In this document: positions 1 to 64,000 of the stretch, in pieces | How the letters are laid out: every line of letters starts with the position of its first letter | Numbering within the stretch: the first letter of the stretch is position 1 | NCBI RefSeq assembly: GCF_003151135.1 | Contig: NZ_QEQK01000012.1 | Location: 1-64,000, forward strand | Length of the DNA: 64,000 nt | Origin: Abyssibacter profundi | GTDB lineage: Bacteria > Pseudomonadota > Gammaproteobacteria > Nevskiales > OUC007 | Direction: 5' to 3' | Program-made: the position numbers and the translations under genes | Notes under the pieces: generated by a model | The model's input: only the letters and a program-made list of their open reading frames with translations | Told to the model about the DNA's origin: nothing | Databases searched by the model: none

Positions 1-297
1 TTGTCAGATCGGGTCGTCAGCATGCTTGAGCATCGCCAGTGGTCGCCAGAGCAAATCGCAGAAAAGCTGAAACGGGAACACCCGGACGATCCGTCCATGC
101 ACGTGAGCCACGAGACCATTTATTCGTGGGTCTACGCGCAGCCGAGAAACCGCCTGAAGCGGCTGCTGGTGTCCCAACTGCGCCAGGGCAAGCCCAAACG
201 TGGGCGCAGAGCCAGCGCTTCGAACTGCTCGGCGATTCAAGTGCCGGATCATCAGACGATCCATCAGCGACCGGCTGAGATCGAAGGCCTGCAGTAA
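1..297 (+). pseudogene. IS30-family transposase fragment
   Basis: The reading frame enters from the window edge and stops after about 98 codons. It carries the typical N-terminal half of IS30-type transposases: WSPEQIA near residue 15, SHETIYSWVY near 36, and the QLRQGKPKRGRR basic stretch near 60. The usual continuation into the DDE catalytic core is missing: soon after the IHQRPAEIEG motif the frame terminates. No catalytic Asp/Asp/Glu residues can be found downstream in any frame, and no right terminal repeat was recognised. It is therefore a decayed remnant. The left end is outside the window, so the full extent of the insertion cannot be judged. Confidence 0.85.
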
Positions 298-409
298 GGG
301 CCGTTCTCGGAGAGATGAACAACCGGTTGAATGCTCCGATGTCCGGATATGAAGCGATATTCCGTTGGAGAGGACTGGAGCCGAATGAGAAACCCACTTG
401 AACACGCTC

Positions 410-967
410 ATGCCATCACCCATGACCGGTCGCACATCGCGGGTCAGCACGACCCTCCGCCGCCCGACCAGGGCTGCCTGGGCGAGCGCGCTGATTGGAG
501 CTGTCTGCGGGATAGCGCCCACCTTGGGATTGGCAGATACTTCGCCTGAAAATGCCGAGCCGACGCGGGTTTGTGCAGGCATCGGCCGCGTCGCACAGGA
601 CCTCGCCGAATTGAAGCAAGATGGCGCATCAAGCGACTACGCAGTCCGGTCCGTCGCGGGCCAGTTGGCGAAATCCGGACTCACCGGCTCCCATGTCCGG
701 CGGAACTACCAGCCCATTGTCGCCATCGTGGCGCAGGTACTGGACAACGCGGCGATCAGCTCGCTGAGCGCTCAGTCCCAGCGATTACTGACAGAAGCAC
801 TGTGCGAAGACACGACCGGCTTCTCTGACTTGGGCAACATCGAACAGTCGCTGTCCGACAGCTATCACCGTTTGCGGGCGTGCGAGAGCGACCTCGGGCG
901 GGCAGAGCCCCTGCAACTCCGGCAGCTGCGCGACTGCGTCGATGCAGACCTAGCCGAAGATGAGTAA
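410..967 (+). CDS. Hypothetical exported protein
   Basis: Protein of about 185 aa of unknown function. An arginine-rich start is followed by a hydrophobic stretch (AAWASALIGAVCGIAP) ending in GLADTS, a plausible signal peptide with cleavage after ALGLA-type residues near position 43. The mature part is polar, with two cysteines in the N-terminal half and C-terminal region (TRVCAGIG, ALCED, RACESD, RDCVD), which could form disulfides in the periplasm. The start is uncertain: in-frame TTG at 398, ATG at 410 and ATG at 422 are all possible and none has a strong ribosome binding site. It stands alone between the IS30 remnant and the tRNA. I do not recognise the family. Confidence 0.6.
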   Translation: MPSPMTGRTSRVSTTLRRPTRAAWASALIGAVCGIAPTLGLADTSPENAEPTRVCAGIGRVAQDLAELKQDGASSDYAVRSVAGQLAKSGLTGSHVRRNYQPIVAIVAQVLDNAAISSLSAQSQRLLTEALCEDTTGFSDLGNIEQSLSDSYHRLRACESDLGRAEPLQLRQLRDCVDADLAEDE

Positions 968-1188
968 CCCAGGGGAGTCGGGAGGACACCGCCCTGGTTT
1001 CTCATGCATCGGCGGGCGATAACAGCCCCGCAGGGGAGAGCATCGGCCGGCTATCTGGTCCAGGAAAACGGGATGGGTGCGATCTGCCTGTTGCGGCAGC
1101 GGGCGAGCGCCGTCATTGATTCGAATGACGAATCATCGTGAGCACGGGAGATTGCACGAGTCATTTGCACCGGGAGCAAATGCAGTAG

Positions 1189-1265
1189 TGGCGCGCCCGG
1201 CAGGATTTGAACCTGCGACCCCTGCCTTCGGAGGGCAGTACTCTATCCAGCTGAGCTACGGGCGC
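1189..1265 (-). tRNA. tRNA-Arg (anticodon CCG)
   Basis: Read on the minus strand, the sequence folds as a complete cloverleaf. The acceptor stem is GCGCCCG paired with CGGGCGC. The D arm is GCTCAGCTGGATAGAGT. The anticodon stem CTGCC/GGCAG encloses loop CTCCGAA, giving anticodon CCG. The T arm is GCAGG-TTCAAAT-CCTGC, the discriminator base is G, and an encoded CCA follows (1189-1191). The body closely matches gammaproteobacterial tRNA-Arg(CCG), which reads CGG codons. No associated terminator with a T run is visible downstream. Confidence 0.95.
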
Positions 1266-1290
1266 TTTGACTACATCTCTCCGATTATCA

Positions 1291-1349
1291 CGCGCCGGGG
1301 ACGAGCACCGTCGGAGGGGCGGGACTCTATCCAACCGAGTCACAGGCGC
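1291..1349 (-). pseudogene. Degenerate partial copy of tRNA-Arg
   Basis: Starting 26 bp 5' of the intact tRNA-Arg gene and in the same orientation, a 59-nt stretch keeps the acceptor 5' strand (GCGCCTG), the D arm core (CTCGGTTGGATAGAGT), a damaged anticodon arm (CCGCCCCTCCGACGG) and a final CCGGCGCG resembling the acceptor 3' strand. The variable region and T arm are deleted. It cannot fold as a functional tRNA. It looks like a decayed tandem duplicate or a footprint left by recombination at a tRNA gene. Confidence 0.6.
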
Positions 1350-1456
1350 GTGGGGCGCGAGTGTACCGCAGCTACGGTGTTCACGGAATCGCCTTCACGA
1401 TTGGTGGTCGCCGAAGATGGTAGCGTTGCCCTTAGTTGAACACTCGGGTGGATGAC

Positions 1457-1795
1457 ATGACTGCACGATGGATGCTCTCGATACCCGCGGCCATGCTGGT
1501 GGCCTGTGCCGGGACGGACGCCCCACAGGATGAAGCACAGCAGGCGGCGTCGGCGACGGCCGCACAGCCCGGTCAGCGCGCATTCGTGGATCCTGAGACC
1601 GGCGAGCTGGTTGCCCCGCCGGCGGACACCAAGGCCGCGGGCGCTACGTCGTCCAAGCCTGCAGGCTACAGCCTTCACACCCAGCCCGATGGCAGCATCG
1701 AGCTTCGGCCCAAGCACCCCACGCGGCATCGCATCGAAGCTCAACAGGCCGAGGATGGGACCGTGGACTATGAGGAGACGACCGATGCGCCTTAG
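1457..1795 (+). CDS. Small lipoprotein of unknown function
   Basis: Protein of 112 aa. A short basic N-terminus and hydrophobic segment lead to the lipobox LVAC (Cys about residue 17), so signal peptidase II processing and lipid anchoring are likely. The mature region is Ala/Gln/Asp-rich, with GYSLHTQPDGSIELRPKHP in the second half and an acidic tail. No catalytic motif is seen. The upstream in-frame TTG at 1436 would put extra polar residues before the signal peptide, so ATG 1457 is preferred. The stop overlaps the start of the following metalloprotease gene by 11 nt, suggesting translational coupling and a shared envelope role. Confidence 0.7.
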   Translation: MTARWMLSIPAAMLVACAGTDAPQDEAQQAASATAAQPGQRAFVDPETGELVAPPADTKAAGATSSKPAGYSLHTQPDGSIELRPKHPTRHRIEAQQAEDGTVDYEETTDAP

Positions 1796-3917
1796 TCGCC
1801 CATGGCTGGCGGGCCTGGCAACCGCTGTGGTTGCGCCCTGCCTGTCGGCCGCCCAGATCAGTATCGTCACCAACGACCCGCCCAACGAGGGGTTTAACGA
1901 CCCCACGCCGTTCACCGCCGAGGGCGGCAATAATGCCACCACGCTTGGCGAAGCTCGATTGAACGTCGTACGCGCCGCCGCCGAGCAGTGGGGCGCGCTA
2001 TTGGACAGCCCGGTGGAGATTATTCTGGAGGCCGGTTTCGAGCCGTTGCCGGACGACCAGTGCGACAGCGACAGCGGCACGTTGGCGGCCGCGGGGCCGG
2101 CGACCTTCTTCGCAGCCTTCGATAACGCGCCCGATGACAACACCTTCTACCCCGTGGCACTGGCCAACGCGCTGGCGGGTCGTGATCTGGCTGAAGACCT
2201 GCCAGATATCTTTGCCGACTTTAACGGCGCGGTGGATAGCGACCCCAACTGCCTGAGCAACGCCCGCTTCTACTACGGCTTTGATCATGCTGGCGCCAAC
2301 AACACCATCGATTTCTACAACGTGGTGATGCACGAGCTGGGACACGGGTTTGGCGTGACCAATGGCATCGACGAGTCGGGCGAAGCCCCCCGTGAGGGTT
2401 TCTTCATCGTTTACGACCGGCTGCTCTTCGACAACAGCCAGAATCGGTTGTGGACCGATATGACCGTGGCGCAGCGCCAGGATTCAGCCGTCAATACAGG
2501 CAATGTGGTGATCACGGGCTCGCAATCCGCTGCCGGCGCCGCCGACCGGGGCCTGCGCAGTGGCAACGGGACCGACACCAACGGACGCCCGCTGATCTAT
2601 GCGCCCAACCCGTATGAGGAGGGCTCGTCCATCGCGCATTGGGACACCGAAGCCGAACCCAGCCTGCTCATGGAGCCCTTTGCGGCCCGCAGCGTGCGGG
2701 TGAACCGGGGCGTGGACCTCACCGCCTGCCTGCTTGCAGACATCGGCTGGCAGCTCTTGATCAATGACTGCCATGACGATCACCTGCCCGATACCCCGCC
2801 CGAAATCGGCGCCATCGGGGACCAGACCACCACCACCAGCACACCCACCGGCCCGGTGAGTTTTACGGTCACCGACAACAACCGGACCTCGGCCGCCGGC
2901 ACGCTGACACTCACGGGCCGCTCCGACAATCAGTCCGTGGTGCCGGATGACCAGATCACCTTCTCCGGCAGTGATGGCACGCGTTCGGTCAATGTGACGC
3001 CCACTACGCGGAATAGCCGGGCCGTTATCACCGTAGTTCTCTCCGACGGCCGGTATACGGCGCGAGAGCAGTTTGAGGTCGTGGTCCGGTCAACCACAGG
3101 CAATCTGCCACCCAAGGCACGTGACGATCGGATCACTTTGCTATCGACGGAAACCGCCACCGGGAGCTTGTTGGGCGACAACGGCGCCGGTGCCGACAGC
3201 GACCCGGAGGGCGACACGTTGCAGATCAGTGCCATCGACGGCAGTGCCGGCAATGTAGGCACGGCCTTCACCACCCCGGCCGGCTCGCAGCTCACCGTGA
3301 ATGCGGACGGCAGTTTCAGCTACACACCGGGCGGCGATCTCGCCAGCCTGCCCCCCGGGCAGGAAGCCAGCGAGACGCTGGAGTACACGTTGGAAGACAG
3401 CAACGGCGGCGCCGACCAGGCGCAGGTCACCTTCGTGATCACCGGCGACCCCGGCGAGGATCTGCATGCCAACACACCCAGCGGCGCCACGACGCTTGTC
3501 ATCGACAACACGCGAACGCTGGTTGATGGAATCATCAATGTGAGCGGCGATCTGGACTACTTCCGGTTCACCCTGTCGCAAACCTCCGATGTGGTGCTGA
3601 CCACCACCGGCGAAACCGATACCTACGCCACGCTCACCACCGACGACGGGGCCTTCGTCGCCGAGAATGATGACATCGTGCTTGGTCAGCAGCGCAACTT
3701 CTTGATTGAGATCACGCTGGCGGCCGGCACCTACGTGCTGGAGGTGCGCGGGTTCGATGAATCCGTCACCGGCGCCTACCAACTGGATGCCTCTGCCACG
3801 CCGTCGGACAACACCCCGGTGCAGCCCACAGACCAAGGTGGCGGCGGGGGTGGCTCGGGCGCCTGGACGTTGGCCCTGCTGCCGCTTATCTTCGGGGTCA
3901 GGCGACGGCGCCGATAA
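1785..3917 (+). CDS. Secreted zinc metalloprotease-like protein with GlyGly-CTERM tail
   Basis: Protein of 710 aa. A signal peptide (about residues 1-23, ending LSAAQ) precedes a catalytic-like region with the zinc-binding motif HELGH at about 183-187, followed by GFG. A later IAHWDTEAEPSLLMEP segment resembles the region around the Met-turn of such enzymes. After residue about 330 come Ig/cadherin-like repeats (GPVSFTVTDNNR; DNGAGADSDPEGDTL) and a pre-peptidase C-terminal type beta domain (LDYFRFTLSQTSDVVLTT). The end is a glycine run, a hydrophobic helix and RRRRR, the layout of GlyGly-CTERM signals processed by rhombosortase. ATG 1785 is chosen because GAGGAG lies 7 nt upstream; ATG 1770 is an alternative. 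The protease assignment rests on the HExxH motif and is not experimentally implied. Confidence 0.8.
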   Translation: MRLSRPWLAGLATAVVAPCLSAAQISIVTNDPPNEGFNDPTPFTAEGGNNATTLGEARLNVVRAAAEQWGALLDSPVEIILEAGFEPLPDDQCDSDSGTLAAAGPATFFAAFDNAPDDNTFYPVALANALAGRDLAEDLPDIFADFNGAVDSDPNCLSNARFYYGFDHAGANNTIDFYNVVMHELGHGFGVTNGIDESGEAPREGFFIVYDRLLFDNSQNRLWTDMTVAQRQDSAVNTGNVVITGSQSAAGAADRGLRSGNGTDTNGRPLIYAPNPYEEGSSIAHWDTEAEPSLLMEPFAARSVRVNRGVDLTACLLADIGWQLLINDCHDDHLPDTPPEIGAIGDQTTTTSTPTGPVSFTVTDNNRTSAAGTLTLTGRSDNQSVVPDDQITFSGSDGTRSVNVTPTTRNSRAVITVVLSDGRYTAREQFEVVVRSTTGNLPPKARDDRITLLSTETATGSLLGDNGAGADSDPEGDTLQISAIDGSAGNVGTAFTTPAGSQLTVNADGSFSYTPGGDLASLPPGQEASETLEYTLEDSNGGADQAQVTFVITGDPGEDLHANTPSGATTLVIDNTRTLVDGIINVSGDLDYFRFTLSQTSDVVLTTTGETDTYATLTTDDGAFVAENDDIVLGQQRNFLIEITLAAGTYVLEVRGFDESVTGAYQLDASATPSDNTPVQPTDQGGGGGGSGAWTLALLPLIFGVRRRRR

Positions 3918-3968
3918 AGCAGAGCGCCGCACTGTCCACATCCCTGTGCACGGAGGAGAGCGACAGCC

Positions 3969-4787
3969 ATGGCGATCAGCCGCTGGCTGGCCGACCGACT
4001 GGTCGCGCCAGACGTCCACGAGACCATCGACCGGATCCCGAAAACCCTAGGCAGTTTCGGGTTCGACCCCTGGGGGTACAACCGCTCCACCGCCAAGCTG
4101 GGCCTGGCGGCAGCGGGCTGGCTGTTCGATCACTATTTCCGTGTGCAGGTCAGCGGCCTGGAGCATGTCCCGCCCACCGGGCGCATCATGCTGGTCCCCA
4201 ACCACAGCGGGCAGCTGCCGCTGGATGGCGTCATGCTGGGGGTGGCGATGTCGCGTAACCCGGCCGGGCCGCGTGCGCCCCGGGCGATGATCGAACGCTT
4301 CTTCCCCACCGTGCCGTTCGTGGGCAATTTCCTGAATGGGCTGGGCGCGGTGGTCGGTGATCCCGTCAACTGCGGCGCCATGCTGGAACACGAGGAAGCC
4401 ATCATCGTGTTTCCGGAGGGGATTCGCGGCTCGGGCAAGGTCTGGAGCAAGCGCTACCAACTGCAACGCTTCGGCACCGGCTTCATGCATCTGGCCATGC
4501 GCCACAACACGCCCGTGATCCCGGTCGGGATCGTCGGTTGCGAGGAGACCATGCCGTCATTCTCCGGCCTCAAACCCCTGGCCCGCCCGCTGGGGCTGCC
4601 CTACATCCCGCTGGGTCCGCCGCTGCCCCTGCCCGCCCGGGTGTTTATCGAGATCGGCGAACCCATCCATTTCGACAACGACTGCGAATCCGAGGCGGCC
4701 ATTGCACCCCGGATCGAACAGGTCAAACAGGCGATTCGTGGGCTGATCGATCAGGGCCTGGCCAAGCGCACATCGGTGTACCGGTGA
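3969..4787 (+). CDS. Lysophospholipid acyltransferase (PlsC-like)
   Basis: Protein of 272 aa resembling the phospholipid/glycerol acyltransferase family, which transfers acyl chains from CoA or ACP to a glycerol-phosphate or similar acceptor at the inner membrane. Visible blocks are the catalytic NHSGQLPLDG near residue 77 (motif I variant), then the FPEGIRGSGK block (motif III, EG.R) near residue 140, and PVIPVGIVG (motif IV) near 180. A hydrophobic segment near the N-terminus could anchor it. GGAGGAG is upstream of the ATG. The stop overlaps the next gene's GTG start by 4 nt (GTGA), so it is the first gene of a three-gene operon with an SDR and a lipoprotein. The acceptor substrate cannot be read from sequence. 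Confidence 0.85.
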   Translation: MAISRWLADRLVAPDVHETIDRIPKTLGSFGFDPWGYNRSTAKLGLAAAGWLFDHYFRVQVSGLEHVPPTGRIMLVPNHSGQLPLDGVMLGVAMSRNPAGPRAPRAMIERFFPTVPFVGNFLNGLGAVVGDPVNCGAMLEHEEAIIVFPEGIRGSGKVWSKRYQLQRFGTGFMHLAMRHNTPVIPVGIVGCEETMPSFSGLKPLARPLGLPYIPLGPPLPLPARVFIEIGEPIHFDNDCESEAAIAPRIEQVKQAIRGLIDQGLAKRTSVYR

Positions 4788-5752
4788 GCCGCCCACGCAT
4801 CAAACCCCGGACCATCCTGGTCACGGGTGCCGGCGGCGCGCTGGGCAGGCGCGTGATGGCCCGGCTGGTGGAGCGGCACCAAGTCATCGCTGTGGACTTC
4901 CGCCGCAAGGTGGAAACCGACGCCCATATCCCGAGCTATCAGGTCGACCTGCGAAAACGGCGCTTTGAGGATATTTTTCGCGAGCACCCCATCGACGGCG
5001 TCATCCACCTGGGCCGTATTCTCACCAATGAGTACAGCCGTTTCCGGCGCTACAACGACAATGTTCTAGGCAGCCGGCGACTGCTGGACCTGGCCGCCAA
5101 GTACAAGGTCGGCAAGGTGGTCGTGCATTCCACACATTTTGTCTACGGTGCCGATGCCTACAACCCGGCGCCCATTCCGGAAACGGCGCCGCTCAAGGCC
5201 AGTGAGCTGACCATGGATCTGGTCGACGCCGTGGAACTGGAAAACCTGGCGCAAATCTATCTGTGGCGACACCCACAATTGCACGTCACCGTGCTGCGGC
5301 CCTGCAATATCGTTGGCCCCGGCGTGCGCAATTCCATGTCCCGCCTGCTGTCAGGCCGGATCGCTCCGGCACTCGCCGGTTTTTCGCCGATCATGCAGTT
5401 TTTGCATGTTGAAGATATGGCCGACGCCGTGGTCGCCGCCTTCGAGCGACGCGGCAAGGGCGTGTTCAACGTCGCACCGGATGACTGGGTGGCCTATCAG
5501 GATTTTCTGCGGGCCTGCGGTTGCCGCGTGCTTCCGCTACCCTCCTTGCCGCCGTTTCTGCCGCGCAGGATTTCAGAACTCATGGGTTGGCAATCCTTCC
5601 CGCCGTATCTCATTAACTTCTTCAAGTATCCGGTGGTGCTGGACGGACGCGGCTTTGCCGACACCTACCGCTGGCAGCCGCAATACAGCCTGGCGGAAAT
5701 CAGCGCCTACTACCGTTCCAAGAAACGTCGCGGGGGCGATCACCGCGCATGA
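4784..5752 (+). CDS. NAD-dependent epimerase/dehydratase-like SDR protein
   Basis: Protein of 322 aa, extended short-chain dehydrogenase fold. The N-terminal dinucleotide-binding motif TGAGGALG is near residue 15 and the acidic end of beta-2 (VIAVDF) near 38. The segment HSTHFVYGAD matches the active-site serine/threonine strand, and RPCNIVGPG matches the extended-SDR signature. The usual YxxxK catalytic pair is not seen where expected: that stretch reads MDLVDAVELENLAQ. The GTG start at 4784 overlaps the acyltransferase stop (GTGA), and the stop overlaps the next ATG (ATGA). It may therefore bind NAD(H) without canonical catalysis. Its role with the acyltransferase, perhaps in envelope lipid modification, is inference. 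Confidence 0.8.
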   Translation: MSRPRIKPRTILVTGAGGALGRRVMARLVERHQVIAVDFRRKVETDAHIPSYQVDLRKRRFEDIFREHPIDGVIHLGRILTNEYSRFRRYNDNVLGSRRLLDLAAKYKVGKVVVHSTHFVYGADAYNPAPIPETAPLKASELTMDLVDAVELENLAQIYLWRHPQLHVTVLRPCNIVGPGVRNSMSRLLSGRIAPALAGFSPIMQFLHVEDMADAVVAAFERRGKGVFNVAPDDWVAYQDFLRACGCRVLPLPSLPPFLPRRISELMGWQSFPPYLINFFKYPVVLDGRGFADTYRWQPQYSLAEISAYYRSKKRRGGDHRA

Positions 5753-6789
5753 AACCTGGCTTGCCCCCCGCTGTCGCAGCCATTGCGCTGGCCCTGGGCC
5801 TGAGCGGCTGTGCAGAAGACTGGCTGGGCCATCCCGGCCAGCCGGATCAAACACCTGCCAGCACGGCCTGGCTCTGGTCGACGGCAACACAGACGCTGGT
5901 CGATGACACCCTGGCCGGCCTGCCTCCAACGGTGGTCGACCATGCGGCCTATGTTCGGACACCTGCACCGGCCTCGGGGCTGCTGGCAGGGCTGCGGATG
6001 CGGGCCTGGGCAGATGCCGTGGCGGTCCGGCCTGGCCATGAGGACTGGCGCGCCCCCTATGTCACCCGACTGAAAGAGCAGCTTGAGCAGGTGGCGCATC
6101 CGGTTCAACCGGTGGTGCTGACCCATGCGGTCACGACCCCGGACGACAGGACCGACCGCACGGACGGCCCGCTGACCGAGGGGACGGATGACTGGCCGGA
6201 TGACTGGCGCGTCGTCACCAGTGCCGCGGAGCAAGCCGACCGCTGGGTGCACGGACTGATGTTGCTGGGCAGCGGCCAACCGGCGGGAACCATCTGGCTG
6301 GACCTCACCGCCATCGAAGACTTCACACCGGCCCTGTCGCTGGCCACCTCCCTGGCCAGCGCCGGCCGCACGGTGCTGCTACTCGGTTGCATGCGGGGTA
6401 GCGAAGACCGGCTGACGGCCTGCATTCGCGCCTTGCGCAGCACACCGAACGAGGCGCGACTATTCCTACTGATCGACGGACTCGGCAATCCACTGACCGC
6501 GCCGGGGTTGCTCAACATCGCCTTGCAGCAAATCGATTTGTTCGACCGCATGCGCTACGCCAGCGCCTATCCGTATCCCGCGATCAACACCAATGTGTCG
6601 CTGGACCGTCTGGTCATGGCCGGCCTGCTGGCCGATGACGATGTCGCTCCGTTACGCGCGATTTACGCCCACAACCCCTGGTTGTTCGACCTGGTGCTTA
6701 AACGCCGGCTGAAGCTGCCGGGGACCTCGCTGGGCTTTTCTCCGGACGTGTTCGGGCCGCTGCCAACAACCGACGAGGCACCCGCCTAA
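5749..6789 (+). CDS. Lipoprotein of unknown function
   Basis: Protein of 346 aa. The signal peptide ends in lipobox LSGC (Cys about residue 21). The middle part reads like an alpha/beta fold: VVLTHAV, then GTIWLDL, TVLLLGC and RLFLLIDGLGNP strands. No G-x-S-x-G nucleophile or other catalytic motif is present. It could be a degenerate hydrolase-like periplasmic protein, but I do not recognise the family. The start overlaps the SDR stop (ATGA), so it is the last gene of the acyltransferase-SDR operon. Its 3' end overlaps that of the convergent M48 protease gene by 4 nt, with the two stop codons sharing bases. Confidence 0.65.
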   Translation: MKPGLPPAVAAIALALGLSGCAEDWLGHPGQPDQTPASTAWLWSTATQTLVDDTLAGLPPTVVDHAAYVRTPAPASGLLAGLRMRAWADAVAVRPGHEDWRAPYVTRLKEQLEQVAHPVQPVVLTHAVTTPDDRTDRTDGPLTEGTDDWPDDWRVVTSAAEQADRWVHGLMLLGSGQPAGTIWLDLTAIEDFTPALSLATSLASAGRTVLLLGCMRGSEDRLTACIRALRSTPNEARLFLLIDGLGNPLTAPGLLNIALQQIDLFDRMRYASAYPYPAINTNVSLDRLVMAGLLADDDVAPLRAIYAHNPWLFDLVLKRRLKLPGTSLGFSPDVFGPLPTTDEAPA

Positions 6790-7568
6790 CCACAACGGGG
6801 GCGCTTGCCGGCCTGTTTGGCCTGTTCGTAGATCGGCATGGCGATCTCCAGGCGCCGAGACAAGTCCCCGATGCGCGTTTGATGCGACGGATGCGTCGAA
6901 AGAAACTCCGGCGGATTACCGCCGCCGGCCGCGCCCATGTTCTGCCACAACGGAATGCTGGCGCGCGGATCAAAACCCGCCTTGGCCATCAGGTCCAAGC
7001 CCAGCAGGTCCGCCTCGGATTCCTGGGTTCTCGAGAACGGCAGCAGCACGCCCACCTGCGCGCCCAGCCCGAGCAGGCCGAAGAGTTGCTGCTTGGCAGG
7101 CGTCGGTTCGCCGGCGGCCACCTGCGCCAGCTGTAGCCCGGTGCTGGCGATGTAACTGGTGGACACGCGCTCATTGGCATGGCTGGCCAGCACATGAGCG
7201 ACCTCGTGCCCGATGACTGTCGCCAGCTGATCCTGGTTCTTGGCCACATCCAGCAAACCGGTGTGCACCCCGATCTTGCCTCCCGGCAGGGCGAAGGCGT
7301 TCGCGGAGTCGTCCTTAAACACCTGGACCTCCCAATCGCGCGGCTCGGGCAGCTCAGCTGTAATGGCATTGGCCACGCAGTTCACATAGCGATTGGTCTG
7401 CGGCGAGCTTTCCAGCGTTTGCTGCGTCTTCATGTCCTGAAACGCTGCCACGCCCATCTGCGCCATCTGCGACTCCGGAAATAACTGCAGCTGGGACCGC
7501 CCCAACGGCGAGGTGGCACAGGCGGTTAGCGCCGCAACAAACAGCAGAACGAACAGACGGACATTCAT
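6786..7568 (-). CDS. M48-family metalloprotease lipoprotein
   Basis: Protein of 260 aa. The lipobox LTAC is near residue 18, so it is probably anchored in the envelope. The catalytic zinc motif HEVAH lies near residue 130 within GHEVAHVLASHANERVS, the M48 (Ste24/LoiP/BepA-like) signature, followed by the downstream glutamate region ESEADLLGLDLMAKAGFDP. The length matches the small single-domain M48 lipoproteins such as LoiP or YcaL that take part in outer-membrane protein quality control. It lacks the TPR domain of BepA. ATG 7568 is preferred over TTG 7580 because GGAG lies 6 nt upstream. It is convergent with the previous operon. Confidence 0.88.
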   Translation of the reverse strand: MNVRLFVLLFVAALTACATSPLGRSQLQLFPESQMAQMGVAAFQDMKTQQTLESSPQTNRYVNCVANAITAELPEPRDWEVQVFKDDSANAFALPGGKIGVHTGLLDVAKNQDQLATVIGHEVAHVLASHANERVSTSYIASTGLQLAQVAAGEPTPAKQQLFGLLGLGAQVGVLLPFSRTQESEADLLGLDLMAKAGFDPRASIPLWQNMGAAGGGNPPEFLSTHPSHQTRIGDLSRRLEIAMPIYEQAKQAGKRPRCG

Positions 7569-7712
7569 CGGCAACTCCAAAAGACGTCAGTGCAATACGG
7601 CTGGGACCACAAACCATAACCGTAGGATCCGCAGACCATAAGCAATCGTCGATTTGAGTGACAGCGCAGGAGCCGGCAGGCTGGTGCCACGCCCGATCCA
7701 GCAGTCCACAGC

Positions 7713-8015
7713 ATGCACGTCAACGTTGAAATCTGCCTGATTCCCATTGGGGTGGGGGTCTCGGTCTCCCCCTATATTGCGACCTGCCAGCGCATCCTGG
7801 ACGCCGCGGGGCTACATCCACAAATGCATGCCTACGGCACGAATGTGGAAGGCGATTGGGACACCGTGATGGCAGCGGTCAAAGCCTGTCATGAAGCGGT
7901 TCACGGCCAGGGCGCACCGCGGATACACACCAGCCTCAAGCTGGGAACCCGCATTGATCGACCGCAGACGCTCGGCGATAAGGTCCAAAGCGTTCGGTCG
8001 CAGCTCGAACGCTAG
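7713..8015 (+). CDS. MTH1187-type thiamine-binding protein
   Basis: Protein of 100 aa matching the MTH1187/YqgV (DUF77) family, small ferredoxin-like proteins that bind thiamine. Features are a beta-strand VEICLIPIGVGVSVSPYIATC, a YGTNVEGDWDTVMAAVKACHEAV middle and an RIHTSLKLGTRID final strand. Members usually form tetramers in the cytoplasm and take part in thiamine salvage or sensing. No thiamine transport or biosynthesis genes are adjacent, and I see no TPP riboswitch-like sequence in the 144 nt upstream. Its exact role remains open. Confidence 0.85.
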   Translation: MHVNVEICLIPIGVGVSVSPYIATCQRILDAAGLHPQMHAYGTNVEGDWDTVMAAVKACHEAVHGQGAPRIHTSLKLGTRIDRPQTLGDKVQSVRSQLER

Positions 8016-8129
8016 CCGCAGGCGGCGACGCACCGCCGCGACCAGTGGGGGCGAATCCGCCCACCGGTTTGCTTGCGGAGCACGACGCCGCGTAGGATCA
8101 TACCAATCGGTATGTTGCAGGGATGCGCG

Positions 8130-9485
8130 ATGCGCTACGCATGGATGGTCGCCAGTTCGCTGGCCTTACTCGCGGGTGCCGCCCAAGCGGCTGACGGCGA
8201 TATTTACACCACGCTGGAACTGGAGCACCGCGAGTTTCCGCAGCAGTCCAAGGTTCCGGACCAGCCCGACCGCCAAAGCTCCGCCGCCCTGGAAATCGAG
8301 TTCTTCCGGGAATGGAACCGCGGGGATCAGCTCTTCTCCGGCGTGATTTTCGGTCGTGTCGATTCCGATGACGACGAGCGCACGCATTGGGACATTCGTG
8401 AACTCAGCTTTGTGCACGCGGCCCGTGACTACGAGGTCCGGCTGGGCATTCGCAAGGTGTTCTGGGGGGTGACCGAATCACGTCATCTCGTCGACATCAT
8501 CAATCAGACCGATTTCGTCGAAGACATCGACAACGAGGACAAGCTGGGCCAGCCGATGGTCAATCTGGCCTGGATCAGCCCATTTGGCACCTGGGATGTG
8601 TTCTGGATGCCGCTGTTCCGCGAGCGCACCTTTCCCGGCGAGGACGGCCGCCCCGCCTTCCCCCTGCCCATCGAACAGGATGCAGCGCGTTATCAGTCCC
8701 ATCGCGGCGACAACCACGATGATTTCGCCCTGCGCTGGCGACACACATTGGGCGCCGTCGACATCGGCCTGAGTGCCTTCAAGGGCACCGCGCGTGATCC
8801 ACGGCTGGTGCCCTGCCTGCGTGAGGGCAGCGGCTTTCCCAACACCGAAAACCAGGCGAACTGCGATCTGGAAAGCCTGATGGCGGGCGCCATGCCCACC
8901 GGCAACCCAAGCTTCGACGACATCATCGTGGGCCTGGCACAGGCGGGCGGCAATAACACCACCGAAGAGGACGTGCGTAACGCCCTGTTGCTCATCCCGC
9001 ACTATGACCAGATCGAGCAGTACGCACTGGATGCGCAGTGGATCATCGGAGCGACGGCGCTGAAGCTGGAAGCCACGCGACGCGAGCAGCGCGGCGAGTG
9101 GACCAATGCCCTGGTGACCGGGTTCGAGTACACGCTCTACGGGCTCTTCGGCTCGGCCATCGATATGGGGCTGCTGTCGGAGTACCTGTATGACGAGCGC
9201 GATCCTGAAACGCAGGACCTATTTGATCGGGAGATCTTTGCCGGCACGCGCCTTGGCTTTAACGACGTCGCCGGTACCGCCGTGCTGGCTGGCGCGGTGC
9301 GCAGCCTCGACGAGACAACGGTGGCCTATTTGTTGGAAGCCGAACGCCGTTTCGGTTCATCACTGAAGGTATCGGCGCAGGTGCGGGCCTTGAGCAACGT
9401 GCCCGATTCCGCGCCAGAGCAGTCCTTCAGTTCGGTCCTCGAACAAGAGGACACGTTCAGCCTGATCATGGAAGCGTACTTCTAA
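8130..9485 (+). CDS. Outer-membrane beta-barrel protein (porin-like)
   Basis: Protein of about 451 aa. A signal peptide (MRYAWMVASSLALLAGAAQA) is followed by amphipathic beta-strands such as ELSFVHAARDYEVRLGIRKVFWG and TALKLEATRRE. The protein ends in a C-terminal phenylalanine (MEAYF), the usual signal for BAM-dependent barrel insertion. It resembles alginate-export/DUF1302-like barrels in general style, but no solute specificity can be read. ATG 8130 follows AGGGA at about 6 nt; in-frame ATG 8112 is possible. It stands alone, convergent with the Panacea gene. Aromatic and Asp-rich loops are consistent with extracellular turns. Confidence 0.75.
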   Translation: MRYAWMVASSLALLAGAAQAADGDIYTTLELEHREFPQQSKVPDQPDRQSSAALEIEFFREWNRGDQLFSGVIFGRVDSDDDERTHWDIRELSFVHAARDYEVRLGIRKVFWGVTESRHLVDIINQTDFVEDIDNEDKLGQPMVNLAWISPFGTWDVFWMPLFRERTFPGEDGRPAFPLPIEQDAARYQSHRGDNHDDFALRWRHTLGAVDIGLSAFKGTARDPRLVPCLREGSGFPNTENQANCDLESLMAGAMPTGNPSFDDIIVGLAQAGGNNTTEEDVRNALLLIPHYDQIEQYALDAQWIIGATALKLEATRREQRGEWTNALVTGFEYTLYGLFGSAIDMGLLSEYLYDERDPETQDLFDREIFAGTRLGFNDVAGTAVLAGAVRSLDETTVAYLLEAERRFGSSLKVSAQVRALSNVPDSAPEQSFSSVLEQEDTFSLIMEAYF

Positions 9486-9512
9486 CCGCAGGCGCGTAAG
9501 CCCGCGCCCGGA

Positions 9513-10094
9513 TCAAACGCTTTTGACGCCGTCGCGCTGCGGCGCGATGAGTATGCGCTGGGTGTCTTTCACCGACTTGGCGGACGTCACCTTGCGGTTG
9601 CGCTCAGCCAATTGCCGGAACCACATCCGGATGGTTTCGTTGGGAATGGCGACGCGATCGACCGACCGCTCCTCGTCGTTCCACAGCAGGTCCCAGGGGC
9701 CGCCCTGCTCACGCGTGACCAGTGACAGGTCATATCCGGACAGCTTGCCGTATGCCTTCCAGGTGATGGACAACACGCGCCGCGTACCTTCATCGGCAGC
9801 CTGTGGGTGCGGGGTCAGCTCCACCATCTTCCCGGAGTTCGCATCAGTCCGGCGCACAACCAATGGCTCCATAACCCGCTTGGTGCCGCTCAGCAAGTCG
9901 CCCAGCACGTCGATTCGCGGCCCATCCACCGTGGCCATGACCTGGCCTTCGACCAATGGCTTGCCGAGCATGGCCAGATGCCAGCCATGGGCACAGTACG
10001 TCAGCTCGTGCAGCTTGGGAGGGTTCATATCCCGCAGCCGCTCACCAGCGGCCTGCGCGACAAAAAAATTGGCAACGGCAACAGCGTCGAGCAT
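9513..10094 (-). CDS. Panacea/SocA-like (DUF4065) domain protein
   Basis: Protein of 193 aa. The N-terminus, LDAVAVANFFVAQA followed by MNPPKLHELTYCAHGWHLAMLGKPLVEG and a DGPRIDVLGDLL segment, matches the Panacea (SocA/DUF4065) fold. This domain is found in antitoxins of many toxin-antitoxin pairs and in proteolysis-promoting adaptors such as SocA. The C-terminal 70 residues include YGKLSGYDLSLVTREQGGPWDLLW, also typical of the family. ATG 10094 is chosen because the domain begins there; longer in-frame starts to 10265 exist. No toxin gene adjoins it on the same strand: upstream is a 185-nt gap to a divergent META gene. It may be an orphan or a regulatory adaptor. Confidence 0.75.
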   Translation of the reverse strand: MLDAVAVANFFVAQAAGERLRDMNPPKLHELTYCAHGWHLAMLGKPLVEGQVMATVDGPRIDVLGDLLSGTKRVMEPLVVRRTDANSGKMVELTPHPQAADEGTRRVLSITWKAYGKLSGYDLSLVTREQGGPWDLLWNDEERSVDRVAIPNETIRMWFRQLAERNRKVTSAKSVKDTQRILIAPQRDGVKSV

Positions 10095-10279
10095 CCGGTT
10101 TGTAACCTGGACAAAGAGTCGTTGAACCAGCAGTGAACGCCAAGCGCCCAGCATTTGCAAGACAATCATGCTGCGCTGGTCGCGACCGCCGGTCTGCGTA
10201 TACTGCAATGCCTGCCAGACTCGACTCGGACGCGCCAGATTCGCGGCCGATATGACCGGATACAAGGAGCCATCAGCGC

Positions 10280-10747
10280 ATGCGCCATCAGTCTTATCTT
10301 CGCCGTTTGTTCCAACGCGGCCGGACGTTCACGCCGTTGGCATTGTTGTCCGTCGTCCTTTGCTCGGCTTGTGCCACACCCGTGGCCGAGGCACCGGCGC
10401 TTGCGCTGACCGGCACGCCTTGGGTCCTGGTGTCGCTTGGGGGGCAACCCGTCGATCCGGACGTCCAACCCGCCACGCTGGTCATGGAAACCGGCACCCA
10501 GCGCATGTACGGCCACGCGGGCTGCAACCGCATGAGCGGAGAGTACAGCCGCGACAATGACAGCCTGGCGTTCTCACGACTCGTGACCACCAAAATGGCC
10601 TGTGCCAAGGGCATGGCGCAGGAGCAGCAATTCCTGCAGGCGCTGGCCGCGACCCAGGGGCACCGCGTAGAAGCCGGCCGTCTGGTGCTGCTGAACGACG
10701 CTGGCCAGCCTGTGGCCACGCTGATGGCCGAGCCCTCGGTGGGCTAG
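10280..10747 (+). CDS. META-domain lipoprotein (HslJ-like)
   Basis: Protein of 155 aa. A basic N-terminus, hydrophobic core and lipobox CSAC near residue 31 indicate an envelope lipoprotein. The remainder is a META domain: TGTPWVLVSLGGQPV, YGHAGCNRMSGEYSRD and TTKMACAKGMAQEQQFLQAL are diagnostic blocks, with the conserved GCNR and M-A-C elements. HslJ-type proteins are heat- or stress-linked; their biochemical role is unclear. It is transcribed away from the Panacea gene and faces the VWA gene, with a hairpin between the two ends. Confidence 0.87.
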   Translation: MRHQSYLRRLFQRGRTFTPLALLSVVLCSACATPVAEAPALALTGTPWVLVSLGGQPVDPDVQPATLVMETGTQRMYGHAGCNRMSGEYSRDNDSLAFSRLVTTKMACAKGMAQEQQFLQALAATQGHRVEAGRLVLLNDAGQPVATLMAEPSVG

Positions 10748-10758
10748 ACCGGCCCGGC

Positions 10759-10789
10759 CCTGACGCGCCGCTACTTCGTGCGCGTCAGG
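10759..10789. terminator. Hairpin between convergent genes
   Basis: A perfect 10-bp inverted repeat (CCTGACGCGC / GCGCGTCAGG) with an 11-nt loop sits between the META gene and the 3' end of the VWA gene, overlapping the last VWA codons. There is no T run on either side, so its strength as an intrinsic terminator is uncertain. Confidence 0.45.
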
Positions 10790-11955
10790 CGCCGCATCGC
10801 ATCTTCCAGCCCCTGAATGGTGAGCGGGAACATGCGGTCTTCGAAGATCGCCTTCGTCATCTGCACGGAGGGTGCGTACTCCCAGTGCGCTTCCGGCTCG
10901 GGGTTCAACCAGACCGCGCGCGGAAAATGATCCAGCAGCCGCCGGGCCCAAACCTCGCCGGCTTCTTCGTTCCAGTGCTCGACGCTACCGCCGGGATAGG
11001 CGATCTCGTAAGGGCTCATGGTGGCGTCCCCCACGAAAATAATCTTGTAGTCCGGCCCGTAGGTACGGATCAGCTCACGGGTCGGCGTCTTTTCTGACCG
11101 GCGCCGCCGATTGTCCTTCCACACGCTTTCGTAGATGAAGTTGTGGAAGTAGTAGTACTCCATGTGCTTGAACTCGGTGCGCGCGGCGGAGAACAGCTCT
11201 TCGCAGGTGCGCACATGCGGATCCATCGATCCACCCACATCGAAAAACAGCAACACCTTCACCGCGTTGTGGCGCTCGGGCACCATTTTGATGTCGAGCA
11301 GGCCGGCATTCTTGGCGGTGGAGCGAATCGTGTCGCTCAAATCCAGGGTGTCGGCGGCCCCCTCACGGGCGAAGCGCCGAAGCCGGCGTAGGGCCATTTT
11401 GATGTTGCGGGTGCCCAGTTCGCGGCTGTCGTCCAGGTTGGCGAACTCGCGCTTGTCCCAGACCTTCACGGCCGATCGGTTGCGACTACCGGCCTGACCA
11501 ATGCGAACACCCTCGGGATTGAACCCGTAGGCGCCGAACGGGGATGTACCCCCGGTACCAATCCACTTGTTGCCGCCCTGATGGCGCTTTTCCTGTTCTT
11601 CCAGTCGCTTGCGCAAGGTCTCCATGAGTTTCTCGAACCCACCCATGGCCTCGATCTTGGCCTTGTCCTCGTCGGACAGGTGCAGTTCGCTCTGCTTGCG
11701 CAGCCACTCCTCGGGAATTTCGGCGAACAAATCCTCGGTCACGGACTCCACGCCATGCCAGTAGGCCGCGAACACTTGATCGAAGCGGTCGTACTTGGTC
11801 TCGTCCTTGACCAGACAGGCGCGCGAGACGACGTAGAAGTCATCGAGGCTGTAGAGCACGACCTGCTTTTGCAGCGCCTCCAGCAACGTGAGAAATTCAG
11901 TGACCGTGGGCTTGAGCCCGCCCTCACGCAGGGCAAAGAAGAAAGACAGCAACAT
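10771..11955 (-). CDS. VWA domain protein, CoxE-like
   Basis: Protein of 394 aa. The N-terminal half is helical and charged; the C-terminal half is a von Willebrand A-type domain of the CoxE group with a MIDAS-like FFDVGGSMDPHV motif near residue 240 (DxGGS instead of DxSxS). YKIIFVGDATMSPYEI and PRAVWLNPEPEAHWEY follow. CoxE-type proteins usually work with a MoxR AAA+ ATPase in maturation of metalloenzymes or complexes. Here no MoxR gene is present in the vicinity. The start overlaps the stop of the OsmC gene (TGATG), so the two are co-transcribed. Confidence 0.85.
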   Translation of the reverse strand: MLLSFFFALREGGLKPTVTEFLTLLEALQKQVVLYSLDDFYVVSRACLVKDETKYDRFDQVFAAYWHGVESVTEDLFAEIPEEWLRKQSELHLSDEDKAKIEAMGGFEKLMETLRKRLEEQEKRHQGGNKWIGTGGTSPFGAYGFNPEGVRIGQAGSRNRSAVKVWDKREFANLDDSRELGTRNIKMALRRLRRFAREGAADTLDLSDTIRSTAKNAGLLDIKMVPERHNAVKVLLFFDVGGSMDPHVRTCEELFSAARTEFKHMEYYYFHNFIYESVWKDNRRRRSEKTPTRELIRTYGPDYKIIFVGDATMSPYEIAYPGGSVEHWNEEAGEVWARRLLDHFPRAVWLNPEPEAHWEYAPSVQMTKAIFEDRMFPLTIQGLEDAMRRLTRTK

Positions 11956-12386
11956 CAGGCGGAACGGATTTCGAAATCGTGGGTGATGTCGACACTGGCC
12001 TGCAGCATCAGCGAGGCCGAACAGTATTTTTCGGCAGACAACTGCACGGCGCGGGCGACATGGCGCTCGGCCAGGTCACGGCCTTCAACAATGAAATGCA
12101 GATGAATGGCCGTGAACACCTTGGGCACCGTTTCGGCGCGGGTGCCCTGGATTTCCACCGAACAGTCGGTGACGTCCTGGCGCGATTTGCGCAGGATGAG
12201 CATCACATCCATTGCACTGCAGCTGCCCACACCCAGCAGCATCAGCTCCATGGGACGCATGCCCAGATTCCGACCTCCGATATCCGGCGAACCATCGATC
12301 ACGATGCCGTGACCACTGCCGGACTCGCCGACCCAGGTGACACCTTCGGAGAGTTTGAGTCTTGCTGACATCGTATTCACAGTCAT
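11955..12386 (-). CDS. OsmC-family peroxiredoxin-like protein
   Basis: Protein of about 143 aa (or 138 aa from ATG 12371). It has the OsmC/Ohr fold signatures: RPMELMLLGVGSCSAMDVMLILRK with one reactive cysteine near residue 58, and a second conserved cysteine in AEKYCSASLMLQ near 122. These paired cysteines reduce organic peroxides in the YhfA/OsmC family. It is divergent from the Crp-like gene with about 60 nt between, exactly the arrangement of yhfA and crp in Escherichia coli and of the OsmC gene and vfr in Pseudomonas. Regulation by the neighbouring Crp-like protein is therefore plausible but not shown. Confidence 0.88.
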   Translation of the reverse strand: MTVNTMSARLKLSEGVTWVGESGSGHGIVIDGSPDIGGRNLGMRPMELMLLGVGSCSAMDVMLILRKSRQDVTDCSVEIQGTRAETVPKVFTAIHLHFIVEGRDLAERHVARAVQLSAEKYCSASLMLQASVDITHDFEIRSA

Positions 12387-12445
12387 AGCGGTATGATACT
12401 GATGAGAAAAGAGACGGGGAGCGGCGGAATGACCGCTGAACAAGC

Positions 12446-13111
12446 ATGACCAGCCCACCAAGGCTGGACGAGGGCAGTGAGGCCGCCATCCAGGCCTTTC
12501 ACATGGCGGCACACCGGAGACACTACCCGAAGAATCACACGATTCTGCATGAGGGTGATGCGCCGGACTCGCTGTATCTGATTCTGGAAGGCTCGGTGAG
12601 CATCATCTACGAGGATGAGGACGGGCGCGAGATGGTACTCGCCTACCTCAACCCGGGTGACTTCTTCGGCGAGATGAGCCTGTTTCCCGAAATGGAATCG
12701 CGCAGCGCCATCGCGCGCACACGCAAACCCACCGTGGTCTCGGAACTCGGGTTTCAGCCGTTCCGCGAACTGGCTCACAAGCACCCCGACCTGATGTTCG
12801 TGCTGGGCCATCAACTGGCCAAGCGCTTGCGCGACACCTCTCGCCGCGCAGCCGATCTGGCGTTCGTGGATGTCGCGGGACGCATCGCCCGTACGCTGCT
12901 GTCGCTCACCAACGAACCCGGTCACGAGGTCGTCGATAGCGGGCGCGTGGTGCGCATCAGCCGTCAGGAACTGGCGCGCATTGTCGGCTGCTCCCGCGAG
13001 ATGGCCGGCCGCGTGCTCAAGGCTTTGGAAGAAGACAGCCTGGTCCGGGTCAAGGGCCGCGCCGTGTTCGTTCCGGACGCCACACGCGAATCGCTGGGCC
13101 CTGAAATCTGA
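12446..13111 (+). CDS. Crp/Vfr-type cyclic-AMP receptor transcription factor
   Basis: Protein of 221 aa, same length class as Crp and Vfr. The N-terminal cyclic-nucleotide pocket has PGDFFGEMSLFPEMESRSA near residues 70-90, retaining the Gly-Glu and Arg-Ser that hold the cAMP phosphate and ribose. DTSRRAADLAF near 130 keeps the Thr-Ser pair that contacts adenine. The C-terminal helix-turn-helix ISRQELARIVGCSREMAGRVLKAL matches the Crp recognition helix. These residues fit a cAMP-responding protein rather than a c-di-GMP-binding Clp variant, but that is inference. A class III cyclase gene lies 4 kb away (17452-18777). Its stop overlaps the HMG-CoA lyase start by one base. Confidence 0.9.
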   Translation: MTSPPRLDEGSEAAIQAFHMAAHRRHYPKNHTILHEGDAPDSLYLILEGSVSIIYEDEDGREMVLAYLNPGDFFGEMSLFPEMESRSAIARTRKPTVVSELGFQPFRELAHKHPDLMFVLGHQLAKRLRDTSRRAADLAFVDVAGRIARTLLSLTNEPGHEVVDSGRVVRISRQELARIVGCSREMAGRVLKALEEDSLVRVKGRAVFVPDATRESLGPEI

Positions 13112-14022
13112 TGCGCACGGACGACCGGGTCACTCTGGTCGAGATGGGCCCGCGTGATGGGCTGCAGAACGAGGCCGCAGCGCTCACGCCCGCGGTCCGC
13201 GTCGAGTTGATTCGGCGCCTGGCCAGCACGGGCCTCACGCACATCGAGGCCGGGGCCTTTGTGTCGCCCAAATGGGTGCCACAAATGGCCGCATCGGACA
13301 CGGTCCTGTCCAGCCTGGATCACGACGCCGGCATCCGCTACCCCGTCCTGGTCCCGAACATGAAGGGCTTCGAGACGGCCCGGGCTGTGGGAGCGCGCGA
13401 TGTCTCGGTCTTTGCCGCTGCTTCCGAGTCCTTCTCCCGCAAGAACATCAACTGCTCCATCGCCGAAAGCCTGGAGCGCTTCCGCCCGGTCTGTGAGGCT
13501 GCACGCGCTGAAGGCATGCGCCTGCGTGGCTACGTCTCCTGCGTCATGGGCTGCCCCTACGAAGGCCCGATTCAGCCGCAGGCGGTGCTGACCGTCAGCC
13601 GCGCGCTGATGGAGCTGGGCTGCGAGGAAATCTCGCTGGGCGACACGATTGGCACGGGCACGCCCGCTGCCACCCGGCAGTTGCTGGCTGTGCTGGCCGA
13701 TGAGTTACCGGTCGAGCAACTGGCCGCGCATTTCCATGACACCTATGGCCAGGCCCTCGCGAACCTGCTGGTCGCGCTGGAAGCCGGCGTACGGGTCATC
13801 GACGCCTCGGTGGCGGGGTTAGGTGGCTGCCCCTACGCGAAGGGTGCCAGCGGCAATGTCGGCACGGAGGACGTGCTGTACATGCTCAACGGCATGGGCC
13901 TGGAGACGGGCGTGGATCTGGACGGCGTCGTCGATGTCGGCGCGTGGATTTGCGAACACTTAGGCCGTCCGCCCGCCTCCAAGGCTGCGCGCGCGTTGGC
14001 CGCACGCCGCGTATCGAACTGA
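13111..14022 (+). CDS. mvaB: Hydroxymethylglutaryl-CoA lyase
   Basis: Protein of 303 aa, a TIM-barrel DRE-metallolyase. It cleaves HMG-CoA into acetoacetate and acetyl-CoA, the last step of leucine catabolism. The N-terminal VEMGPRDGLQNE holds the metal-binding Asp and catalytic Arg. HFHDTYGQALAN supplies two metal-binding histidines. GLGGCPYAKGASGNVGTED is the family signature with the catalytic cysteine. The start shares one base with the stop of the Crp-like gene, so expression is probably coupled. This insertion separates the regulator from trpC, its usual neighbour in pseudomonads. The other leucine-degradation genes are not nearby. Confidence 0.93.
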   Translation: MRTDDRVTLVEMGPRDGLQNEAAALTPAVRVELIRRLASTGLTHIEAGAFVSPKWVPQMAASDTVLSSLDHDAGIRYPVLVPNMKGFETARAVGARDVSVFAAASESFSRKNINCSIAESLERFRPVCEAARAEGMRLRGYVSCVMGCPYEGPIQPQAVLTVSRALMELGCEEISLGDTIGTGTPAATRQLLAVLADELPVEQLAAHFHDTYGQALANLLVALEAGVRVIDASVAGLGGCPYAKGASGNVGTEDVLYMLNGMGLETGVDLDGVVDVGAWICEHLGRPPASKAARALAARRVSN

Positions 14023-14031
14023 GCCGACGCC

Positions 14032-14844
14032 CTAACCCGCCTGCAACGGGTGGTCGATCAGCTGGGCCAGCGCCTCACCGGGGTCCGGCGCCCGCATCAA
14101 CGACTCGCCGATCAGAAAGCCATGCACGTCAGCGGCCTGCATGCGCTGGATGTCTTCGCGCTGATGGATACCGCTTTCGGTGATCAGCACGCGGTCGGCC
14201 GGCACGGCGTCACGCAGCGACAGCGTGGTGTCCAAGCTGACGTCGAAGGTGCGCAGGTTGCGGTTGTTCACGCCCAGCAACGGACAAAGCGCAGGCGGCA
14301 ACGCCAACGCGCGCTCCAGCTCGGCGGCATCGTGGACCTCGACCAGCGTATCCATGCCCAGCTCGACCGCCGCCTCGGCCAAGCTGCGGAGCTGGGCATC
14401 ATCCAGCGCGGCCACGATGAGCAGCACGCAATCTGCGCCCCAGGCACGGGCCTCGGCCACCTGGTAGGTGTCGATCAGGAAATCCTTTCGGATCACCGGC
14501 AAACCCGCCGCCTTGGCCTGCACAAGGTAATCCGGCGCCCCCTGGAAGTACGCCGTGTCCGTCAGTACGGACAGGCAGGCCGCCCCACCCGCCGCATAGC
14601 GATGGGCCAGCCATTCGGGGTCGAAGTCCGGACGGATCAAGCCCTTGCTGGGCGAGGCTTTCTTGAGCTCGGCGATGACCGCTGGCTGATGCTGCTCAAC
14701 ACGGGCACGCAGTGCGGCGGCAAAACCGCGGGGCGGCTCGGCATCACCGGCTTTCGCTCGAAGCGCCTCGGCCGAGATGCGCGAACGCGCCACGGCCAAC
14801 TCGTCCCGCTTGGTGGCGAGAATCTTCTCGAGGATGTCGCTCAT
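14032..14844 (-). CDS. trpC: Indole-3-glycerol phosphate synthase
   Basis: Protein of 270 aa, standard length. It catalyses ring closure of CdRP to indole-3-glycerol phosphate in tryptophan synthesis. Diagnostic segments are AELKKASPSKGLIRPDFDP (catalytic lysine), RKDFLIDTYQ, GVNNRNLRTFDVS and TESGIHQREDI (phosphate binding). It is monofunctional: no TrpF domain is attached. The start ATG 14844 lies 4 nt after the trpD stop, so trpD-trpC are one operon. The 3' end faces HMG-CoA lyase with only 9 nt between. Confidence 0.96.
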   Translation of the reverse strand: MSDILEKILATKRDELAVARSRISAEALRAKAGDAEPPRGFAAALRARVEQHQPAVIAELKKASPSKGLIRPDFDPEWLAHRYAAGGAACLSVLTDTAYFQGAPDYLVQAKAAGLPVIRKDFLIDTYQVAEARAWGADCVLLIVAALDDAQLRSLAEAAVELGMDTLVEVHDAAELERALALPPALCPLLGVNNRNLRTFDVSLDTTLSLRDAVPADRVLITESGIHQREDIQRMQAADVHGFLIGESLMRAPDPGEALAQLIDHPLQAG

Positions 14845-14848
14845 GGAG

Positions 14849-15868
14849 TCAGAGCTGCTGCGATAGCCGGGCAAGCCGCTTGAGCGTATCCAGCGCGGTG
14901 CCGGCCGCCAGGACCTCGCGCGCCCGGTTAACGCCATCGGCCATGGTGCTCGCCAGACCGGCAACATAAATGCCCGCGCCAGCATTGAGGGCAATCATGT
15001 CGGCCACCGAGCCGGCGCGCCCGCCCAGCGCCTGCTGGATCATGTCGCGGCTTTCCTCGGCAGATGCGGCGCGTAGCGGCTGCAGGCTATGCGCCGTGAC
15101 GCCGAAGGTGGCCGGTTCGATGGTGTAGGTGCGGACTTCGCCCATGCGCAGCTCTGCAACATGCGTGGGCTGCACCGGACTGATCTCGTCCAGCCCATCC
15201 TGACCATGGACCACCATGACGTGCTCGCTACCCAGGCGTTGCATCACCTCGGCAATCGGTGTGCACCAAGCGCCGGAGAAGACTCCGATCACCTGGCAAG
15301 GCGCCGCTGCAGGGTTGGTCAGCGGGCCCAGTAGATTGAACACCGTGCGGACGCCCAGATCCCGCCGGGGCCCGATCGCATGCTTCATCGCCGAGTGATA
15401 ACCCGGCGCGAACATGAACCCGACGCCCACCTCATCCACGCAGCGGGCCACGGCGTCGGGGTCCAGACTGACTTTGACCCCGGCGGATTCCAGCACATCG
15501 GCGCTGCCGAACTTGCTGGAAACCGAGCGATTGCCATGCTTGGCCACGTGGCCACCCGCGGCGGCCACCACCATGGCGGCAGCCGTGGACACGTTGAAAA
15601 TCCCGCTGGCGTCACCACCGGTTCCGCAGGTATCGACCAGATGCTTGCGGGCACGCTCGCTCAGCGAAACCGGCGTCGCCAGCTCTCGCATCACCTTCGC
15701 CGCAGCCGCAATTTCGTCGACGGTCTCGCCCTTGCAACGCAGGGCGACCAGAAACCCGGCCACCTGCGCCGGCGTGTACTCGCCGGCCATGATGCCGCGC
15801 ATGGTCTGGGTCATGACCTCGGAACCGAGGTCACGGGCATCCAGCAACTGTTCAAGCACAGCTTTCAT
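14849..15868 (-). CDS. trpD: Anthranilate phosphoribosyltransferase
   Basis: Protein of 339 aa. It transfers phosphoribose from PRPP to anthranilate. Typical blocks are VDTCGTGGDASGIFNVSTAAA (PRPP loop), HGNRSVSSKFGSADVLE and the metal-binding region around VVHGQDGLDEIS. No glutamine amidotransferase domain is fused. trpG, which normally precedes trpD in this order, is not in the window: the upstream gene is gltA, with a hairpin between. trpG and trpE must therefore lie elsewhere. Confidence 0.96.
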   Translation of the reverse strand: MKAVLEQLLDARDLGSEVMTQTMRGIMAGEYTPAQVAGFLVALRCKGETVDEIAAAAKVMRELATPVSLSERARKHLVDTCGTGGDASGIFNVSTAAAMVVAAAGGHVAKHGNRSVSSKFGSADVLESAGVKVSLDPDAVARCVDEVGVGFMFAPGYHSAMKHAIGPRRDLGVRTVFNLLGPLTNPAAAPCQVIGVFSGAWCTPIAEVMQRLGSEHVMVVHGQDGLDEISPVQPTHVAELRMGEVRTYTIEPATFGVTAHSLQPLRAASAEESRDMIQQALGGRAGSVADMIALNAGAGIYVAGLASTMADGVNRAREVLAAGTALDTLKRLARLSQQL

Positions 15869-15886
15869 GGAACTCTCGACTGGCCA

Positions 15887-15921
15887 GCCAGGGCGCACAC
15901 CAACGGCGGCGTCGCCCTGGC
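15887..15921 (-). terminator. Hairpin after gltA
   Basis: A 9-bp inverted repeat (GCCAGGGCG / CGCCCTGGC) with a 17-nt loop lies 13 nt past the gltA stop and ahead of trpD. It could separate gltA transcripts from the trp operon. No T run follows on the minus strand. Confidence 0.4.
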
Positions 15922-15934
15922 CGAATAGCGGGTG

Positions 15935-17227
15935 TTATCGCCCGGCGATGTCGGTGTACGGACGTTCGGTGGCGCCGGTGTAGATCTGACGCGGGCGACC
16001 AATCCGCATGCCCGGATCGGAGATCATTTCAAGATAGTGCGCCACCCAACCCACGGTGCGGCCGATGGCGAACATCGGCGTGAACATGTTGGTCGGAATG
16101 CCGATGGCCTTGTAGATGATGCCGCTGTAGAAATCGACGTTCGGGTACAGCTTGCGCTCGACGAAGTATTCATCCTTCAGCGCGATCTCTTCGAGCTTCA
16201 TCGCCAGTTCAAGCATGCCGTCGGTGTCGCCGCCGTAGGCCTTGAGCACCTTGTGGCAGTGCTCACGAATCACCGTGGCACGCGGATCAAAGTTCTTGTA
16301 CACGCGATGGCCGAAGCCCATCAGGCGGAACGGGTCGTTCTTGTCCTTGGCCTTGGCGATGAACTTGTCGACGTTGCTGACATCCCCGATGGCTGACAAC
16401 TGCTTGAGCACGGCCTCGTTCGCGCCACCATGCGCAGGCCCCCACAGGGCCGCAATGCCCGAGGAGATCGCGGCGTAGGGGTTACAGCCGGTGGAGCCCG
16501 CCAGGCGAACGGTGGAGGTCGATGCGTTCTGCTCGTGGTCGGCATGCAGGATCAGCAGCACGTCCAGCGCCTCGGCAGCCACGGGGTCAACCTCGTACTC
16601 TTCGGCCGGCACCGCAAACATCATCCGCAGGAAGTTCGAGCTGTAGTCGAGCTCGTTCTTCGGATAAATCATCGGCTGACCGATGGAGTACTTGTAGGCA
16701 GCTGCTGCGATCGTCGGGATCTTGGCGATCATCCGGCGGGCAAAAATCTTGCGGTGCTCGGGGTCAGCCGTGTTCGTGGTGTCGTGGTAGAACGCCGACA
16801 GGCCACTGACGATGGACGACAGCATGGCCATCGGATGGGCGTCGTAATGGAAGCCCGTGAAGAAGCGCTTCAGCGATTCGTTCAGCATGGTGTGCATGCG
16901 AATCGCGTCGGTGAATTCTTCGTACTCGCTCTGGGTCGGCAGTTCGCCGTTGAGCAGCAGGTAGCAGACTTCCATGTAGTTGGACTTCTGCGCCAGCTCA
17001 TCGGCACGGTAGCCGCGGTACAACAGCTGGCCCTTCTCGCCATCGATAAAGGTGATGGCCGACTCGCAGGAGCAGGTCGAGGTAAAGCCCGGATCAAAGG
17101 TAAACCCGCCGGTGTTCGCATACAGCTTGCGCACATCGACCGCAGGCGGGCCCATCGTGCCCTGAACCTGCGGGAGTTCTACGGAACTGCCGTCGGGGCC
17201 GGTGACTGTATACGAATCGCTGCTCAT
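15935..17227 (-). CDS. gltA: Citrate synthase
   Basis: Protein of 430 aa, the length of the hexameric type II citrate synthases of Gram-negative bacteria. It condenses acetyl-CoA and oxaloacetate at the start of the TCA cycle. The N-terminal extension with [22 protein letters not shown] is typical of the NADH-sensitive type. Catalytic histidines fall in the [18 protein letters not shown] [21 protein letters not shown] and [14 protein letters not shown], with a catalytic aspartate near the C-terminus ([21 protein letters not shown]). ATG 17227 fits the family start; a longer in-frame start at 17269 is unlikely. It has its own upstream gap of 224 nt. Confidence 0.96.
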
Positions 17228-17301
17228 GCTCGTCTTGCTCCCAGTCGGTCTCGGGGCCGTGGCTGACACAGGCCGTTGCAGCCTGCGATGGCGGCGATGT
17301 C

Positions 17302-17324
17302 ACCCCGCGGTCTTACCGTGGGGT
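17302..17324 (-). promoter_or_regulatory. Hairpin in the gltA leader
   Basis: A 9-bp stem with one G-T pair (ACCCCGCGG / CCGTGGGGT) and 5-nt loop lies about 75 nt upstream of the gltA start. It may be a leader structure or an operator; I cannot assign it to a known regulator. Confidence 0.3.
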
Positions 17325-17451
17325 CACGTCGCTGGCGTCCCGGGACGTTCATTGAGTGAAAAAATGTCAGGTCTGCGCCGCACCGCGCCAACGCGGCAAA
17401 ACCACTGCCGACGGCTGACGTTGGGCAGCACATCGCCCAGTGGAAAAATCG

Positions 17452-18777
17452 TTAACGCTTACTAGTTTCTCCGGTCGCACCAAGGCTTTGCAAGCGCAGT
17501 GCACAAATGGGCACCGGGCTCGGGAAGCCCTTAAGCGGTTCGGCCGTCTGGTCAACGGCCGTCCAACGGTCGGACTGGCCGGCCTGTTCACGCGTGCGGA
17601 CATCCGCCAGCACCTCGCCGTCGGCGGCGCGGTTGCAGAGCCGCGAAGCCAGCACCACGGGGTTGCCGACCGCGGCATATTCAAGACGCCCGGCACCGTG
17701 CAGGGCACCCACCGTGACATGCCCGGTCGCCAGCCCGATGCCCAGGCCCACGGATGGCGCGTGCCCCGCCTCCGCGAGCATGTCCCGCACCGCCTGTTGC
17801 AGGTCGAACGCCAACTCCACGGCCCGTCGCGCATGGTCACTCAAGGCGAAGGGTGCGCCCACCAGGATGAGCACGCCATCGCCCGCATGGTCCTTGACCG
17901 TTCCGCCGTGTCGCCGCGCGGCTTGGCCCACTGCCTGGTAGAACGCTTCCAGCAGCTCGAATACGGCATCCGAACGCTGCTCTCGCGCATAGGCAGAAAA
18001 GCCGCGCAGGTCGGCCACCACGACGGTGAGCAGCGCACGCCGCCGCTCCAACAGGTGATCAAGGCCGTGTCGTCGGACCTCCTGCGCCACCTGCGGCGAT
18101 AGAAACTGCCCCATGAATGCGCCGCGACGACCCAGAATCGTTAAATAGCGCACCGAGGATGCAGACAGAATCGCCAGGCCGATGGCCACCAGATAGGGCT
18201 CCAGACCCTGGCTGACCACCAGGGCGCCGATCAGAAACGGCGCCGCCAGATACAGCATCCGCAGCCGCAGCGAATCGGTGGAGTCCAGCCGGCCGCTGAG
18301 CAGCAGCACGATGGCAATGGCCGATAGCAGCATGGCCGAGCCCAGCACCGGCGCGAAGATGGCGAATTCGATTCCCCGGACCTTGACCGGCCCGCTGGCA
18401 TCGGAGGTTGCCTGCTCCGGCGCGATGAGCAAATAGCCCAGACCCAGCCCCAACCAGACCAGAACGAGCAACTGAGACGCCCGGAACAGGACTTGTGCCG
18501 CCAGGCCCCGGCGGCCACGCGCCGTGCGCCCGATGCGACGCCCCCATTCCACGCCGGCGAGTATGGCCGTGGCTTCCAGCAACTCGGCAAATGCCGCCCA
18601 GAACACACGACCCCAGCACGCTTCCGCCGGATCGAGGGCCTGCACCACGCCGATGGTGATCAGACAAAGCGCCAACGCCCGGTTGACGGTGTCGTCACGG
18701 TTCGTCAGCCAGCTCGCCAGCCCGGTTCCAATCGCCATGATGGCGACGACCAGATGCGCTTGCTCGGCGAGAGGCAT
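17452..18777 (-). CDS. Membrane-bound class III adenylate/guanylate cyclase
   Basis: Protein of 441 aa. The first 240 residues contain about six hydrophobic helices (for example FAIFAPVLGSAMLLSAIAIVLLLSG and LYLAAPFLIGALVVSQGL). A soluble class III cyclase domain follows. VVVADLRGFSAYAREQ supplies the first metal-binding Asp, HGGTVKDHAGDGVLILVGAP the second Asp and the purine-contacting Lys, and AVGNPVVLASRLCNRA the C-terminal helix with the catalytic Arg. The Asn that usually precedes LASR (VNLASR) is replaced by Val here, so activity may be reduced or altered. It likely makes cAMP at the inner membrane; a Crp/Vfr-type receptor is encoded nearby. Confidence 0.85.
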   Translation of the reverse strand: MPLAEQAHLVVAIMAIGTGLASWLTNRDDTVNRALALCLITIGVVQALDPAEACWGRVFWAAFAELLEATAILAGVEWGRRIGRTARGRRGLAAQVLFRASQLLVLVWLGLGLGYLLIAPEQATSDASGPVKVRGIEFAIFAPVLGSAMLLSAIAIVLLLSGRLDSTDSLRLRMLYLAAPFLIGALVVSQGLEPYLVAIGLAILSASSVRYLTILGRRGAFMGQFLSPQVAQEVRRHGLDHLLERRRALLTVVVADLRGFSAYAREQRSDAVFELLEAFYQAVGQAARRHGGTVKDHAGDGVLILVGAPFALSDHARRAVELAFDLQQAVRDMLAEAGHAPSVGLGIGLATGHVTVGALHGAGRLEYAAVGNPVVLASRLCNRAADGEVLADVRTREQAGQSDRWTAVDQTAEPLKGFPSPVPICALRLQSLGATGETSKR

Positions 18778-18808
18778 GTCGCGCGACCGAGGCGGTGGGC
18801 AGGCCGCC

Positions 18809-20059
18809 CTAGCGCTTGGGGTAGTGGGCTGGGTACTCGCTGCGAGCGGCGCCGGAATCGACGGCCGCCGCGGCCACCGCCGGAGAAACGAAATCGGACA
18901 GACGTGGATCCAGCGGGGTGGGCAGGATGTACTCCGGCCCGAAACTCAGCTCGGGCGCGTCGTAGGCATCCTTCACCACCTCCGGCACCGGCTGGCGCGC
19001 CAGATCGGCGATGGCATGGACCGCCGCGATCTGCATGGCGTGGTTGATCGAGCGAGACCGCACATCCAGCGCACCGCGAAACAGGAACGGAAAACACAAG
19101 ACGTTGTTCACCTGATTCGGGTAATCGCTGCGCCCGGTGGCCATGATCAGGTCATCGCGCACCGCATGCGCCTCTTCAGGCAGGATTTCCGGCGTCGGGT
19201 TGGCCAGCGCGAACACCACGGGCTTGGGCGCCATCGATTGCACCATGGCCTGCGAGACCAGCCCCGGGCCGGACACACCGATAAAAACATCGGCGCCGCT
19301 CATGGCGTCTTCCAGCGTGCGCAAGTCCGTATCGACCGCAAACGCCTGCTTCTGCGCGTTCAGGTCGGTGCGGCCGCTATGCACCACACCCTTGCTGTCG
19401 CACATGATGATGTTGTTCGCATCGGCACCCAGCGCCTGCAGCAGATTCATTGAAGCAATGCCGGCGGCCCCCGCACCCACGCAGACGATGCGCGCCTGCT
19501 CCAGCGTTTTGCCCTGGTAGGACAAGGCGTTAAGCAGTCCGGCGCAGATGATGATCGCGGTGCCGTGCTGATCGTCGTGGAACACCGGGATATCCAGCGC
19601 ATCGCTCAGCGCCTGCTCGACGTAAAAGCAGTCTGGCGCGGCAATGTCTTCAAGGTTGATGCCTCCGAAAGTCGGGGCAATGCGCTTGACGGTTTCGATG
19701 AAGTCGTCGGCATCGGGCGCGTCGACCTCGATATCAAAGACGTCGACATTCGCGAATTTCTTGAACAACACCGCCTTGCCTTCCATCACCGGCTTGGAGG
19801 CCAGCGCACCGGTGCGCCCCAGACCCAGCACCGCCGTGCCGTTGGTGATCACCGCGACCAGATTGCCTTTGGAGGTGTACTTGAAGGCGTCGTCGGGGTT
19901 TTTCTCGATCTCGATCACCGGCTCGGCCACACCGGGCGAGTAGGCCAGAGCCAGCTCGCTAGGCGTGGTAAACGGCTTGGTAATGGCGATCCCGAGTTTT
20001 CCTGGCCGAGGCTTGGCGTGGTAGTCCAGCGCCGCCTGGCGCCTGTCGGGATTGCTCAT
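18809..20059 (-). CDS. NAD(P)-dependent malic enzyme, short form
   Basis: Protein of 416 aa. It oxidatively decarboxylates malate to pyruvate. Blocks seen are [32 protein letters not shown], the metal site [15 protein letters not shown] and FHDDQHGTA, and the nucleotide motif [16 protein letters not shown]. It lacks the C-terminal phosphotransacetylase domain of MaeB, so it is the single-domain type. NAD versus NADP preference cannot be decided safely. It lies just upstream (in transcription) of the cyclase with 31 nt between, so co-transcription is possible. Confidence 0.93.
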
Positions 20060-20209
20060 AACCGTAGATTGCCGTGAAAAGCGGGACGGCGATTATGCGG
20101 CCCGCACTGGCATGTCGCCAATGCAGGCCGTGAATTAACCCCGGCCACCGCCCGGCTCCTTGGTTGCGCCGGAACACACGGGTGGCCGGAGCAACAGCGC
20201 CGGATGGCC

Positions 20210-21184
20210 CTAACGCAGCTCCGACAAGTCGATTTTTTCGTGGTCGACGACCCGCTTAAGCGCAGCCTCCATCGTGGCCCGTGCGTGGGCGGTCGCACCC
20301 CGCAGCATGGCGTGAACGGCGGCATCTTCGGTCGAGCGATCCTCGCAAAGCTGTGAGTAGCGCTCGAATGCACTCAACGAGATGAGCAGCTCGGCCAAGT
20401 GGCGAGGGCATTCGCAGCTGACACTGGTCTGAACCAGCGCCAGGGCGACCAATTCCTTCTTGGTGAACAGCTGCGGGGGAATCGGCTCGGACAGGTAGTC
20501 CCCGGGCTGCTCTTCCGGTGCAAGCCAGTATTTCCGGGTGAGCAGCACATGGCGGAGCATCTCGGCATCGATGGGCTCGCGCAGCACCAGCAGGCCGAGG
20601 TCGCGAATCGCCTCCAGATCCGATTTGCGCGCATAGCTGTACACGACGATTAACGCGGTGAGGCTGGCATCGTCCCGCCAGGCGGCCAGCTCCTGCGCCA
20701 TGGAACGCGTGACCTGCTCGGTCTCGACAACGGCAATCGCATTCGAATGGGTGGGCAAAGACGCCTGTCGCGCCTCGGCGGGCGAGGCATAACTCGCGTG
20801 AATGGTATAGCCGGGCAGATCGATGTCGCCGAGGCGATCACCCAGCGTTGGCCCGACGAGCAGCAGCGGAGCAAGCCCGGTGCGCCGCCGCCGCAAATTG
20901 CCGCGGTTGGGCATCGAAGCCAGCGACTCGATCCGAGCGGGAATCTGCGATTTGTCCAGCGTGGCGATGTAGCCGATGGAGTCCCCGGCGTCGATCAGGC
21001 TGCGCACCTGACGCAGGTACTCAACGTCATCTTGAGAATACAGCCGGGTCCCGGTTTCGTCGCGCGCCGGGTTGACCAGCCCGTAGCGTCGCTCCCAGAC
21101 CCGAATGGTATTGGCGGGGATGCCCGTGGCGCGCTCGACCGCCCCAATCCGGAATGACTGGCCCTCTTCAACAACTTCGTTCAT
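20210..21184 (-). CDS. MerR-family transcriptional regulator with a C-terminal sensor-like domain
   Basis: Protein of 324 aa. The N-terminal MerR DNA-binding domain is clear: FRIGAVERATGIPANTIRVWERRYGLVNPARDETGTRLYSQDDVEYLRQV. The rest (about 210 aa) resembles the Rossmann-like region of LitR/CarH-type light/B12 regulators, with LLLVGPTLGDRLGDIDLPG, AIAVVETEQ and LTALIVVYSYA strands. The cobalamin-binding DxHxxG motif is absent, so B12 binding is not supported. The effector is unknown. A 150-nt gap separates it from the malic enzyme gene downstream. Confidence 0.8.
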   Translation of the reverse strand: MNEVVEEGQSFRIGAVERATGIPANTIRVWERRYGLVNPARDETGTRLYSQDDVEYLRQVRSLIDAGDSIGYIATLDKSQIPARIESLASMPNRGNLRRRRTGLAPLLLVGPTLGDRLGDIDLPGYTIHASYASPAEARQASLPTHSNAIAVVETEQVTRSMAQELAAWRDDASLTALIVVYSYARKSDLEAIRDLGLLVLREPIDAEMLRHVLLTRKYWLAPEEQPGDYLSEPIPPQLFTKKELVALALVQTSVSCECPRHLAELLISLSAFERYSQLCEDRSTEDAAVHAMLRGATAHARATMEAALKRVVDHEKIDLSELR

Positions 21185-21361
21185 GGCTTGAAGACTCCTT
21201 GAACCACAAAATAGGGGCATACTGCCCTGGACAACGCCGAGTCATCATCGCGGCAGCGGCGACGGTTAGACAACAGCTGTACAGGTGGGTTCGGAGCGCT
21301 GATCAGAACGGATGCAGCGAGGGCGTCCATGCCTTGTGCAGGCCGGACAGGGCGGGTCGGA

Positions 21362-21550
21362 TCAATCGTTCTCGGGACTGACGTCCACCTGAAAACCGTC
21401 GTCGCCCTCCACCACCTGCACCACGATGGGCTGGCAGCAGACGAAGCAGTCTTCGACGTAGGACTGGGAGCCACCGCTGTGATCAATGAGCAGGGTGATC
21501 GGCTCACCACAATAGGGGCAGTGTGTGGGGTGTTCGGTCAGTGGTTCCAT
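21362..21550 (-). CDS. CPXCG-motif cysteine-rich small protein
   Basis: Protein of 62 aa with two zinc-ribbon-like cysteine pairs: CPYCGEPI near residue 11 and CFVCCQPI near 35. It belongs to the short CPXCG-motif family, common in gammaproteobacteria and of unknown function. The start ATG lies 2 nt after the hemW stop codon, so it is probably co-transcribed with hemW. An in-frame TTG at 21556 is an alternative start. Confidence 0.85.
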   Translation of the reverse strand: MEPLTEHPTHCPYCGEPITLLIDHSGGSQSYVEDCFVCCQPIVVQVVEGDDGFQVDVSPEND

Positions 21551-21552
21551 CG

Positions 21553-22680
21553 TCAAAACCCCGCCAGCACATCATCGAGATGACGGCGACCCAGCGCGGT
21601 GGGGCGAATGCGGTCATCGATTTGCTCCAGCGTACCCAGCGCCAGGGCCCGTGCCAGTCCGGGCTCCAGTGCGGCGGCTTCGAGGCCGGTTGCGAGCCGG
21701 AATTGCTCGACTGTGAACCCATTGTTGAGGCGCAGTGCATTCATCAGGAACTCCATGGGGCGATCCTGTGGCTCAATGTAGCGCGAATCGTCCAATACGT
21801 CCGCGCCGCCCGCCGACCGGATGAAGCCGCCCGGACGCCGCACCCGCGCCCGACGCTGCAGCCCGACCATGCCATGCGCCCCGGCCCCCACGCCCAGGTA
21901 TTCCTCGAACTGCCAGTAGGTGAGGTTATGCCGACAGCGCCGGCCCGGCCGGGCATAGGCCGACACTTCATACTGCTCAAAACCGGCCTCGGCCAGGCGG
22001 GCCTGCCCCTGCTCCCAGATCGCCACGGCCGTGTCTTCGGCTGGCAGCGGCGGGGGGCGCCGGGCAAACGCCGTCCCCGGCTCCAGCGTGAGCTGGTACC
22101 AGGACAGATGCTCGGGTTGCAGCGCGATGGCTGCGTCCAGATCCACCAAGGCTTGCGCCAGCGATTGCTCGGGTAGCGCGAACATGACATCGACATTGAG
22201 ATTGTCGAAGCCGGCCGCGCGGGCATCGGCCACGGCTGCACGGGCCGCATCAGCGTCGTGCACGCGCCCCAGGCGACGGAGCTGGGCATTGTCAAAACTC
22301 TGGATGCCAATGGACAGACGATTGACGCCCGCCGCGCGGTAACCCGCAAAGCGACTGGCATCGCTGGCGCCGGGGTTGGCTTCCAGCGTGATTTCAATGT
22401 CATTGGCAAAGCCAAACCGCTGTTCGGCGCGGGTCAGCACCTGCCCGATGGCATCAGCAGAAAACAGGCTGGGCGTGCCCCCACCAAAAAAAATGCTGGT
22501 GAGCGGCCGCCCCGGCTGCGCCGCCGCCTGTTCAAAATCGAGGTCGCGAAGCAGGGCCTGGGTGTAGCCGGACTCGTCCACACGACGGCCATTTAGGCCA
22601 TGCGAATTGAAATCACAGTACGGGCACTTGGCCACGCACCAGGGCAGGTGCACATAAAGCCCCAGTGGCCGAGCGGTCAT
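21553..22680 (-). CDS. hemW: Heme chaperone HemW (radical SAM)
   Basis: Protein of 375 aa. The N-terminal YVHLPWCVAKCPYCDFNSH carries the CxxxCxxC motif for the radical-SAM 4Fe-4S cluster, followed by FFGGGTPSLF. The HemW-specific layout (not HemN) is shown by the short N-terminus and the cysteine spacing. HemW binds heme and delivers it to respiratory proteins. The C-terminal winged-helix-like part (LNNGFTVEQF, ...TALGRRHLDDVLAGF) is intact. It sits in the order rph-rdgB-hemW with 2-3 nt gaps, a frequent arrangement in gammaproteobacteria. Confidence 0.95.
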   Translation of the reverse strand: MTARPLGLYVHLPWCVAKCPYCDFNSHGLNGRRVDESGYTQALLRDLDFEQAAAQPGRPLTSIFFGGGTPSLFSADAIGQVLTRAEQRFGFANDIEITLEANPGASDASRFAGYRAAGVNRLSIGIQSFDNAQLRRLGRVHDADAARAAVADARAAGFDNLNVDVMFALPEQSLAQALVDLDAAIALQPEHLSWYQLTLEPGTAFARRPPPLPAEDTAVAIWEQGQARLAEAGFEQYEVSAYARPGRRCRHNLTYWQFEEYLGVGAGAHGMVGLQRRARVRRPGGFIRSAGGADVLDDSRYIEPQDRPMEFLMNALRLNNGFTVEQFRLATGLEAAALEPGLARALALGTLEQIDDRIRPTALGRRHLDDVLAGF

Positions 22681-22683
22681 CGA

Positions 22684-23280
22684 CTAGAGCGGTTCGATGC
22701 GCAACTGGGTGACCAGTGCCGCAACCGCCTGGCCACGGTGACTCGCCCGGTTCTTTTCGTCGGCGGTCAATTCAGCCGCCGTACGCTGCTCACCAGCAGG
22801 AAGAAACACCGGGTCGTAACCGAAACCATCTACGCCACGGGGCTGTTCAACAATGCTGCCGGGCCAGACACCCTGGGCGATGAGCGGGGCCGGATCATCC
22901 GCATGCCGCAGGCACACGCACACGCAGCGAAACCGCGCCTGACGGCGCCGCTCGCCGGCCAGGGCTTCCAGCAGCTTGGTGTTGTTGGCGGCATCATCAC
23001 CGTGCCCGCCGGCGTAACGCGCCGACCGAACCCCCGGCGCACCGCCGAGGGCGGCCACCTCGATACCACTGTCATCAGCAATCGCAGGCAACCCGGTGGC
23101 CTGCGCTGCGGCACGGGCCTTGATCAGCGCGTTTTCGATAAACGTGCTGCCGGTCTCCGGCGGCTGCTCCACGGCAAACTCGGCCTGCGAGCGCACCGTG
23201 TAACCCAGCGGCGCGAGCATGGCCCGCATTTCCTTGAGCTTGCCGGCATTGCCGGTGGCCAGCACCAGTTGCTTGCTCAT
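22684..23280 (-). CDS. rdgB: XTP/dITP diphosphatase (HAM1/RdgB)
   Basis: Protein of 198 aa. It removes non-canonical purine triphosphates. The N-terminal LATGNAGKLKEMRAML is the HAM1 signature; ADDSGIEVAALGGAPGVRSARYAG holds metal and substrate contacts; GFGYDPVFLP and ASHRGQAVAAL are the later family motifs. It is 2 nt from rph and 3 nt from hemW. Confidence 0.96.
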   Translation of the reverse strand: MSKQLVLATGNAGKLKEMRAMLAPLGYTVRSQAEFAVEQPPETGSTFIENALIKARAAAQATGLPAIADDSGIEVAALGGAPGVRSARYAGGHGDDAANNTKLLEALAGERRRQARFRCVCVCLRHADDPAPLIAQGVWPGSIVEQPRGVDGFGYDPVFLPAGEQRTAAELTADEKNRASHRGQAVAALVTQLRIEPL

Positions 23281-23282
23281 GG

Positions 23283-24017
23283 TCAGGATGCGGCAGCCAG
23301 CGCAGCCTGCTGCATGGCCACCAACTCACGAATACCGCTGCCGGCCAACTCCAGCAGCGCATCGAGTTCATCGCGCTGGAATGCATGCCCTTCGGCCGTG
23401 CCCTGCACCTCAATAAAGCCCCCGGCATCGTTCATCACCACGTTCATGTCGGTTTCCGCCGTGGAATCCTCGGCATAGTCCAGATCCAGCACCGGCGTGC
23501 CGCCACATATGCCGACCGAGATCGCCGCCACGTGCCCGTGGATGGGGTCGCGTTTGAGCTGCTTGCGCTCCAGCAACCCGTTCACCGCATCCACCAGCGC
23601 CACATACGCCCCGGTGATAGCCGCCGTGCGCGTGCCGCCATCGGCCTGCAGCACATCGCAATCCAAGGTGATCTGGCGCTGGCCCAGCGCCTCGAGATCC
23701 ACAACGGCCCGCAGGCTGCGGCCAATGAGTCGCTGGATTTCCTGGGTGCGCCCGCTCTGCTTGCCACGAGCCGCCTCGCGGCCCATGCGGTCGTGGGTGG
23801 AGCGCGGCAGCATGCCGTATTCGGCCGTCACCCAACCCCGGTTTTCGTTACGCAGCCAGGGCGGCACCCGCTCATCGACCGACGCGGTGCACAGCACACG
23901 TGTGTCGCCGAAGCTGACCAGCACGGAGCCCTCCGCATGCTTGGTGAAATGGCGGGTGAGGGTGACCTCGCGCAGCTGATCAGCCGCGCGGCCACTGGGT
24001 CGTTGATAAGTCGTCAT
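23283..24017 (-). CDS. rph: Ribonuclease PH
   Basis: Protein of 244 aa. Phosphate-dependent 3'-5' exoribonuclease that trims tRNA 3' ends. The blocks [30 protein letters not shown], the phosphate-site [37 protein letters not shown] and [17 protein letters not shown] are all present, including the acidic residues of the active site. The start ATG 24017 faces yicC with 61 nt between. First gene of the rph-rdgB-hemW-CPXCG operon. Confidence 0.96.
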
Positions 24018-24078
24018 GGGCGCGGAGTATACCGACGGCTTCGGCCTCGCTCCGGGCCGATCTGCGATACTCCCCCGC

Positions 24079-24942
24079 ATGATCAAGAGCATGACCGGAT
24101 TCGCCCGCCGACAGGCCTCGGGCGAGTGGGGGCAGCTGGCCTGGGAGCTGCGCACTGTTAACCATCGCTACCTGGACGTCAGCTTCCGACTGCCGGAGCC
24201 CATGCGGGCGCTGGAGTCGGAGTTTCGCGCCCGAATCAGCAAGCAGGTGGCACGCGGCAAGTGCGAAGCCTCGCTCAAGCTGGAGTTGGCGGATACCACC
24301 AGCAATCGCCTGGACATCGATACCGACCGGCTGGATGCCTTGTCCGCCGCCATCAGCGAAGTGACCAGCCGCGTCCAGACCCAGGCCCCCGACCCGCTCC
24401 GCGTGCTCGGCTGGCCCGGCGTGCTGGTCGAACAAGGTGTCGATCAAGCCCAGCTCAACGCAGCCGCCCTCGACACCCTGAATGAAGCCCTGACCGCGCT
24501 GGCCGAAGCCCGCCGCAGCGAGGGTAGCAAGCTCGCCGCCCTGCTCACCGATCGCGCAAACCAAATTGAATCGCTGGTGGCAGACGTCACCGCCCGCCTG
24601 CCCGCCATCCGCACGGAATGGGAACAGCGCCTGCGCGACCGTCTCGCCGAGTTTAAAACCGAACTCGACCCTGCCCGCATCGAGCAGGAATTCCTGCTGC
24701 TGCTCAACAAGACCGACGCCGCAGAAGAACTCGACCGACTCACCGCCCACGTGCAGGAAATCCACAACATCCTGCAACGCAAGGACCCCGTTGGCCGTCG
24801 CCTCGACTTCCTGATTCAGGAACTCAACCGCGAAGCCAACACCCTGGGCTCCAAGTCACAAGACGCAGAAATCACCCGCCTGGCGGTGGAACTGAAAGTC
24901 GCGATCGAGCAGATGCGGGAGCAGGTGCAGAACATCGAGTGA
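24079..24942 (+). CDS. yicC: YicC-family endoribonuclease-like protein
   Basis: Protein of 287 aa, full length. The start [10 protein letters not shown] is the family hallmark, and the C-terminal half has [14 protein letters not shown] and [24 protein letters not shown], the conserved DUF1732 region. YicC proteins act in RNA degradation. The final codons (QVQNIE) fall within a repeated attachment-site-like sequence whose second copy lies 8.8 kb downstream. The gene usually sits directly upstream of gmk; here gmk is 28.5 kb away. Confidence 0.95.
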
Positions 24943-24943
24943 C
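24922..24943 (+). repeat. attL-like direct repeat (yicC end)
   Basis: 22-bp sequence beginning caggtgcagaa and ending atcgagtgac, containing the last codons and stop of yicC. It matches the copy at 33691-33712 except for one C/T difference at the twelfth base. Confidence 0.65.
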
Positions 24944-25674
24944 GCCGCTCCAAGTTTCATGCAGCGCCCGATATGAATATATATTCTTGAATTTAATGAT
25001 CTTTTTTCTTCGCAGCGCCGCAGACGGCCTGAGGGTTTCTTGGGTTTGACTTGTATCTAGACTGCAATTGACCGGGCTCAACACCGAGCTCCGGCCGGGG
25101 ATCTACCCCATTCGCCCCCGAGAAGCTAAGCAAGAATCGTCAAGGAAAGGTGCGCTGAGGAGCCAGCCTAGCTTGAATCGTGGATACTGCGAACGCCCGG
25201 GTCGTTGTCAGTCGCTGATTTTCAGCCGCAGCCCCCGATCAGCAGAGCGCAGCACCTGGATGTGTCGGTCGCAGGGCAAAAAACGTGTGGCCTGCCGTCT
25301 TTCTAATCCACGTGATTGACCCTTGGCGTTCAGCCATCCACTCCTCGCTGCAACTCTGAACGCCAGCGCCAACAGTTTGACCGGCAGCACGCGACCTAAA
25401 GCCGGCGCTGGCACACGCAGTCCGGAAAGTGCCAGAGGCCGACCTCCCGAAGTGTCCCTCGATCTTGGATGCGTTCATCAACGCGGACTTTCGAGTGTGC
25501 TTCCTTGAAGTGTCTATGGCATCCGGTAGTTTGCGACGCTACATACGGGCCGAAGCACCGTGCGTGACGACGCGGGGATGTTCAGGCGAGCGTTCACGCA
25601 AGGAGCTGTTACTCAGACCCACCTGTCAGGTGGCGGCCGTGTTCACGTTGCCCGTGAGCTCGTGAGCAACGACT
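24944..25674. other. Gene-free stretch next to the yicC-side junction
   Basis: About 730 nt without a convincing gene. It begins with an AT-rich patch (about 24970-25010) and then holds several short overlapping frames, none with a ribosome binding site or recognisable domain. This is where islands at yicC usually carry their integrase, so it may be the decayed remains of one, but I could not identify integrase motifs (no R..H-x-x-R..Y pattern). Confidence 0.5.
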
Positions 25675-28600
25675 TCACGTCCGAGCGGAAGCACCACGCT
25701 GCGTTGCGCTGCCAAATCGTGCATACAGCGCCGGGACGACCAACATGTTGAGTGCGGTCGAGGTGGCTAGGCCGCAGAGTATGACCAGTGCCATCGGTGC
25801 CTGAATCTCGCTACCCGGCTTGCCCAAACTCAGCGCCAGCGGGATCAACGCCAGTGCGGTAGCAAGCGCTGTCATCAGAATCGGTGCCAGACGCTCTTCT
25901 GCACCACGCAGCACAGCAGCACGTAGCGCCTGCTCTTCGCCGGTCAGTTGCAGCCGCCGGATATGGTCGATCATGATCACGCCGTTGCGCGTGGCGATAC
26001 CGAACAGCGTGATGAACCCGATGATCGCAGCAATCGACAACACGCCGTCCGCGAGGTAAACGCCCGCGACGCCTCCGATCAGTGCTAGCGGCAGATTGAG
26101 CATCACCAGCCCGGCATCTCGCGCTGTGCCCAGCGCCATCATCAGCAGCACGAAGATGCCGACAACCGCAATCCCACTGAGCACCAAAAGCGTCCGCGTG
26201 GCCTGCTCAGCGCTTTGGAATTGCCCCCCGTATTCAATGTAGTAGCCGGTTGGCAGCGTCATCTCAGTGGCAAGCCGCGTGCGGATGTCCTCAACGACGC
26301 TGACGAGGTCTCGGTCGGCCACATTGGCGACAACGACGCGTAGCCGCTGCACGTTCTCGCGGCTGATCGTGTTTGCATCCCGCGTGCGACGAAGATGGGC
26401 AAGGGCATGCAGCGGAACATGCGCGCCGGTTGATGTGATCAGCCGGGCGTTGCGCACGGATTCGAAGTCGGTTTTTGCATCGGGCGGGAACCGCACGACA
26501 AGATCAAAGGCGGCGTCGTCTTCCAGCACGCGGGATACCGTCACGCCCGTAAACGCGGCTTCGACGAAATGACTGACTTGCGCCGCTGTCACGCCGTACT
26601 GCGCCATGGCACCGCGTTTGAGCTTGACGTCGATGAACGGAATCTGGGACTGGCTGGCCAATGAAACATCGACTGCGCCGGGCACATTGGTCATCAGCGC
26701 CTCCGCCTGCTGTGCGAGGCGATCCAGTTCCGCCAGGTCATCGCCGAAAATCTTCACCGCGATGTTGGCGCGTGTGCCGGACAGCATGTGATCGATGCGG
26801 TGCGAAATCGGCTGGCCAAGGATGATGTTGGCACCCGCGACGGCGCTGAGTTCGTCGCGCAGCGACTCCAGCAGCGCCGCCTTGCCACGATCGCTGGGGC
26901 GCAAGCTGACGTCGATTTCAGAGGCATAGACGGCCTGTGCATGCGGATCACGTTCAGCGCGACCGGTGCGCCGGGCCGTGGCGATGACTTCGGGTGTGTT
27001 GAGCAGAATTCGTTCGACGCGTTGACCGATCGCATCTGATTTTTCGAGCGACGTCCCCGGCAGCGCGACCACGCCAATGGTCAGGCTTCCCTCGTTGAAC
27101 TCTGGAAGAAAGGCGCGGCCTGCAGAGAACAGAGCAACGATCGCAGCAACGAACAACGCGCCCGCAAGTACGGCCAGCAGCCACCAGGTGCGCAGCGACG
27201 CGTTGAGGACGGGGCGGTAGACCCGCTTCAGCCAGTCCACCAGCGGACCGTCTCGGCCCGCGCGGACGGTCGCTGAATTGGGCAGCATCAGGTGGCCGAG
27301 CACCGGCGTGACGGTTAGCGCGACGAGCAGCGAAGCACCCAGCGACACCACGTAGGCCAGCCCCAGGGGTTGAAGCAGCCGCCCTTCGACGCCGGACAGG
27401 AAGAACAGCGGCAGGAAGACCAGGATGATGATCAGCGTGGCGAATACAATCGAGGACTCAATCTCGCGCGTTGCGTCCAGCACAACGGCAAAGCGCGCGC
27501 GCTTCTCGGAAGCCGGCTTGCCGTGGTTTTCCCGCAGCCGCCGAACAATGTTCTCGACCGCAATGATGGCGTCATCGACCAGGGCCCCGAGCGCGATGGC
27601 GATGCCGCCCAGGGTCATGGTGTTGATGGTCGCCCCCAGAGCCTTGAGCACCAGCAGAGTGACAATCACCGACAGCGGCAAGGCCAGTAGCGTGATCAGC
27701 GTGGCCCGGCCGCTCATCAGGAACACGAAGACGATCAACACGATCAGCAGTGCGCCGTCGCGAATGGCCACCGAGAGATTATCAATGGCCAGGCGAATGA
27801 AGTCCGCCTGTCGGAAGGCATCGGTTTCGATGCGCATGCCGTCGGGCAAGGACTGCTGGATGTCCGCCAGCGTGTCATCCAGGCGCTCGGTGAGCGCCAG
27901 CGTATTGGCTTCCGGCTGCTTCTGGATGCCCAGCACGACGGCGCTCTGCCCACGGTAGCTGCCGGTGCCTCGACGTGGCGCCGGACCTGAGACCACCGAG
28001 CCGATGTCCCGTACGGCGATCGGTAAGCCATCGCGTGTTGCAACCACAGTGGCGGCGATGTCATGCACGGACTGGACACGGCCGCGGGCGTGAATGAGGA
28101 ACTCCTGCGCGTTCTCAACCACGAAGCCACCGCTTGCGCTGGTATTGGTCTGGCCGACGGCGGCGATCACCGACTCCAGCGTCAGGTTGTAGGCGGCCAG
28201 GCGCTCGGGGTGCACTTGCACCTGATATTGCCGGGTCAATCCACCGATCGGGATGACCTCCGCGACGCCCGCCACCGCCAGCAGCCGCCGACGCAGCAGC
28301 CAATCCGCCGTGGTTTTCAGCGTCATCTCGTCATGCTGATCCGATACCAGCGCGATGAACATGACTTCGCCCATGACGGACGTGATCGGTGCCAGCGTGG
28401 GCGTGGGGATGTCAGGCGGCAGCTCGCTGCGGGCGGCTTGCAACTTCTCTGTCACGATCTGGCGCGCGCGATAGATGTCGGTCTGCCAGTCGAACTCAAT
28501 GATGATGACGGCCAGCCCGACGCCGGTGTTCGAGCGCACACGCCGCACGCCGGACGCTCCATTCATGGCGGTTTCGATCGGGAAGGTCACGAGCCGCTCG

Positions 28601-28785
28601 ACCTCCTCGGGCGCCAGGCCATGCACTTCGGCGACGACCGTGACGGAAGGCGCTGTCAGGTCGGGGAAGACATCGACCGGTGTCCGCAACGCCTGCCACG
28701 CGCCCCAGGTCAGCAAGACCAGGGCTGCAGCCAGCACCAGAGCACGGTTGGCCAGCGATCTACGGATCAGCGCTTCAATCATCAA
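25675..28785 (-). CDS. czcA: Heavy-metal efflux RND pump (CzcA/CusA family)
   Basis: Protein of 1036 aa, full length for an inner-membrane RND proton/metal antiporter. Typical features are the first helix (LANRALVLAAALVLLTWGAW), the DVFPDLTAPSVTV porter start, the two large periplasmic loops and 12 predicted helices. The helix-4 motif reads ALGALVDDAIIAVEN, retaining the Asp pair for proton relay. This differs from the DFG motif of classical CzcA and the AIGAMVDAA motif of CusA, so the exported ion (Zn, Co, Cd, Ni or Cu/Ag) is not settled. It is the last gene of the efflux operon, 5 nt after czcB. The symbol is by family only. Confidence 0.9.
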   Translation of the reverse strand: MMIEALIRRSLANRALVLAAALVLLTWGAWQALRTPVDVFPDLTAPSVTVVAEVHGLAPEEVERLVTFPIETAMNGASGVRRVRSNTGVGLAVIIIEFDWQTDIYRARQIVTEKLQAARSELPPDIPTPTLAPITSVMGEVMFIALVSDQHDEMTLKTTADWLLRRRLLAVAGVAEVIPIGGLTRQYQVQVHPERLAAYNLTLESVIAAVGQTNTSASGGFVVENAQEFLIHARGRVQSVHDIAATVVATRDGLPIAVRDIGSVVSGPAPRRGTGSYRGQSAVVLGIQKQPEANTLALTERLDDTLADIQQSLPDGMRIETDAFRQADFIRLAIDNLSVAIRDGALLIVLIVFVFLMSGRATLITLLALPLSVIVTLLVLKALGATINTMTLGGIAIALGALVDDAIIAVENIVRRLRENHGKPASEKRARFAVVLDATREIESSIVFATLIIILVFLPLFFLSGVEGRLLQPLGLAYVVSLGASLLVALTVTPVLGHLMLPNSATVRAGRDGPLVDWLKRVYRPVLNASLRTWWLLAVLAGALFVAAIVALFSAGRAFLPEFNEGSLTIGVVALPGTSLEKSDAIGQRVERILLNTPEVIATARRTGRAERDPHAQAVYASEIDVSLRPSDRGKAALLESLRDELSAVAGANIILGQPISHRIDHMLSGTRANIAVKIFGDDLAELDRLAQQAEALMTNVPGAVDVSLASQSQIPFIDVKLKRGAMAQYGVTAAQVSHFVEAAFTGVTVSRVLEDDAAFDLVVRFPPDAKTDFESVRNARLITSTGAHVPLHALAHLRRTRDANTISRENVQRLRVVVANVADRDLVSVVEDIRTRLATEMTLPTGYYIEYGGQFQSAEQATRTLLVLSGIAVVGIFVLLMMALGTARDAGLVMLNLPLALIGGVAGVYLADGVLSIAAIIGFITLFGIATRNGVIMIDHIRRLQLTGEEQALRAAVLRGAEERLAPILMTALATALALIPLALSLGKPGSEIQAPMALVILCGLATSTALNMLVVPALYARFGSATQRGASART

Positions 28786-28790
28786 TCAAC

Positions 28791-30392
28791 CTAGTGCGCG
28801 TGGCCGTGGCCGGCTTCGGCCGGGTCTGCTGCGGCGAGATGCACGTCGTAGGCCCCTTGACTGACAACGCGCTCCCCGGCTGCGAGCCCATGGGTGATCG
28901 CGACGAACTCTGCGTCGCGCAGACCGGTACGCACCGCGCGGCGCTCGAAGGTCTCTCCGCCGCGCTGTACGTAGACGATCGGTTGCCCCCCGTCGTCAAT
29001 CAGCGCGCTGCGAGGGACGGTGACAGCCTGAACCTGTTCGCCCGTCAGGATGTGGGCGGCCACACGCTGGTTGATCCGCAGGCCGACGTCCGAGGTAGCG
29101 AAACCCAGGATGACGGGCAAGGTCCGGCGGGTGTCATCGATCACCCCGCCCACGGCGATCAAGTGTGCATTGTCACCAACGTCCAAGCGGACGCGACGAT
29201 CACCCAGGTCAAACCAGGCACCGTCAGGACGGCTGATCCGGGGCGCATCCGCCTCGGCGACATCGGCGCGCAGCCACAGCTCGCTGTCGCCAGCAATTTG
29301 CGCCAGCATGGAATCGACCTCCACGACCGCGCCGGGTGTGATCCGCAAATCTACTAATCGACCGGAGATCGGGGCGATGATGGCAATCCCTGCCCTGGAC
29401 GTGGCGTTAGCAAGTTGCACGACCCGGGCGCGCGCCGCACGCGTCTCGGCCCGTGCCACCTCCAGCGTGTTTTCCGCCTCGTGAACGCGATGCTCGGCAA
29501 TGGCGCCGGACGCGAACAAGCGGCGATGGCGCGCCAGGTCCTGCTGTGCGAGGCGCTCATTGGCTTCTGCACGCTCGAGCGCAAGATTCAGTGTCGCGGC
29601 ATCCGTCCCAGCGGACAGCAGTGGCCGCAACGTGGCCAGTTGTTGCCCGCGCTCGACACGAGCCCCGATCGAGGGAAAGCCTTCCGCCGTTGATGCGACG
29701 ATTCCGGCACTGGGAGCGCGCAACGTGGCAAAGCGATCGGGCGGTGCGGTGATGGTCGCTGATGCGGGAACGGATGCCTGCACTGCTCGGACGTCAGCTT
29801 GTGCCAAGTCAAATTCGCCTTGCCACTGCTGCTCCTTGAGGTAGCTCACGCCACTGTCCGGAACATCCTCCGCGGGGGGGACGGCGTCGATTGTGGCGTA
29901 GACGTCGACCTTGCCCAAAGCGTGCGTGGTGTTCAGATCCTCGCCGGACAGTTTCAGCACCAGGTCGTACTCGCCCGGTTCCCGCGGCTGGATGACCGGC
30001 GTGAACAATCCATCCCGCGCAGGCGCGCGGACGCGGAAGCGCGCTTTCAGGCGGCCTTGCTGAAGTAGCTCGACGTCCAGCACCCCATCGCGAACCGGTG
30101 CGAAATCGGCCAGCCGCGTGAAGTGCGCCAAAAAGCGTGATTCCTCACCGACGACCAGTGCCGGGTACTCCATGAACAGTTCGCTGCTGCCGGTGAAATG
30201 CGTGATGACGACTGTCGGACGGCCGTCGTCAGCATCGCCATGACCGTGCGCGTGATGGTCATTCCCATGGTCATCGTGGCCGTGCCCCGCCTCGTGGGAG
30301 TGGTCGTGACTGCACGCGGCCATGAGACTGACGAGCACGAGGGCCAACACTGCTGATCCGATGGCGCGCATCGGTCTAGTGAGGGTGGTCAT
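28791..30392 (-). CDS. czcB: RND metal-efflux periplasmic adaptor (CzcB-like)
   Basis: Protein of 533 aa. The hydrophobic N-terminus ends in LMAAC, a probable lipobox, followed by a His/Asp-rich stretch (HDHSHEAGHGHDD and HHAHGHGDADD) likely to bind metal. A domain of about 110 aa (VVITHFTGSSELFMEYPAL) precedes the adaptor core: lipoyl/barrel-sandwich halves around IVASTAEGFPSIGARVERGQQLATL, a helical hairpin (LERAEANERLAQQDLARHRRLFASG) and a membrane-proximal domain. The protein ends in GHGHAH. It links CzcA to the outer-membrane channel. ATG 30392 overlaps the upstream small gene by 17 nt; longer frames to 30665 are out of family. Confidence 0.9.
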   Translation of the reverse strand: MTTLTRPMRAIGSAVLALVLVSLMAACSHDHSHEAGHGHDDHGNDHHAHGHGDADDGRPTVVITHFTGSSELFMEYPALVVGEESRFLAHFTRLADFAPVRDGVLDVELLQQGRLKARFRVRAPARDGLFTPVIQPREPGEYDLVLKLSGEDLNTTHALGKVDVYATIDAVPPAEDVPDSGVSYLKEQQWQGEFDLAQADVRAVQASVPASATITAPPDRFATLRAPSAGIVASTAEGFPSIGARVERGQQLATLRPLLSAGTDAATLNLALERAEANERLAQQDLARHRRLFASGAIAEHRVHEAENTLEVARAETRAARARVVQLANATSRAGIAIIAPISGRLVDLRITPGAVVEVDSMLAQIAGDSELWLRADVAEADAPRISRPDGAWFDLGDRRVRLDVGDNAHLIAVGGVIDDTRRTLPVILGFATSDVGLRINQRVAAHILTGEQVQAVTVPRSALIDDGGQPIVYVQRGGETFERRAVRTGLRDAEFVAITHGLAAGERVVSQGAYDVHLAAADPAEAGHGHAH

Positions 30393-30780
30393 GCGCCGCG
30401 TGCGAGCGGCCCCGGTCTGCGTCATGGTCGCCATCACCGCGATGGGCGTGGTGGCCGCCAGCCTGCCTCGGCGGGCAGCTTGCGCTCGCAGATTGCTTGC
30501 CGACATCCATGCGGTCTGACGGCTGCTGTTTGGACTTTGGGCCTGACGTGGCTGGAGGGCAATCCGCCGCGGCGTGCTTGTTCGTTTCCCCTGAGTCGGA
30601 CTCGCCGTCTTCTGGGAAGAAGGCTTCGGTCGCGGGTGCATCAGAGTGTCCGTGACCATGATCATGGCCGTCCTCGTGATCGCCGCCAGCCGTTGCCGTG
30701 CCGATCATGAGCGTGCACGCCGCCAATAAGGTGCATGCCACGTGGCGCGCCGTGGTTTCGGTCAAGCGTCTTTCATTCAT
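30376..30780 (-). CDS. Histidine-rich exported small protein of the efflux operon
   Basis: Protein of 134 aa. A signal-like N-terminus (ARHVACTLLAACTLMIGTATAGG) is followed by a metal-binding-type cluster (DHEDGHDHGHGHSD), a polar middle with two cysteines, and another His/Asp run (GGHHAHRGDGDHDADRGR) to the end. It overlaps czcC at its start and czcB at its end, so it is translated as part of the operon. CzcI-type periplasmic proteins occupy similar positions, but no specific similarity can be claimed. It may buffer or deliver metal in the periplasm. The His-rich frame could partly be compositional, so confidence is moderate. Confidence 0.6.
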   Translation of the reverse strand: MNERRLTETTARHVACTLLAACTLMIGTATAGGDHEDGHDHGHGHSDAPATEAFFPEDGESDSGETNKHAAADCPPATSGPKSKQQPSDRMDVGKQSASASCPPRQAGGHHAHRGDGDHDADRGRSHAAHDHPH

Positions 30781-32038
30781 TGGAGTCATCCAGCGTGTAG
30801 CGGTGCAGTTCGTTGTGAGCAGCTCTGGCTGCCCAGGTGAGGTCGTGTGCGTTCAGCAGCGTGCTCAAAACCGTGTCCAACGCGTCGGTCAGCTGGAGCA
30901 CGCTGAGCTCTGCTTCGGCGTAACCCGTCTCGGCGGCCATCAGCATTGCCGATGATGAGCGTTCGGCTTCCTCGGTGATCCGCATTGCCTGCCCCCGAAG
31001 CCGTGTTGCCGCTGCCCAAAGTCCGCGAACATCGCCTGCAACTTGCTGTTGCAGGGCGGTGAGTTCGGCGGTCGTTGATTCAACGTTTGAAGCCGCGATC
31101 TGTCGCTGGTCGCTGCGGCGATCGAACAGTGGCAGCGGTACTTCCAGTGCCACTAGCGCGCCGTCTTGCTCCATCCCATTGGATTCAACCGTCCGGTGGC
31201 CCAGCCCCAGGGTTATTTCCGGGATACGCGTGCGCTGTTCGGCGCGCAGCGACGCTTGCGCCGCGTCAAGACGCGCCTGCGCAGCCCGTAGGACCGGCAA
31301 CCTTGGCAATTGTTCGAGCAGCGAAACTAAGTCGGGCGGTGCAGGCGGAATGAGTGGGTCGGTCAGCCTGAGTCCTTGCTGGGTTCCCAGCCCCAGTAAA
31401 GCCAGTAGTCGCTGGTGATCACGATCTGCCCGGGCTGCGGAAGCTGCCTCACGTGCGGACACGCTCACCTGCTGCTGCTCGAGTCTAAGCAAATCAAACT
31501 GCGCAGTTTCACCGCGTGCGACCTGCTCGGTAATCATCGTGATCAACCGTTCGATCCGCGTGCGTGCATCGGCGAGCAGTCGCGTGCGCTGCTGCCAGTA
31601 GAGCGCGTTGAAGTAGGAATTGCGCAATTGCTGAATCAGCAACCTGACGCCGTGCTGCGTGTCGGCAACCCGGGCGCCGCCCTCTGCCGCGGCCGCAAGG
31701 CTGCGTTGCCTGCGCACGCGGGACAAATCCAGCGATTGCCGAATCCAGATGCTGCGCTCGTCCTCCGATTGGCCGCCGCCAGACACGGATTCGTCGGACA
31801 GCTCCAACACAGGGTTGGCCCATCGGCCGGCGGCGCGTTGTTCGCCCGAGGCACCCGCTCTCGCAGCGGCTAGGCGTTGGCTGATGTGCGGTTGCGACAT
31901 CAGGAGCGCTTCAGCTTGATCAAGACTGAGTTCTTGAACTCTCGGGTCTGCACTCGCAAAGGCGGGCACGGCCGCGCAAATGAGCATTAGCAGCGCGGCG
32001 TGCCATGCAGATCGTCCCTCAACACTGGCGCGCATCAT
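30773..32038 (-). CDS. czcC: Outer-membrane efflux channel, TolC/CzcC family
   Basis: Protein of 421 aa. The signal peptide ends AAVPAFASA. The rest is the repeated alpha-helical/beta design of outer-membrane factors: LSLDQAEALLMSQPHISQRLAAARAG, AGRWANPVLELSDE, the FNALYWQQRTRLLADARTRIERL coiled-coil, and the second repeat RLPVLRAAQARLDAAQASLRAEQRTRIPEITLG. It forms the exit duct of the CzcCBA pump. ATG 32038 (or 32035) lies 2 nt after the M56 stop; the in-frame TTG at 32044 is less likely. Confidence 0.9.
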   Translation of the reverse strand: MMRASVEGRSAWHAALLMLICAAVPAFASADPRVQELSLDQAEALLMSQPHISQRLAAARAGASGEQRAAGRWANPVLELSDESVSGGGQSEDERSIWIRQSLDLSRVRRQRSLAAAAEGGARVADTQHGVRLLIQQLRNSYFNALYWQQRTRLLADARTRIERLITMITEQVARGETAQFDLLRLEQQQVSVSAREAASAARADRDHQRLLALLGLGTQQGLRLTDPLIPPAPPDLVSLLEQLPRLPVLRAAQARLDAAQASLRAEQRTRIPEITLGLGHRTVESNGMEQDGALVALEVPLPLFDRRSDQRQIAASNVESTTAELTALQQQVAGDVRGLWAAATRLRGQAMRITEEAERSSSAMLMAAETGYAEAELSVLQLTDALDTVLSTLLNAHDLTWAARAAHNELHRYTLDDSNE

Positions 32039-32040
32039 AT

Positions 32041-33000
32041 TCAAGTGATCTGCTCAAGCAGCAGATGGACTGGTGGAGCCAAGCTCGCAACAGTCGTCAA
32101 CACCGCGGCGAATGCCGCCGCGAGCAGAAGATGGCTGGTCCGGGAGGGTCGCTCGGCGGGCTCCAGCAAAGCCCAGATGCGTTGCTCCAAGTGTCCGCCA
32201 TCCAATCTGCACACGGACGGACCCACCGGTTGGTGCGCGAGCGTGAGCCGCCCGACGCGGACCAGACATTCTGCAAGATCGGTCGCCTTGCTGGGCGTTT
32301 CGGCAGCGGCCGCGTCGCAGCGTTGCTCGCAGGCGAGTTCCCAATCCCTAAATAGCTGCCTGCGTACGGCAGGCCAATGACCCGCCGACAACACCGAGAG
32401 CCCGAGTTTAAGCAGGCCGTCTCGTCGTGCCACATGGGCCTGTTCGTGGGCGAGGACTTGCTGAATCTGCCCCGAGTTCAGTGCATCAAGCAGGCCGTCG
32501 CTCAGATAAATGCCCGGCCGCAGCAGGCCGGCTGTGAACGCCATCGGTGCTGCAATGGGCAGACGGAATGCGCCCAAATCATGATCAAATCTGGCTAGAG
32601 CCAGCAATCGCTGCAGCCGCCGATGCTGCGAGATGACACGGGCGGCCTTGAATGACATGAGCGGAGCAAAAACCGACAAGACCGTCGCTAACGTCATCCC
32701 CGCAGAACGGGTGCCTTCAATGGGCAAATGCCACCCGCAACCATGATCGGCGGCGTGCAGTGCGCAATGGTCCATGACGGTTGCCCACAGGTGTGGGGCC
32801 GACGCCAGCATCGCCAGAGCCGAGGCCGAAATGACCGGCGAGACCAGCAGCAGCGTCGAGGCTCGCAATCTGGCGCTCGCCGGCCACCCATTGACCAGCG
32901 GACGGATCGCAACGGACAGGACAGCGAGCACCGTGCTCACCAGCACGAAGCAGCCGAGCAGCAATAGCGCAAGTGCAACCAGTTCGTCGTTTGGAGGCAC
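32041..33000 (-). CDS. M56 (BlaR1-like) membrane metalloprotease, probable metal sensor
   Basis: Protein of 319 aa. Helices at about 8-32, 48-68 and 102-118 are followed by a zinc-protease domain with HEQAH at 184-188 in LAHEQAHVARRDGL and the ELACEQRCDAAAA glutamate region near 225. A final helix lies near 290. In BlaR1-type proteins the segment after helix 2 is periplasmic; here residues 70-91 contain DHCALHAADHGCGWH, two Cys and several His, suited to metal sensing. It lacks the penicillin-binding sensor domain of BlaR1. Adjacent to the BlaI-type repressor, it probably cleaves it when metal is sensed (inference). It overlaps no gene, but is 2 nt from both neighbours. Confidence 0.88.
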   Translation of the reverse strand: MPPNDELVALALLLLGCFVLVSTVLAVLSVAIRPLVNGWPASARLRASTLLLVSPVISASALAMLASAPHLWATVMDHCALHAADHGCGWHLPIEGTRSAGMTLATVLSVFAPLMSFKAARVISQHRRLQRLLALARFDHDLGAFRLPIAAPMAFTAGLLRPGIYLSDGLLDALNSGQIQQVLAHEQAHVARRDGLLKLGLSVLSAGHWPAVRRQLFRDWELACEQRCDAAAAETPSKATDLAECLVRVGRLTLAHQPVGPSVCRLDGGHLEQRIWALLEPAERPSRTSHLLLAAAFAAVLTTVASLAPPVHLLLEQIT

Positions 33001-33002
33001 CG

Positions 33003-33398
33003 CTATCGCTCCGCGTTTTTGGCGCGATGCGCGTTAATCAGAGCCTGGAGCCGGTCCAGCTCGGCGTCGTCTTCACCGTGAAGCTCCAGGAAAGATGCCA
33101 GCAGCGCGCCGCGATCGATCTCGCCCAGCGTGTCCGCAATCGACTGCATGCTCCCCAGCAACAGCGATTCACGATCCACCTTGGCGGAGTACACAAAGGC
33201 CCGACTGATCTTCTTTCGATCAAGGAGCCCCTTGCGGAACAACCGATCCAGCGTGGACTGAACTGTATTCAGCTTGCGCGAGTGTTGGCCGCCCAGCGCC
33301 TCGTGGGTCGAACGAACGTCTGCCTGACCTGATGACCACAGGTGCTCCATGACCTGCAATTCGAGATCGCCGAGCGGCAACGAAATGGCCTTCTGCAT
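33003..33398 (-). CDS. BlaI/MecI/CopY-family transcriptional repressor
   Basis: Protein of 131 aa, winged-helix type. LGDLELQVMEHLWSSGQADVRSTHEAL and LNTVQSTLDRLFRKGLLDRKKISRAFVYSAKV are the family's HTH and wing; the C-terminal helix pair mediates dimerisation. Repressors of this family bind dyad operators and are inactivated by a cognate M56 protease. It is the first gene of the efflux operon, with a palindrome about 48 nt upstream of its start as the likely operator. Confidence 0.92.
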   Translation of the reverse strand: MQKAISLPLGDLELQVMEHLWSSGQADVRSTHEALGGQHSRKLNTVQSTLDRLFRKGLLDRKKISRAFVYSAKVDRESLLLGSMQSIADTLGEIDRGALLASFLELHGEDDAELDRLQALINAHRAKNAER

Positions 33399-33445
33399 CG
33401 GGAAGCCGGTCGGTTAACGGGAGGCATCGAGCCTGACAGGTTAAT

Positions 33446-33462
33446 ACCGATTGTCAATCGGT
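33446..33462 (-). promoter_or_regulatory. Palindromic operator candidate for the efflux operon
   Basis: ACCGATTG-T-CAATCGGT is a perfect 8-bp inverted repeat around one central base, placed 48-64 nt upstream of the BlaI-type gene in an AT-rich region. The position fits autorepression by the BlaI-type protein. On the minus strand it contains TTGACA, which resembles a -35 box, so it could overlap the promoter. Confidence 0.55.
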
Positions 33463-33690
33463 TTTATGTTTGTACGAGCCTACTGCAACGACGACAGGCG
33501 GCTTTGGACTGGTTTTCGCCAGTCGTCCGCGCAAATCCTGCACCAGAGCGCTATCCTCCATAGGTGCCCCGCTTCGCCGATTCAGCGGACGTGCCGAGCA
33601 ACGCATGCTTTGTAGCTGAAAGTGTAACTAGCCGGGGCGCCCCGCAAATAAAGCATTGATATGAAAAAGTTTATTCGCGCCATAGGTAAT

Positions 33691-33712
33691 CAGGTGCAGA
33701 ATATCGAGTGAC
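33691..33712 (+). repeat. attR-like direct repeat
   Basis: Second copy of the yicC-end 22-bp sequence, with T in place of C at the twelfth base. It lies at the far side of the metal-efflux block, in an AT-rich intergenic stretch. It marks the probable other boundary of the element. Confidence 0.65.
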
Positions 33713-33766
33713 AAACGCTCGACGCCTGATTGCTCGTTCATCCGTAGAAAGCGACCACTCTCGCCG

Positions 33767-35497
33767 CTAGCGAGACCGCGCATCCGAAGCGTCAAAGGGA
33801 TCTCGCCCCAGATCGACCTCTTGCGCGTCGATCATGCCATCGGCGTCGCTGTCTAGCCCGCGGTTGTTCTGCAACCAGTAGTAGCGCGCACCGGAACCAC
33901 CAAGCACGCTTAGATGCGCCAGAACATCGAGATCCCCATCCTGATCAAAGTCGTGCAGAACCGGGTGGGCGTCCGTGGATGAGATCGAGATATCAACCGG
34001 CAAGGGCGGGGAGAATTGCAGCGCCGCGCCACTGGCTCGAGGGTTGAGCGCACGAATCATCGTGAGCGTCTGTACGCGCGGTTCGGTCAACGTGTTAGCC
34101 CGCGACCCGAGCACCAGCTCGCTCAAGCCATCCCCGTCGAGGTCAACCGCATGCAGGTCAAAATAAGCCGTGCCGTTGCTCTGGACTTCTGCTTCGAAGA
34201 GCACTTGCCGCTCGGCAAAGCTCAGCGTCCCGGCCTGGCTGGCCTGGCCGCGGCGAAAAGCCACCTGGACGCGGTCTCGGCCGGCTTCTCCAGCCACGCC
34301 ACGGACACTTTCAAACAGGTCCAGAACGCCGTCGTCGTCGACGTGCGCGAGCTCAACTGAAAATACATCACTACTATCCAGCGACCCACTGAGGGCGAAT
34401 GTCGGGTCGGCGCCCGTCGACAGCTGGTTTTCGTACCAGCGAATCTGCTCCCTACCCGGCCACGTCGCGATGAGGTCGGGCGCCCCATCGCCGCCCAGGT
34501 CAAACACATCGACATCCACCGAACCGCCCACATCGTCAATCGCCCTGGGGGATCTGTAGTCAGCCGAGCTGTACCAGCTCAGAGTGGGATGGTCAGGGTC
34601 GAACAGTGCGCGGGTTGCGGCAATCAACTCCAGTGAGCCTTGTCCGTCGAGATCCGCCATAAGCAACTCGTTTGCAGGCGGAATACGGTTAATCGGAAAC
34701 TGTGTTGAGCGACGTCGGCCTTCAGCATCCAGTTGCACGACTGCGATCCGGTTGTCGTCGAGCGAGACCGCCACCTCGAGCAAGTCATCAGGCTCCAGTT
34801 GCCCGGCGCTGATCGCTGCTCCGGCTTCATCCAGCAACGTTTCCTGAAGAAAGAAACGACGATCTGGCTCCGGGGTTGCACTGCCTGCGTTCAGCCCCAG
34901 CACGGTGGTGGAGTCGCCAGAGGCCCCCTCTGCAATCAGAAGAATGTCTCCGTAGCCATCGCCATTGACATCATGCACTGTCGGCGCGACAACATCGCTG
35001 GACCGAGGTGCCGCAATCCCGACCGCATGACGCGGGCCGAAGAACGAGACTGATGTCGGGTCCAGCGGGTCGGTGCCCAGTTCACGCTCCCGCGCATCGG
35101 TGACACCGTCACCGTCAGCGTCCTCGTCGGCATCGAGCACGCCATCGTTGTCAGAATCCGCGACAGCCGGATTGGTCCCAGCGCGAACTTCGTCGTCATC
35201 CGGCACACCGTCGTTGTCGTCATCTGGATCGTCCGCATCCGCGATGCCATCGCCATCCGCATCCCCCGAGCAGGCATCACCTTGGCCATCGGCATCTCGA
35301 TCTGACTGATCGGGATTGGCAACCGCTGGGCAGTTGTCGTCGGCGTCCGCAATCCCGTCGGCATCCGCGTCGACGACCATCACGGGAGGCTGCGTGCCTC
35401 CGTCATCCTCATCGTCGCCCGAGCCGCAGCCCGCGATGAAGACACTCGGTGAGAGCACCAGTGCAGCAACCCACAACATTCTGCTTGCGTCGTCCAT
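33767..35497 (-). CDS. FG-GAP/VCBS-repeat lipoprotein with calcium-binding repeats
   Basis: Protein of 576 aa. The lipobox FIAGC is near residue 24. Residues about 40-150 are Asp-rich thrombospondin type-3-like repeats of the DxDxDGxxD form (DADADGIADADDNCP, DADGDGIADADDPDDD), which bind calcium. From about 165 there are FG-GAP/VCBS blades: VHDVNGDGYGDILLI, MADLDGQGSLELIAAT, VFDLGGDGAPDLIATW, AVDLDGDGLSELVLGS and LHDFDQDGDLDVLAH, indicating a beta-propeller. The protein ends with another Ca-binding repeat. It is probably a cell-surface binding protein; the ligand is unknown. It is just outside the attR-like repeat. Confidence 0.8.
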   Translation of the reverse strand: MDDASRMLWVAALVLSPSVFIAGCGSGDDEDDGGTQPPVMVVDADADGIADADDNCPAVANPDQSDRDADGQGDACSGDADGDGIADADDPDDDNDGVPDDDEVRAGTNPAVADSDNDGVLDADEDADGDGVTDARERELGTDPLDPTSVSFFGPRHAVGIAAPRSSDVVAPTVHDVNGDGYGDILLIAEGASGDSTTVLGLNAGSATPEPDRRFFLQETLLDEAGAAISAGQLEPDDLLEVAVSLDDNRIAVVQLDAEGRRRSTQFPINRIPPANELLMADLDGQGSLELIAATRALFDPDHPTLSWYSSADYRSPRAIDDVGGSVDVDVFDLGGDGAPDLIATWPGREQIRWYENQLSTGADPTFALSGSLDSSDVFSVELAHVDDDGVLDLFESVRGVAGEAGRDRVQVAFRRGQASQAGTLSFAERQVLFEAEVQSNGTAYFDLHAVDLDGDGLSELVLGSRANTLTEPRVQTLTMIRALNPRASGAALQFSPPLPVDISISSTDAHPVLHDFDQDGDLDVLAHLSVLGGSGARYYWLQNNRGLDSDADGMIDAQEVDLGRDPFDASDARSR

Positions 35498-35767
35498 GAC
35501 TCATCAGCCTTTGATTCCGGCTGCCGACACTAACGCCAATCCGCCATGAGCGCCCCACCCGAAGTCCCTTACATCCTCCATTCAGGGGAACTGGCGCACA
35601 GATGAGAGCAGGTAGCGAGCCCGCTCTCTCTGATCCGACATGACCCGCACGACATCACTCGATCGACTGCAGACCAAGCCAGTCGGGGTTCCAAACTGTT
35701 CAGACGCGAAACCGACACCCCGGTCGGCTAGATCGGGGGCTGCCGTCCGCTCGCCAAAGACCCTGAT

Positions 35768-37870
35768 TCAGCCCCCCGTGTAGCGCCATAGAAAGGCATA
35801 GACGTCCGCCGCCTCGGCGATGCGCTTGGAGGTCGGTTTGCCGGCGCCGTGTCCGGCCTTGGTCTCGATGCGGATGACGACGGGGTCATCACCCGCATGC
35901 GCGTGTTGCATGGCGGCGATGTACTTGAACGAATGGCCGGGCACGACGCGATCGTCATGATCCGCCGTGGTCACCAACGTGGCCGGGTAGTCCGTACCGG
36001 GCTTGATGTTGTGCAACGGCGAATAGGCGTGGAGGTAGTCGAAGCCCTCGGCGTCATCCGAGCTGCCGTAGTCCGGCACCCAGGCCCAGCCGATGGTGAA
36101 TTTGTGGAAGCGCAACATGTCCATCACGCCCACGGCCGGCTGGGCGGCAGCGAACAGGTCCGGGCGTTGATTGGATACGGCACCGACGAGTAGCCCGCCG
36201 TTCGAGCCACCCTGGATCGCGAGGTGCTCGGGCGCCGTCCAGCCGGATTCGACCAAGTACTCGCCCGCGGCGATGAAATCATCGAACACGTTCTGCTTGT
36301 TCTCCCGCGTGCCGGCGGCGTGCCAGGCCTCGCCGTATTCGCCACCACCGCGCAGGTTGGCCAGTGCGAAGACGCCGCCGCGCTCCAGCCACGCCAGACG
36401 ATGAATGCGGAAGTACGGCGTCAGCGAGACATTAAAGCCGCCGTAGCCGTATAGCAGCGTGCGATGGTCGCCGGTGGGCTTCATGCCCTTCTTGTAGGTA
36501 ATGAACATCGGCACGCGCGTGCCGTCCTTGGACGTGTAGAACACCTGCTCGGTGACGTAGTCATCGGCGTTGAAGTCGATGTCCGGTGACTGCCACGCCG
36601 CGCGTTTGCCGGTGTTGAGATCGGTCCGATAAATCGTGTCGGCGCGCAGGAACGATTCGTAGGAGTAAAACAGCGTGGAATCGTCAGCTTGCCCCGCCAC
36701 GCTGCCCACGGTACCCAGCCCCGGCAGTGCAATCTCGCGCTCCAGCTTGCCGGCCGTGGAATACACCCGCATGCGGTGGGCGGCATCACGCATGGACACC
36801 ACCACCAACCGTCCGCCGGCGAACTCCACGGATTCGATGGTCTCCTCGCCCTGCGGGATGACCGTACGCCAGTGGGTCTTGGCCGGTTTGGCCAGGTTGA
36901 TGGCAATCACCTGGCCACGCGGGGCGTTCTCGGTGGAGAACACATAGACCGTGTGCTCGCTGCTGCCGATCACGTCGTAGCGCGCAACGAAGCCATCGAC
37001 CACTGGGGTGACGGGGCCGTCGAAGTTCGGAGTATCGCCGTCGCCCAGGTCTAGGCGGAAGAGCTGATTCTTCTCTTCGGCGCCCCTCCAGGTGCTGATG
37101 GCCACGTAGCGACCACCACGGGTCACGGCCGCATCGAAACCCCATTCCGGCTTGTCCGGCCGGGCGTAGACTTGTACGTCCTCGGACTGCAACCGCCCGA
37201 CACGGTGATACCACAACGACTGATTGGCCAGATCATCAAAGGTGCCGTCCTTGGACGGATACCGCGAGTAGAAAAAGCCCAGGCTGTCGCGCGTCCAGTC
37301 GATATCGGAGAACTTCACATCGGTGAGCGTCTCCAGCAGGTCGCGGCCGCTGGCCACATCGCGCACGCGGATGCTGCGCCAGTCCGACCCGGACTCGGCC
37401 AGTGCGTAAGCCAGGAAGCGCCCGTTCGGTGACAACGCATAACCCGCCAGCGCTACCGTGCCGTCGGCGGATAAGGTGTTGGGATCGATGAGCACGCGCG
37501 GCTTGCCGTCCAGGCCGGTCTGCAGGTAGAGCACCGCCTGGTTCTGCAAGCCATCGTTGCGCTCGTAGAGCAGCAAGTCGTCGTTGACCGTCGGCACGCC
37601 GAATCGCTCGTAGTTCCAGAGCTCGGTCAGGCGCTCACGGAAGCCCTCACGCGTATCGATTTCAGCCAGGACCTGGTCCGTAATCGCGTTCTGACGCGTC
37701 ACCCAGTCCGCGGTCACCTCTGAGTCGGTGTCCTCCAGCCAGCGATAGGGATCAGCGACCTGGGTGCCGTGGTAGTCGTCCACGACATCGCCGCGATGGG
37801 TATCCGGGTAGTCCCAGGCGGCGGCAACAACAGGGGTGGCCGCCAGCAAAGCGACAAGCAGTGAGCGCAT
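35768..37870 (-). CDS. Prolyl oligopeptidase (S9A family), exported
   Basis: Protein of 700 aa. A signal peptide (LLVALLAATPVVAAA) precedes the N-terminal propeller, beginning DPYRWLEDTDSEVTADWV. The C-terminal alpha/beta-hydrolase domain carries the catalytic Ser in AIQGGSNGGLLVGAVSNQRPDLF, the Asp in TTADHDDRVVPGHSFK and the His in ETKAGHGAGKPTSKR. It cleaves short peptides after proline, here probably in the periplasm. ATG 37870 is chosen at the signal peptide; the frame extends further without one. It stands alone between gaps of about 270 and 365 nt. Confidence 0.94.
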   Translation of the reverse strand: MRSLLVALLAATPVVAAAWDYPDTHRGDVVDDYHGTQVADPYRWLEDTDSEVTADWVTRQNAITDQVLAEIDTREGFRERLTELWNYERFGVPTVNDDLLLYERNDGLQNQAVLYLQTGLDGKPRVLIDPNTLSADGTVALAGYALSPNGRFLAYALAESGSDWRSIRVRDVASGRDLLETLTDVKFSDIDWTRDSLGFFYSRYPSKDGTFDDLANQSLWYHRVGRLQSEDVQVYARPDKPEWGFDAAVTRGGRYVAISTWRGAEEKNQLFRLDLGDGDTPNFDGPVTPVVDGFVARYDVIGSSEHTVYVFSTENAPRGQVIAINLAKPAKTHWRTVIPQGEETIESVEFAGGRLVVVSMRDAAHRMRVYSTAGKLEREIALPGLGTVGSVAGQADDSTLFYSYESFLRADTIYRTDLNTGKRAAWQSPDIDFNADDYVTEQVFYTSKDGTRVPMFITYKKGMKPTGDHRTLLYGYGGFNVSLTPYFRIHRLAWLERGGVFALANLRGGGEYGEAWHAAGTRENKQNVFDDFIAAGEYLVESGWTAPEHLAIQGGSNGGLLVGAVSNQRPDLFAAAQPAVGVMDMLRFHKFTIGWAWVPDYGSSDDAEGFDYLHAYSPLHNIKPGTDYPATLVTTADHDDRVVPGHSFKYIAAMQHAHAGDDPVVIRIETKAGHGAGKPTSKRIAEAADVYAFLWRYTGG

Positions 37871-38235
37871 AGTGATCTCGATCGAATCGTAGAAACGTAG
37901 GTGGCTTGGCCAAGACTCGCAGAGCAGACTGCGCTGATTGGCTGGCCGCCAGGATGGCCTGAACAGGGTACAGAATGATCCAGCGGGCGAAGGCACGAAG
38001 CCGGGCGCTTGCAATCGATCCGAGTGAAGGCGCTTGAGTGACCAAGCCTGCCCGTAAAGCGCTGGACGGTTCAGCTGCCGATGGCCGCGAGCCCACCCGC
38101 TGGTCAACCGCGGCGTGCCAACCGCTGGGCCTGGCGTCGCCCAGTGCTCCGGCCCGAAGTCCTGCGACGTGACTGCACTCTAGCCTCTCAACACACCTCG
38201 ACTTCGCGCGTGCTGCGCGACGCGCTTGTGGCCGA
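37871..38235. other. Gene-free interval upstream of the prolyl oligopeptidase gene
   Basis: About 365 nt of GC-rich sequence with only shadow frames. It must hold the promoter of the prolyl oligopeptidase gene on the minus strand and the 3' end region of the GDPD gene. I see no clear promoter boxes, long hairpins or repeats. Confidence 0.5.
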
Positions 38236-39420
38236 CTAAAGCGGCCGACTACGCCCCCGGCGCCCGAGGTACAACAGGCCGATCAGGGCGACCAAGCTCA
38301 GCAGGTTCAAAGCGCCGCCGCCGCTATCGACAGCCGAACCCGCGTCGCTCGGCGCGTCGTCAGGATTGGCCGGCGGCTCACCGGCTGCCTGCACGAGCAC
38401 CACACCCCGCCCGCTGGGCGCCGGGGCCCAGATGTCGCCCGGCCCCTGGTTGGAGACCACCCGCCCGGCAACGCCCGGACAACCGCGCTCAAAGTCGCTG
38501 GGGTTGCCGCGCTGCTCGGGCGTGGTCCCCGTTCCCAGGTCATCGATCGCAGCGCGCAGGATGTCAGGATTGTTGGTGAAAATGCCGTCGATGCCGTAGC
38601 CCAGCAGCGTGTCCATGGTCTGGCGGTCGTTGACGGTATAGGTGTGCACGTCATGACCATTGGCATGGAAGCGATCGATGACCGCAGGGTCCGCGAGAAT
38701 GTTGGCGTTGTTGGGCGAGAACGCATCCATGTAAGCGTCGCCGGTGCCACTCGTCTGAATGGACAGATTGCGTAGGTTGGTCGGCGCGCCGTACAGGTAC
38801 ACGGTGGGCAGTGTGGGCGCCAAGGCTTTGATGCGCTCCAGGCTTGCCGGGTCGAAGCTCTGCATCAGCACGCTGCTGTCGGCCACTCGGCCTCCGCCGG
38901 TGTCGATCAAACCCTTGCGCGTCAGTAACTCGGTGAGCACCTCTTCGGCCCGGCCGCCGGCCGAATCCTTGGTCTCGACGTGAAAGCGCATTAAGGGATT
39001 GATACGCAGGTAGCAGTCGAGCTGCTCCTCGAAGGGCACGATCTTGGCGCCCACAAAGGCGTCATCAGCCTGGGTGGGGTTCCGGGTGTTGAACCAGGAG
39101 CCGAAGTCCATCTCCCGAAGCTCGGCCAGGGTGTAGTCCGACACCGCGCCACTGGCGTCCGACGTGCGGTCTACCGTGGTGTCATGGATGCACACGGGGA
39201 CCTCGTCGGCCGATAGCAGGACATCGCACTCCAGCATGTCCGCATCCATCTCGATGGCCAGATCGTAGGCAAAAAACGTGTGCTCCGGCGCGTAGGCCGA
39301 GGCGCCGCGGTGGGCGATGTTGAGCTGAGGCCCATTGGGGCCGGACACCTGGGCCGCGGCCGGAGGGACGATGACGGCAATGGCCATGACCAGCAGGCCG
39401 CGCAAAGTGTTGGAGAGCAT
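38236..39420 (-). CDS. Exported glycerophosphodiester phosphodiesterase with GlyGly-CTERM-like tail
   Basis: Protein of 394 aa. A signal peptide (LLVMAIAVIVPPAAA) is followed by the GDPD TIM-barrel: NIAHRGASAYAPEHTF with the catalytic His and Arg, LECDVLLSADEVPVCIHD with metal-binding acidic residues and second His, and FHVETKDSAGG. It hydrolyses glycerophosphodiesters to glycerol-3-phosphate and an alcohol. The last 35 residues (DSGGGALNLL, hydrophobic helix, GRRGRSRPL) have the form of a GlyGly-CTERM sorting signal. ATG 39420 is at the signal peptide; a longer frame extends to 39468. Confidence 0.88.
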   Translation of the reverse strand: MLSNTLRGLLVMAIAVIVPPAAAQVSGPNGPQLNIAHRGASAYAPEHTFFAYDLAIEMDADMLECDVLLSADEVPVCIHDTTVDRTSDASGAVSDYTLAELREMDFGSWFNTRNPTQADDAFVGAKIVPFEEQLDCYLRINPLMRFHVETKDSAGGRAEEVLTELLTRKGLIDTGGGRVADSSVLMQSFDPASLERIKALAPTLPTVYLYGAPTNLRNLSIQTSGTGDAYMDAFSPNNANILADPAVIDRFHANGHDVHTYTVNDRQTMDTLLGYGIDGIFTNNPDILRAAIDDLGTGTTPEQRGNPSDFERGCPGVAGRVVSNQGPGDIWAPAPSGRGVVLVQAAGEPPANPDDAPSDAGSAVDSGGGALNLLSLVALIGLLYLGRRGRSRPL

Positions 39421-39481
39421 GTGAACGGTGCAGGATGCGAACGAAGCGCCGCATTCTTGCCCAGTCACATCATTGTTTGAT

Positions 39482-39519
39482 GACAGTGGCCGGCGATGTC
39501 ATCGGCGCCGGCCACTGTC
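39482..39519 (-). terminator. Strong hairpin after the DUF6351-type gene
   Basis: A perfect 14-bp stem (GACAGTGGCCGGCG / CGCCGGCCACTGTC) with a 10-nt loop lies 20 nt past the stop of the minus-strand hydrolase gene and before the GDPD gene. It lacks a clear U run, but its strength and place fit a transcript end. Confidence 0.6.
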
Positions 39520-39539
39520 GGGTTTCGCCGGGTCTGACG

Positions 39540-41837
39540 CTACCGCAGACCGTAGTCGAATGCGGCCGCCTGCATGCCTGCGCCCGAGTTGGCTGGCGGC
39601 GGTGGCAGCGGCTCGCCACCGACGATCATGCGGCCGTTGTCGTCCACATAGCGCAGCCAGGCGACCGTCGGCTGCTTGGCCCGGCCGGGTGCGCGGTAGT
39701 CGCAAACGCCATCGGGGAAGGCCGTGGCCAGCTGGGCCCACTGCTCATCGGTGAACGGCACCAGCCCGTAGTCATCATTGCGATCCAGCGGCTTGAGCTG
39801 GCAGTCGAAGTTGTCTGCCGTGCGGGTGTCGCCCGCGACGGTGCGCGGCGTACCGTAGGCGTAGAGCGGGCGCAGCAGGTCAATGCAGACCTCACCCAAT
39901 ACCGGCTCACCCCCCACAATCGCGCATTGATCCTGCACATCGCCCGGCCGGTTACGAGAGATCTTGTCGGCCAGCGGTGTGTCGCTGCTGTCGGCCTCGA
40001 CCTGCGCCAGCCACGCGTCCATGGCATCCAGCCCACGGTAGACATACTCGAGATCCCCGAGCAGCGGGACCGGGCCACCCCACATCACATGGTTGCGGGC
40101 GCTGCCGTGCTCGCGCTCGATGCGCCAGCGGATCCACCACGCATGCAGCGCATCGTGTGCAATCCCCGGATCGGGTCCGACGAAGGTCAGAATCGGCACC
40201 GTATCCAGATTGTTGGTCATATTGATCATGCCGCTGCGATACGCATTCCCCACGGCCGGGTGATCGGCCCGGGTGCGGGCGGCCTGCGGCTGGATATCGA
40301 CATCCAGCCCACCGATCTTGACGTTCAGATCAACAAACATCGCCGGTGTGATGAGCCCGGCGCGCAGGGCGTTGAGGCCGTACTGCACCCCGGTGTTACC
40401 CAACGGAATACCGGTGAACCCAAAGCCGACCTGCTGCTCGATTTCCGACCAGACTTCGGGACCGCGCTGCCCGAGAATATGCGGCATCCACTCCAGAATC
40501 CCGCAGCGCTGCCCGGTCGGGTTGGTCTCGGGGTCGTAGCTGGCATCCCCGGCGCAGTTGCCGGTGGTCTGGGTCGCCGCCTTGAACAAACCCTCATCGG
40601 CGACCACGGCGTTCACATGCGTCAAATGCCCTTCCACCGGCCCCCACAGCAACGGGTTCCAGACCACCCCTGGCGCCCAGCGACTGGGGTCTTCGAAGTA
40701 CTTGCGCATCAGATGCAGGTCGGCAAATTGCAGCCCGGCCGACAGCGAGTCCGGATACGCGCACATGGTCAGCAGGCCCTGATACAGCCCCGGGTAGGCG
40801 TTGGCGATGGTCAGCTGGGCAATCGAGCCCCCCGAGCAACCCGTGCCAATGGCATAGCGCAGCGGGCCGTACTGCTCCACAAAGCGCTCCTTGGCCATCA
40901 TGATCGATTCGGCCGCCAGGGCCACATCGCAGTTGTGCCCGGTATTGGCCAGCGCCGTCGATAGCACGGCATAGCCCTGCCCCAAGGCATAGATGTAGCT
41001 GGGCTCGATGAGCGGGATATCGCCGAAAGTGCCCGAGTAATCATCCAACGGTGCATTACCCGGCGTGTACTTGGCCCCGCAGTTGCCACCATGGGTGATC
41101 AACATCTTGCCGTTCCACTGCGGTTGCGGTGCCCAGGGCTCCCAAGGCGCCTCCGGGTTGAACAGCGTCAGGATCTTGTACTGGTCGCGATCCTGGTAAC
41201 CCAGCTCCTGGCGCACGATGAAGGGCACGGTCTCGCCATTCTGTGTGGTGGTCATGGCCACATCATCTGGCGGATTGTCGGGATCGTAGGGCAGCAGGTC
41301 GGTGCCCAGCGACACCCCGGGGATCGGCTCCAGCACATCGACCAGGGCCGTGGGGCGGTAGAGGTAGCTGTACTCGGCAGGCTGGTTACAGGCCAGGTCC
41401 ACCGCCCCGTCCTGACAGCGAATCCGCTTGATCTCGGGCCGGGAGAATATCGGCCCCTCATTGGGATAGTTGGTGATGGTCGTACTGGATTGAGCGCCGT
41501 TAAGCTCGACGACGAGGCGATTCTCACCAACCGTCAGCCCATCGATGCGCCCCATGACGCGGCCGTTATTCCGGCGCGCGAAATCGGTGCTGATGTCCTG
41601 CCCGTTCAGGGCAACCCGCAGGCCATCAACGGCCTCGTCACCCGGAACGGCGATCTCCATGAGCGCATCGCCACCACTGATCATGTCGGCGCGGTTGGAC
41701 AGCACCAGGACCGACAGACCCTCGCCCCCTGCCTCGACCGGCTCGGTCACCGACGGCGCACTGCCACTGCAGGCCGTCATCAGCAGCCACACGGCCACCA
41801 GTCCGCCACGCAGGGCGGTCGTGGGAATCCCCAACAT
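39540..41837 (-). CDS. DUF6351-type/tannase-like alpha/beta hydrolase lipoprotein
   Basis: Protein of 765 aa. A lipobox LMTAC is near residue 23. A beta-rich N-terminal part (SVLVLSNRADMISGGDALMEIAVPGDEA) precedes an alpha/beta-hydrolase region with the probable nucleophile elbow IGTGCSGGSIAQL and oxyanion region LITHGGNCGAKY. Many cysteines suggest an extracytoplasmic fold. The overall plan resembles the DUF6351 family, which I recall as tannase/feruloyl-esterase-like; the substrate is unknown. GAGGAG lies 7 nt upstream of ATG 41837. It is monocistronic, ending before a strong hairpin. Confidence 0.65.
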   Translation of the reverse strand: MLGIPTTALRGGLVAVWLLMTACSGSAPSVTEPVEAGGEGLSVLVLSNRADMISGGDALMEIAVPGDEAVDGLRVALNGQDISTDFARRNNGRVMGRIDGLTVGENRLVVELNGAQSSTTITNYPNEGPIFSRPEIKRIRCQDGAVDLACNQPAEYSYLYRPTALVDVLEPIPGVSLGTDLLPYDPDNPPDDVAMTTTQNGETVPFIVRQELGYQDRDQYKILTLFNPEAPWEPWAPQPQWNGKMLITHGGNCGAKYTPGNAPLDDYSGTFGDIPLIEPSYIYALGQGYAVLSTALANTGHNCDVALAAESIMMAKERFVEQYGPLRYAIGTGCSGGSIAQLTIANAYPGLYQGLLTMCAYPDSLSAGLQFADLHLMRKYFEDPSRWAPGVVWNPLLWGPVEGHLTHVNAVVADEGLFKAATQTTGNCAGDASYDPETNPTGQRCGILEWMPHILGQRGPEVWSEIEQQVGFGFTGIPLGNTGVQYGLNALRAGLITPAMFVDLNVKIGGLDVDIQPQAARTRADHPAVGNAYRSGMINMTNNLDTVPILTFVGPDPGIAHDALHAWWIRWRIEREHGSARNHVMWGGPVPLLGDLEYVYRGLDAMDAWLAQVEADSSDTPLADKISRNRPGDVQDQCAIVGGEPVLGEVCIDLLRPLYAYGTPRTVAGDTRTADNFDCQLKPLDRNDDYGLVPFTDEQWAQLATAFPDGVCDYRAPGRAKQPTVAWLRYVDDNGRMIVGGEPLPPPPANSGAGMQAAAFDYGLR

Positions 41838-42005
41838 GATCAATCTCCTCGTTGCACCCGGCCGCTTGGTCGCAGCTCGTTCGTGGCGTCGGGATCATGG
41901 CCCGACGCATGTAACGCCTAGTGTACGCCGCAGGCACCCCGGGGGGATTGTCACCAGCGGGACGTTGGTACCACCCGTCAGGTCAACGTGATGAGCCGGA
42001 GGGGT

Positions 42006-44225
42006 TCAGGGCCGGGCTGGCAGGGCACTCATCTGGGTGGGCGGCAGCGTCGCCTCGAACTCGCCAACGTGGTAGCGGTGGCACTGGGTGCAGTCGTCAC
42101 CGGCCCGATCAGGCTGGTGACATTCCAGGCACACGGCCTGCTCAAGCGGCTGGAAATTGCTCGCAAAGTCATGGGGGTTGAGCGTTTCGAAGCTTTCGGC
42201 GTAAGCCGCGTCCGGCGCCACCTCATGGCAGGTTCGGCAGCCGGCGTCACCCAGCAGGCTGAAATGCGCCGCATGATCGAACTCGGTGAACTGGCGCAGC
42301 TGGGCCGACACCTGCCGCGGCTGCCATTGCACTTGCCGCGGCGCCTCGGGGCCATCGCGTTCCACGCTGTGGCACTGCAGACACATGCCGGGCTGGCGCG
42401 GGTCCATCCAGTCACCGCCAGCCTGACCTGCAGCCAGGTCGGTCCAGGCACGCAGCACGGGGTCGGCATGACCTGCCGGGCGGTAGCGCAAGACGAAATC
42501 ATCCAGGTACCAGCCGCCCAGCGCCATGCGCTCTTCGGGACTCAGGCCGGGCTCGGATTCCGGCTCGGGCGTCGGCTCCGGCTCGGCGAAGGGATCGATA
42601 TCGTCACCCCCGGCAAACAGATCGCCGCCAAACAGGTCTTCGTCGGCGCCTGCATCGTCTGCAAACAGGTCGCCGAGCGACTCGTCATCATCCCCGCCAC
42701 CAAACAAGGCATCGAAGTCATCCAGCCCGTCGTCATCTGACGTGGCCTCGGGCGTATCGGCGGGCTCCGGGCGCAGTGCCGTGGTCGCTGGTGGCTCGCC
42801 GCCCTGATGGGCGGCGACCTCACTGGCCAAATCCGGGAACCACCGCTGCTGGGCGGCATCGATGAGCCCGATGGGTAGCAGACCCGATAGGCGGCGTTGC
42901 GCGGTGGTGTCCAGCGGCGCCTGTTGGCTGGCCTCGAGTCGTTCGATGAACTCGGCGCTACCGCGTTGCTGCAGGTCGTGAATCAGGTGTTTGAAGTGCC
43001 AGGCCAGCTCGGAGGCGGCATCACGCTGGGAGGCTGTCGCAGACTCCAGGTCCAGCAGATCGACGTCTTCGAGTCTTGCCTGCAGCTCAGCGTAGTTCGG
43101 AACAGCCGCCAGCAGCCATTGGTTCATCGGCGGCAGCTCTCCGTCGGCAAAGGCCGGCCACTGGCCGATCTGCTCGACCAGGGTCAGATCGAAACCAGGC
43201 ACGGCGAGTACCGCCAACCCGCGTGCCCCGGCCTGGGAATCACCCGCAATATCGCCCGCGTGGCAGTCGCCGCAGCTGGTGTCGAATGCGCGCACGCGCA
43301 TCGTGCGACCGTCTTCCGCGGGGACATGGCAACCCGAGCAACTGGCCGGTGCGGCCTCGGCCTCATCGGCAAAGTGCTTGCCCAGATGTGAGGCATGATC
43401 GAAGACGATGCGGGTTCGCCGGTCATAGGGATAATCACTGAACTCGGGGTGGCCGTCACCAAAATGCGGAAACCGCTGGCTGTGACAGACCTGGCATTGA
43501 CCGGCTTCGACAGCCGTTAGGTCAGCCGTCGCGCCCTGGTGTTCCTGATGACAGGCACCGCAGGCAATCGGGGCATCGGGCGTACCCCAGATTGCGCGGT
43601 TCAATTCCACAGACCAGGGGCCCAGGCGATCGCCAGGCTCGCCCACCGGCAGCGCCGTGAGTCCGTGGGGGGCCTGCGGTGTCTCGCCGAGGTCATGGCA
43701 ATTCAGACAGGCATGTTCACCGCCCACCGGCATATCGGCGCCGCCGTTCCACGCCGCCTGCAGCCAACCGCCAGCCTCATCGCCTGCCGTCGTGTGGCAA
43801 TCGCTGCAGGCCTGCACGGTCGAATGGGCCGCACTGAGGTGGCCGGGTTCAACCAGTTCGCCCGCCCACTGTCCGGCCAGACCCAGCAAGACCAGTCCCA
43901 ACGCTGCAACCGCTGTTGAGCGCACCAGGAGCTTGCGTCGGTACTTCCAGCTACGACGTGGTCGACACGGTGGCTCCTGCTGGCAGCACCGGCCATCCGC
44001 AGCCGGGCCGCCGGCACAGGGCCCACCTTGCAACGGCCCCCGCGTACAGCGCCACCGGTCACCATCACGCACGGGCTGACACTGAGGTCCGGCGCCGCAA
44101 TGGCCCCGGGCGTCCGGCCCAGCATGACAACAGCTGCCGTCTGCCTGACGCCCGCACACCCAATGTTGATTGGGGCGGTGGTAAGGACTGGCCGCGTAAT
44201 CGAAGGGCTGCAAGCGCTCAGTCAT
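42006..44225 (-). CDS. Membrane-anchored decaheme cytochrome c with cytoplasmic Cys-rich domain
   Basis: Protein of 739 aa. Residues 20-90 hold ten cysteines in a twofold repeat of form C-x2-GP-x-A-x-G-x-C-x(5-6)-C-x-P. A basic stretch (RRSWKYRRKLL) and a single helix (about 101-119) follow, so the Cys-rich part should face the cytoplasm. The periplasmic part has CXXCH sites at C140, 173, 222, 244, 296 and 318, a long segment without hemes, an acidic Gly/Asp/Phe-rich linker (about 495-560), and CXXCH at C615, 663, 699 and 712. That gives ten c-type hemes. It is last in the seven-gene operon, 2 nt after the cytochrome b-like gene. It could carry electrons across or along the membrane. Confidence 0.85.
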   Translation of the reverse strand: MTERLQPFDYAASPYHRPNQHWVCGRQADGSCCHAGPDARGHCGAGPQCQPVRDGDRWRCTRGPLQGGPCAGGPAADGRCCQQEPPCRPRRSWKYRRKLLVRSTAVAALGLVLLGLAGQWAGELVEPGHLSAAHSTVQACSDCHTTAGDEAGGWLQAAWNGGADMPVGGEHACLNCHDLGETPQAPHGLTALPVGEPGDRLGPWSVELNRAIWGTPDAPIACGACHQEHQGATADLTAVEAGQCQVCHSQRFPHFGDGHPEFSDYPYDRRTRIVFDHASHLGKHFADEAEAAPASCSGCHVPAEDGRTMRVRAFDTSCGDCHAGDIAGDSQAGARGLAVLAVPGFDLTLVEQIGQWPAFADGELPPMNQWLLAAVPNYAELQARLEDVDLLDLESATASQRDAASELAWHFKHLIHDLQQRGSAEFIERLEASQQAPLDTTAQRRLSGLLPIGLIDAAQQRWFPDLASEVAAHQGGEPPATTALRPEPADTPEATSDDDGLDDFDALFGGGDDDESLGDLFADDAGADEDLFGGDLFAGGDDIDPFAEPEPTPEPESEPGLSPEERMALGGWYLDDFVLRYRPAGHADPVLRAWTDLAAGQAGGDWMDPRQPGMCLQCHSVERDGPEAPRQVQWQPRQVSAQLRQFTEFDHAAHFSLLGDAGCRTCHEVAPDAAYAESFETLNPHDFASNFQPLEQAVCLECHQPDRAGDDCTQCHRYHVGEFEATLPPTQMSALPARP

Positions 44226-44227
44226 GC

Positions 44228-45043
44228 CTACAGGCCTCCAAAGGCATGGGCCGAGATGAGGTGCACCACGGCCAGCACTAGCATCGCTGCAGTCAGCGGG
44301 ACATGGACAAAAAGCCAGCCCTTGAGCAAGCCCTGAACCGTGTAATGCATATCCAGATCCGACTTCTGCCTGCACAAGGCCGCCAGCTCTCTGGCAAAAG
44401 GCTTTTCGGCTTCGGAGAGGTAGCGTTCCAGCGCGATGAGCCGGCCATGATGTCGTGTTACATGATCACCGTGACCCAGCGAGCGCCAGCGCCACCGCGG
44501 CGCCGTGAACAGCCCCGCCAGATGCTGGCGATAGTGTTCGCCCAGCAGCGTTGAATCGGTCTCGCTGGCCGCCTGCACGACCAGGGCCTCAGCCCGTTTG
44601 CGCAGCGTGGCGGCATGTTGCGGAATGCGCTCGAAGATCAGTTCCTCATCGGTCTGGTTCAGTCGGCGCGGCAAGCTGCGCGACCAGTACAGCCCCAGCA
44701 AGCCGCTACCCGCCGTGAGTACGAACAGCCACCACAGCAGCCACTCCAGCACGGCGTCCGGCCAAGACAGACCGGTATGCGCCGCAAAGATCACGATGGC
44801 CAGCGCGCCCGTATAGGCGTGCAACTGCAGCCAGACAGCAGCCCGACCGATGGGCAGCATGCTCAGCCGCTTGCGCTGGCTGTACAACGACAACAGCAGG
44901 ATGGCGATGAACAGCAGCCACCCCGTCCAGAGGTCCGCGGCTAGCAGGCCGGCATCCAGGGCCAGGAACAACAGCCAGCCCAGACCGGCCACGATCGCCC
45001 ACGCCAGCAGATTCCGGCGCCGCCGCAGCGCAAATGGGGTCAT
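44228..45043 (-). CDS. Di-heme b-type membrane cytochrome
   Basis: Protein of 271 aa with five likely helices (about 13-29, 39-55, 70-90, 99-119, 243-266). Helix 3 carries His75 and His89 and helix 5 His247 and His261, each pair 14 residues apart. This is the geometry used by cytochrome b to hold two stacked hemes between helices. A soluble, charged segment of about 120 aa sits between helices 4 and 5. It is probably the membrane electron carrier between the cytoplasmic Fe-S protein and the periplasmic hemes. The start overlaps the preceding stop by 4 nt (ATGA). An in-frame ATG at 45055 is an alternative. Confidence 0.75.
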   Translation of the reverse strand: MTPFALRRRRNLLAWAIVAGLGWLLFLALDAGLLAADLWTGWLLFIAILLLSLYSQRKRLSMLPIGRAAVWLQLHAYTGALAIVIFAAHTGLSWPDAVLEWLLWWLFVLTAGSGLLGLYWSRSLPRRLNQTDEELIFERIPQHAATLRKRAEALVVQAASETDSTLLGEHYRQHLAGLFTAPRWRWRSLGHGDHVTRHHGRLIALERYLSEAEKPFARELAALCRQKSDLDMHYTVQGLLKGWLFVHVPLTAAMLVLAVVHLISAHAFGGL

Positions 45044-47214
45044 CGATGCAGCCATTCGATCAGGTTAGGCAGATCCCGCATGTCCACACGTTCCAGCGCA
45101 TCGTGCGGACAGGCCCGCTGGCAGGCCGGTCCGCCAGGCTGGTCGATGCAGAGGTCGCACTTGGTGGCTTTCTGGACTGGCGCGCCAGTGGCGTCGTTGT
45201 GGACGAAGTCCCCGGACTGATTACGCACCTCGACCATGCGGATGTTGTTGTACGGACAGGAGTTTGCGCAGGTGGCGCAGCCGATGCAGGTGTCGTCGTT
45301 GATCACGACCTGCCCCTCTTCCGAGGCGCGATGAATCGCCCCGGTCGGGCAGCCAATCATGCAGACCGGGTCGGCGCAGTGCATGCAGGCATTGGCAATC
45401 ATCAGTCCATCGTGACGCGGCCCGTGACGGTTGAAGCGGGGGTTGTTCTGATGCCCGACGGCGCAGGCCTCGGTACATGCATCGCAACGCACGCAGCGAT
45501 CCAGATTGATCAGCATGGCGGCGCGCCCGTTGATCAGGTGCCGATCCACCAGCATCTCGACCAAGGCCTCATCGTCCTGCGCGCTCTGCACATCCAGGGG
45601 ACGCAGGGCCTCGTCGATTCCGGCAGACGCGCCGAGCACATCGGCCTGCTCCTGGCGCAGGGCATCCAGCTGCGCCGCGCTCAAGCCTGGTAGCACATGC
45701 TCTTCGATCACCTGGGTGGGCACACGCAACACGTCTGCATAGCCCACGGCCCGCAGGGTGTGATGGTGTGTTCTGGGCTGTCCGTTGTCGTCGGCCAGCA
45801 ACGCGTCCAACCCAAACACGGCACCGCGGCCCAGGTAGTTGATCGTCTGCTGTCCGTGATGCAGGGGCCGCGTGACCCGAGCGAACCCGGAGCGAATCAG
45901 CAACAGGCCATCGGGATAGTCCCCGGCGCGCACGATCTCGGGCTCGGCCTTCATGCGCGCCGCATCGGGTTGCTCGGCCATGCGCTGGTAACTGGTGTGC
46001 CAGTCGAATTCGCCGTAGCTCTCGAACAGGGTTTGACTTGCGATGTCGTTCATCGCTGCGTCGTCCAAATGCGCAAATAGCGGCGTGGCGCGTAGATGCG
46101 TAATCAGACTGTTCTTGCGATACAAATCTTCGACATGCCGACGAAACGCCTCATCCCGCTTGCGTAGATCCCGCAGGCCCTGCCAGCGAATTTCCAGCAG
46201 GATGGCGTCGTCTTCAGCAAACACGGTCGCGGTGCGCTGCGTCCGCCCCAGGGCGGCGATCTCGCCAAACACTTCGCCACTGGCCAACACCGCCGACTGG
46301 GTGTGATCGAGTACCGCAGGAATGTCCTGCACAAAGGTGTGGGGCGCCGCTGCACCCGCCCGTTCTTCGACCACGGTGGCACTCCACGACGCGCTGCCGT
46401 CATCGGCGCTGAGCAACCGGGTGCTCAACATGGACTGCTCATCAACCTCGCCCTCACCGATGAACCGCAGATCGCAGGTCCCCAGGCGAAGTGTGGCCTG
46501 CCCCGCCAGCACCTGACGCTCGATGCGCACGCCGTCGATGAAGGTGCCGTTGGAGCTCCCCAGATCAACCAGCTCCCAACCCAGTTCGGTCGGCACCAGT
46601 CGGGCATGGCGAGCCGACACGGCGGCGTCGCTGAGCACGACGTCATTCTCGGCATCTCGACCAATACTCAGGCCGCTTTCCGGAACTGCATCGAGCAAGA
46701 TTTCACGTTCGGATTCGCTCGACGACCCGGTCATGACCAGGCGCGCCGCTGACGGCGTCGACGCAGGCGCCTCGGGCACGTAGCGCGACACATCGCGAAC
46801 CTCAGGCTGGCGTGGATTCCGCCATAGCTGCGCCACCGCCTGCATCCAGTTCTTACGTTGCGGCTCCGCCCGACCCAGCGTGGCTTCGGGCAGACCTGGC
46901 GGCAGGATGACCCGCACCCGCCCCTGCACAATCAAGAAGGCCGAATTTCCGTAGTCCCCGGCGCGGACAATGATCTCTCCGCGCGTGACCCGTCGCAGCC
47001 GAGTGTCGTTGCGGACGATGCTCTCCAGCGTCACCGGTGGCCGGAATCGCGACGGGTCCATCTGGGCGAACGGCGGCATCGAGAGTATGCGCGCCACATC
47101 GCGCTCGCTCATGGCGTCACCGAACGGCTGTGACCAGCGCTGCGGTGGCGGAATGCTGGACGGCGCCGCCGAGGTGGCGGCTCGCAGATCTCGGGTCAGG
47201 ATGGACTCGGCCAT
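45040..47214 (-). CDS. Cyclic-nucleotide-binding/FHA/4Fe-4S ferredoxin fusion protein
   Basis: Protein of 724 aa with no signal peptide. Residues 68-106 are the first half of a cyclic-nucleotide-binding fold (RGEIIVRAGDYGNSAFLIVQG); 157-255 form an FHA domain (IGRDAENDVVL, SARHARL, DLGSSNGTFIDG); 310-365 supply the missing second half (GEVFGEIAALGRTQRTATV). A second cNMP-like domain covers about 373-510 but lacks the usual Gly-Glu/Arg signature. Residues 566-705 are a DmsB/NrfC-type ferredoxin with four cysteine groups (CVRCDACTEAC; CMHCADPVCMIGC; CIGCATCANSC; CDLC...CQRAC), enough for four 4Fe-4S clusters. It is likely a cytoplasmic electron carrier controlled by a cyclic nucleotide and a phospho-protein. 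Confidence 0.85.
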   Translation of the reverse strand: MAESILTRDLRAATSAAPSSIPPPQRWSQPFGDAMSERDVARILSMPPFAQMDPSRFRPPVTLESIVRNDTRLRRVTRGEIIVRAGDYGNSAFLIVQGRVRVILPPGLPEATLGRAEPQRKNWMQAVAQLWRNPRQPEVRDVSRYVPEAPASTPSAARLVMTGSSSESEREILLDAVPESGLSIGRDAENDVVLSDAAVSARHARLVPTELGWELVDLGSSNGTFIDGVRIERQVLAGQATLRLGTCDLRFIGEGEVDEQSMLSTRLLSADDGSASWSATVVEERAGAAAPHTFVQDIPAVLDHTQSAVLASGEVFGEIAALGRTQRTATVFAEDDAILLEIRWQGLRDLRKRDEAFRRHVEDLYRKNSLITHLRATPLFAHLDDAAMNDIASQTLFESYGEFDWHTSYQRMAEQPDAARMKAEPEIVRAGDYPDGLLLIRSGFARVTRPLHHGQQTINYLGRGAVFGLDALLADDNGQPRTHHHTLRAVGYADVLRVPTQVIEEHVLPGLSAAQLDALRQEQADVLGASAGIDEALRPLDVQSAQDDEALVEMLVDRHLINGRAAMLINLDRCVRCDACTEACAVGHQNNPRFNRHGPRHDGLMIANACMHCADPVCMIGCPTGAIHRASEEGQVVINDDTCIGCATCANSCPYNNIRMVEVRNQSGDFVHNDATGAPVQKATKCDLCIDQPGGPACQRACPHDALERVDMRDLPNLIEWLHR

Positions 47215-47226
47215 GACGTCGTCCGA

Positions 47227-48243
47227 TTAAGGCGCGTAGACCTTGCCCTTGTAGGCACCGGCCGCGGGCAACAAGCCATCCAATGCGGCCAGCTCGCTGC
47301 CGTCATAACCGTTGGCGATGGCTTTGGCCTGCTCGGCCACCCGGTCAGCGGCGGCGGTCAGGGCGGCCTCGTTGTTGAGCGACACCTTGGCCGACCCGGC
47401 AATCTTCAGCAGGGCGGCCACTTCGGGAATCGCGACACCGGCGTCCGAGATGGCCTTGATGCGCAGCGCCGACCGCTTGGCGCGCTTCGCCATCTCGACC
47501 GCATATTTGGCTTTTGCCGTCGCCTTGGCGACTCCGCGCAGGGCGTACTCCAGGTCCAGCGCTTGGCCCACCAGGAACATCAGCCGCTTACGATTCTGGC
47601 TCGCTTCCGCATTGCTGCCGGCGTCGTTGTACCAGACGTTGTGGCGCACTTCGCCCTGGCTCCAGGCCACCAGTTCGAAGTTGCTGCCAGCCGGGTGACC
47701 ACCGGTATTGACCAGGTCTTCCTTGGGCACGGTATGGCACTGGTAGCAGTTCTCGGCCAAGGCGTAGAGATCGCCCGGTCGAATCATGCCCGCGGCTTCG
47801 GACTGGGTCCAACGCGCCTTGCGATGTGCCTCGGATTCGTTTTCGGCCGTTGCATCCTTGCCACCGAAGTCGCTGTGCACTTCGATCCAGTCCTTGCCGG
47901 CCCCATGGCAGGACTCGCAGGTAATGCCGCCGATGGTTTCGGGCTTGCCTTCATCCAGCTTGGACGTGAAATGGCAGGACACACACTCGCCCTCGGCCTT
48001 GATGCGCTTAATGCCCATCTTGTCGGCAATGCTGCGTGCCTCGTCGGTTCGCGGCATGTTCTTGAACGTGGAGAAGTGATGCGTATCGCGCCAGGCGGCG
48101 ATCGAGGCCTCGTGGCAGTCACCGCATGCCGTCGGCCCGACGACCTTGGCCGGGTCTAGCCGCAGCTCTTGCGCCGTAGCGGTGGAGGCCCCAAGCACGG
48201 TGGCTGCGACCAGGGTGAATGCGGCAAGAATGTGGCGTGTCAT
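47227..48243 (-). CDS. Tetraheme cytochrome c, c554-type
   Basis: Protein of 338 aa. A signal peptide (FTLVAATVLGASTATAQ) precedes four CXXCH sites: C40 (CGDCH), C87 (CVSCH), C109 (CESCH) and C166 (CYQCH). The spacing and the HHFSTFKNMP and CHGAGKDWIEVHSD segments resemble the cytochrome c554 family, periplasmic electron carriers first known from hydroxylamine oxidation. No hydroxylamine oxidoreductase gene is in the window, so ammonia oxidation is not implied. The C-terminal third is Ala/Lys-rich and helical. It lies 12 nt upstream of the Fe-S fusion gene in the same operon. Confidence 0.88.
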   Translation of the reverse strand: MTRHILAAFTLVAATVLGASTATAQELRLDPAKVVGPTACGDCHEASIAAWRDTHHFSTFKNMPRTDEARSIADKMGIKRIKAEGECVSCHFTSKLDEGKPETIGGITCESCHGAGKDWIEVHSDFGGKDATAENESEAHRKARWTQSEAAGMIRPGDLYALAENCYQCHTVPKEDLVNTGGHPAGSNFELVAWSQGEVRHNVWYNDAGSNAEASQNRKRLMFLVGQALDLEYALRGVAKATAKAKYAVEMAKRAKRSALRIKAISDAGVAIPEVAALLKIAGSAKVSLNNEAALTAAADRVAEQAKAIANGYDGSELAALDGLLPAAGAYKGKVYAP

Positions 48244-48288
48244 GGTGCAGGCCTCCAATGGCGGTCAATCGGTCTTCGGAAAAATGAA

Positions 48289-49560
48289 TCAGGCATCCAG
48301 CACGAGGTTGGACGTGGGTCGGGCAATACAGGGCAGACAAGAACCGGCCTCTGGCTCCGCTGAGGGTGGGCTGGCGTAGTCGACCTCACCTGAGCGAACG
48401 GCGGTGACGCAGGTCCCGCAGTTGCCCGCCCGGCAGCCGGAGTCGATGACGACATCGTTGTCCTCGGCCAGCTCCAGCAGGGTTTCAGCGCCACTCCAGT
48501 TCACGGTCTTGCCGGAGTGGGCGAATTCGACGGTCACCGCCGGCACGTCGCTGGCAGGCTTGGATTCTGTCTTCTTGATGGAAGCAGGTCCGAAGGCTTC
48601 CATGCGGATGTCCGCCTTGGGCACGCCCCAGTCAGCCAGGTCCTGTGTCACAGCGGCCATCATCGGCGGCGGACCGCAGATGTAGAACACATAGTTGTTC
48701 GACGGCAGCATCTGCTTGAACAAATCGACGCCCACCCAGCCGTGGTGGTGGTAGGTCTCGCCCAGCACATCGCCTTCGGTCGGCTCGCTGTAGCAAAGAC
48801 AAACCCGCAGGTTGTCGTGGGCGGCTTCCAGCGCCTTGAGATCATCCTGGTAGATCTGATCGGCACCGAACCGTGCACCACTGAAGAACCAGATCTCCTG
48901 ATCATAGCCAGCCGCACACGCGGCCTTGAGCATGCTGAACACCGGCGTGATGCCGACACCGCCGCCAATCAACACCACCGGTCTACGTTCTTCCAAATCC
49001 AGGAAGAAATCTCCAGCCGGTGCTTTTACATCCAGAATTTCACCTTCGCTGACTTCCCGATGGAGGAAGTTGGACGAGAGCCCGGGCGGAGCGTCGGGCG
49101 CCTTCGGCGGCGGATCCAGACGTTTAACCGAAATCCGGTAGTGCCCGGTTTCGCTGGGGCTGTCCGACAAGGAGTAGCAACGAACCAGTGGCTTGGCCCG
49201 ATCCGGCAGCTTGAGCTGAAAGGTCAGAAACTGCCCGGGCTTGAACGGCGGCAAGGCCTTGCCGTCATGCGGTATGAGATAAAACGAGGTGACCGAATCA
49301 CTCTCGGGCACCTTGCGCTCGATACGAAATTTACGTGTACCGCTCCACCCTGCGTCGACAGCACGAACAGCCGAGCGGTGACGCACGGCGGCGGTGGCCA
49401 GTTCCAGATCTAACTGTTGCAGCCGCTGATCGTGGTAGCGACGCGCCATGGCCGCATCGCTCCGGGCACGCAGCAGCACCGTGGCCAGGTGGAGCAGCGC
49501 CCCGATCACCAGGACGGCGCCCAGCAGTTGCACGGTCATCGGAGCCACGAGCCAGTCCAT
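48289..49560 (-). CDS. Membrane-anchored FAD/2Fe-2S oxidoreductase (NqrF/Hcr-like)
   Basis: Protein of 423 aa. A helix at about 8-30 anchors it. A ferredoxin-reductase FAD domain has RCYSLSDSPSE near 127-137. The NAD(P)-binding domain has IGGGVGITPVFSML near 198 and YICGPPPMM near 293. The C-terminal plant-type 2Fe-2S domain has ligands C376, C381, C384 and C408 or C411 (CRAGNCGTC...CLPC). The domain order matches hybrid-cluster-protein reductases and NqrF. It would take electrons from NADH or NADPH in the cytoplasm and pass them to the 4Fe-4S protein or the membrane cytochrome. Its start overlaps the barrel gene stop by one base. Confidence 0.9.
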   Translation of the reverse strand: MDWLVAPMTVQLLGAVLVIGALLHLATVLLRARSDAAMARRYHDQRLQQLDLELATAAVRHRSAVRAVDAGWSGTRKFRIERKVPESDSVTSFYLIPHDGKALPPFKPGQFLTFQLKLPDRAKPLVRCYSLSDSPSETGHYRISVKRLDPPPKAPDAPPGLSSNFLHREVSEGEILDVKAPAGDFFLDLEERRPVVLIGGGVGITPVFSMLKAACAAGYDQEIWFFSGARFGADQIYQDDLKALEAAHDNLRVCLCYSEPTEGDVLGETYHHHGWVGVDLFKQMLPSNNYVFYICGPPPMMAAVTQDLADWGVPKADIRMEAFGPASIKKTESKPASDVPAVTVEFAHSGKTVNWSGAETLLELAEDNDVVIDSGCRAGNCGTCVTAVRSGEVDYASPPSAEPEAGSCLPCIARPTSNLVLDA

Positions 49561-51008
49561 TAGAGCTTCACCACGAGTTCGGCACGTAGGCCTTGTTGAT
49601 CCGGCCCGGTGTCCGCAGCCCCGAGGAACCCGCCGAACTGAAGCAGAACCCGTCGACCCACGGCCTGCTGCAGGCGGAAGGAAATCGCGCTGGCGTCGTT
49701 GTCCGACACCGTGTGCTGACCGCGGCGCCCGGTCTCAACAATGAGCTGTGTGCGATTGCGGTTCCAGAACATCTGGTAACCCAGGGCCACCCCCCAGGCA
49801 TCGTCCGTACGATTACCCAGCGGGGCCGGGAATGCGCCGATCCCTCGTGCAGCAAAGGTGATGCCTGTTCGGCCCAGTGGCCCGCCGGCCAGGGGGTCGC
49901 GGGCCGCGGAGGAAAAGTTGTCCTGACCGTAGAAGGCGTTGGCGTACAGCAGGTTGTGCGTGTGATATGGCGTGATCGACCACTCCGTGAAGAACAACTG
50001 GCCATCATCGGACGAAGCCAACCCAGTTCCGTCACTGCCGATATCGTTGGAGAACAGGAAGCGGAACGTGGTGTTCACTAGACCCAGACGCTGTACCGCG
50101 CTGATGCCGCCGGCGATCAGGTCGCCACGGCCCTGGCTGCCATCGACCAATGCCAAGTCCAGATCCACAGTCGTGGAAAATTGGTTGCCAAACACCGTGT
50201 CCCACTGCGTGAACAAGGCGTAGAGCCGGGCACCGTCGTCCGGTGCGTTGTCGTCACGATCGATCTCGTCCCAGGCGTACAGCACCGTGACACGCAGGTT
50301 GTTCAGCCAATCCATGCTCGGAAAGCGTAGATTGTTTCGGGTCAGGCCAATGGCATCCAGGCGATCATTGATCAGAAACCCGTCCTGGAAGGTGATCTGC
50401 TGGCGGCCGACGGAAAACCCGATGTCCAGGTCGTGTCGGTCCGTGGGATCCAGCGCGGGAAACAGTTCACCGAAATCCCCTTCAAAGAACAGGGTGGTGA
50501 TGTCGGCGTTCGTGTGATCTTCGAAGGGGTCCTGGCGATCCGGGTCGTACTGCCAGCCGGTGAACTGCGCGCCATCATTCAACGGCCGGATGCCGATGAG
50601 TACTCGCTCGCTACCGGAGAGTTGCAGGTTGCCGAACAGGTCCAGCCGGCTGACCAATTCGCTGCGTCCGGTGCCGAGATCGTTATCAAAGCTCTGCAGG
50701 GCCGAGCGGAACGTGCCATAGACCCAGAACTGAGGCTGCCATACCGCCCCACCCGGCAGGAGCACGCCGTGGGGAATATTGCCAGGCCCGAGAAACTTAC
50801 CGCCCAGCTCCACGATCGGCGGCGTCAGTTTGGGCAGCTCGTCATCGCCCAGATAAGGACCGGGCTCGTCGGAGAAACGGCTGGCGTCGCCGGCCGCCCC
50901 TGCCACGCCGCTGCCGGCGAGCATCAACCCCACAGCGACAGCTCGACAGAGCGCCCAACCGCTGCGCCCCAAACGACCTTGCTGCGTCAATCTGTGCAAC
51001 GGCTGCAT
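49560..51008 (-). CDS. Outer-membrane beta-barrel protein of the cytochrome operon
   Basis: Protein of 482 aa. The signal peptide ends GSGVAGAAG. The rest is alternating amphipathic strands (LVSRLDLFGNLQLSGSERVLIGIRPL, LDIGFSVGRQQITFQDGFLINDR, FSTTVDLDLALVD) with Asp-rich turns. It looks like an alginate-export-type or porin barrel of about 16-18 strands and ends in ...RAELVVKL. Its start and stop each share one base with the neighbouring genes (TAATG). Its place beside multiheme cytochromes suggests a substrate pore or a cytochrome conduit like MtrB, but no MtrB-specific motif is seen. Confidence 0.75.
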   Translation of the reverse strand: MQPLHRLTQQGRLGRSGWALCRAVAVGLMLAGSGVAGAAGDASRFSDEPGPYLGDDELPKLTPPIVELGGKFLGPGNIPHGVLLPGGAVWQPQFWVYGTFRSALQSFDNDLGTGRSELVSRLDLFGNLQLSGSERVLIGIRPLNDGAQFTGWQYDPDRQDPFEDHTNADITTLFFEGDFGELFPALDPTDRHDLDIGFSVGRQQITFQDGFLINDRLDAIGLTRNNLRFPSMDWLNNLRVTVLYAWDEIDRDDNAPDDGARLYALFTQWDTVFGNQFSTTVDLDLALVDGSQGRGDLIAGGISAVQRLGLVNTTFRFLFSNDIGSDGTGLASSDDGQLFFTEWSITPYHTHNLLYANAFYGQDNFSSAARDPLAGGPLGRTGITFAARGIGAFPAPLGNRTDDAWGVALGYQMFWNRNRTQLIVETGRRGQHTVSDNDASAISFRLQQAVGRRVLLQFGGFLGAADTGPDQQGLRAELVVKL

Positions 51009-52975
51009 TACTGCACCTCCGTTTGCGCGACGTTTGCGCCGCCGATAGTCGTTTTGCGCGCCCAGATCACTTCATGCCCGGCGACCACCCCGTCCGCGAC
51101 ATCACGTGGACTCATGCCGTAATCGAAGCCCACGTGCTGGATCTCGGCAATGAGGTTGACCGGCACCATCGCCGCCTTGAGCTCCACCTCGACGCTGTAA
51201 GGACCCTTGCCGTTAAGCGGTGCCCGGTACTTGGCGGTTCGCGTCGCACCCGGCGACAGCACCTGGCGATGTTTGCGTGCGCCGGCCGGCTGGCCCGTCA
51301 GAATCGTGGAAGACGTGCTCGGACGGATGAACGGCAGTGCATCGACCGAGTAGTTCACCGTGAGCACCTGCTCGCGTTCGCCGCCACGCACGTTGCGGGT
51401 TACAAAGCGCGACTGCATGTTGAACAGCTGCTTGTCGAGCGGCAGGTCACCGTTGTGCACATAGATCGAATGTGAATCGCGCACATCGCCATTGGGGTCC
51501 AGGTCACCCGACTCCATCAGCACCTGGCCACCGGCATCGCGGACCACCACGTGCAGCCAGATCACCCGCTCGGCATCGAAGCCGGTGGGGACGCTATGAC
51601 CATCCATGATGTTCTTGACGTCGACGGCGAATCGAAGCTGCTCGGCGGTTTGCCGCGTCACCTCGATCTCACCCAGGCCGAAGCCGTTGCGCAGCACCTC
51701 GAGACGCTTCTCCCGCGCCCAGGCCAGGCGCTCGAACTGGTCATCGAGTATGGCCCTGGCGTCGTAGCGATCATCGATGGCGCGCCATCGCTCAGGAAAC
51801 TCGTAGTCATCGGAGACGGTGTCTTCGAAGGCGTCCGTGCCCCAGCCAGCCTCATGATCAAATAACAGCCAGTCCCGCGGGGTGGCCAGCTTGGTGGCCT
51901 CGATGTTGTGCGGGAAAATTCCGGGGTGAACGATGGAGTAATCCGGCCCTGCGAAGAAATGATTCGTCAGCTTTCTCGGCGGCGTGGTCTCACTGCCAAT
52001 CTGGGCGGCTGGCCCAACCTCGTAACCCGCATCTTTGCCCTGGACCTTCCCCATATGGCAGTCCTGGCAGCTCACACCGTTCTCCGCCGCCGGTGACTGT
52101 TTGTAGTCCGAGAACGCTTCTTCCAGGCGAAATCCGTTGAACAGATTGACGTCGTGGCAAACGCCACAGAAGCCGGATTCACCGATGTATTCGAAGCTGC
52201 GAACCTCGCCGTGAATCTTGCGACCCGATTTGTCTGGATCGGGCGTCAGCGTGCCGCCAGAACTATCGATGGTGGCCTGAAGCACCTCACCATCCGTCGG
52301 CCCATAAACCGGCGCGGTCAAATCACCCGTCTCCAACGCGACGCGCCCGCTCACCTTGCCGTAAGGCTGGCTCAGACGATGGCAGACCACGCAGGTAATC
52401 CCCTCGCTGGAGGCCGGGTGCCGGTCCAGGTTGGAGATGAACGGCGACTCACCCTTGTTCATCCCAACCTGGGTATGACAGCGGATGCAGAAATCGCCAT
52501 TGGTGCTGCTGGTTTGTGCGTTGATCGTGCGCTGCATCGCCATGTACACCGGCGAAATCTGCGCATAGGCGTGCTGGGACACCGCCCATTGTTCGTACTG
52601 CCGTGGATGGCAGCTGCCACAGGTGTTGGCCGACGGGTATTCCGCCTCTTCGAACAGGGCTCGGTGGATCTCGTCGGCCGTCAGGCGATCATCATCCGCC
52701 GGGGAAACATCCGCAGCCTCCACGGCCTCGGTGGTCGCCGCAGCTGGAGGTTCGCCAGACAACAAGTCACCGTCGAGCAATCCGCCGGAGTCATCGAGCA
52801 AATCGTCACCGCCGTCCAGCAATCCACCGGAATCCCCCAGCAGATCACCGTCCGAAGCTGCCTCGCTTTCCTCCAGCAGCCCGCCCTCGAGCAGCCCCCC
52901 ATCAAGCAGGTCATCCTGCGCCCAAGCCACACAGGTCACCAACCAGCAGGCGGCGATCAGTCCCGTCCGGATCAT
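51008..52975 (-). CDS. Pentaheme cytochrome c with acidic repeat N-terminus
   Basis: Protein of 655 aa. A signal peptide (LIAACWLVTCVAWAQ) is followed at 21-75 by an imperfect repeat of Leu-Leu-Asp/Gly units (LLDGGLLEGGLLEES, DLLDDSGGLLDGDLLSG). CXXCH sites begin at C119 (CGSCH), C163 (CIRCH), C195 (CVVCH), then CGVCH and CQDCH further on. The first half resembles cytochrome c554-type multiheme proteins. The second half is heme-free and beta-rich (VNIMDGHSVPTGFDAERVIWLHVVVRDAGG), perhaps a docking or substrate domain. It is the first gene of the operon. Confidence 0.85.
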   Translation of the reverse strand: MIRTGLIAACWLVTCVAWAQDDLLDGGLLEGGLLEESEAASDGDLLGDSGGLLDGGDDLLDDSGGLLDGDLLSGEPPAAATTEAVEAADVSPADDDRLTADEIHRALFEEAEYPSANTCGSCHPRQYEQWAVSQHAYAQISPVYMAMQRTINAQTSSTNGDFCIRCHTQVGMNKGESPFISNLDRHPASSEGITCVVCHRLSQPYGKVSGRVALETGDLTAPVYGPTDGEVLQATIDSSGGTLTPDPDKSGRKIHGEVRSFEYIGESGFCGVCHDVNLFNGFRLEEAFSDYKQSPAAENGVSCQDCHMGKVQGKDAGYEVGPAAQIGSETTPPRKLTNHFFAGPDYSIVHPGIFPHNIEATKLATPRDWLLFDHEAGWGTDAFEDTVSDDYEFPERWRAIDDRYDARAILDDQFERLAWAREKRLEVLRNGFGLGEIEVTRQTAEQLRFAVDVKNIMDGHSVPTGFDAERVIWLHVVVRDAGGQVLMESGDLDPNGDVRDSHSIYVHNGDLPLDKQLFNMQSRFVTRNVRGGEREQVLTVNYSVDALPFIRPSTSSTILTGQPAGARKHRQVLSPGATRTAKYRAPLNGKGPYSVEVELKAAMVPVNLIAEIQHVGFDYGMSPRDVADGVVAGHEVIWARKTTIGGANVAQTEVQ

Positions 52976-53442
52976 CCCATTCACTCCCTTGACGCGATCC
53001 TGCCCGGCACGCACTCACGACCGGGTCGCGCTCGAGTATCTCGATCTCATTCCGACGGTAACTTGAATCTCTTCACAGTTTTGGCGTTGGGCGCCGGCGC
53101 AGCCTGTACAGCGCTTGATTTTTGCGCTTGAGGTGGAGATTACCCAGACGCAAGCAATCATAAGCTATTGAATATAAGAGGTATTCGTTTCAGCCCTCAG
53201 TGAATGGGAAATCTATCCCACATTGCTTGAGCGCCGCCCGCGACCGCGTATTTTCGTGAAAGTTCTGTGAAAAACGGGCAAATTGCGCAGAAATGATCTT
53301 TATGCGAACGAGAATGATTCTTTATTAGAATTTTGCCCGAATCGTCTGATGCGCAGTCCAGGCGTTACCATGTCGGCCCGCTCCGCCGCATCCCGGCGCA
53401 GCCAGTTGTCGCAGCTCGCCTAAAACACTGAACGAGATTGCC
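52976..53442. promoter_or_regulatory. Intergenic promoter region of the cytochrome operon and gmk
   Basis: About 470 nt between divergent transcription units. The middle and right part are clearly AT-richer than the surroundings (around 53110-53200 and 53260-53335), as expected for promoters. It includes a half-palindrome GAGAAT-GA-TTCTT near 53308 and a TGTGA half-site near 53269, neither complete enough to assign to Fur or Crp. No small gene is apparent. Confidence 0.45.
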
Positions 53443-54084
53443 GTGAAAGGTTCACTCATCGTGGTGTCGGCGCCTTCGGGCGCTGGCAAGACCAGCCTGA
53501 CCCACGCCGCCATCGATCGCCTGGCAGCGATTGGTCACGCCGTGACGTTTTCCGTGTCCTACACGACCCGGGAACCCCGTCCGGGCGAAGAGGATGGGCA
53601 GGACTATCACTTCGTCTCCATGGAGCGCTTCGAAGCCATGATCGGCGAGGAGGCATTCCTGGAGCATGCCCAGGTGTTTGACCGACGCTACGGCACCGGT
53701 CGCAAACGCACGCTGGAAGCCCTGGCCGACGGGCAGGATGTGGTCCTGGACATCGACTGGCAGGGCGCCCAGCAAGTGCGGGCGGCCTATCCCGACGCCG
53801 TGCTGATCTATGTGCTGCCACCCTCCGTACAAGTGCTGCGTGATCGTCTCGCGGGCCGTGGCCAGGACAGCGCGGCCGTGATCGCGCGCCGCATGGAGGC
53901 CGCCGCTGCGGAAATGTCGCATTGGCACGAGTACGACTATGTCATCGTGAACGATGATTTCGAGACCGCAGTGGACGATTTGATCGCATTGCTGAGAGCC
54001 GCACGGCTGCGTCAATGCCAGGCGGCGGACGGCCCGGTCGGCGTGCTGGCGAACACGCTGGCTAAAAAGCCGGCATTACCGTAG
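53443..54084 (+). CDS. gmk: Guanylate kinase
   Basis: Protein of 213 aa starting at GTG. It phosphorylates GMP to GDP. The P-loop SAPSGAGKTSL is at residues 9-19; YTTREPRPGEEDGQDYHFV and EHAQVFDRRYGT form the GMP-binding site; DIDWQGAQQVR follows. It is the first gene of the conserved gmk-rpoZ-spoT group. yicC, its usual upstream neighbour, is 28.5 kb away. Confidence 0.96.
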   Translation: MKGSLIVVSAPSGAGKTSLTHAAIDRLAAIGHAVTFSVSYTTREPRPGEEDGQDYHFVSMERFEAMIGEEAFLEHAQVFDRRYGTGRKRTLEALADGQDVVLDIDWQGAQQVRAAYPDAVLIYVLPPSVQVLRDRLAGRGQDSAAVIARRMEAAAAEMSHWHEYDYVIVNDDFETAVDDLIALLRAARLRQCQAADGPVGVLANTLAKKPALP

Positions 54085-54120
54085 AATCCCGCCTCTTTTC
54101 CGCATGACTGCAGCAAAGCC

Positions 54121-54384
54121 ATGGCACGCGTAACCGTCGAAGATTGTCTCGAACAGATTCCGAACCAGTTCCAGCTCACCCTGGTCGCCGCCAAGCGCGC
54201 CCGGATGCTGGCACGCGGCGCCGAGCCCAGCATTCCATGGGGCACCGACAAATCCACCGTCGTTGCGCTACGCGAAATCGGCGAAGGGCATGTGGGCGAA
54301 TCCGTCCTGCATGAGGAAGACCTGCCGCTGATCCCGCGGGTGAAGATGGAACTGGCGAACCTGGATCCCGGCCCGGAGTCCTGA
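54121..54384 (+). CDS. rpoZ: RNA polymerase omega subunit
   Basis: Protein of 87 aa. [33 protein letters not shown] is the conserved omega N-terminus and [14 protein letters not shown] the second helix. It helps RNA polymerase assembly and ppGpp response. It follows gmk by 36 nt and ends before a good terminator. Confidence 0.97.
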
Positions 54385-54413
54385 TCGCCTCGCTTCACCG
54401 AGCCGCATAGAAC

Positions 54414-54438
54414 AACGCCCGCCACAAGCGGGCGTTTT
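54414..54438 (+). terminator. Intrinsic terminator after rpoZ
   Basis: A perfect 9-bp stem (AACGCCCGC / GCGGGCGTT), 5-nt loop CACAA, and a TTTT run lie 30 nt past the rpoZ stop. It probably limits read-through into spoT. Confidence 0.85.
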
Positions 54439-54515
54439 CGTATCTGCCGCCCGGTTCGGTGGCCGATGTCGGTCAACCGCCCCCACACAGGTCCAGGCTC
54501 TTATATAGTTTCGGA

Positions 54516-56672
54516 ATGCTCGGTCGCCTCAACAATGCCATTCGCAATCAGCGGATATCCCGAGCATTCGGCATTGATGCCTTGTCGGAAGTGCTGGAAA
54601 CCTACCTGCCCCAGGCGCAGGTCAACGAAGTCCGCAAGGCCTACCACTTCGGCGCCGAGCGCCACGAAGGCCAGTTCCGCAAGTCTGGTGAGGCCTACAT
54701 TTACCACCCGCTGGCCGTGGCCCGCATTCTCGCCGAGATGCACCTGGACCACACGACGCTCATGGCGGCGATTCTGCACGATGTGGTCGAGGACACCGAC
54801 GTCACGCTCGATGACGTCACCGAGCGATTCGGTCGCGATGTCGCCGCGTTAGTCGACGGCGTCTCCAAGTTGGATCGGGCGCAGTTCCAGACCAAGGCCG
54901 AGGTCCAGGCCGAGAGCTTCCGCAAACTGCTGCTGGCGATGACCCAGGACATCCGGGTCATTCTGGTCAAGCTGGCAGACCGCCTGCACAACATGCGCAC
55001 GCTGGGCTCCATGCCACATGCCAAGCGGCGCAAGATCGCGCGTGAAACGCTGGATATCTATGCCCCGATCGCCCAGCGCCTGGGCATCCACACCATGCGC
55101 GTGGAACTGGAGGACCTGGGCTTTGCCAATCTCTACCCGAACCGCTACGGCGTCCTGGAACGCGCCGTGGCCGAAGTCTCCGGAAATCGCCGCAACCTGA
55201 TCCGCGAAGTCGAGCAGACGCTGTCCAAGGCCTTGCGCGACGAAGGCATCGGTGCGGCCGTCGTCGGCCGGCAGAAGAACCTCTACAGCATCTACCTGAA
55301 GATGCGCCGCAAGCATCTGCGGTTTCTGGATGTCATGGACCTCTACGGGTTTCGCCTGGTCGTCAAACGGGTCGACGACTGCTATCGCGCCCTGGGCGTG
55401 GTCCACCACGTCTATAAACCGATCGGCGAGCTATTCAACGACTTCATCGCCACACCCAAGGTCAATGGCTACCAGTCGCTACACACCACGCTGGTGGGCC
55501 CCGGCGGCATCAAGATCGAGGTGCAGATTCGCACGCGCGATATGCATCACATCTCCGAATCCGGCATTGCCGCCCACTGGCAATACAAACTTGGCAGCGG
55601 CGGCGCGAAAGCTCCGCAGGTCCGGGCCCGTGAATGGCTGACCGGCCTGCTGGAAATGGACCACGCGCCCGGCAATTCGCTGGAATTTCTCGAGAACGTC
55701 AAGATCGACCTGTTCCCGGACGAGGTCTATGTGTTCACGCCCAAGGGGCAGATCCGGCGCCTGCCACGCGGCGCGACCCCGGTGGACTTCGCCTACTCGG
55801 TGCATACCGAGCTGGGCAACCACTGTGTGGCGACACGCGTCAATCACCACCTCGCGCCGCTGTCCATCCAGCTGCGCAATGGCGACACCGTCGAGATCAT
55901 CGGCGCCCGCCATGCACGGCCCAACGCGGCCTGGCTGAACTTCGTCAAGACGGCCAAGGCGCGAACCTCGATTCGTACCTACCTCAAGAACCTACGCGAC
56001 GACGAGGCCGTCCGGCTGGGCCGGCGCCTGCTCGAACGGTCGCTGGACGAACTGGGCCTGTCGGCCCGGGTGCTCAAGGGCGACTCGGCAGAACGGGTGA
56101 TGCAGGCCTTTGAACTCGAGGATATGGAAGACCTCTACGCCAGCATCGGCCTGGGCCGGCGCCTGGCCCCGCTGGTCGCCCGACTTTTCCTGAAGCCCGA
56201 CCAGCAGGGCGGCACGCCCATCGAGGTCGCCGCGCCACTGGCCATTCAGGGCACGGAGGGCCTAATCGTCGAGTACGGGGGCTGCTGCCACCCCATTCCC
56301 GGCGACCCCATCCGTGGCCATGTCTCCATGGGGCGCGGCATTGTGATCCATCGCGTGGACTGCAAGTCGGGCATCCAACAACGTAAGGCGGCCCAGCATG
56401 ACTGGGTTTCCCTGTCCTGGGCCTCGGATGTCGAGGGCGACTTCAACGTGGAACTACGCGTGCAGGGCCCGAACCAGCGCGGCTTTCTCGCCACCGTTGC
56501 CACCGAGATCGCCGAGGCGGGCTCCAGCATCGAGAACGTCAACATGTCGGACCGGTCCAGCGGCATGGCCGACATGCGGATCAACATTATGGTTCGCGAC
56601 CGGATTCATTTGGCGCAGGTGATGCGCGCGCTGCGCCGGCTGGACATCGTCGAGCGCGTGCAGCGCATCTGA
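54516..56672 (+). CDS. spoT: Bifunctional (p)ppGpp synthetase/hydrolase SpoT
   Basis: Protein of 718 aa, full length. The HD hydrolase domain is intact: HFGAERHEGQFRKSGEAYIYHP, LHDVVEDTDVTLDDV and ADRLHNMRTL. The synthetase domain has KNLYSIYLKMRRKH, DLYGFRLVVKRVDDCYRALGVVH and GYQSLHTTLVGPGGIKIEVQIRTRDMH. TGS (VFTPKGQIRRLPRGATPVDFAYSVH) and ACT domains follow. Hydrolase residues are retained, so it should both make and degrade (p)ppGpp. ATG 54516 fits the family N-terminus; an in-frame GTG at 54459 is less likely. It has its own start after the rpoZ terminator. Confidence 0.95.
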   Translation: MLGRLNNAIRNQRISRAFGIDALSEVLETYLPQAQVNEVRKAYHFGAERHEGQFRKSGEAYIYHPLAVARILAEMHLDHTTLMAAILHDVVEDTDVTLDDVTERFGRDVAALVDGVSKLDRAQFQTKAEVQAESFRKLLLAMTQDIRVILVKLADRLHNMRTLGSMPHAKRRKIARETLDIYAPIAQRLGIHTMRVELEDLGFANLYPNRYGVLERAVAEVSGNRRNLIREVEQTLSKALRDEGIGAAVVGRQKNLYSIYLKMRRKHLRFLDVMDLYGFRLVVKRVDDCYRALGVVHHVYKPIGELFNDFIATPKVNGYQSLHTTLVGPGGIKIEVQIRTRDMHHISESGIAAHWQYKLGSGGAKAPQVRAREWLTGLLEMDHAPGNSLEFLENVKIDLFPDEVYVFTPKGQIRRLPRGATPVDFAYSVHTELGNHCVATRVNHHLAPLSIQLRNGDTVEIIGARHARPNAAWLNFVKTAKARTSIRTYLKNLRDDEAVRLGRRLLERSLDELGLSARVLKGDSAERVMQAFELEDMEDLYASIGLGRRLAPLVARLFLKPDQQGGTPIEVAAPLAIQGTEGLIVEYGGCCHPIPGDPIRGHVSMGRGIVIHRVDCKSGIQQRKAAQHDWVSLSWASDVEGDFNVELRVQGPNQRGFLATVATEIAEAGSSIENVNMSDRSSGMADMRINIMVRDRIHLAQVMRALRRLDIVERVQRI

Positions 56673-56714
56673 TTGACGCGCCCCATTCTTTCACCGCAGT
56701 CACGGCAGGACACC

Positions 56715-57098
56715 ATGCGACGCATCATCTCAACCGACCAGGCCCCGGCGGCCATCGGCACGTACTCCCAGGCCGTCCAGGCCGGCGATACCCTCTACAT
56801 CTCGGGCCAGATTCCGCTCGACCCGGCGACCATGCAGGTGGTCAGCGAGGACTTCGAGGCCCAGGCCCAGCAGGTCTTCCGCAATCTGGCTGCCGTGGCC
56901 GAAGCGGCAGGCACGTCGCTGCAATCTGCCGTCAAACTGAGCATTTTCCTGACCGATCTCAGTCAGTTCGCAACCGTGAACACCGTCATGGCGCAGTACT
57001 TTGCAGAGCCGTATCCCGCCCGGGCTGCCGTTGAGGTGTCGGCCCTGCCCAAGGGTGTTCAGGTAGAGGCCGATGCGGTGCTCTACCTGGGCGGCTAG
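56715..57098 (+). CDS. ridA: RidA-family reactive intermediate deaminase
   Basis: Protein of 127 aa. It hydrolyses reactive enamine/imine intermediates made by PLP enzymes. [35 protein letters not shown] and the conserved arginine in [24 protein letters not shown] are present. GCAGGA precedes ATG 56715. Its place after spoT and before recG is a frequent gene order. Confidence 0.95.
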
Positions 57099-57115
57099 AC
57101 CGCTCCACGCCCGCG

Positions 57116-59224
57116 ATGGCCAGCCGGATCAGCGCCGCACGCACCGCGGCCCTGACCCCCGAGGCGCCGCTGACGGCGTTTCCGGGGATCGGCGAGGCCA
57201 TGGCCGCGCGGCTTGCCCAACTCGGGCTGGAGGTTGCAGCGGATCTGCTGTTCCACCTGCCCAACCGCTACGAAGACCGCACCCGCATCTGGACCATCGG
57301 CAGCCTGGCCCCAGGTATTCGGGCCCAGCTGGTCGCTCGGGTCGAACGGGCGGATCTGAAATTCGGCCGGCGTCGCTCCCTGCTGGTGTGGCTAACCGAT
57401 GGCACCGGCCGGCTGGGCATGCGCCTGTTCCACTTCTCCAAGGCCCAGCAACGGCAGTTTGTCCCGGGCCAGTGGCTGCGTGTCTACGGCGACGCCCGCC
57501 CGGGTGCGACCACGCTGGAGATGGCGCATCCCGAATACACGCTGTTGGCGGGGCCTGAAGACGCCGCGGCGACGGAAGACACTTTAACGCCCCTTTATCC
57601 GCTGACCCAGGGCGTGACCCAAGGACGGATTCGCGGGCTGGTGCATCGCGCGCTGGACCAGGTGCTGGAACAGATTCCCGACCCCCTGGCCTCCATCGCG
57701 CTGGAAGCGGATGCCAATTGGCCCAAGCTTCATGAAGCCATCGCAACGCTGCATCGCCCGCCCGTCGGCAGTGATGTCAACGAGTTGGTCAGCGGCTATC
57801 ACCCCGCTCAGCGGCGCCTGGCGCTGGAGGAGTTGCTGGCCCACCGGCTCAGCCTCAGCGACCTGAAACAGCGCGCCCGGCAACGGTTGCGAGCCAGGCC
57901 GCTCACGCTGAATGCCGAGACGCTGTCGCCGCTGCTCGAGCGGCTGGGCTTCGCACTCACCAGCGCCCAGGCGCGGGTAATCGGGGAGATCGCAAACGAC
58001 CTGGCCCAGGATGGCCCGATGATGCGGCTGGTCCAGGGTGATGTGGGGGCCGGCAAGACGGTCATCGCGGCCGCCGCGCTACTCGCGGCCATCCAGGCCG
58101 GCCACCAGGCGGCCCTGATGGCACCCACCGAACTGCTGGCCGAACAGCATGCCCTCACGCTGGGGCATTGGCTGGCCCCTCTGGGCATCGAGGTGGTTTT
58201 GCTTTCAGGCGCGCGCAAGGCGGCTGAACGACGCGCCATCGAAGCGCGATTGGCCTCCGGCGATCCGCTGCTGGCCGTCGGTACACATGCGCTATTCCAG
58301 CGCAGCGTCGAGCTCCCGCAGCTGGCGCTGGTTGTTGTCGACGAGCAGCACCGCTTCGGCGTGCATCAGCGCCTGGCCCTGCTCGATAAAGGTGCCGAGC
58401 GTTATCCCCATCAACTGGTCATGACAGCCACGCCCATCCCGCGCACCCTGGCCATGCGGGCCTACGCAGACCTGGACACCTCGGTCCTGGACGAACTGCC
58501 ACCGGGGCGTACGCCGGTGACCACAATTGCCGTGGATCAGCAGCGCCGCGACGAGGTCATCGAACGCGTCGGCGCCGCCTGTCAGCAGGGCCGCCAGGCC
58601 TATTGGGTCTGTACCCTGGTGGAAGCCTCCGATCAGCTGGACGCGGAAGCTGCAGAAGCCGCTGCCGAGCGCCTGCGCAGCGACTGTCCACAGCTTCGCG
58701 TCGGCCTGGTCCATGGCCGCATGAAACCGGCCGACAAGCAATCCGTCATGGCCGCATTCAAGGCCGGCGAATTGGACTTGCTCGTGGCGACCACCGTCAT
58801 CGAAGTGGGTGTGGACGTGCCCAATGCCTCGCTGATGGTGATCGAGAATGCCGAGCGCCTGGGGCTGGCCCAGCTGCACCAGTTACGCGGCCGCGTGGGC
58901 CGGGGCGCCCAGGCCAGCCACTGCGTGCTGCTGTACCAGAGCCCGCTGTCACAGCAGGCCAAGGCGCGGCTGGCGGTTATGCGCGAGACCACCGATGGAT
59001 TTCGGATCGCCGAGCGCGATCTGGAGTTGCGCGGCCCCGGCGAGGTCATGGGGACGCGGCAAACCGGTGAGGTCGGCCTGCGGGTGGCGGATATGGTGCG
59101 TGATGCCGACCTGCTCGATCTGGCCGAATCCATCGCCGCCCAACTCGAAGGCCGCCGAGATGCCGTGCGCGAGGTGCTGTCACAACGCTGGATTGCCGGT
59201 GCCGAGCAATACGCCCGCGCCTGA
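57116..59224 (+). CDS. recG: ATP-dependent DNA helicase RecG
   Basis: Protein of 702 aa. It remodels stalled forks and Holliday junctions. The N-terminal wedge (OB) domain covers about 60-140. Helicase motifs are LVQGDVGAGKTVIAAAALL (I), VVVDEQHRFGVHQR (DEQH, II), VMTATPIPRTLAM (III) and the C-terminal RecA domain with ATTVIEVGVDVPNASLMVIE and HQLRGRVGRG. The stop is 133 nt before the next start. Confidence 0.97.
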   Translation: MASRISAARTAALTPEAPLTAFPGIGEAMAARLAQLGLEVAADLLFHLPNRYEDRTRIWTIGSLAPGIRAQLVARVERADLKFGRRRSLLVWLTDGTGRLGMRLFHFSKAQQRQFVPGQWLRVYGDARPGATTLEMAHPEYTLLAGPEDAAATEDTLTPLYPLTQGVTQGRIRGLVHRALDQVLEQIPDPLASIALEADANWPKLHEAIATLHRPPVGSDVNELVSGYHPAQRRLALEELLAHRLSLSDLKQRARQRLRARPLTLNAETLSPLLERLGFALTSAQARVIGEIANDLAQDGPMMRLVQGDVGAGKTVIAAAALLAAIQAGHQAALMAPTELLAEQHALTLGHWLAPLGIEVVLLSGARKAAERRAIEARLASGDPLLAVGTHALFQRSVELPQLALVVVDEQHRFGVHQRLALLDKGAERYPHQLVMTATPIPRTLAMRAYADLDTSVLDELPPGRTPVTTIAVDQQRRDEVIERVGAACQQGRQAYWVCTLVEASDQLDAEAAEAAAERLRSDCPQLRVGLVHGRMKPADKQSVMAAFKAGELDLLVATTVIEVGVDVPNASLMVIENAERLGLAQLHQLRGRVGRGAQASHCVLLYQSPLSQQAKARLAVMRETTDGFRIAERDLELRGPGEVMGTRQTGEVGLRVADMVRDADLLDLAESIAAQLEGRRDAVREVLSQRWIAGAEQYARA

Positions 59225-59357
59225 CCGGGCGGCACTGACAACTGCACAGCATCGCACCGGTCTTATGGGCCGCGTAGGCTACGGATGAACGCTCGCTCCT
59301 GGCGAGGTTGATCCATCCGTGTATCAACGCACTCACTTCAGACAACAGGACGTTATC

Positions 59358-60233
59358 GTGTCGAATGCATCCGAATACACCCCTCCCAAGGTCTGGACCT
59401 GGGACAGCGAAAGCGGTGGCCGCTTCGCCAACATCAATCGCCCGGTCGCCGGCCCAACGCACGAAAAAACCCTTCCCGTGGGCAAGCATCCCTTTCAGGT
59501 GTACTCGCTGGCCACACCGAACGGGGTCAAGGCCACGGTCATGCTCGAAGAGCTGCTGGAGCTGGGCCATGAAGCCGCCGAATACGATGCCTGGCTGATC
59601 AACATCACCGAGGGCGAGCAGTTCTCCAGCGGTTACGTGGAGATCAACCCGAACTCCAAGATCCCGGTCATGGTGGATCACAGCACGCCCAGCCCCACCC
59701 GGGTCTTCGAGTCGGGGTCGATCCTGCTGTATCTCGCAGAGAAGTTCGGCGCATTCCTACCGACCGACCCCACCGCGCGCACCGAAGCCATGAACTGGTT
59801 GTTCTGGCAGATGGGCAGCGCGCCGTTCCTCGGTGGCGGCTTCGGGCATTTCTACGCCTATGCGCCGATCAAGATCGAGTACGCCATCAACCGCTACGCA
59901 ATGGAAACCAAGCGCCAGCTCGACGTGCTCAACCGGCACCTGGCCGACCATGAATACCTGGCCGGTCGCGAGTACAGCATCGCCGACATCGCCACATGGC
60001 CCTGGTACGGAGCGCTGGTCAAAGGCCTGCTCTACGATGCCGGCGAGTTCCTGCAGGTACAGAGTTACGAGCACGTCATCCGCTGGGCCGATGCCATCGC
60101 TCAGCGCCCGGCGGCGCAGCGTGGACGCATGGTGAACCGTGTCTGGGGCGATCCTGCCGATCAGCTGCCCGAACGCCACGACGCCAGCGACTTCGAACTG
60201 CGCACGCTGGATAAGCTGCAGAGCGGACAATGA
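59358..60233 (+). CDS. yghU: Glutathione-dependent disulfide-bond oxidoreductase (YghU-like GST)
   Basis: Protein of 291 aa. KVWTWDSESGGRFANINRPVAGPTHEKTLPVGKHPFQVYSL is the YghU-specific N-terminal extension. The thioredoxin fold binds glutathione (TPNGVKATVMLEELLE, NPNSKIPVMVDH, FESGSILLYLAEKFG) and is followed by a helical C-terminal domain (ADIATWPWYG). YghU binds two glutathiones and reduces disulfides. GTG 59358 is preferred: AGGA lies about 8 nt upstream and length then equals the family's. Confidence 0.93.
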   Translation: MSNASEYTPPKVWTWDSESGGRFANINRPVAGPTHEKTLPVGKHPFQVYSLATPNGVKATVMLEELLELGHEAAEYDAWLINITEGEQFSSGYVEINPNSKIPVMVDHSTPSPTRVFESGSILLYLAEKFGAFLPTDPTARTEAMNWLFWQMGSAPFLGGGFGHFYAYAPIKIEYAINRYAMETKRQLDVLNRHLADHEYLAGREYSIADIATWPWYGALVKGLLYDAGEFLQVQSYEHVIRWADAIAQRPAAQRGRMVNRVWGDPADQLPERHDASDFELRTLDKLQSGQ

Positions 60234-60362
60234 ACCGGCCGGTCGCGGCCAATCCGGCCGATGGCTGCGACCCTTCGCCGAGCCCGTGTCTCTTGCTGGT
60301 ACAACACACCCCAGCTGGCCCCAATCGCCGCGACCAGGCGTCACCGGGCCCGGAGACGACAC

Positions 60363-60647
60363 ATGCGCACAGGCAAGATGATGCGGCACGCAGCCATTGC
60401 GGCGACGCTAGCCCTGGCTTCCAACGCGGCCCACGCGGGCAGCCTGAACCCCTTCACAAACCAGTCCGACGCCGCCAGACACTGGCTGGTCCTCAACTTT
60501 GATGACCAGCCCATCGGTCAGCAGATTGCCGCACAGGGCAACCGGGCGCTGCAGTTGATTCGGGCCCGGATCCAGGTCGCTGCCCCGGCCCTGCCTGCGC
60601 CGGTTCCGGGACCATTGGCCAGCCGGGCCGAGGCGACCGAAGGCTAA
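60363..60647 (+). CDS. Small exported protein of unknown function
   Basis: Protein of 94 aa. MRTGKMMRHAAIAATLALASNAAHAG is a good signal peptide. The mature part (SDAARHWLVLNFDDQPIGQQIAAQGNRALQLIRARI) may form a helix and ends in a Pro/Ala-rich tail. Longer upstream in-frame starts lack the signal peptide at their N-terminus. No family recognised. Confidence 0.55.
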   Translation: MRTGKMMRHAAIAATLALASNAAHAGSLNPFTNQSDAARHWLVLNFDDQPIGQQIAAQGNRALQLIRARIQVAAPALPAPVPGPLASRAEATEG

Positions 60648-60706
60648 GTTGGAGCCAGGCGGCGACGTCGCAGCCCGGCCCCCACTGGACCGGCCCGCCG
60701 CCGCAC

Positions 60707-61303
60707 TCAGGGCTTGCAGGCTGCGAGCGCGCCATGCACGGCGCGGCGCAGGGCCGGCAGCACATCGGCTTCGAACCAGGGCCGGTCCCGAACCCACCTG
60801 CGGTTGCGCGGACTCGGGTGTGGCAGGGGAAACCGGCCCTGCGGCAAATACTCGGCATAGCGCGCGACGTTGTCGCTGAGCGTTTTACCCGGCGCCTCGA
60901 GGTAAAGCACCTGCGCGTAGCGGCCAATGGCCACAATGAGCTGGACGTGGGGCATCGCGGCGAAAAAGCGACGATGCCAGGTTTGGGCACATTCCGGACG
61001 CGGCGGCGCATCTCCGCGCGCCGTGCGCCCCGGATAACAAAATCCGCTGGGCAGGATGGCCAACCCCGGATGGTGATAAAAGGTCTCGGACGGCAGATCC
61101 AGCCAGGCACGCAGCGTTCGGCCAGAGGCATCGTCCCAGGGAATCCCCGAAGCATGCACCCGGCTGCCCGGCGCCTGACCCACCAGGACCACCGTGGCCG
61201 CGGCGCGTGCCGTAAAGACCGGTCGCGGCCCCAATGGCAGCTGCGCCTCGCACAGGCGGCAGGCCTGTGCCTCGGCAATCAGGCGGCGGAGCTGATCTCC
61301 CAC
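60707..61303 (-). CDS. Uracil-DNA glycosylase superfamily protein
   Basis: Protein of 198 aa. The core motif VVLVGQAPGSRVHASGIPWDDASGRTLRAWL matches family 4/5-like UDG motif I, and PLPHPSPRNRRW matches the C-terminal HPSP motif. Cysteines at ACRLC (C-x2-C, near residue 15) and FCYP...PECAQ (C-x15-C) follow the 4Fe-4S ligand pattern of family 4/5 enzymes. It may excise uracil or act on other lesions. The start overlaps the oxyR 3' end by 25 nt, so the two are probably co-transcribed. Confidence 0.85.
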   Translation of the reverse strand: MGDQLRRLIAEAQACRLCEAQLPLGPRPVFTARAAATVVLVGQAPGSRVHASGIPWDDASGRTLRAWLDLPSETFYHHPGLAILPSGFCYPGRTARGDAPPRPECAQTWHRRFFAAMPHVQLIVAIGRYAQVLYLEAPGKTLSDNVARYAEYLPQGRFPLPHPSPRNRRWVRDRPWFEADVLPALRRAVHGALAACKP

Positions 61304-62229
61304 GGGGCCGGTTCATCGAGCCAGGTCACCCCGGCCATACCGCTGTCGAGGATGGCCTGGCGCAGCGCGACAATAGCCTGACGACGCGGAAAATTCTTGC
61401 GCCAGGCAATGGCAATCCGCCGCTCCGGCGCGGGCGCTGCAAACGGCCGGGTGATCAGCATGGTGGTCTCATCCGGACGGTTGACGATGGAACTCTGCGG
61501 CAACACCGTGATGCCCAAGCCACTGGCCACCATGTGCCGGATCGTCTCCAGGCTGGAGCCGGTTAACGGTCGCGGCTGGCCCTGTACCTGATCGACACAG
61601 TCCGGGCAGGCCTCCACCACCTGATCCCGGAAGCAGTGCCCCGGGCCCAGCAGCAACAAATGCTCGCCGGCGAGTTCGTCGGCGACGATCGATTCGGACT
61701 CGGCCCAGGGGTGGTCAGCGGGCAAGACCACGGAAAACCGCTCGTCGTACACCGGCCAGGTCTGCAGGCCGGCCTGGTCTATCGGCAAAGCGATGAGGAT
61801 GGCATCCAGCTCATTGGCCTTGAGCTGCTCGATCAGGTTAACCGTGAAGTTCTCTTCAATAATCAGCGGCATGCCGGGCGCCGCGCGGCGCAGGGCCGGC
61901 ACCAGATAGGGCAGCAGATACGGGCCGACCGTGTAGATCGCCCCCAGCCGTAGCGGCCCGGCCAGTTCGTCCTGCCCTGCCCGCGCCAACTGATCGATCT
62001 GCGCCGCCTCCGACAGGACGACCCGCGCCTGCGCGATGATCCGCTCGCCAATCGGCGTGGGCCGCGCCTCACCGCGATGGCGCTCGAACAGCGTGACCCC
62101 CAGCTCGTCTTCCAACTTGCGTAGCGCCACGGATAAGGTCGGCTGGCTTACGAAGGATCGGTCGGCCGCCCGACCGAAGTGACGTTCGCCGTCCAGCGCC
62201 ACCAGATACTTGAGTTCAGTCAGCGTCAT
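61279..62229 (-). CDS. oxyR: LysR-type peroxide-response regulator OxyR
   Basis: Protein of 316 aa. MTLTELKYLVALDGERHFGRAADRSFVSQPTLSVALRKLEDELGVTLFER is the OxyR-type HTH. The redox switch cysteines appear in LLLLGPGHCFRDQVVEACPD, with the two Cys of the disulfide 9 residues apart as in Escherichia coli OxyR. The C-terminal LETIRHMVASGLGITVLPQSS is the family signature. It senses hydrogen peroxide. It overlaps a UDG-type DNA-repair gene, a sensible partner. Confidence 0.95.
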   Translation of the reverse strand: MTLTELKYLVALDGERHFGRAADRSFVSQPTLSVALRKLEDELGVTLFERHRGEARPTPIGERIIAQARVVLSEAAQIDQLARAGQDELAGPLRLGAIYTVGPYLLPYLVPALRRAAPGMPLIIEENFTVNLIEQLKANELDAILIALPIDQAGLQTWPVYDERFSVVLPADHPWAESESIVADELAGEHLLLLGPGHCFRDQVVEACPDCVDQVQGQPRPLTGSSLETIRHMVASGLGITVLPQSSIVNRPDETTMLITRPFAAPAPERRIAIAWRKNFPRRQAIVALRQAILDSGMAGVTWLDEPAPWEISSAA

Positions 62230-62277
62230 GGCACAAGTCTGGCCCGCTGATGGCGCCTTGGCAACGCGTTAGTGACG

Positions 62278-62317
62278 CACGCAGGCGGTGCACGTTGATG
62301 CGAGCACCGCCTGCGTG
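62278..62317 (-). terminator. Strong hairpin after the subtilase gene
   Basis: A perfect 14-bp stem (CACGCAGGCGGTGC / GCACCGCCTGCGTG) with a 12-nt loop lies 10 nt past the subtilase stop on the minus strand. No U run follows. Confidence 0.6.
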
Positions 62318-62327
62318 GCCATGACGG

Positions 62328-64000
62328 TCAGAGTTGGCGACGCAGTCGCAGCACGCCAAGCCCCAAGCCAAACATCAGCCAAGCCCACCCCAGGGCACCG
62401 CCGCTGCCCGTTGGACTCACAATGTCGTCTTCGCCCGGGTCTGACCCTTCTTCTGGATCGGTGGGCGGATCGAGCGGATCAGGCGACTGGCACTGGTCGT
62501 TGCCCACCAGGGTGTAGTCGAGATTGGTGCCTGCCGAATCCACAGTCAGGCCGACGCCGTTCACGGTGTTGGTTGTCTGCCGTACGCTGACGGCAAGACC
62601 CGAGAGGGTTGTGCCCGCCGCCATGCCCAAGGTCGCCTTGTCCATAACCAGCGTGATGGTGCCATCGGGATCAAAGCCGCTGGCTTCATCAATCGCACCC
62701 AGCGTCGTAAAGGTCCCCACACCAGCCGCCGGCGTGTCGATCGCCGTAGCGGTACCGTACTCGAACGCCGGTGTCAGCGTATCGGTGGTCATGGCCACCC
62801 AGTAACGCGTGTCGTCCTCCGGCAGATTGAAGTAGACGTACCAGCGGTGTGCCGGCAGTGGCGTGCCTTCCAGATTGTCGACTTTGATCGTGAAAACGAT
62901 CTTGCCGGGCATGTCGGTCGGCTCCGCGATCCAGGCCTGCCGGAAGTCTTCCTGCCCGGTGCCCGACTCGGCCAAACCGGTGGTACCGGCCGGCGCGGTG
63001 ATCCGGGTCAGTCCGGGCAGCTCACAGCTCTTCTCATCCGACGGCGGGAGCACGCCGGGGTCGAGCTGCGTGGTGAAGGCACGGCCGAACATGGTCTCTG
63101 TCGCCATCGTGCTGCCCAACGGACTGGGTGCGATGTCGAGCACGCCCGAATCACCGTCCACGAACACACGAATGTTGTGGATCGGTTCACCGACAGCCGG
63201 AATACCCATCTGCACGTAAGGGACGAATGCGTTGATGACATTGCCGTCGAGCGTTGCGGCGCTCGCAACGGCGGTATTGCCATCACCCGCCTCCGGTATG
63301 CCCACGCCTTCGGCACCCAGCGTCACCGTGGTGGTGAACGGCTGACCGTCCACATTACGCTCGATGCGGTAGGCAATCGTCGTCTCACCCGCGAGATCCG
63401 TGGCGTCCGCCAGCTCCAAGCTGTGCAGGATTCCAGTCACACCATCGCGAGTCTGGTCCTGCATGCTGAGTTTCACGACATCGGTGGCATCTCCGCTTTC
63501 GAGGTCACCATCGAGAATTACAAAGGCCTCGCCTGCAGGCGGCAGGCCGGTGGACGACACACCTAGAGCATCGAGAATGTTGGGGACATCGATCAGGCCC
63601 GCGCCGTATCCGAAGTTGGTGGTGCCACCAGGATTCTGCGGATCGTCATCGTAGTCCGTGCCCACCTTGACGGCCGTGTCTTGGATGATGTCTTCGATCT
63701 CGGCAGGCGTCAGATCGGGTCGGGCCTGGGTCATCAATCCGATGACCCCGGTGACATGCGGCGCTGCCATGGACGTGCCTGAGATGGTTCCATACCAGGG
63801 GAACCAGGCATCCTCGATCACGCCACCGGCACCCCCGGTGCAAATGGCCTGACTCGGCTGCGATTGCAGACAGGTCGAGGTGATCAGCGAACCCGGTGCG
63901 GCGATATCCGGATAGTTGGCCGGATCGCCCTTCAGGCCACGACTAGACGAACCCGCCAGGGGCGCATTGCGATCACCGGTTCCGCGGTCATCGTAGTTCG
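62328..64000 (-). CDS. Secreted subtilisin-like serine protease (S8), 3' part, GlyGly-CTERM tail
   Basis: The frame is open to the right window edge (about 557 codons visible). Catalytic Ser lies in GTISGTSMAAPHVTGVIGLM. Upstream visible residues NYDDRGTGDRNAPLAG and DPANYPDIAAPG match the region before it. The Asp and His of the triad are beyond the window. The C-terminal part has beta-domains (VVKLSMQDQTRDGVTGILHSLE; RITAPAGTTGLAESGTGQEDFRQAW) and ends SPTGSGGALGWAWLMFGLGLGVLRLRRQL-like, a glycine pair, hydrophobic helix and Arg cluster. It probably sits at the cell surface or is released. Confidence 0.9.
   Translation of the reverse strand, partial: NYDDRGTGDRNAPLAGSSSRGLKGDPANYPDIAAPGSLITSTCLQSQPSQAICTGGAGGVIEDAWFPWYGTISGTSMAAPHVTGVIGLMTQARPDLTPAEIEDIIQDTAVKVGTDYDDDPQNPGGTTNFGYGAGLIDVPNILDALGVSSTGLPPAGEAFVILDGDLESGDATDVVKLSMQDQTRDGVTGILHSLELADATDLAGETTIAYRIERNVDGQPFTTTVTLGAEGVGIPEAGDGNTAVASAATLDGNVINAFVPYVQMGIPAVGEPIHNIRVFVDGDSGVLDIAPSPLGSTMATETMFGRAFTTQLDPGVLPPSDEKSCELPGLTRITAPAGTTGLAESGTGQEDFRQAWIAEPTDMPGKIVFTIKVDNLEGTPLPAHRWYVYFNLPEDDTRYWVAMTTDTLTPAFEYGTATAIDTPAAGVGTFTTLGAIDEASGFDPDGTITLVMDKATLGMAAGTTLSGLAVSVRQTTNTVNGVGLTVDSAGTNLDYTLVGNDQCQSPDPLDPPTDPEEGSDPGEDDIVSPTGSGGALGWAWLMFGLGLGVLRLRRQL

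What the first reader, a model, noticed from the sequence alone, without database searches (positions are those of the whole stretch)
42006..52975. Seven-gene operon for a putative cytoplasm-to-periplasm electron conduit, apparently undescribed
Seven minus-strand genes with overlaps (TAATG, ATGA) or gaps of 2-45 nt encode a pentaheme cytochrome, an outer-membrane barrel, an NAD(P)H:FAD/2Fe-2S reductase with a membrane anchor, a tetraheme c554-type cytochrome, a cNMP/FHA/4Fe-4S protein, a di-heme b membrane protein and a decaheme cytochrome. Together they contain 19 CXXCH sites, two probable b hemes, one 2Fe-2S and up to four 4Fe-4S clusters. The parts line up as NAD(P)H to FAD/2Fe-2S to 4Fe-4S to heme b to heme c, with a barrel that could be a pore or conduit. 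The terminal acceptor or donor is unknown. I know no named system with this composition.
Basis: partly seen in the sequence, partly recalled or inferred. Interest (0 to 1): 0.88.

Follow-up and report, generated by a model that had tools for sequence, protein, structure and literature searches.

The report
PCC4-type trans-envelope electron-transfer operon
The seven genes are real and form a widely shared operon that probably passes electrons from NAD(P)H in the cell across the inner membrane to heme proteins in the envelope; it was already described in 2017 as the putative porin-cytochrome system "PCC4", although I found no experimental test of what it does.

Summary
Seven minus-strand genes lie at 42006-52975, with 5+4+10 CXXCH hemes, an OprD/AlgE-like barrel, an NAD(P)H:FAD/2Fe-2S reductase, a cNMP/FHA protein carrying 16 cluster cysteines, and a five-helix protein with two W-X3-H-X13-H motifs. 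"Apparently undescribed" does not hold. The set matches PCC4, subgroup II, of He et al. 2017 (PMC5566968): porin, cytochromes with 4, 5 and 10 hemes, a five-helix inner-membrane protein with exactly these motifs, a PF13247 Fe-S protein upstream of it, and a redox gene upstream of the tetraheme gene.

In 80 named genome loci, 42 hold all seven genes, 19 of them in this order. Hosts include Proteobacteria, Planctomycetota, Verrucomicrobiota, Nitrospinota, SAR324 and Lentisphaerota.

Apparently new here:
- an FHA domain inserted inside the first cNMP domain of the Fe-S protein;
- a cytoplasmic eight-cysteine domain on the decaheme protein, without a Pfam match;
- nucleotide cyclases enriched beside the operon;
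- a barrel of about 18 strands, against MtrB's 26;
- a related system sharing the inner-membrane module.

Best explanation: a regulated NAD(P)H-driven electron exporter. He et al. proposed inward flow to quinone. Direction, substrate and whether electrons reach the surface are untested.

The parts
51008..52975 (-). g1: pentaheme c-type cytochrome, C554-like heme part plus a C-terminal domain of about 300 aa; N-terminal hydrophobic segment fits a signal peptide; ATG at 52975
   Evidence: 5 CXXCH and hydrophobic segment; PF13435; 5 hemes in nearly all homologs
49560..51008 (-). g2: outer-membrane beta-barrel of about 18 strands, OprD/Occ/AlgE-like fold
   Evidence: AlphaFold model pLDDT 85; best match OccK7 Z 28.0, rmsd 2.8, 320 residues
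48289..49560 (-). g3: NAD(P)H:FAD/2Fe-2S reductase with an N-terminal membrane anchor (residues 1-34)
   Evidence: PF00970, PF00175, PF00111; flavohemoprotein reductase domain 2.4e-49; hydrophobic segment
47227..48243 (-). g4: tetraheme c554-type cytochrome; ATG at 48243
   Evidence: 4 CXXCH; PF13435 4.6e-14; four near-invariant candidate distal His
45040..47214 (-). g5: cNMP / FHA / cNMP / 4x4Fe-4S protein
   Evidence: PF00027, PF00498, PF13247 and other Fer4 models; 16 conserved Cys
46375..46797 (-). FHA domain inserted inside the first cNMP domain of g5 (about residues 140-280); this stretch is filled in only 7-8% of g5 homologs
   Evidence: occupancy 0.07-0.08 against 1.0 on both sides; PF00498 at 183-245
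45109..45495 (-). 16-Cys region of g5 for four 4Fe-4S clusters (residues 574-702)
   Evidence: each Cys conserved in 80-83 of 83 homologs
44228..45043 (-). g6: inner-membrane protein with five hydrophobic helices and two HX13H motifs (di-heme b by inference); ATG at 45043 overlaps the g5 stop
   Evidence: motifs; invariant His; model pLDDT 91
42006..44225 (-). g7: membrane-anchored decaheme c-type cytochrome; ATG at 44225, 2 nt after g6
   Evidence: 10 CXXCH and one hydrophobic segment; 10 hemes in nearly all complete homologs
43950..44186 (-). N-terminal domain of g7 before the membrane helix: duplicated four-Cys unit (8 Cys), cytoplasmic by inference
   Evidence: each Cys 0.98-1.00 conserved in 64 homologs; no Pfam match up to E 5

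Best explanation
The operon is a PCC4 (subgroup II) trans-envelope electron-transfer system. Shown by sequence: identity and conservation of the parts, heme counts, cluster and heme ligands, conserved gene order. Inferred: the membrane-anchored reductase g3 takes hydride from NAD(P)H onto FAD and its 2Fe-2S cluster. Electrons pass to the four 4Fe-4S clusters of g5, cross the inner membrane over the two b hemes of g6, and reach the membrane-anchored decaheme g7 and the soluble tetraheme g4 in the periplasm. They end on the pentaheme g1, which works with the barrel g2 at the outer membrane. The cNMP and FHA domains of g5 make the relay switchable by a cyclic nucleotide and by protein phosphorylation. 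Net flow is outward, from NAD(P)H to an unknown acceptor.
For: Composition, motifs and gene neighbourhood match PCC4 subgroup II. All seven genes are together in 42 of 80 loci and g5-g6-g7 in 74 of 80. The closest solved relatives of g3 are NAD(P)H-consuming reductases (flavohemoprotein, phthalate dioxygenase reductase, NqrF). The related system in L019-L031 keeps the g6 motifs but has a pyridine-nucleotide-disulfide flavoprotein fused to cNMP and 4Fe-4S domains, so a flavin/NAD(P) domain recurs at this step. g6 resembles transmembrane di-heme b folds (b6f Z 7.7, b561 Z 7.7, STEAP4 Z 6.9), weakly. Phosphate-binding Glu and Arg of the first cNMP domain are conserved (82/83 and 80/83), and class III nucleotide cyclases are enriched beside the operon (15 of 277 ORFs within 3 kb against 1 of 181 farther, Fisher p 0.003). 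The host genome (99.75% complete) has no RuBisCO hit. Established redox chemistry makes NAD(P)H-to-envelope flow downhill.
Against: Direction cannot be read from sequence. He et al. proposed inward flow from an extracellular donor to quinone, noting Fe(II)-oxidiser hosts. No acceptor is encoded nearby. The Z scores for g6 lie in the range that helical bundles reach without kinship. No complex was modelled, so contacts between parts are untested. No cyclase or kinase lies beside the window operon itself; the nearest cyclase in the window is about 24 kb away.
Confidence: 0.6

Rival explanations
1. Inward conduit, as He et al. 2017 proposed: an extracellular donor such as Fe(II) or Mn(II) gives electrons to the outer-membrane part, and they pass through the periplasmic cytochromes and g6 into the quinone pool.
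For: He et al. found PCC4 in marine Zetaproteobacterial iron oxidisers and in Hyphomicrobium from pyrite-oxidising and water-filter samples, and noted that g6-type proteins resemble quinone-active cytochrome b.
Against: It leaves the NAD(P)H reductase and the four cytoplasmic 4Fe-4S clusters of subgroup II without a role; moving electrons from Fe(II) to NAD(P)+ against the membrane potential would be steeply uphill. The host lacks RuBisCO. The system occurs in Planctomycetota, Verrucomicrobiota and alphaproteobacteria not known here as iron oxidisers.
Confidence: 0.2
2. Not extracellular electron transfer: a periplasmic reductase. g2 is a substrate channel that admits a small molecule, and g1 (or g4) reduces it in the periplasm with electrons from NAD(P)H.
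For: g2 models as an OprD/Occ/AlgE-type barrel of about 18 strands, a fold used for small-substrate channels, whereas MtrB has 26 strands to sheath a decaheme wire (PMC7198977). g1 resembles cytochrome c552 5ze8 and, weakly, C554 and multiheme nitrite/sulfite reductases.
Against: No catalytic heme was identified: g1 has six near-invariant candidate distal His for five hemes and g4 four for four, so all hemes could be bis-His. No conserved substrate-metabolism gene travels with the operon.
Confidence: 0.2

Closest known systems
PCC4 subgroup II (He, Barco, Emerson and Roden 2017, PMC5566968)
   Same: Porin; cytochromes with 4, 5 and 10 hemes; five-helix inner-membrane protein with two WX3HX13H and one SGXXG; PF13247 Fe-S protein upstream of it; redox gene upstream of the tetraheme gene; no extracellular multiheme protein; marine Gamma-/Alphaproteobacteria and Planctomycetes. 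Their remark that Fe-S and inner-membrane genes read as one gene in Oceanospirillum beijerinckii fits a single 858-aa ORF in O. sediminis (L106).
   Different: g5 of the window and its three closest relatives carries an FHA inside the first cNMP domain. The paper's main text does not mention cyclic-nucleotide, FHA or FAD domains (its supplement, which shows domain architectures, was not readable here).
PCC3 (same paper)
   Same: Porin, periplasmic multiheme cytochrome, inner-membrane protein with the same HX13H motifs.
   Different: PCC3 has an extracellular cytochrome with a median of 34 hemes and a periplasmic one with 21; the window has neither.
MtrCAB / MtoAB / PioAB
   Same: Outer-membrane barrel encoded with multiheme cytochromes.
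   Different: g1 and g7 score 32.6 and 19.9 bits against the 192.2 cut-off of the MtrA-like model TIGR03508; about 18 strands against 26 in MtrB; no extracellular decaheme MtrC.
Related system of the same order (L019-L031)
   Same: Inner-membrane protein with the same motifs, cNMP/4Fe-4S protein, decaheme protein with one membrane helix, neighbouring tetraheme c554.
   Different: Flavoprotein fused to the cNMP/4Fe-4S protein; FHA instead of the eight-Cys domain on the decaheme protein; different outer-membrane set with an HbpS-like protein. L023 combines this inner part with g1- and g2-like genes.
Ferric reductase / NOX / STEAP / cytochrome b561 membrane domains
   Same: Two b hemes held by paired histidines on helices, NAD(P)H-side to far-side electron transfer.
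   Different: No sequence match to Pfam; structural similarity is weak.

Membership tests
PCC4 (He et al. 2017) | Three multiheme cytochromes with 4, 5 and 10 heme motifs | tested here: met
   4, 5 and 10 CXXCH; same counts in homologs
PCC4 (He et al. 2017) | Porin gene in the cluster | tested here: met
   g2 models as an outer-membrane barrel
PCC4 (He et al. 2017) | Inner-membrane protein with five transmembrane helices | tested here: met
   Five hydrophobic helices in hydropathy and model
PCC4 (He et al. 2017) | Two WX3HX13H motifs and one SGXXG in that protein | tested here: met
   Present in g6 and in 66 of 66 homologs of at least 240 aa (loose [SAT]GXXG form counted in homologs)
PCC4 (He et al. 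2017) | No extracellular multiheme cytochrome in the cluster | tested here: met
   Only g1, g4 and g7 carry CXXCH in the operon; their cell location itself is inferred
PCC4 subgroup II | PF13247 Fe-S gene directly upstream of the inner-membrane protein gene | tested here: met
   g5 hits PF13247 with 40.4 bits, cut-off 26.2, directly upstream of g6
PCC4 subgroup II | Redox gene upstream of the tetraheme gene | tested here: met
   g3 precedes g4
PCC4 (He et al. 2017) | Direct sequence homology to the published reference genes (porin tree) | not tested
   The IMG reference sequences and the supplement were not at hand
PCC4 (He et al. 2017) | Exchanges electrons with an extracellular substrate | not testable with these tools
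   Needs experiment; not shown for any PCC4 in the papers read
PCC3 (He et al. 2017) | Extracellular and periplasmic cytochromes with very many hemes (median 34 and 21) | tested here: not met
   Largest count in the operon is 10
MtrAB / MtoAB / PioAB | MtrA-type decaheme cytochrome (TIGR03508 over cut-off) | tested here: not met
   32.6 and 19.9 bits, cut-off 192.2
MtrAB / MtoAB / PioAB | MtrB-type 26-strand barrel | tested here: inconclusive
   Model shows about 18 strands and OprD-like best matches, but a predicted model without partner is not proof

The most novel reading that the evidence does not exclude
PCC4 is not an iron-oxidation conduit but a cyclic-nucleotide- and phosphorylation-gated exporter of electrons from NAD(P)H, spread over several phyla. 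Its inner-membrane module (flavoprotein, cNMP/4Fe-4S protein, di-heme b protein, decaheme protein) is combined with different outer-membrane modules, and its narrow barrel of about 18 strands works differently from the MtrB sheath.
Probability: 0.3. Interest if true: 0.7.

Novelty: new member of a known kind. Interest (0 to 1): 0.42.

Why it matters
The system itself is known from one bioinformatic paper and I found no experiment on it. The additions make it testable: the NAD(P)H reductase and 4Fe-4S relay argue for outward flow, opposite to the published model; the cNMP and FHA domains together with neighbouring nucleotide cyclases suggest an electron conduit under second-messenger control; and the range now includes Verrucomicrobiota, Nitrospinota, SAR324, Lentisphaerota, Kiritimatiellota and Acidobacteriota (the last two as partial or incompletely sampled loci). 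If electrons reach the outside, many aerobic marine and soil bacteria not known for extracellular electron transfer would have the capacity.

Tried and rejected
Undescribed system: rejected after the literature match. Verrucomicrobial porin-cytochrome clusters of He et al. (PMC5615132): eight-heme periplasmic cytochromes and a barrel of at least 20 strands, a different composition. MtrAB-like and PCC3: see membership test. NapC/NrfH or alternative complex III: no supporting domain hits over cut-off. First paper searches with FHA, cNMP and heme words together found nothing. Plasmid copies of g5: none at 1e-40. Foldseek alone gave no significant match for g6 (best E 0.59); the VIA-align rows listed are a second look and weak. 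FRD/NOX chains did not appear among the listed rows, which excludes nothing. In a spread of 274 genomes of the class, the N-terminal part of g5 (with the FHA, without the clusters) was found only in the window genome and one other, so the system is patchy in the class. The g5 tree groups by phylum better than chance but with more changes than one origin per phylum needs; this does not prove transfer, since paralogues and mis-binned contigs can do the same.
Full report
What is there. Seven minus-strand ORFs fill 42006-53014. Hemes number 5 (g1), 4 (g4) and 10 (g7), 19 in all.

Conservation. A search of the order gave the same seven genes in the same order in two genomes of the same genus (G001, G002) and one of another family (G042). 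A scan of named genomes with the g5 alignment gave 80 loci; G001 corresponds to CALBOV010000247.1, an uncultured Salinisphaerales bacterium. Of these 80, 42 hold all seven genes, 19 in the window's order, 15 as g4-g5-g6-g7-g1-g2-g3, and the rest in other arrangements; g5-g6-g7 are present in 74. Some loci are cut by contig ends, so absences are not all real. Heme counts stay at 5, 4 and 10 almost throughout; a verrucomicrobial group has 3 in its more distant, oppositely oriented g4 relative.

Identity. He and colleagues (2017, PMC5566968) described PCC4: a porin, periplasmic cytochromes with 4, 5 and 10 hemes, a conserved inner-membrane protein with five helices, and other redox proteins. They gave two WX3HX13H motifs and one SGXXG for that protein. 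g6 has WLQLHAYTGALAIVIFAAH, SGLLG and WLFVHVPLTAAMLVLAVVH; in 57 aligned homologs both Trp and all four His are invariant. Their subgroup II has a PF13247 Fe-S gene upstream of the inner-membrane protein; g5 passes the PF13247 cut-off. They remark that in Oceanospirillum beijerinckii the two genes read as one; in O. sediminis (L106) I find one 858-aa ORF holding both. The match is by composition, motifs and order; I could not compare with their reference sequences. The window operon is therefore filed as PCC4, subgroup II.

Parts beyond the published text. (a) In g5 the stretch 141-280 is occupied in only 7-8% of homologs while both sides are occupied in all: an FHA domain sits inside the first cNMP domain. 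Separate FHA matches occur in g3 or g5 of a few other loci (L036, L039, L042, L048, L052), and FHA lies before the membrane helix of the decaheme protein in the related system, so FHA is a recurrent partner. (b) The first cNMP domain keeps its Glu and Arg (82/83 and 80/83); the second looks degenerate by eye. (c) g7 starts with a duplicated four-Cys unit, eight Cys conserved at 0.98-1.00 in 64 homologs, followed by Arg/Lys-rich sequence and the membrane helix; cytoplasmic location follows from the positive-inside rule and from hemes being attached on the far side. It has no Pfam match and no convincing solved relative. It could bind two 4Fe-4S clusters or zinc. (d) Class III cyclases (PF00211) make up 15 of 277 flanking ORFs within 3 kb and 1 of 181 farther out (Fisher one-sided p 0.003); Ser/Thr kinases 5 of 277 and 0 of 181. 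The distance cut was chosen after seeing the list, and several loci are related Planctomycetota, so the p value is indicative only. The window operon has no such neighbour.

Structures. g6 (pLDDT 91) has no significant Foldseek match; among rows aligned again, heme-b proteins appear (cytochrome b6f 7r0w Z 7.7, b561 4o7g Z 7.7 with rmsd 3.1 over 137, STEAP4 6hcy Z 6.9), in a range that helical bundles reach by shape alone. The heme-b reading rests mainly on the invariant histidines. g2 (pLDDT 85) is close to OprD/Occ channels (OccK7 4frt Z 28.0, rmsd 2.8, 320 residues) and to AlgE (Z about 25); I count about 18 strands. MtrB has 26 (PMC7198977). If g2 conducts, it can hardly sheath a decaheme wire as MtrB does; this is inference from size, not a modelled complex.

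Mechanism. Inferred relay: NAD(P)H, FAD and 2Fe-2S of g3, four 4Fe-4S of g5, two b hemes of g6, ten hemes of g7, g4, then g1 with g2. Outward flow is favoured by the reductase family of g3, by recurrence of another NAD(P)-type flavoprotein domain at this step in the related system, by energetics, and weakly by the lack of RuBisCO in the host. He et al. drew the reverse, donor to quinone. A third reading is a periplasmic reductase fed by a substrate channel. I give 0.6, 0.2 and 0.2.

Verdict. Observation confirmed, relay plausible, novelty claim not upheld: a new member of a little-known named kind, with new leads on regulation, direction and range.

Noticed in passing
L019-L031, for example L021:6032-19501: Related multiheme system in the same bacterial order: tetraheme c554, pyridine-nucleotide flavoprotein fused to cNMP and 4Fe-4S domains, five-helix HX13H protein, FHA-membrane helix-decaheme protein, HbpS-like protein, barrel, large multiheme protein. 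L023 joins its inner part to g1/g2-like genes.
   Followed up: partly
window 43950-44186: Duplicated four-Cys domain at the N-terminus of the decaheme protein, conserved in 64 homologs and without a Pfam match.
   Followed up: partly
L045, L053, L057, L066, L067, L070, L071, L102: Class III nucleotide cyclase genes within 400 nt of the PCC4 operon; one (L070) also has a weak FHA-like N-terminal match.
   Followed up: partly
L092, L094, L101, L104, L110, L111: Verrucomicrobial loci join g3-g5-g6-g7 to an HbpS-like protein, a protein of about 680-840 aa and (in L094, L101, L111) a large multiheme protein, not to g1/g2: an exchanged outer part.
   Followed up: partly
window 17605-18030: Class III nucleotide cyclase domain on the minus strand about 24 kb from the operon.
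   Followed up: no
L055 and L059; L090 and L099: Nearly identical g5 genes in records titled as different high-rank taxa (Kiritimatiellae and Gammaproteobacteria; Minwuia and Kordiimonadales): probably mislabelled or mis-binned.
   Followed up: no
window 38236-41843: Next genes downstream: a DUF6351 (tannase-like) protein and a glycerophosphodiester phosphodiesterase on the same strand, not shared with PCC4 loci.
   Followed up: no
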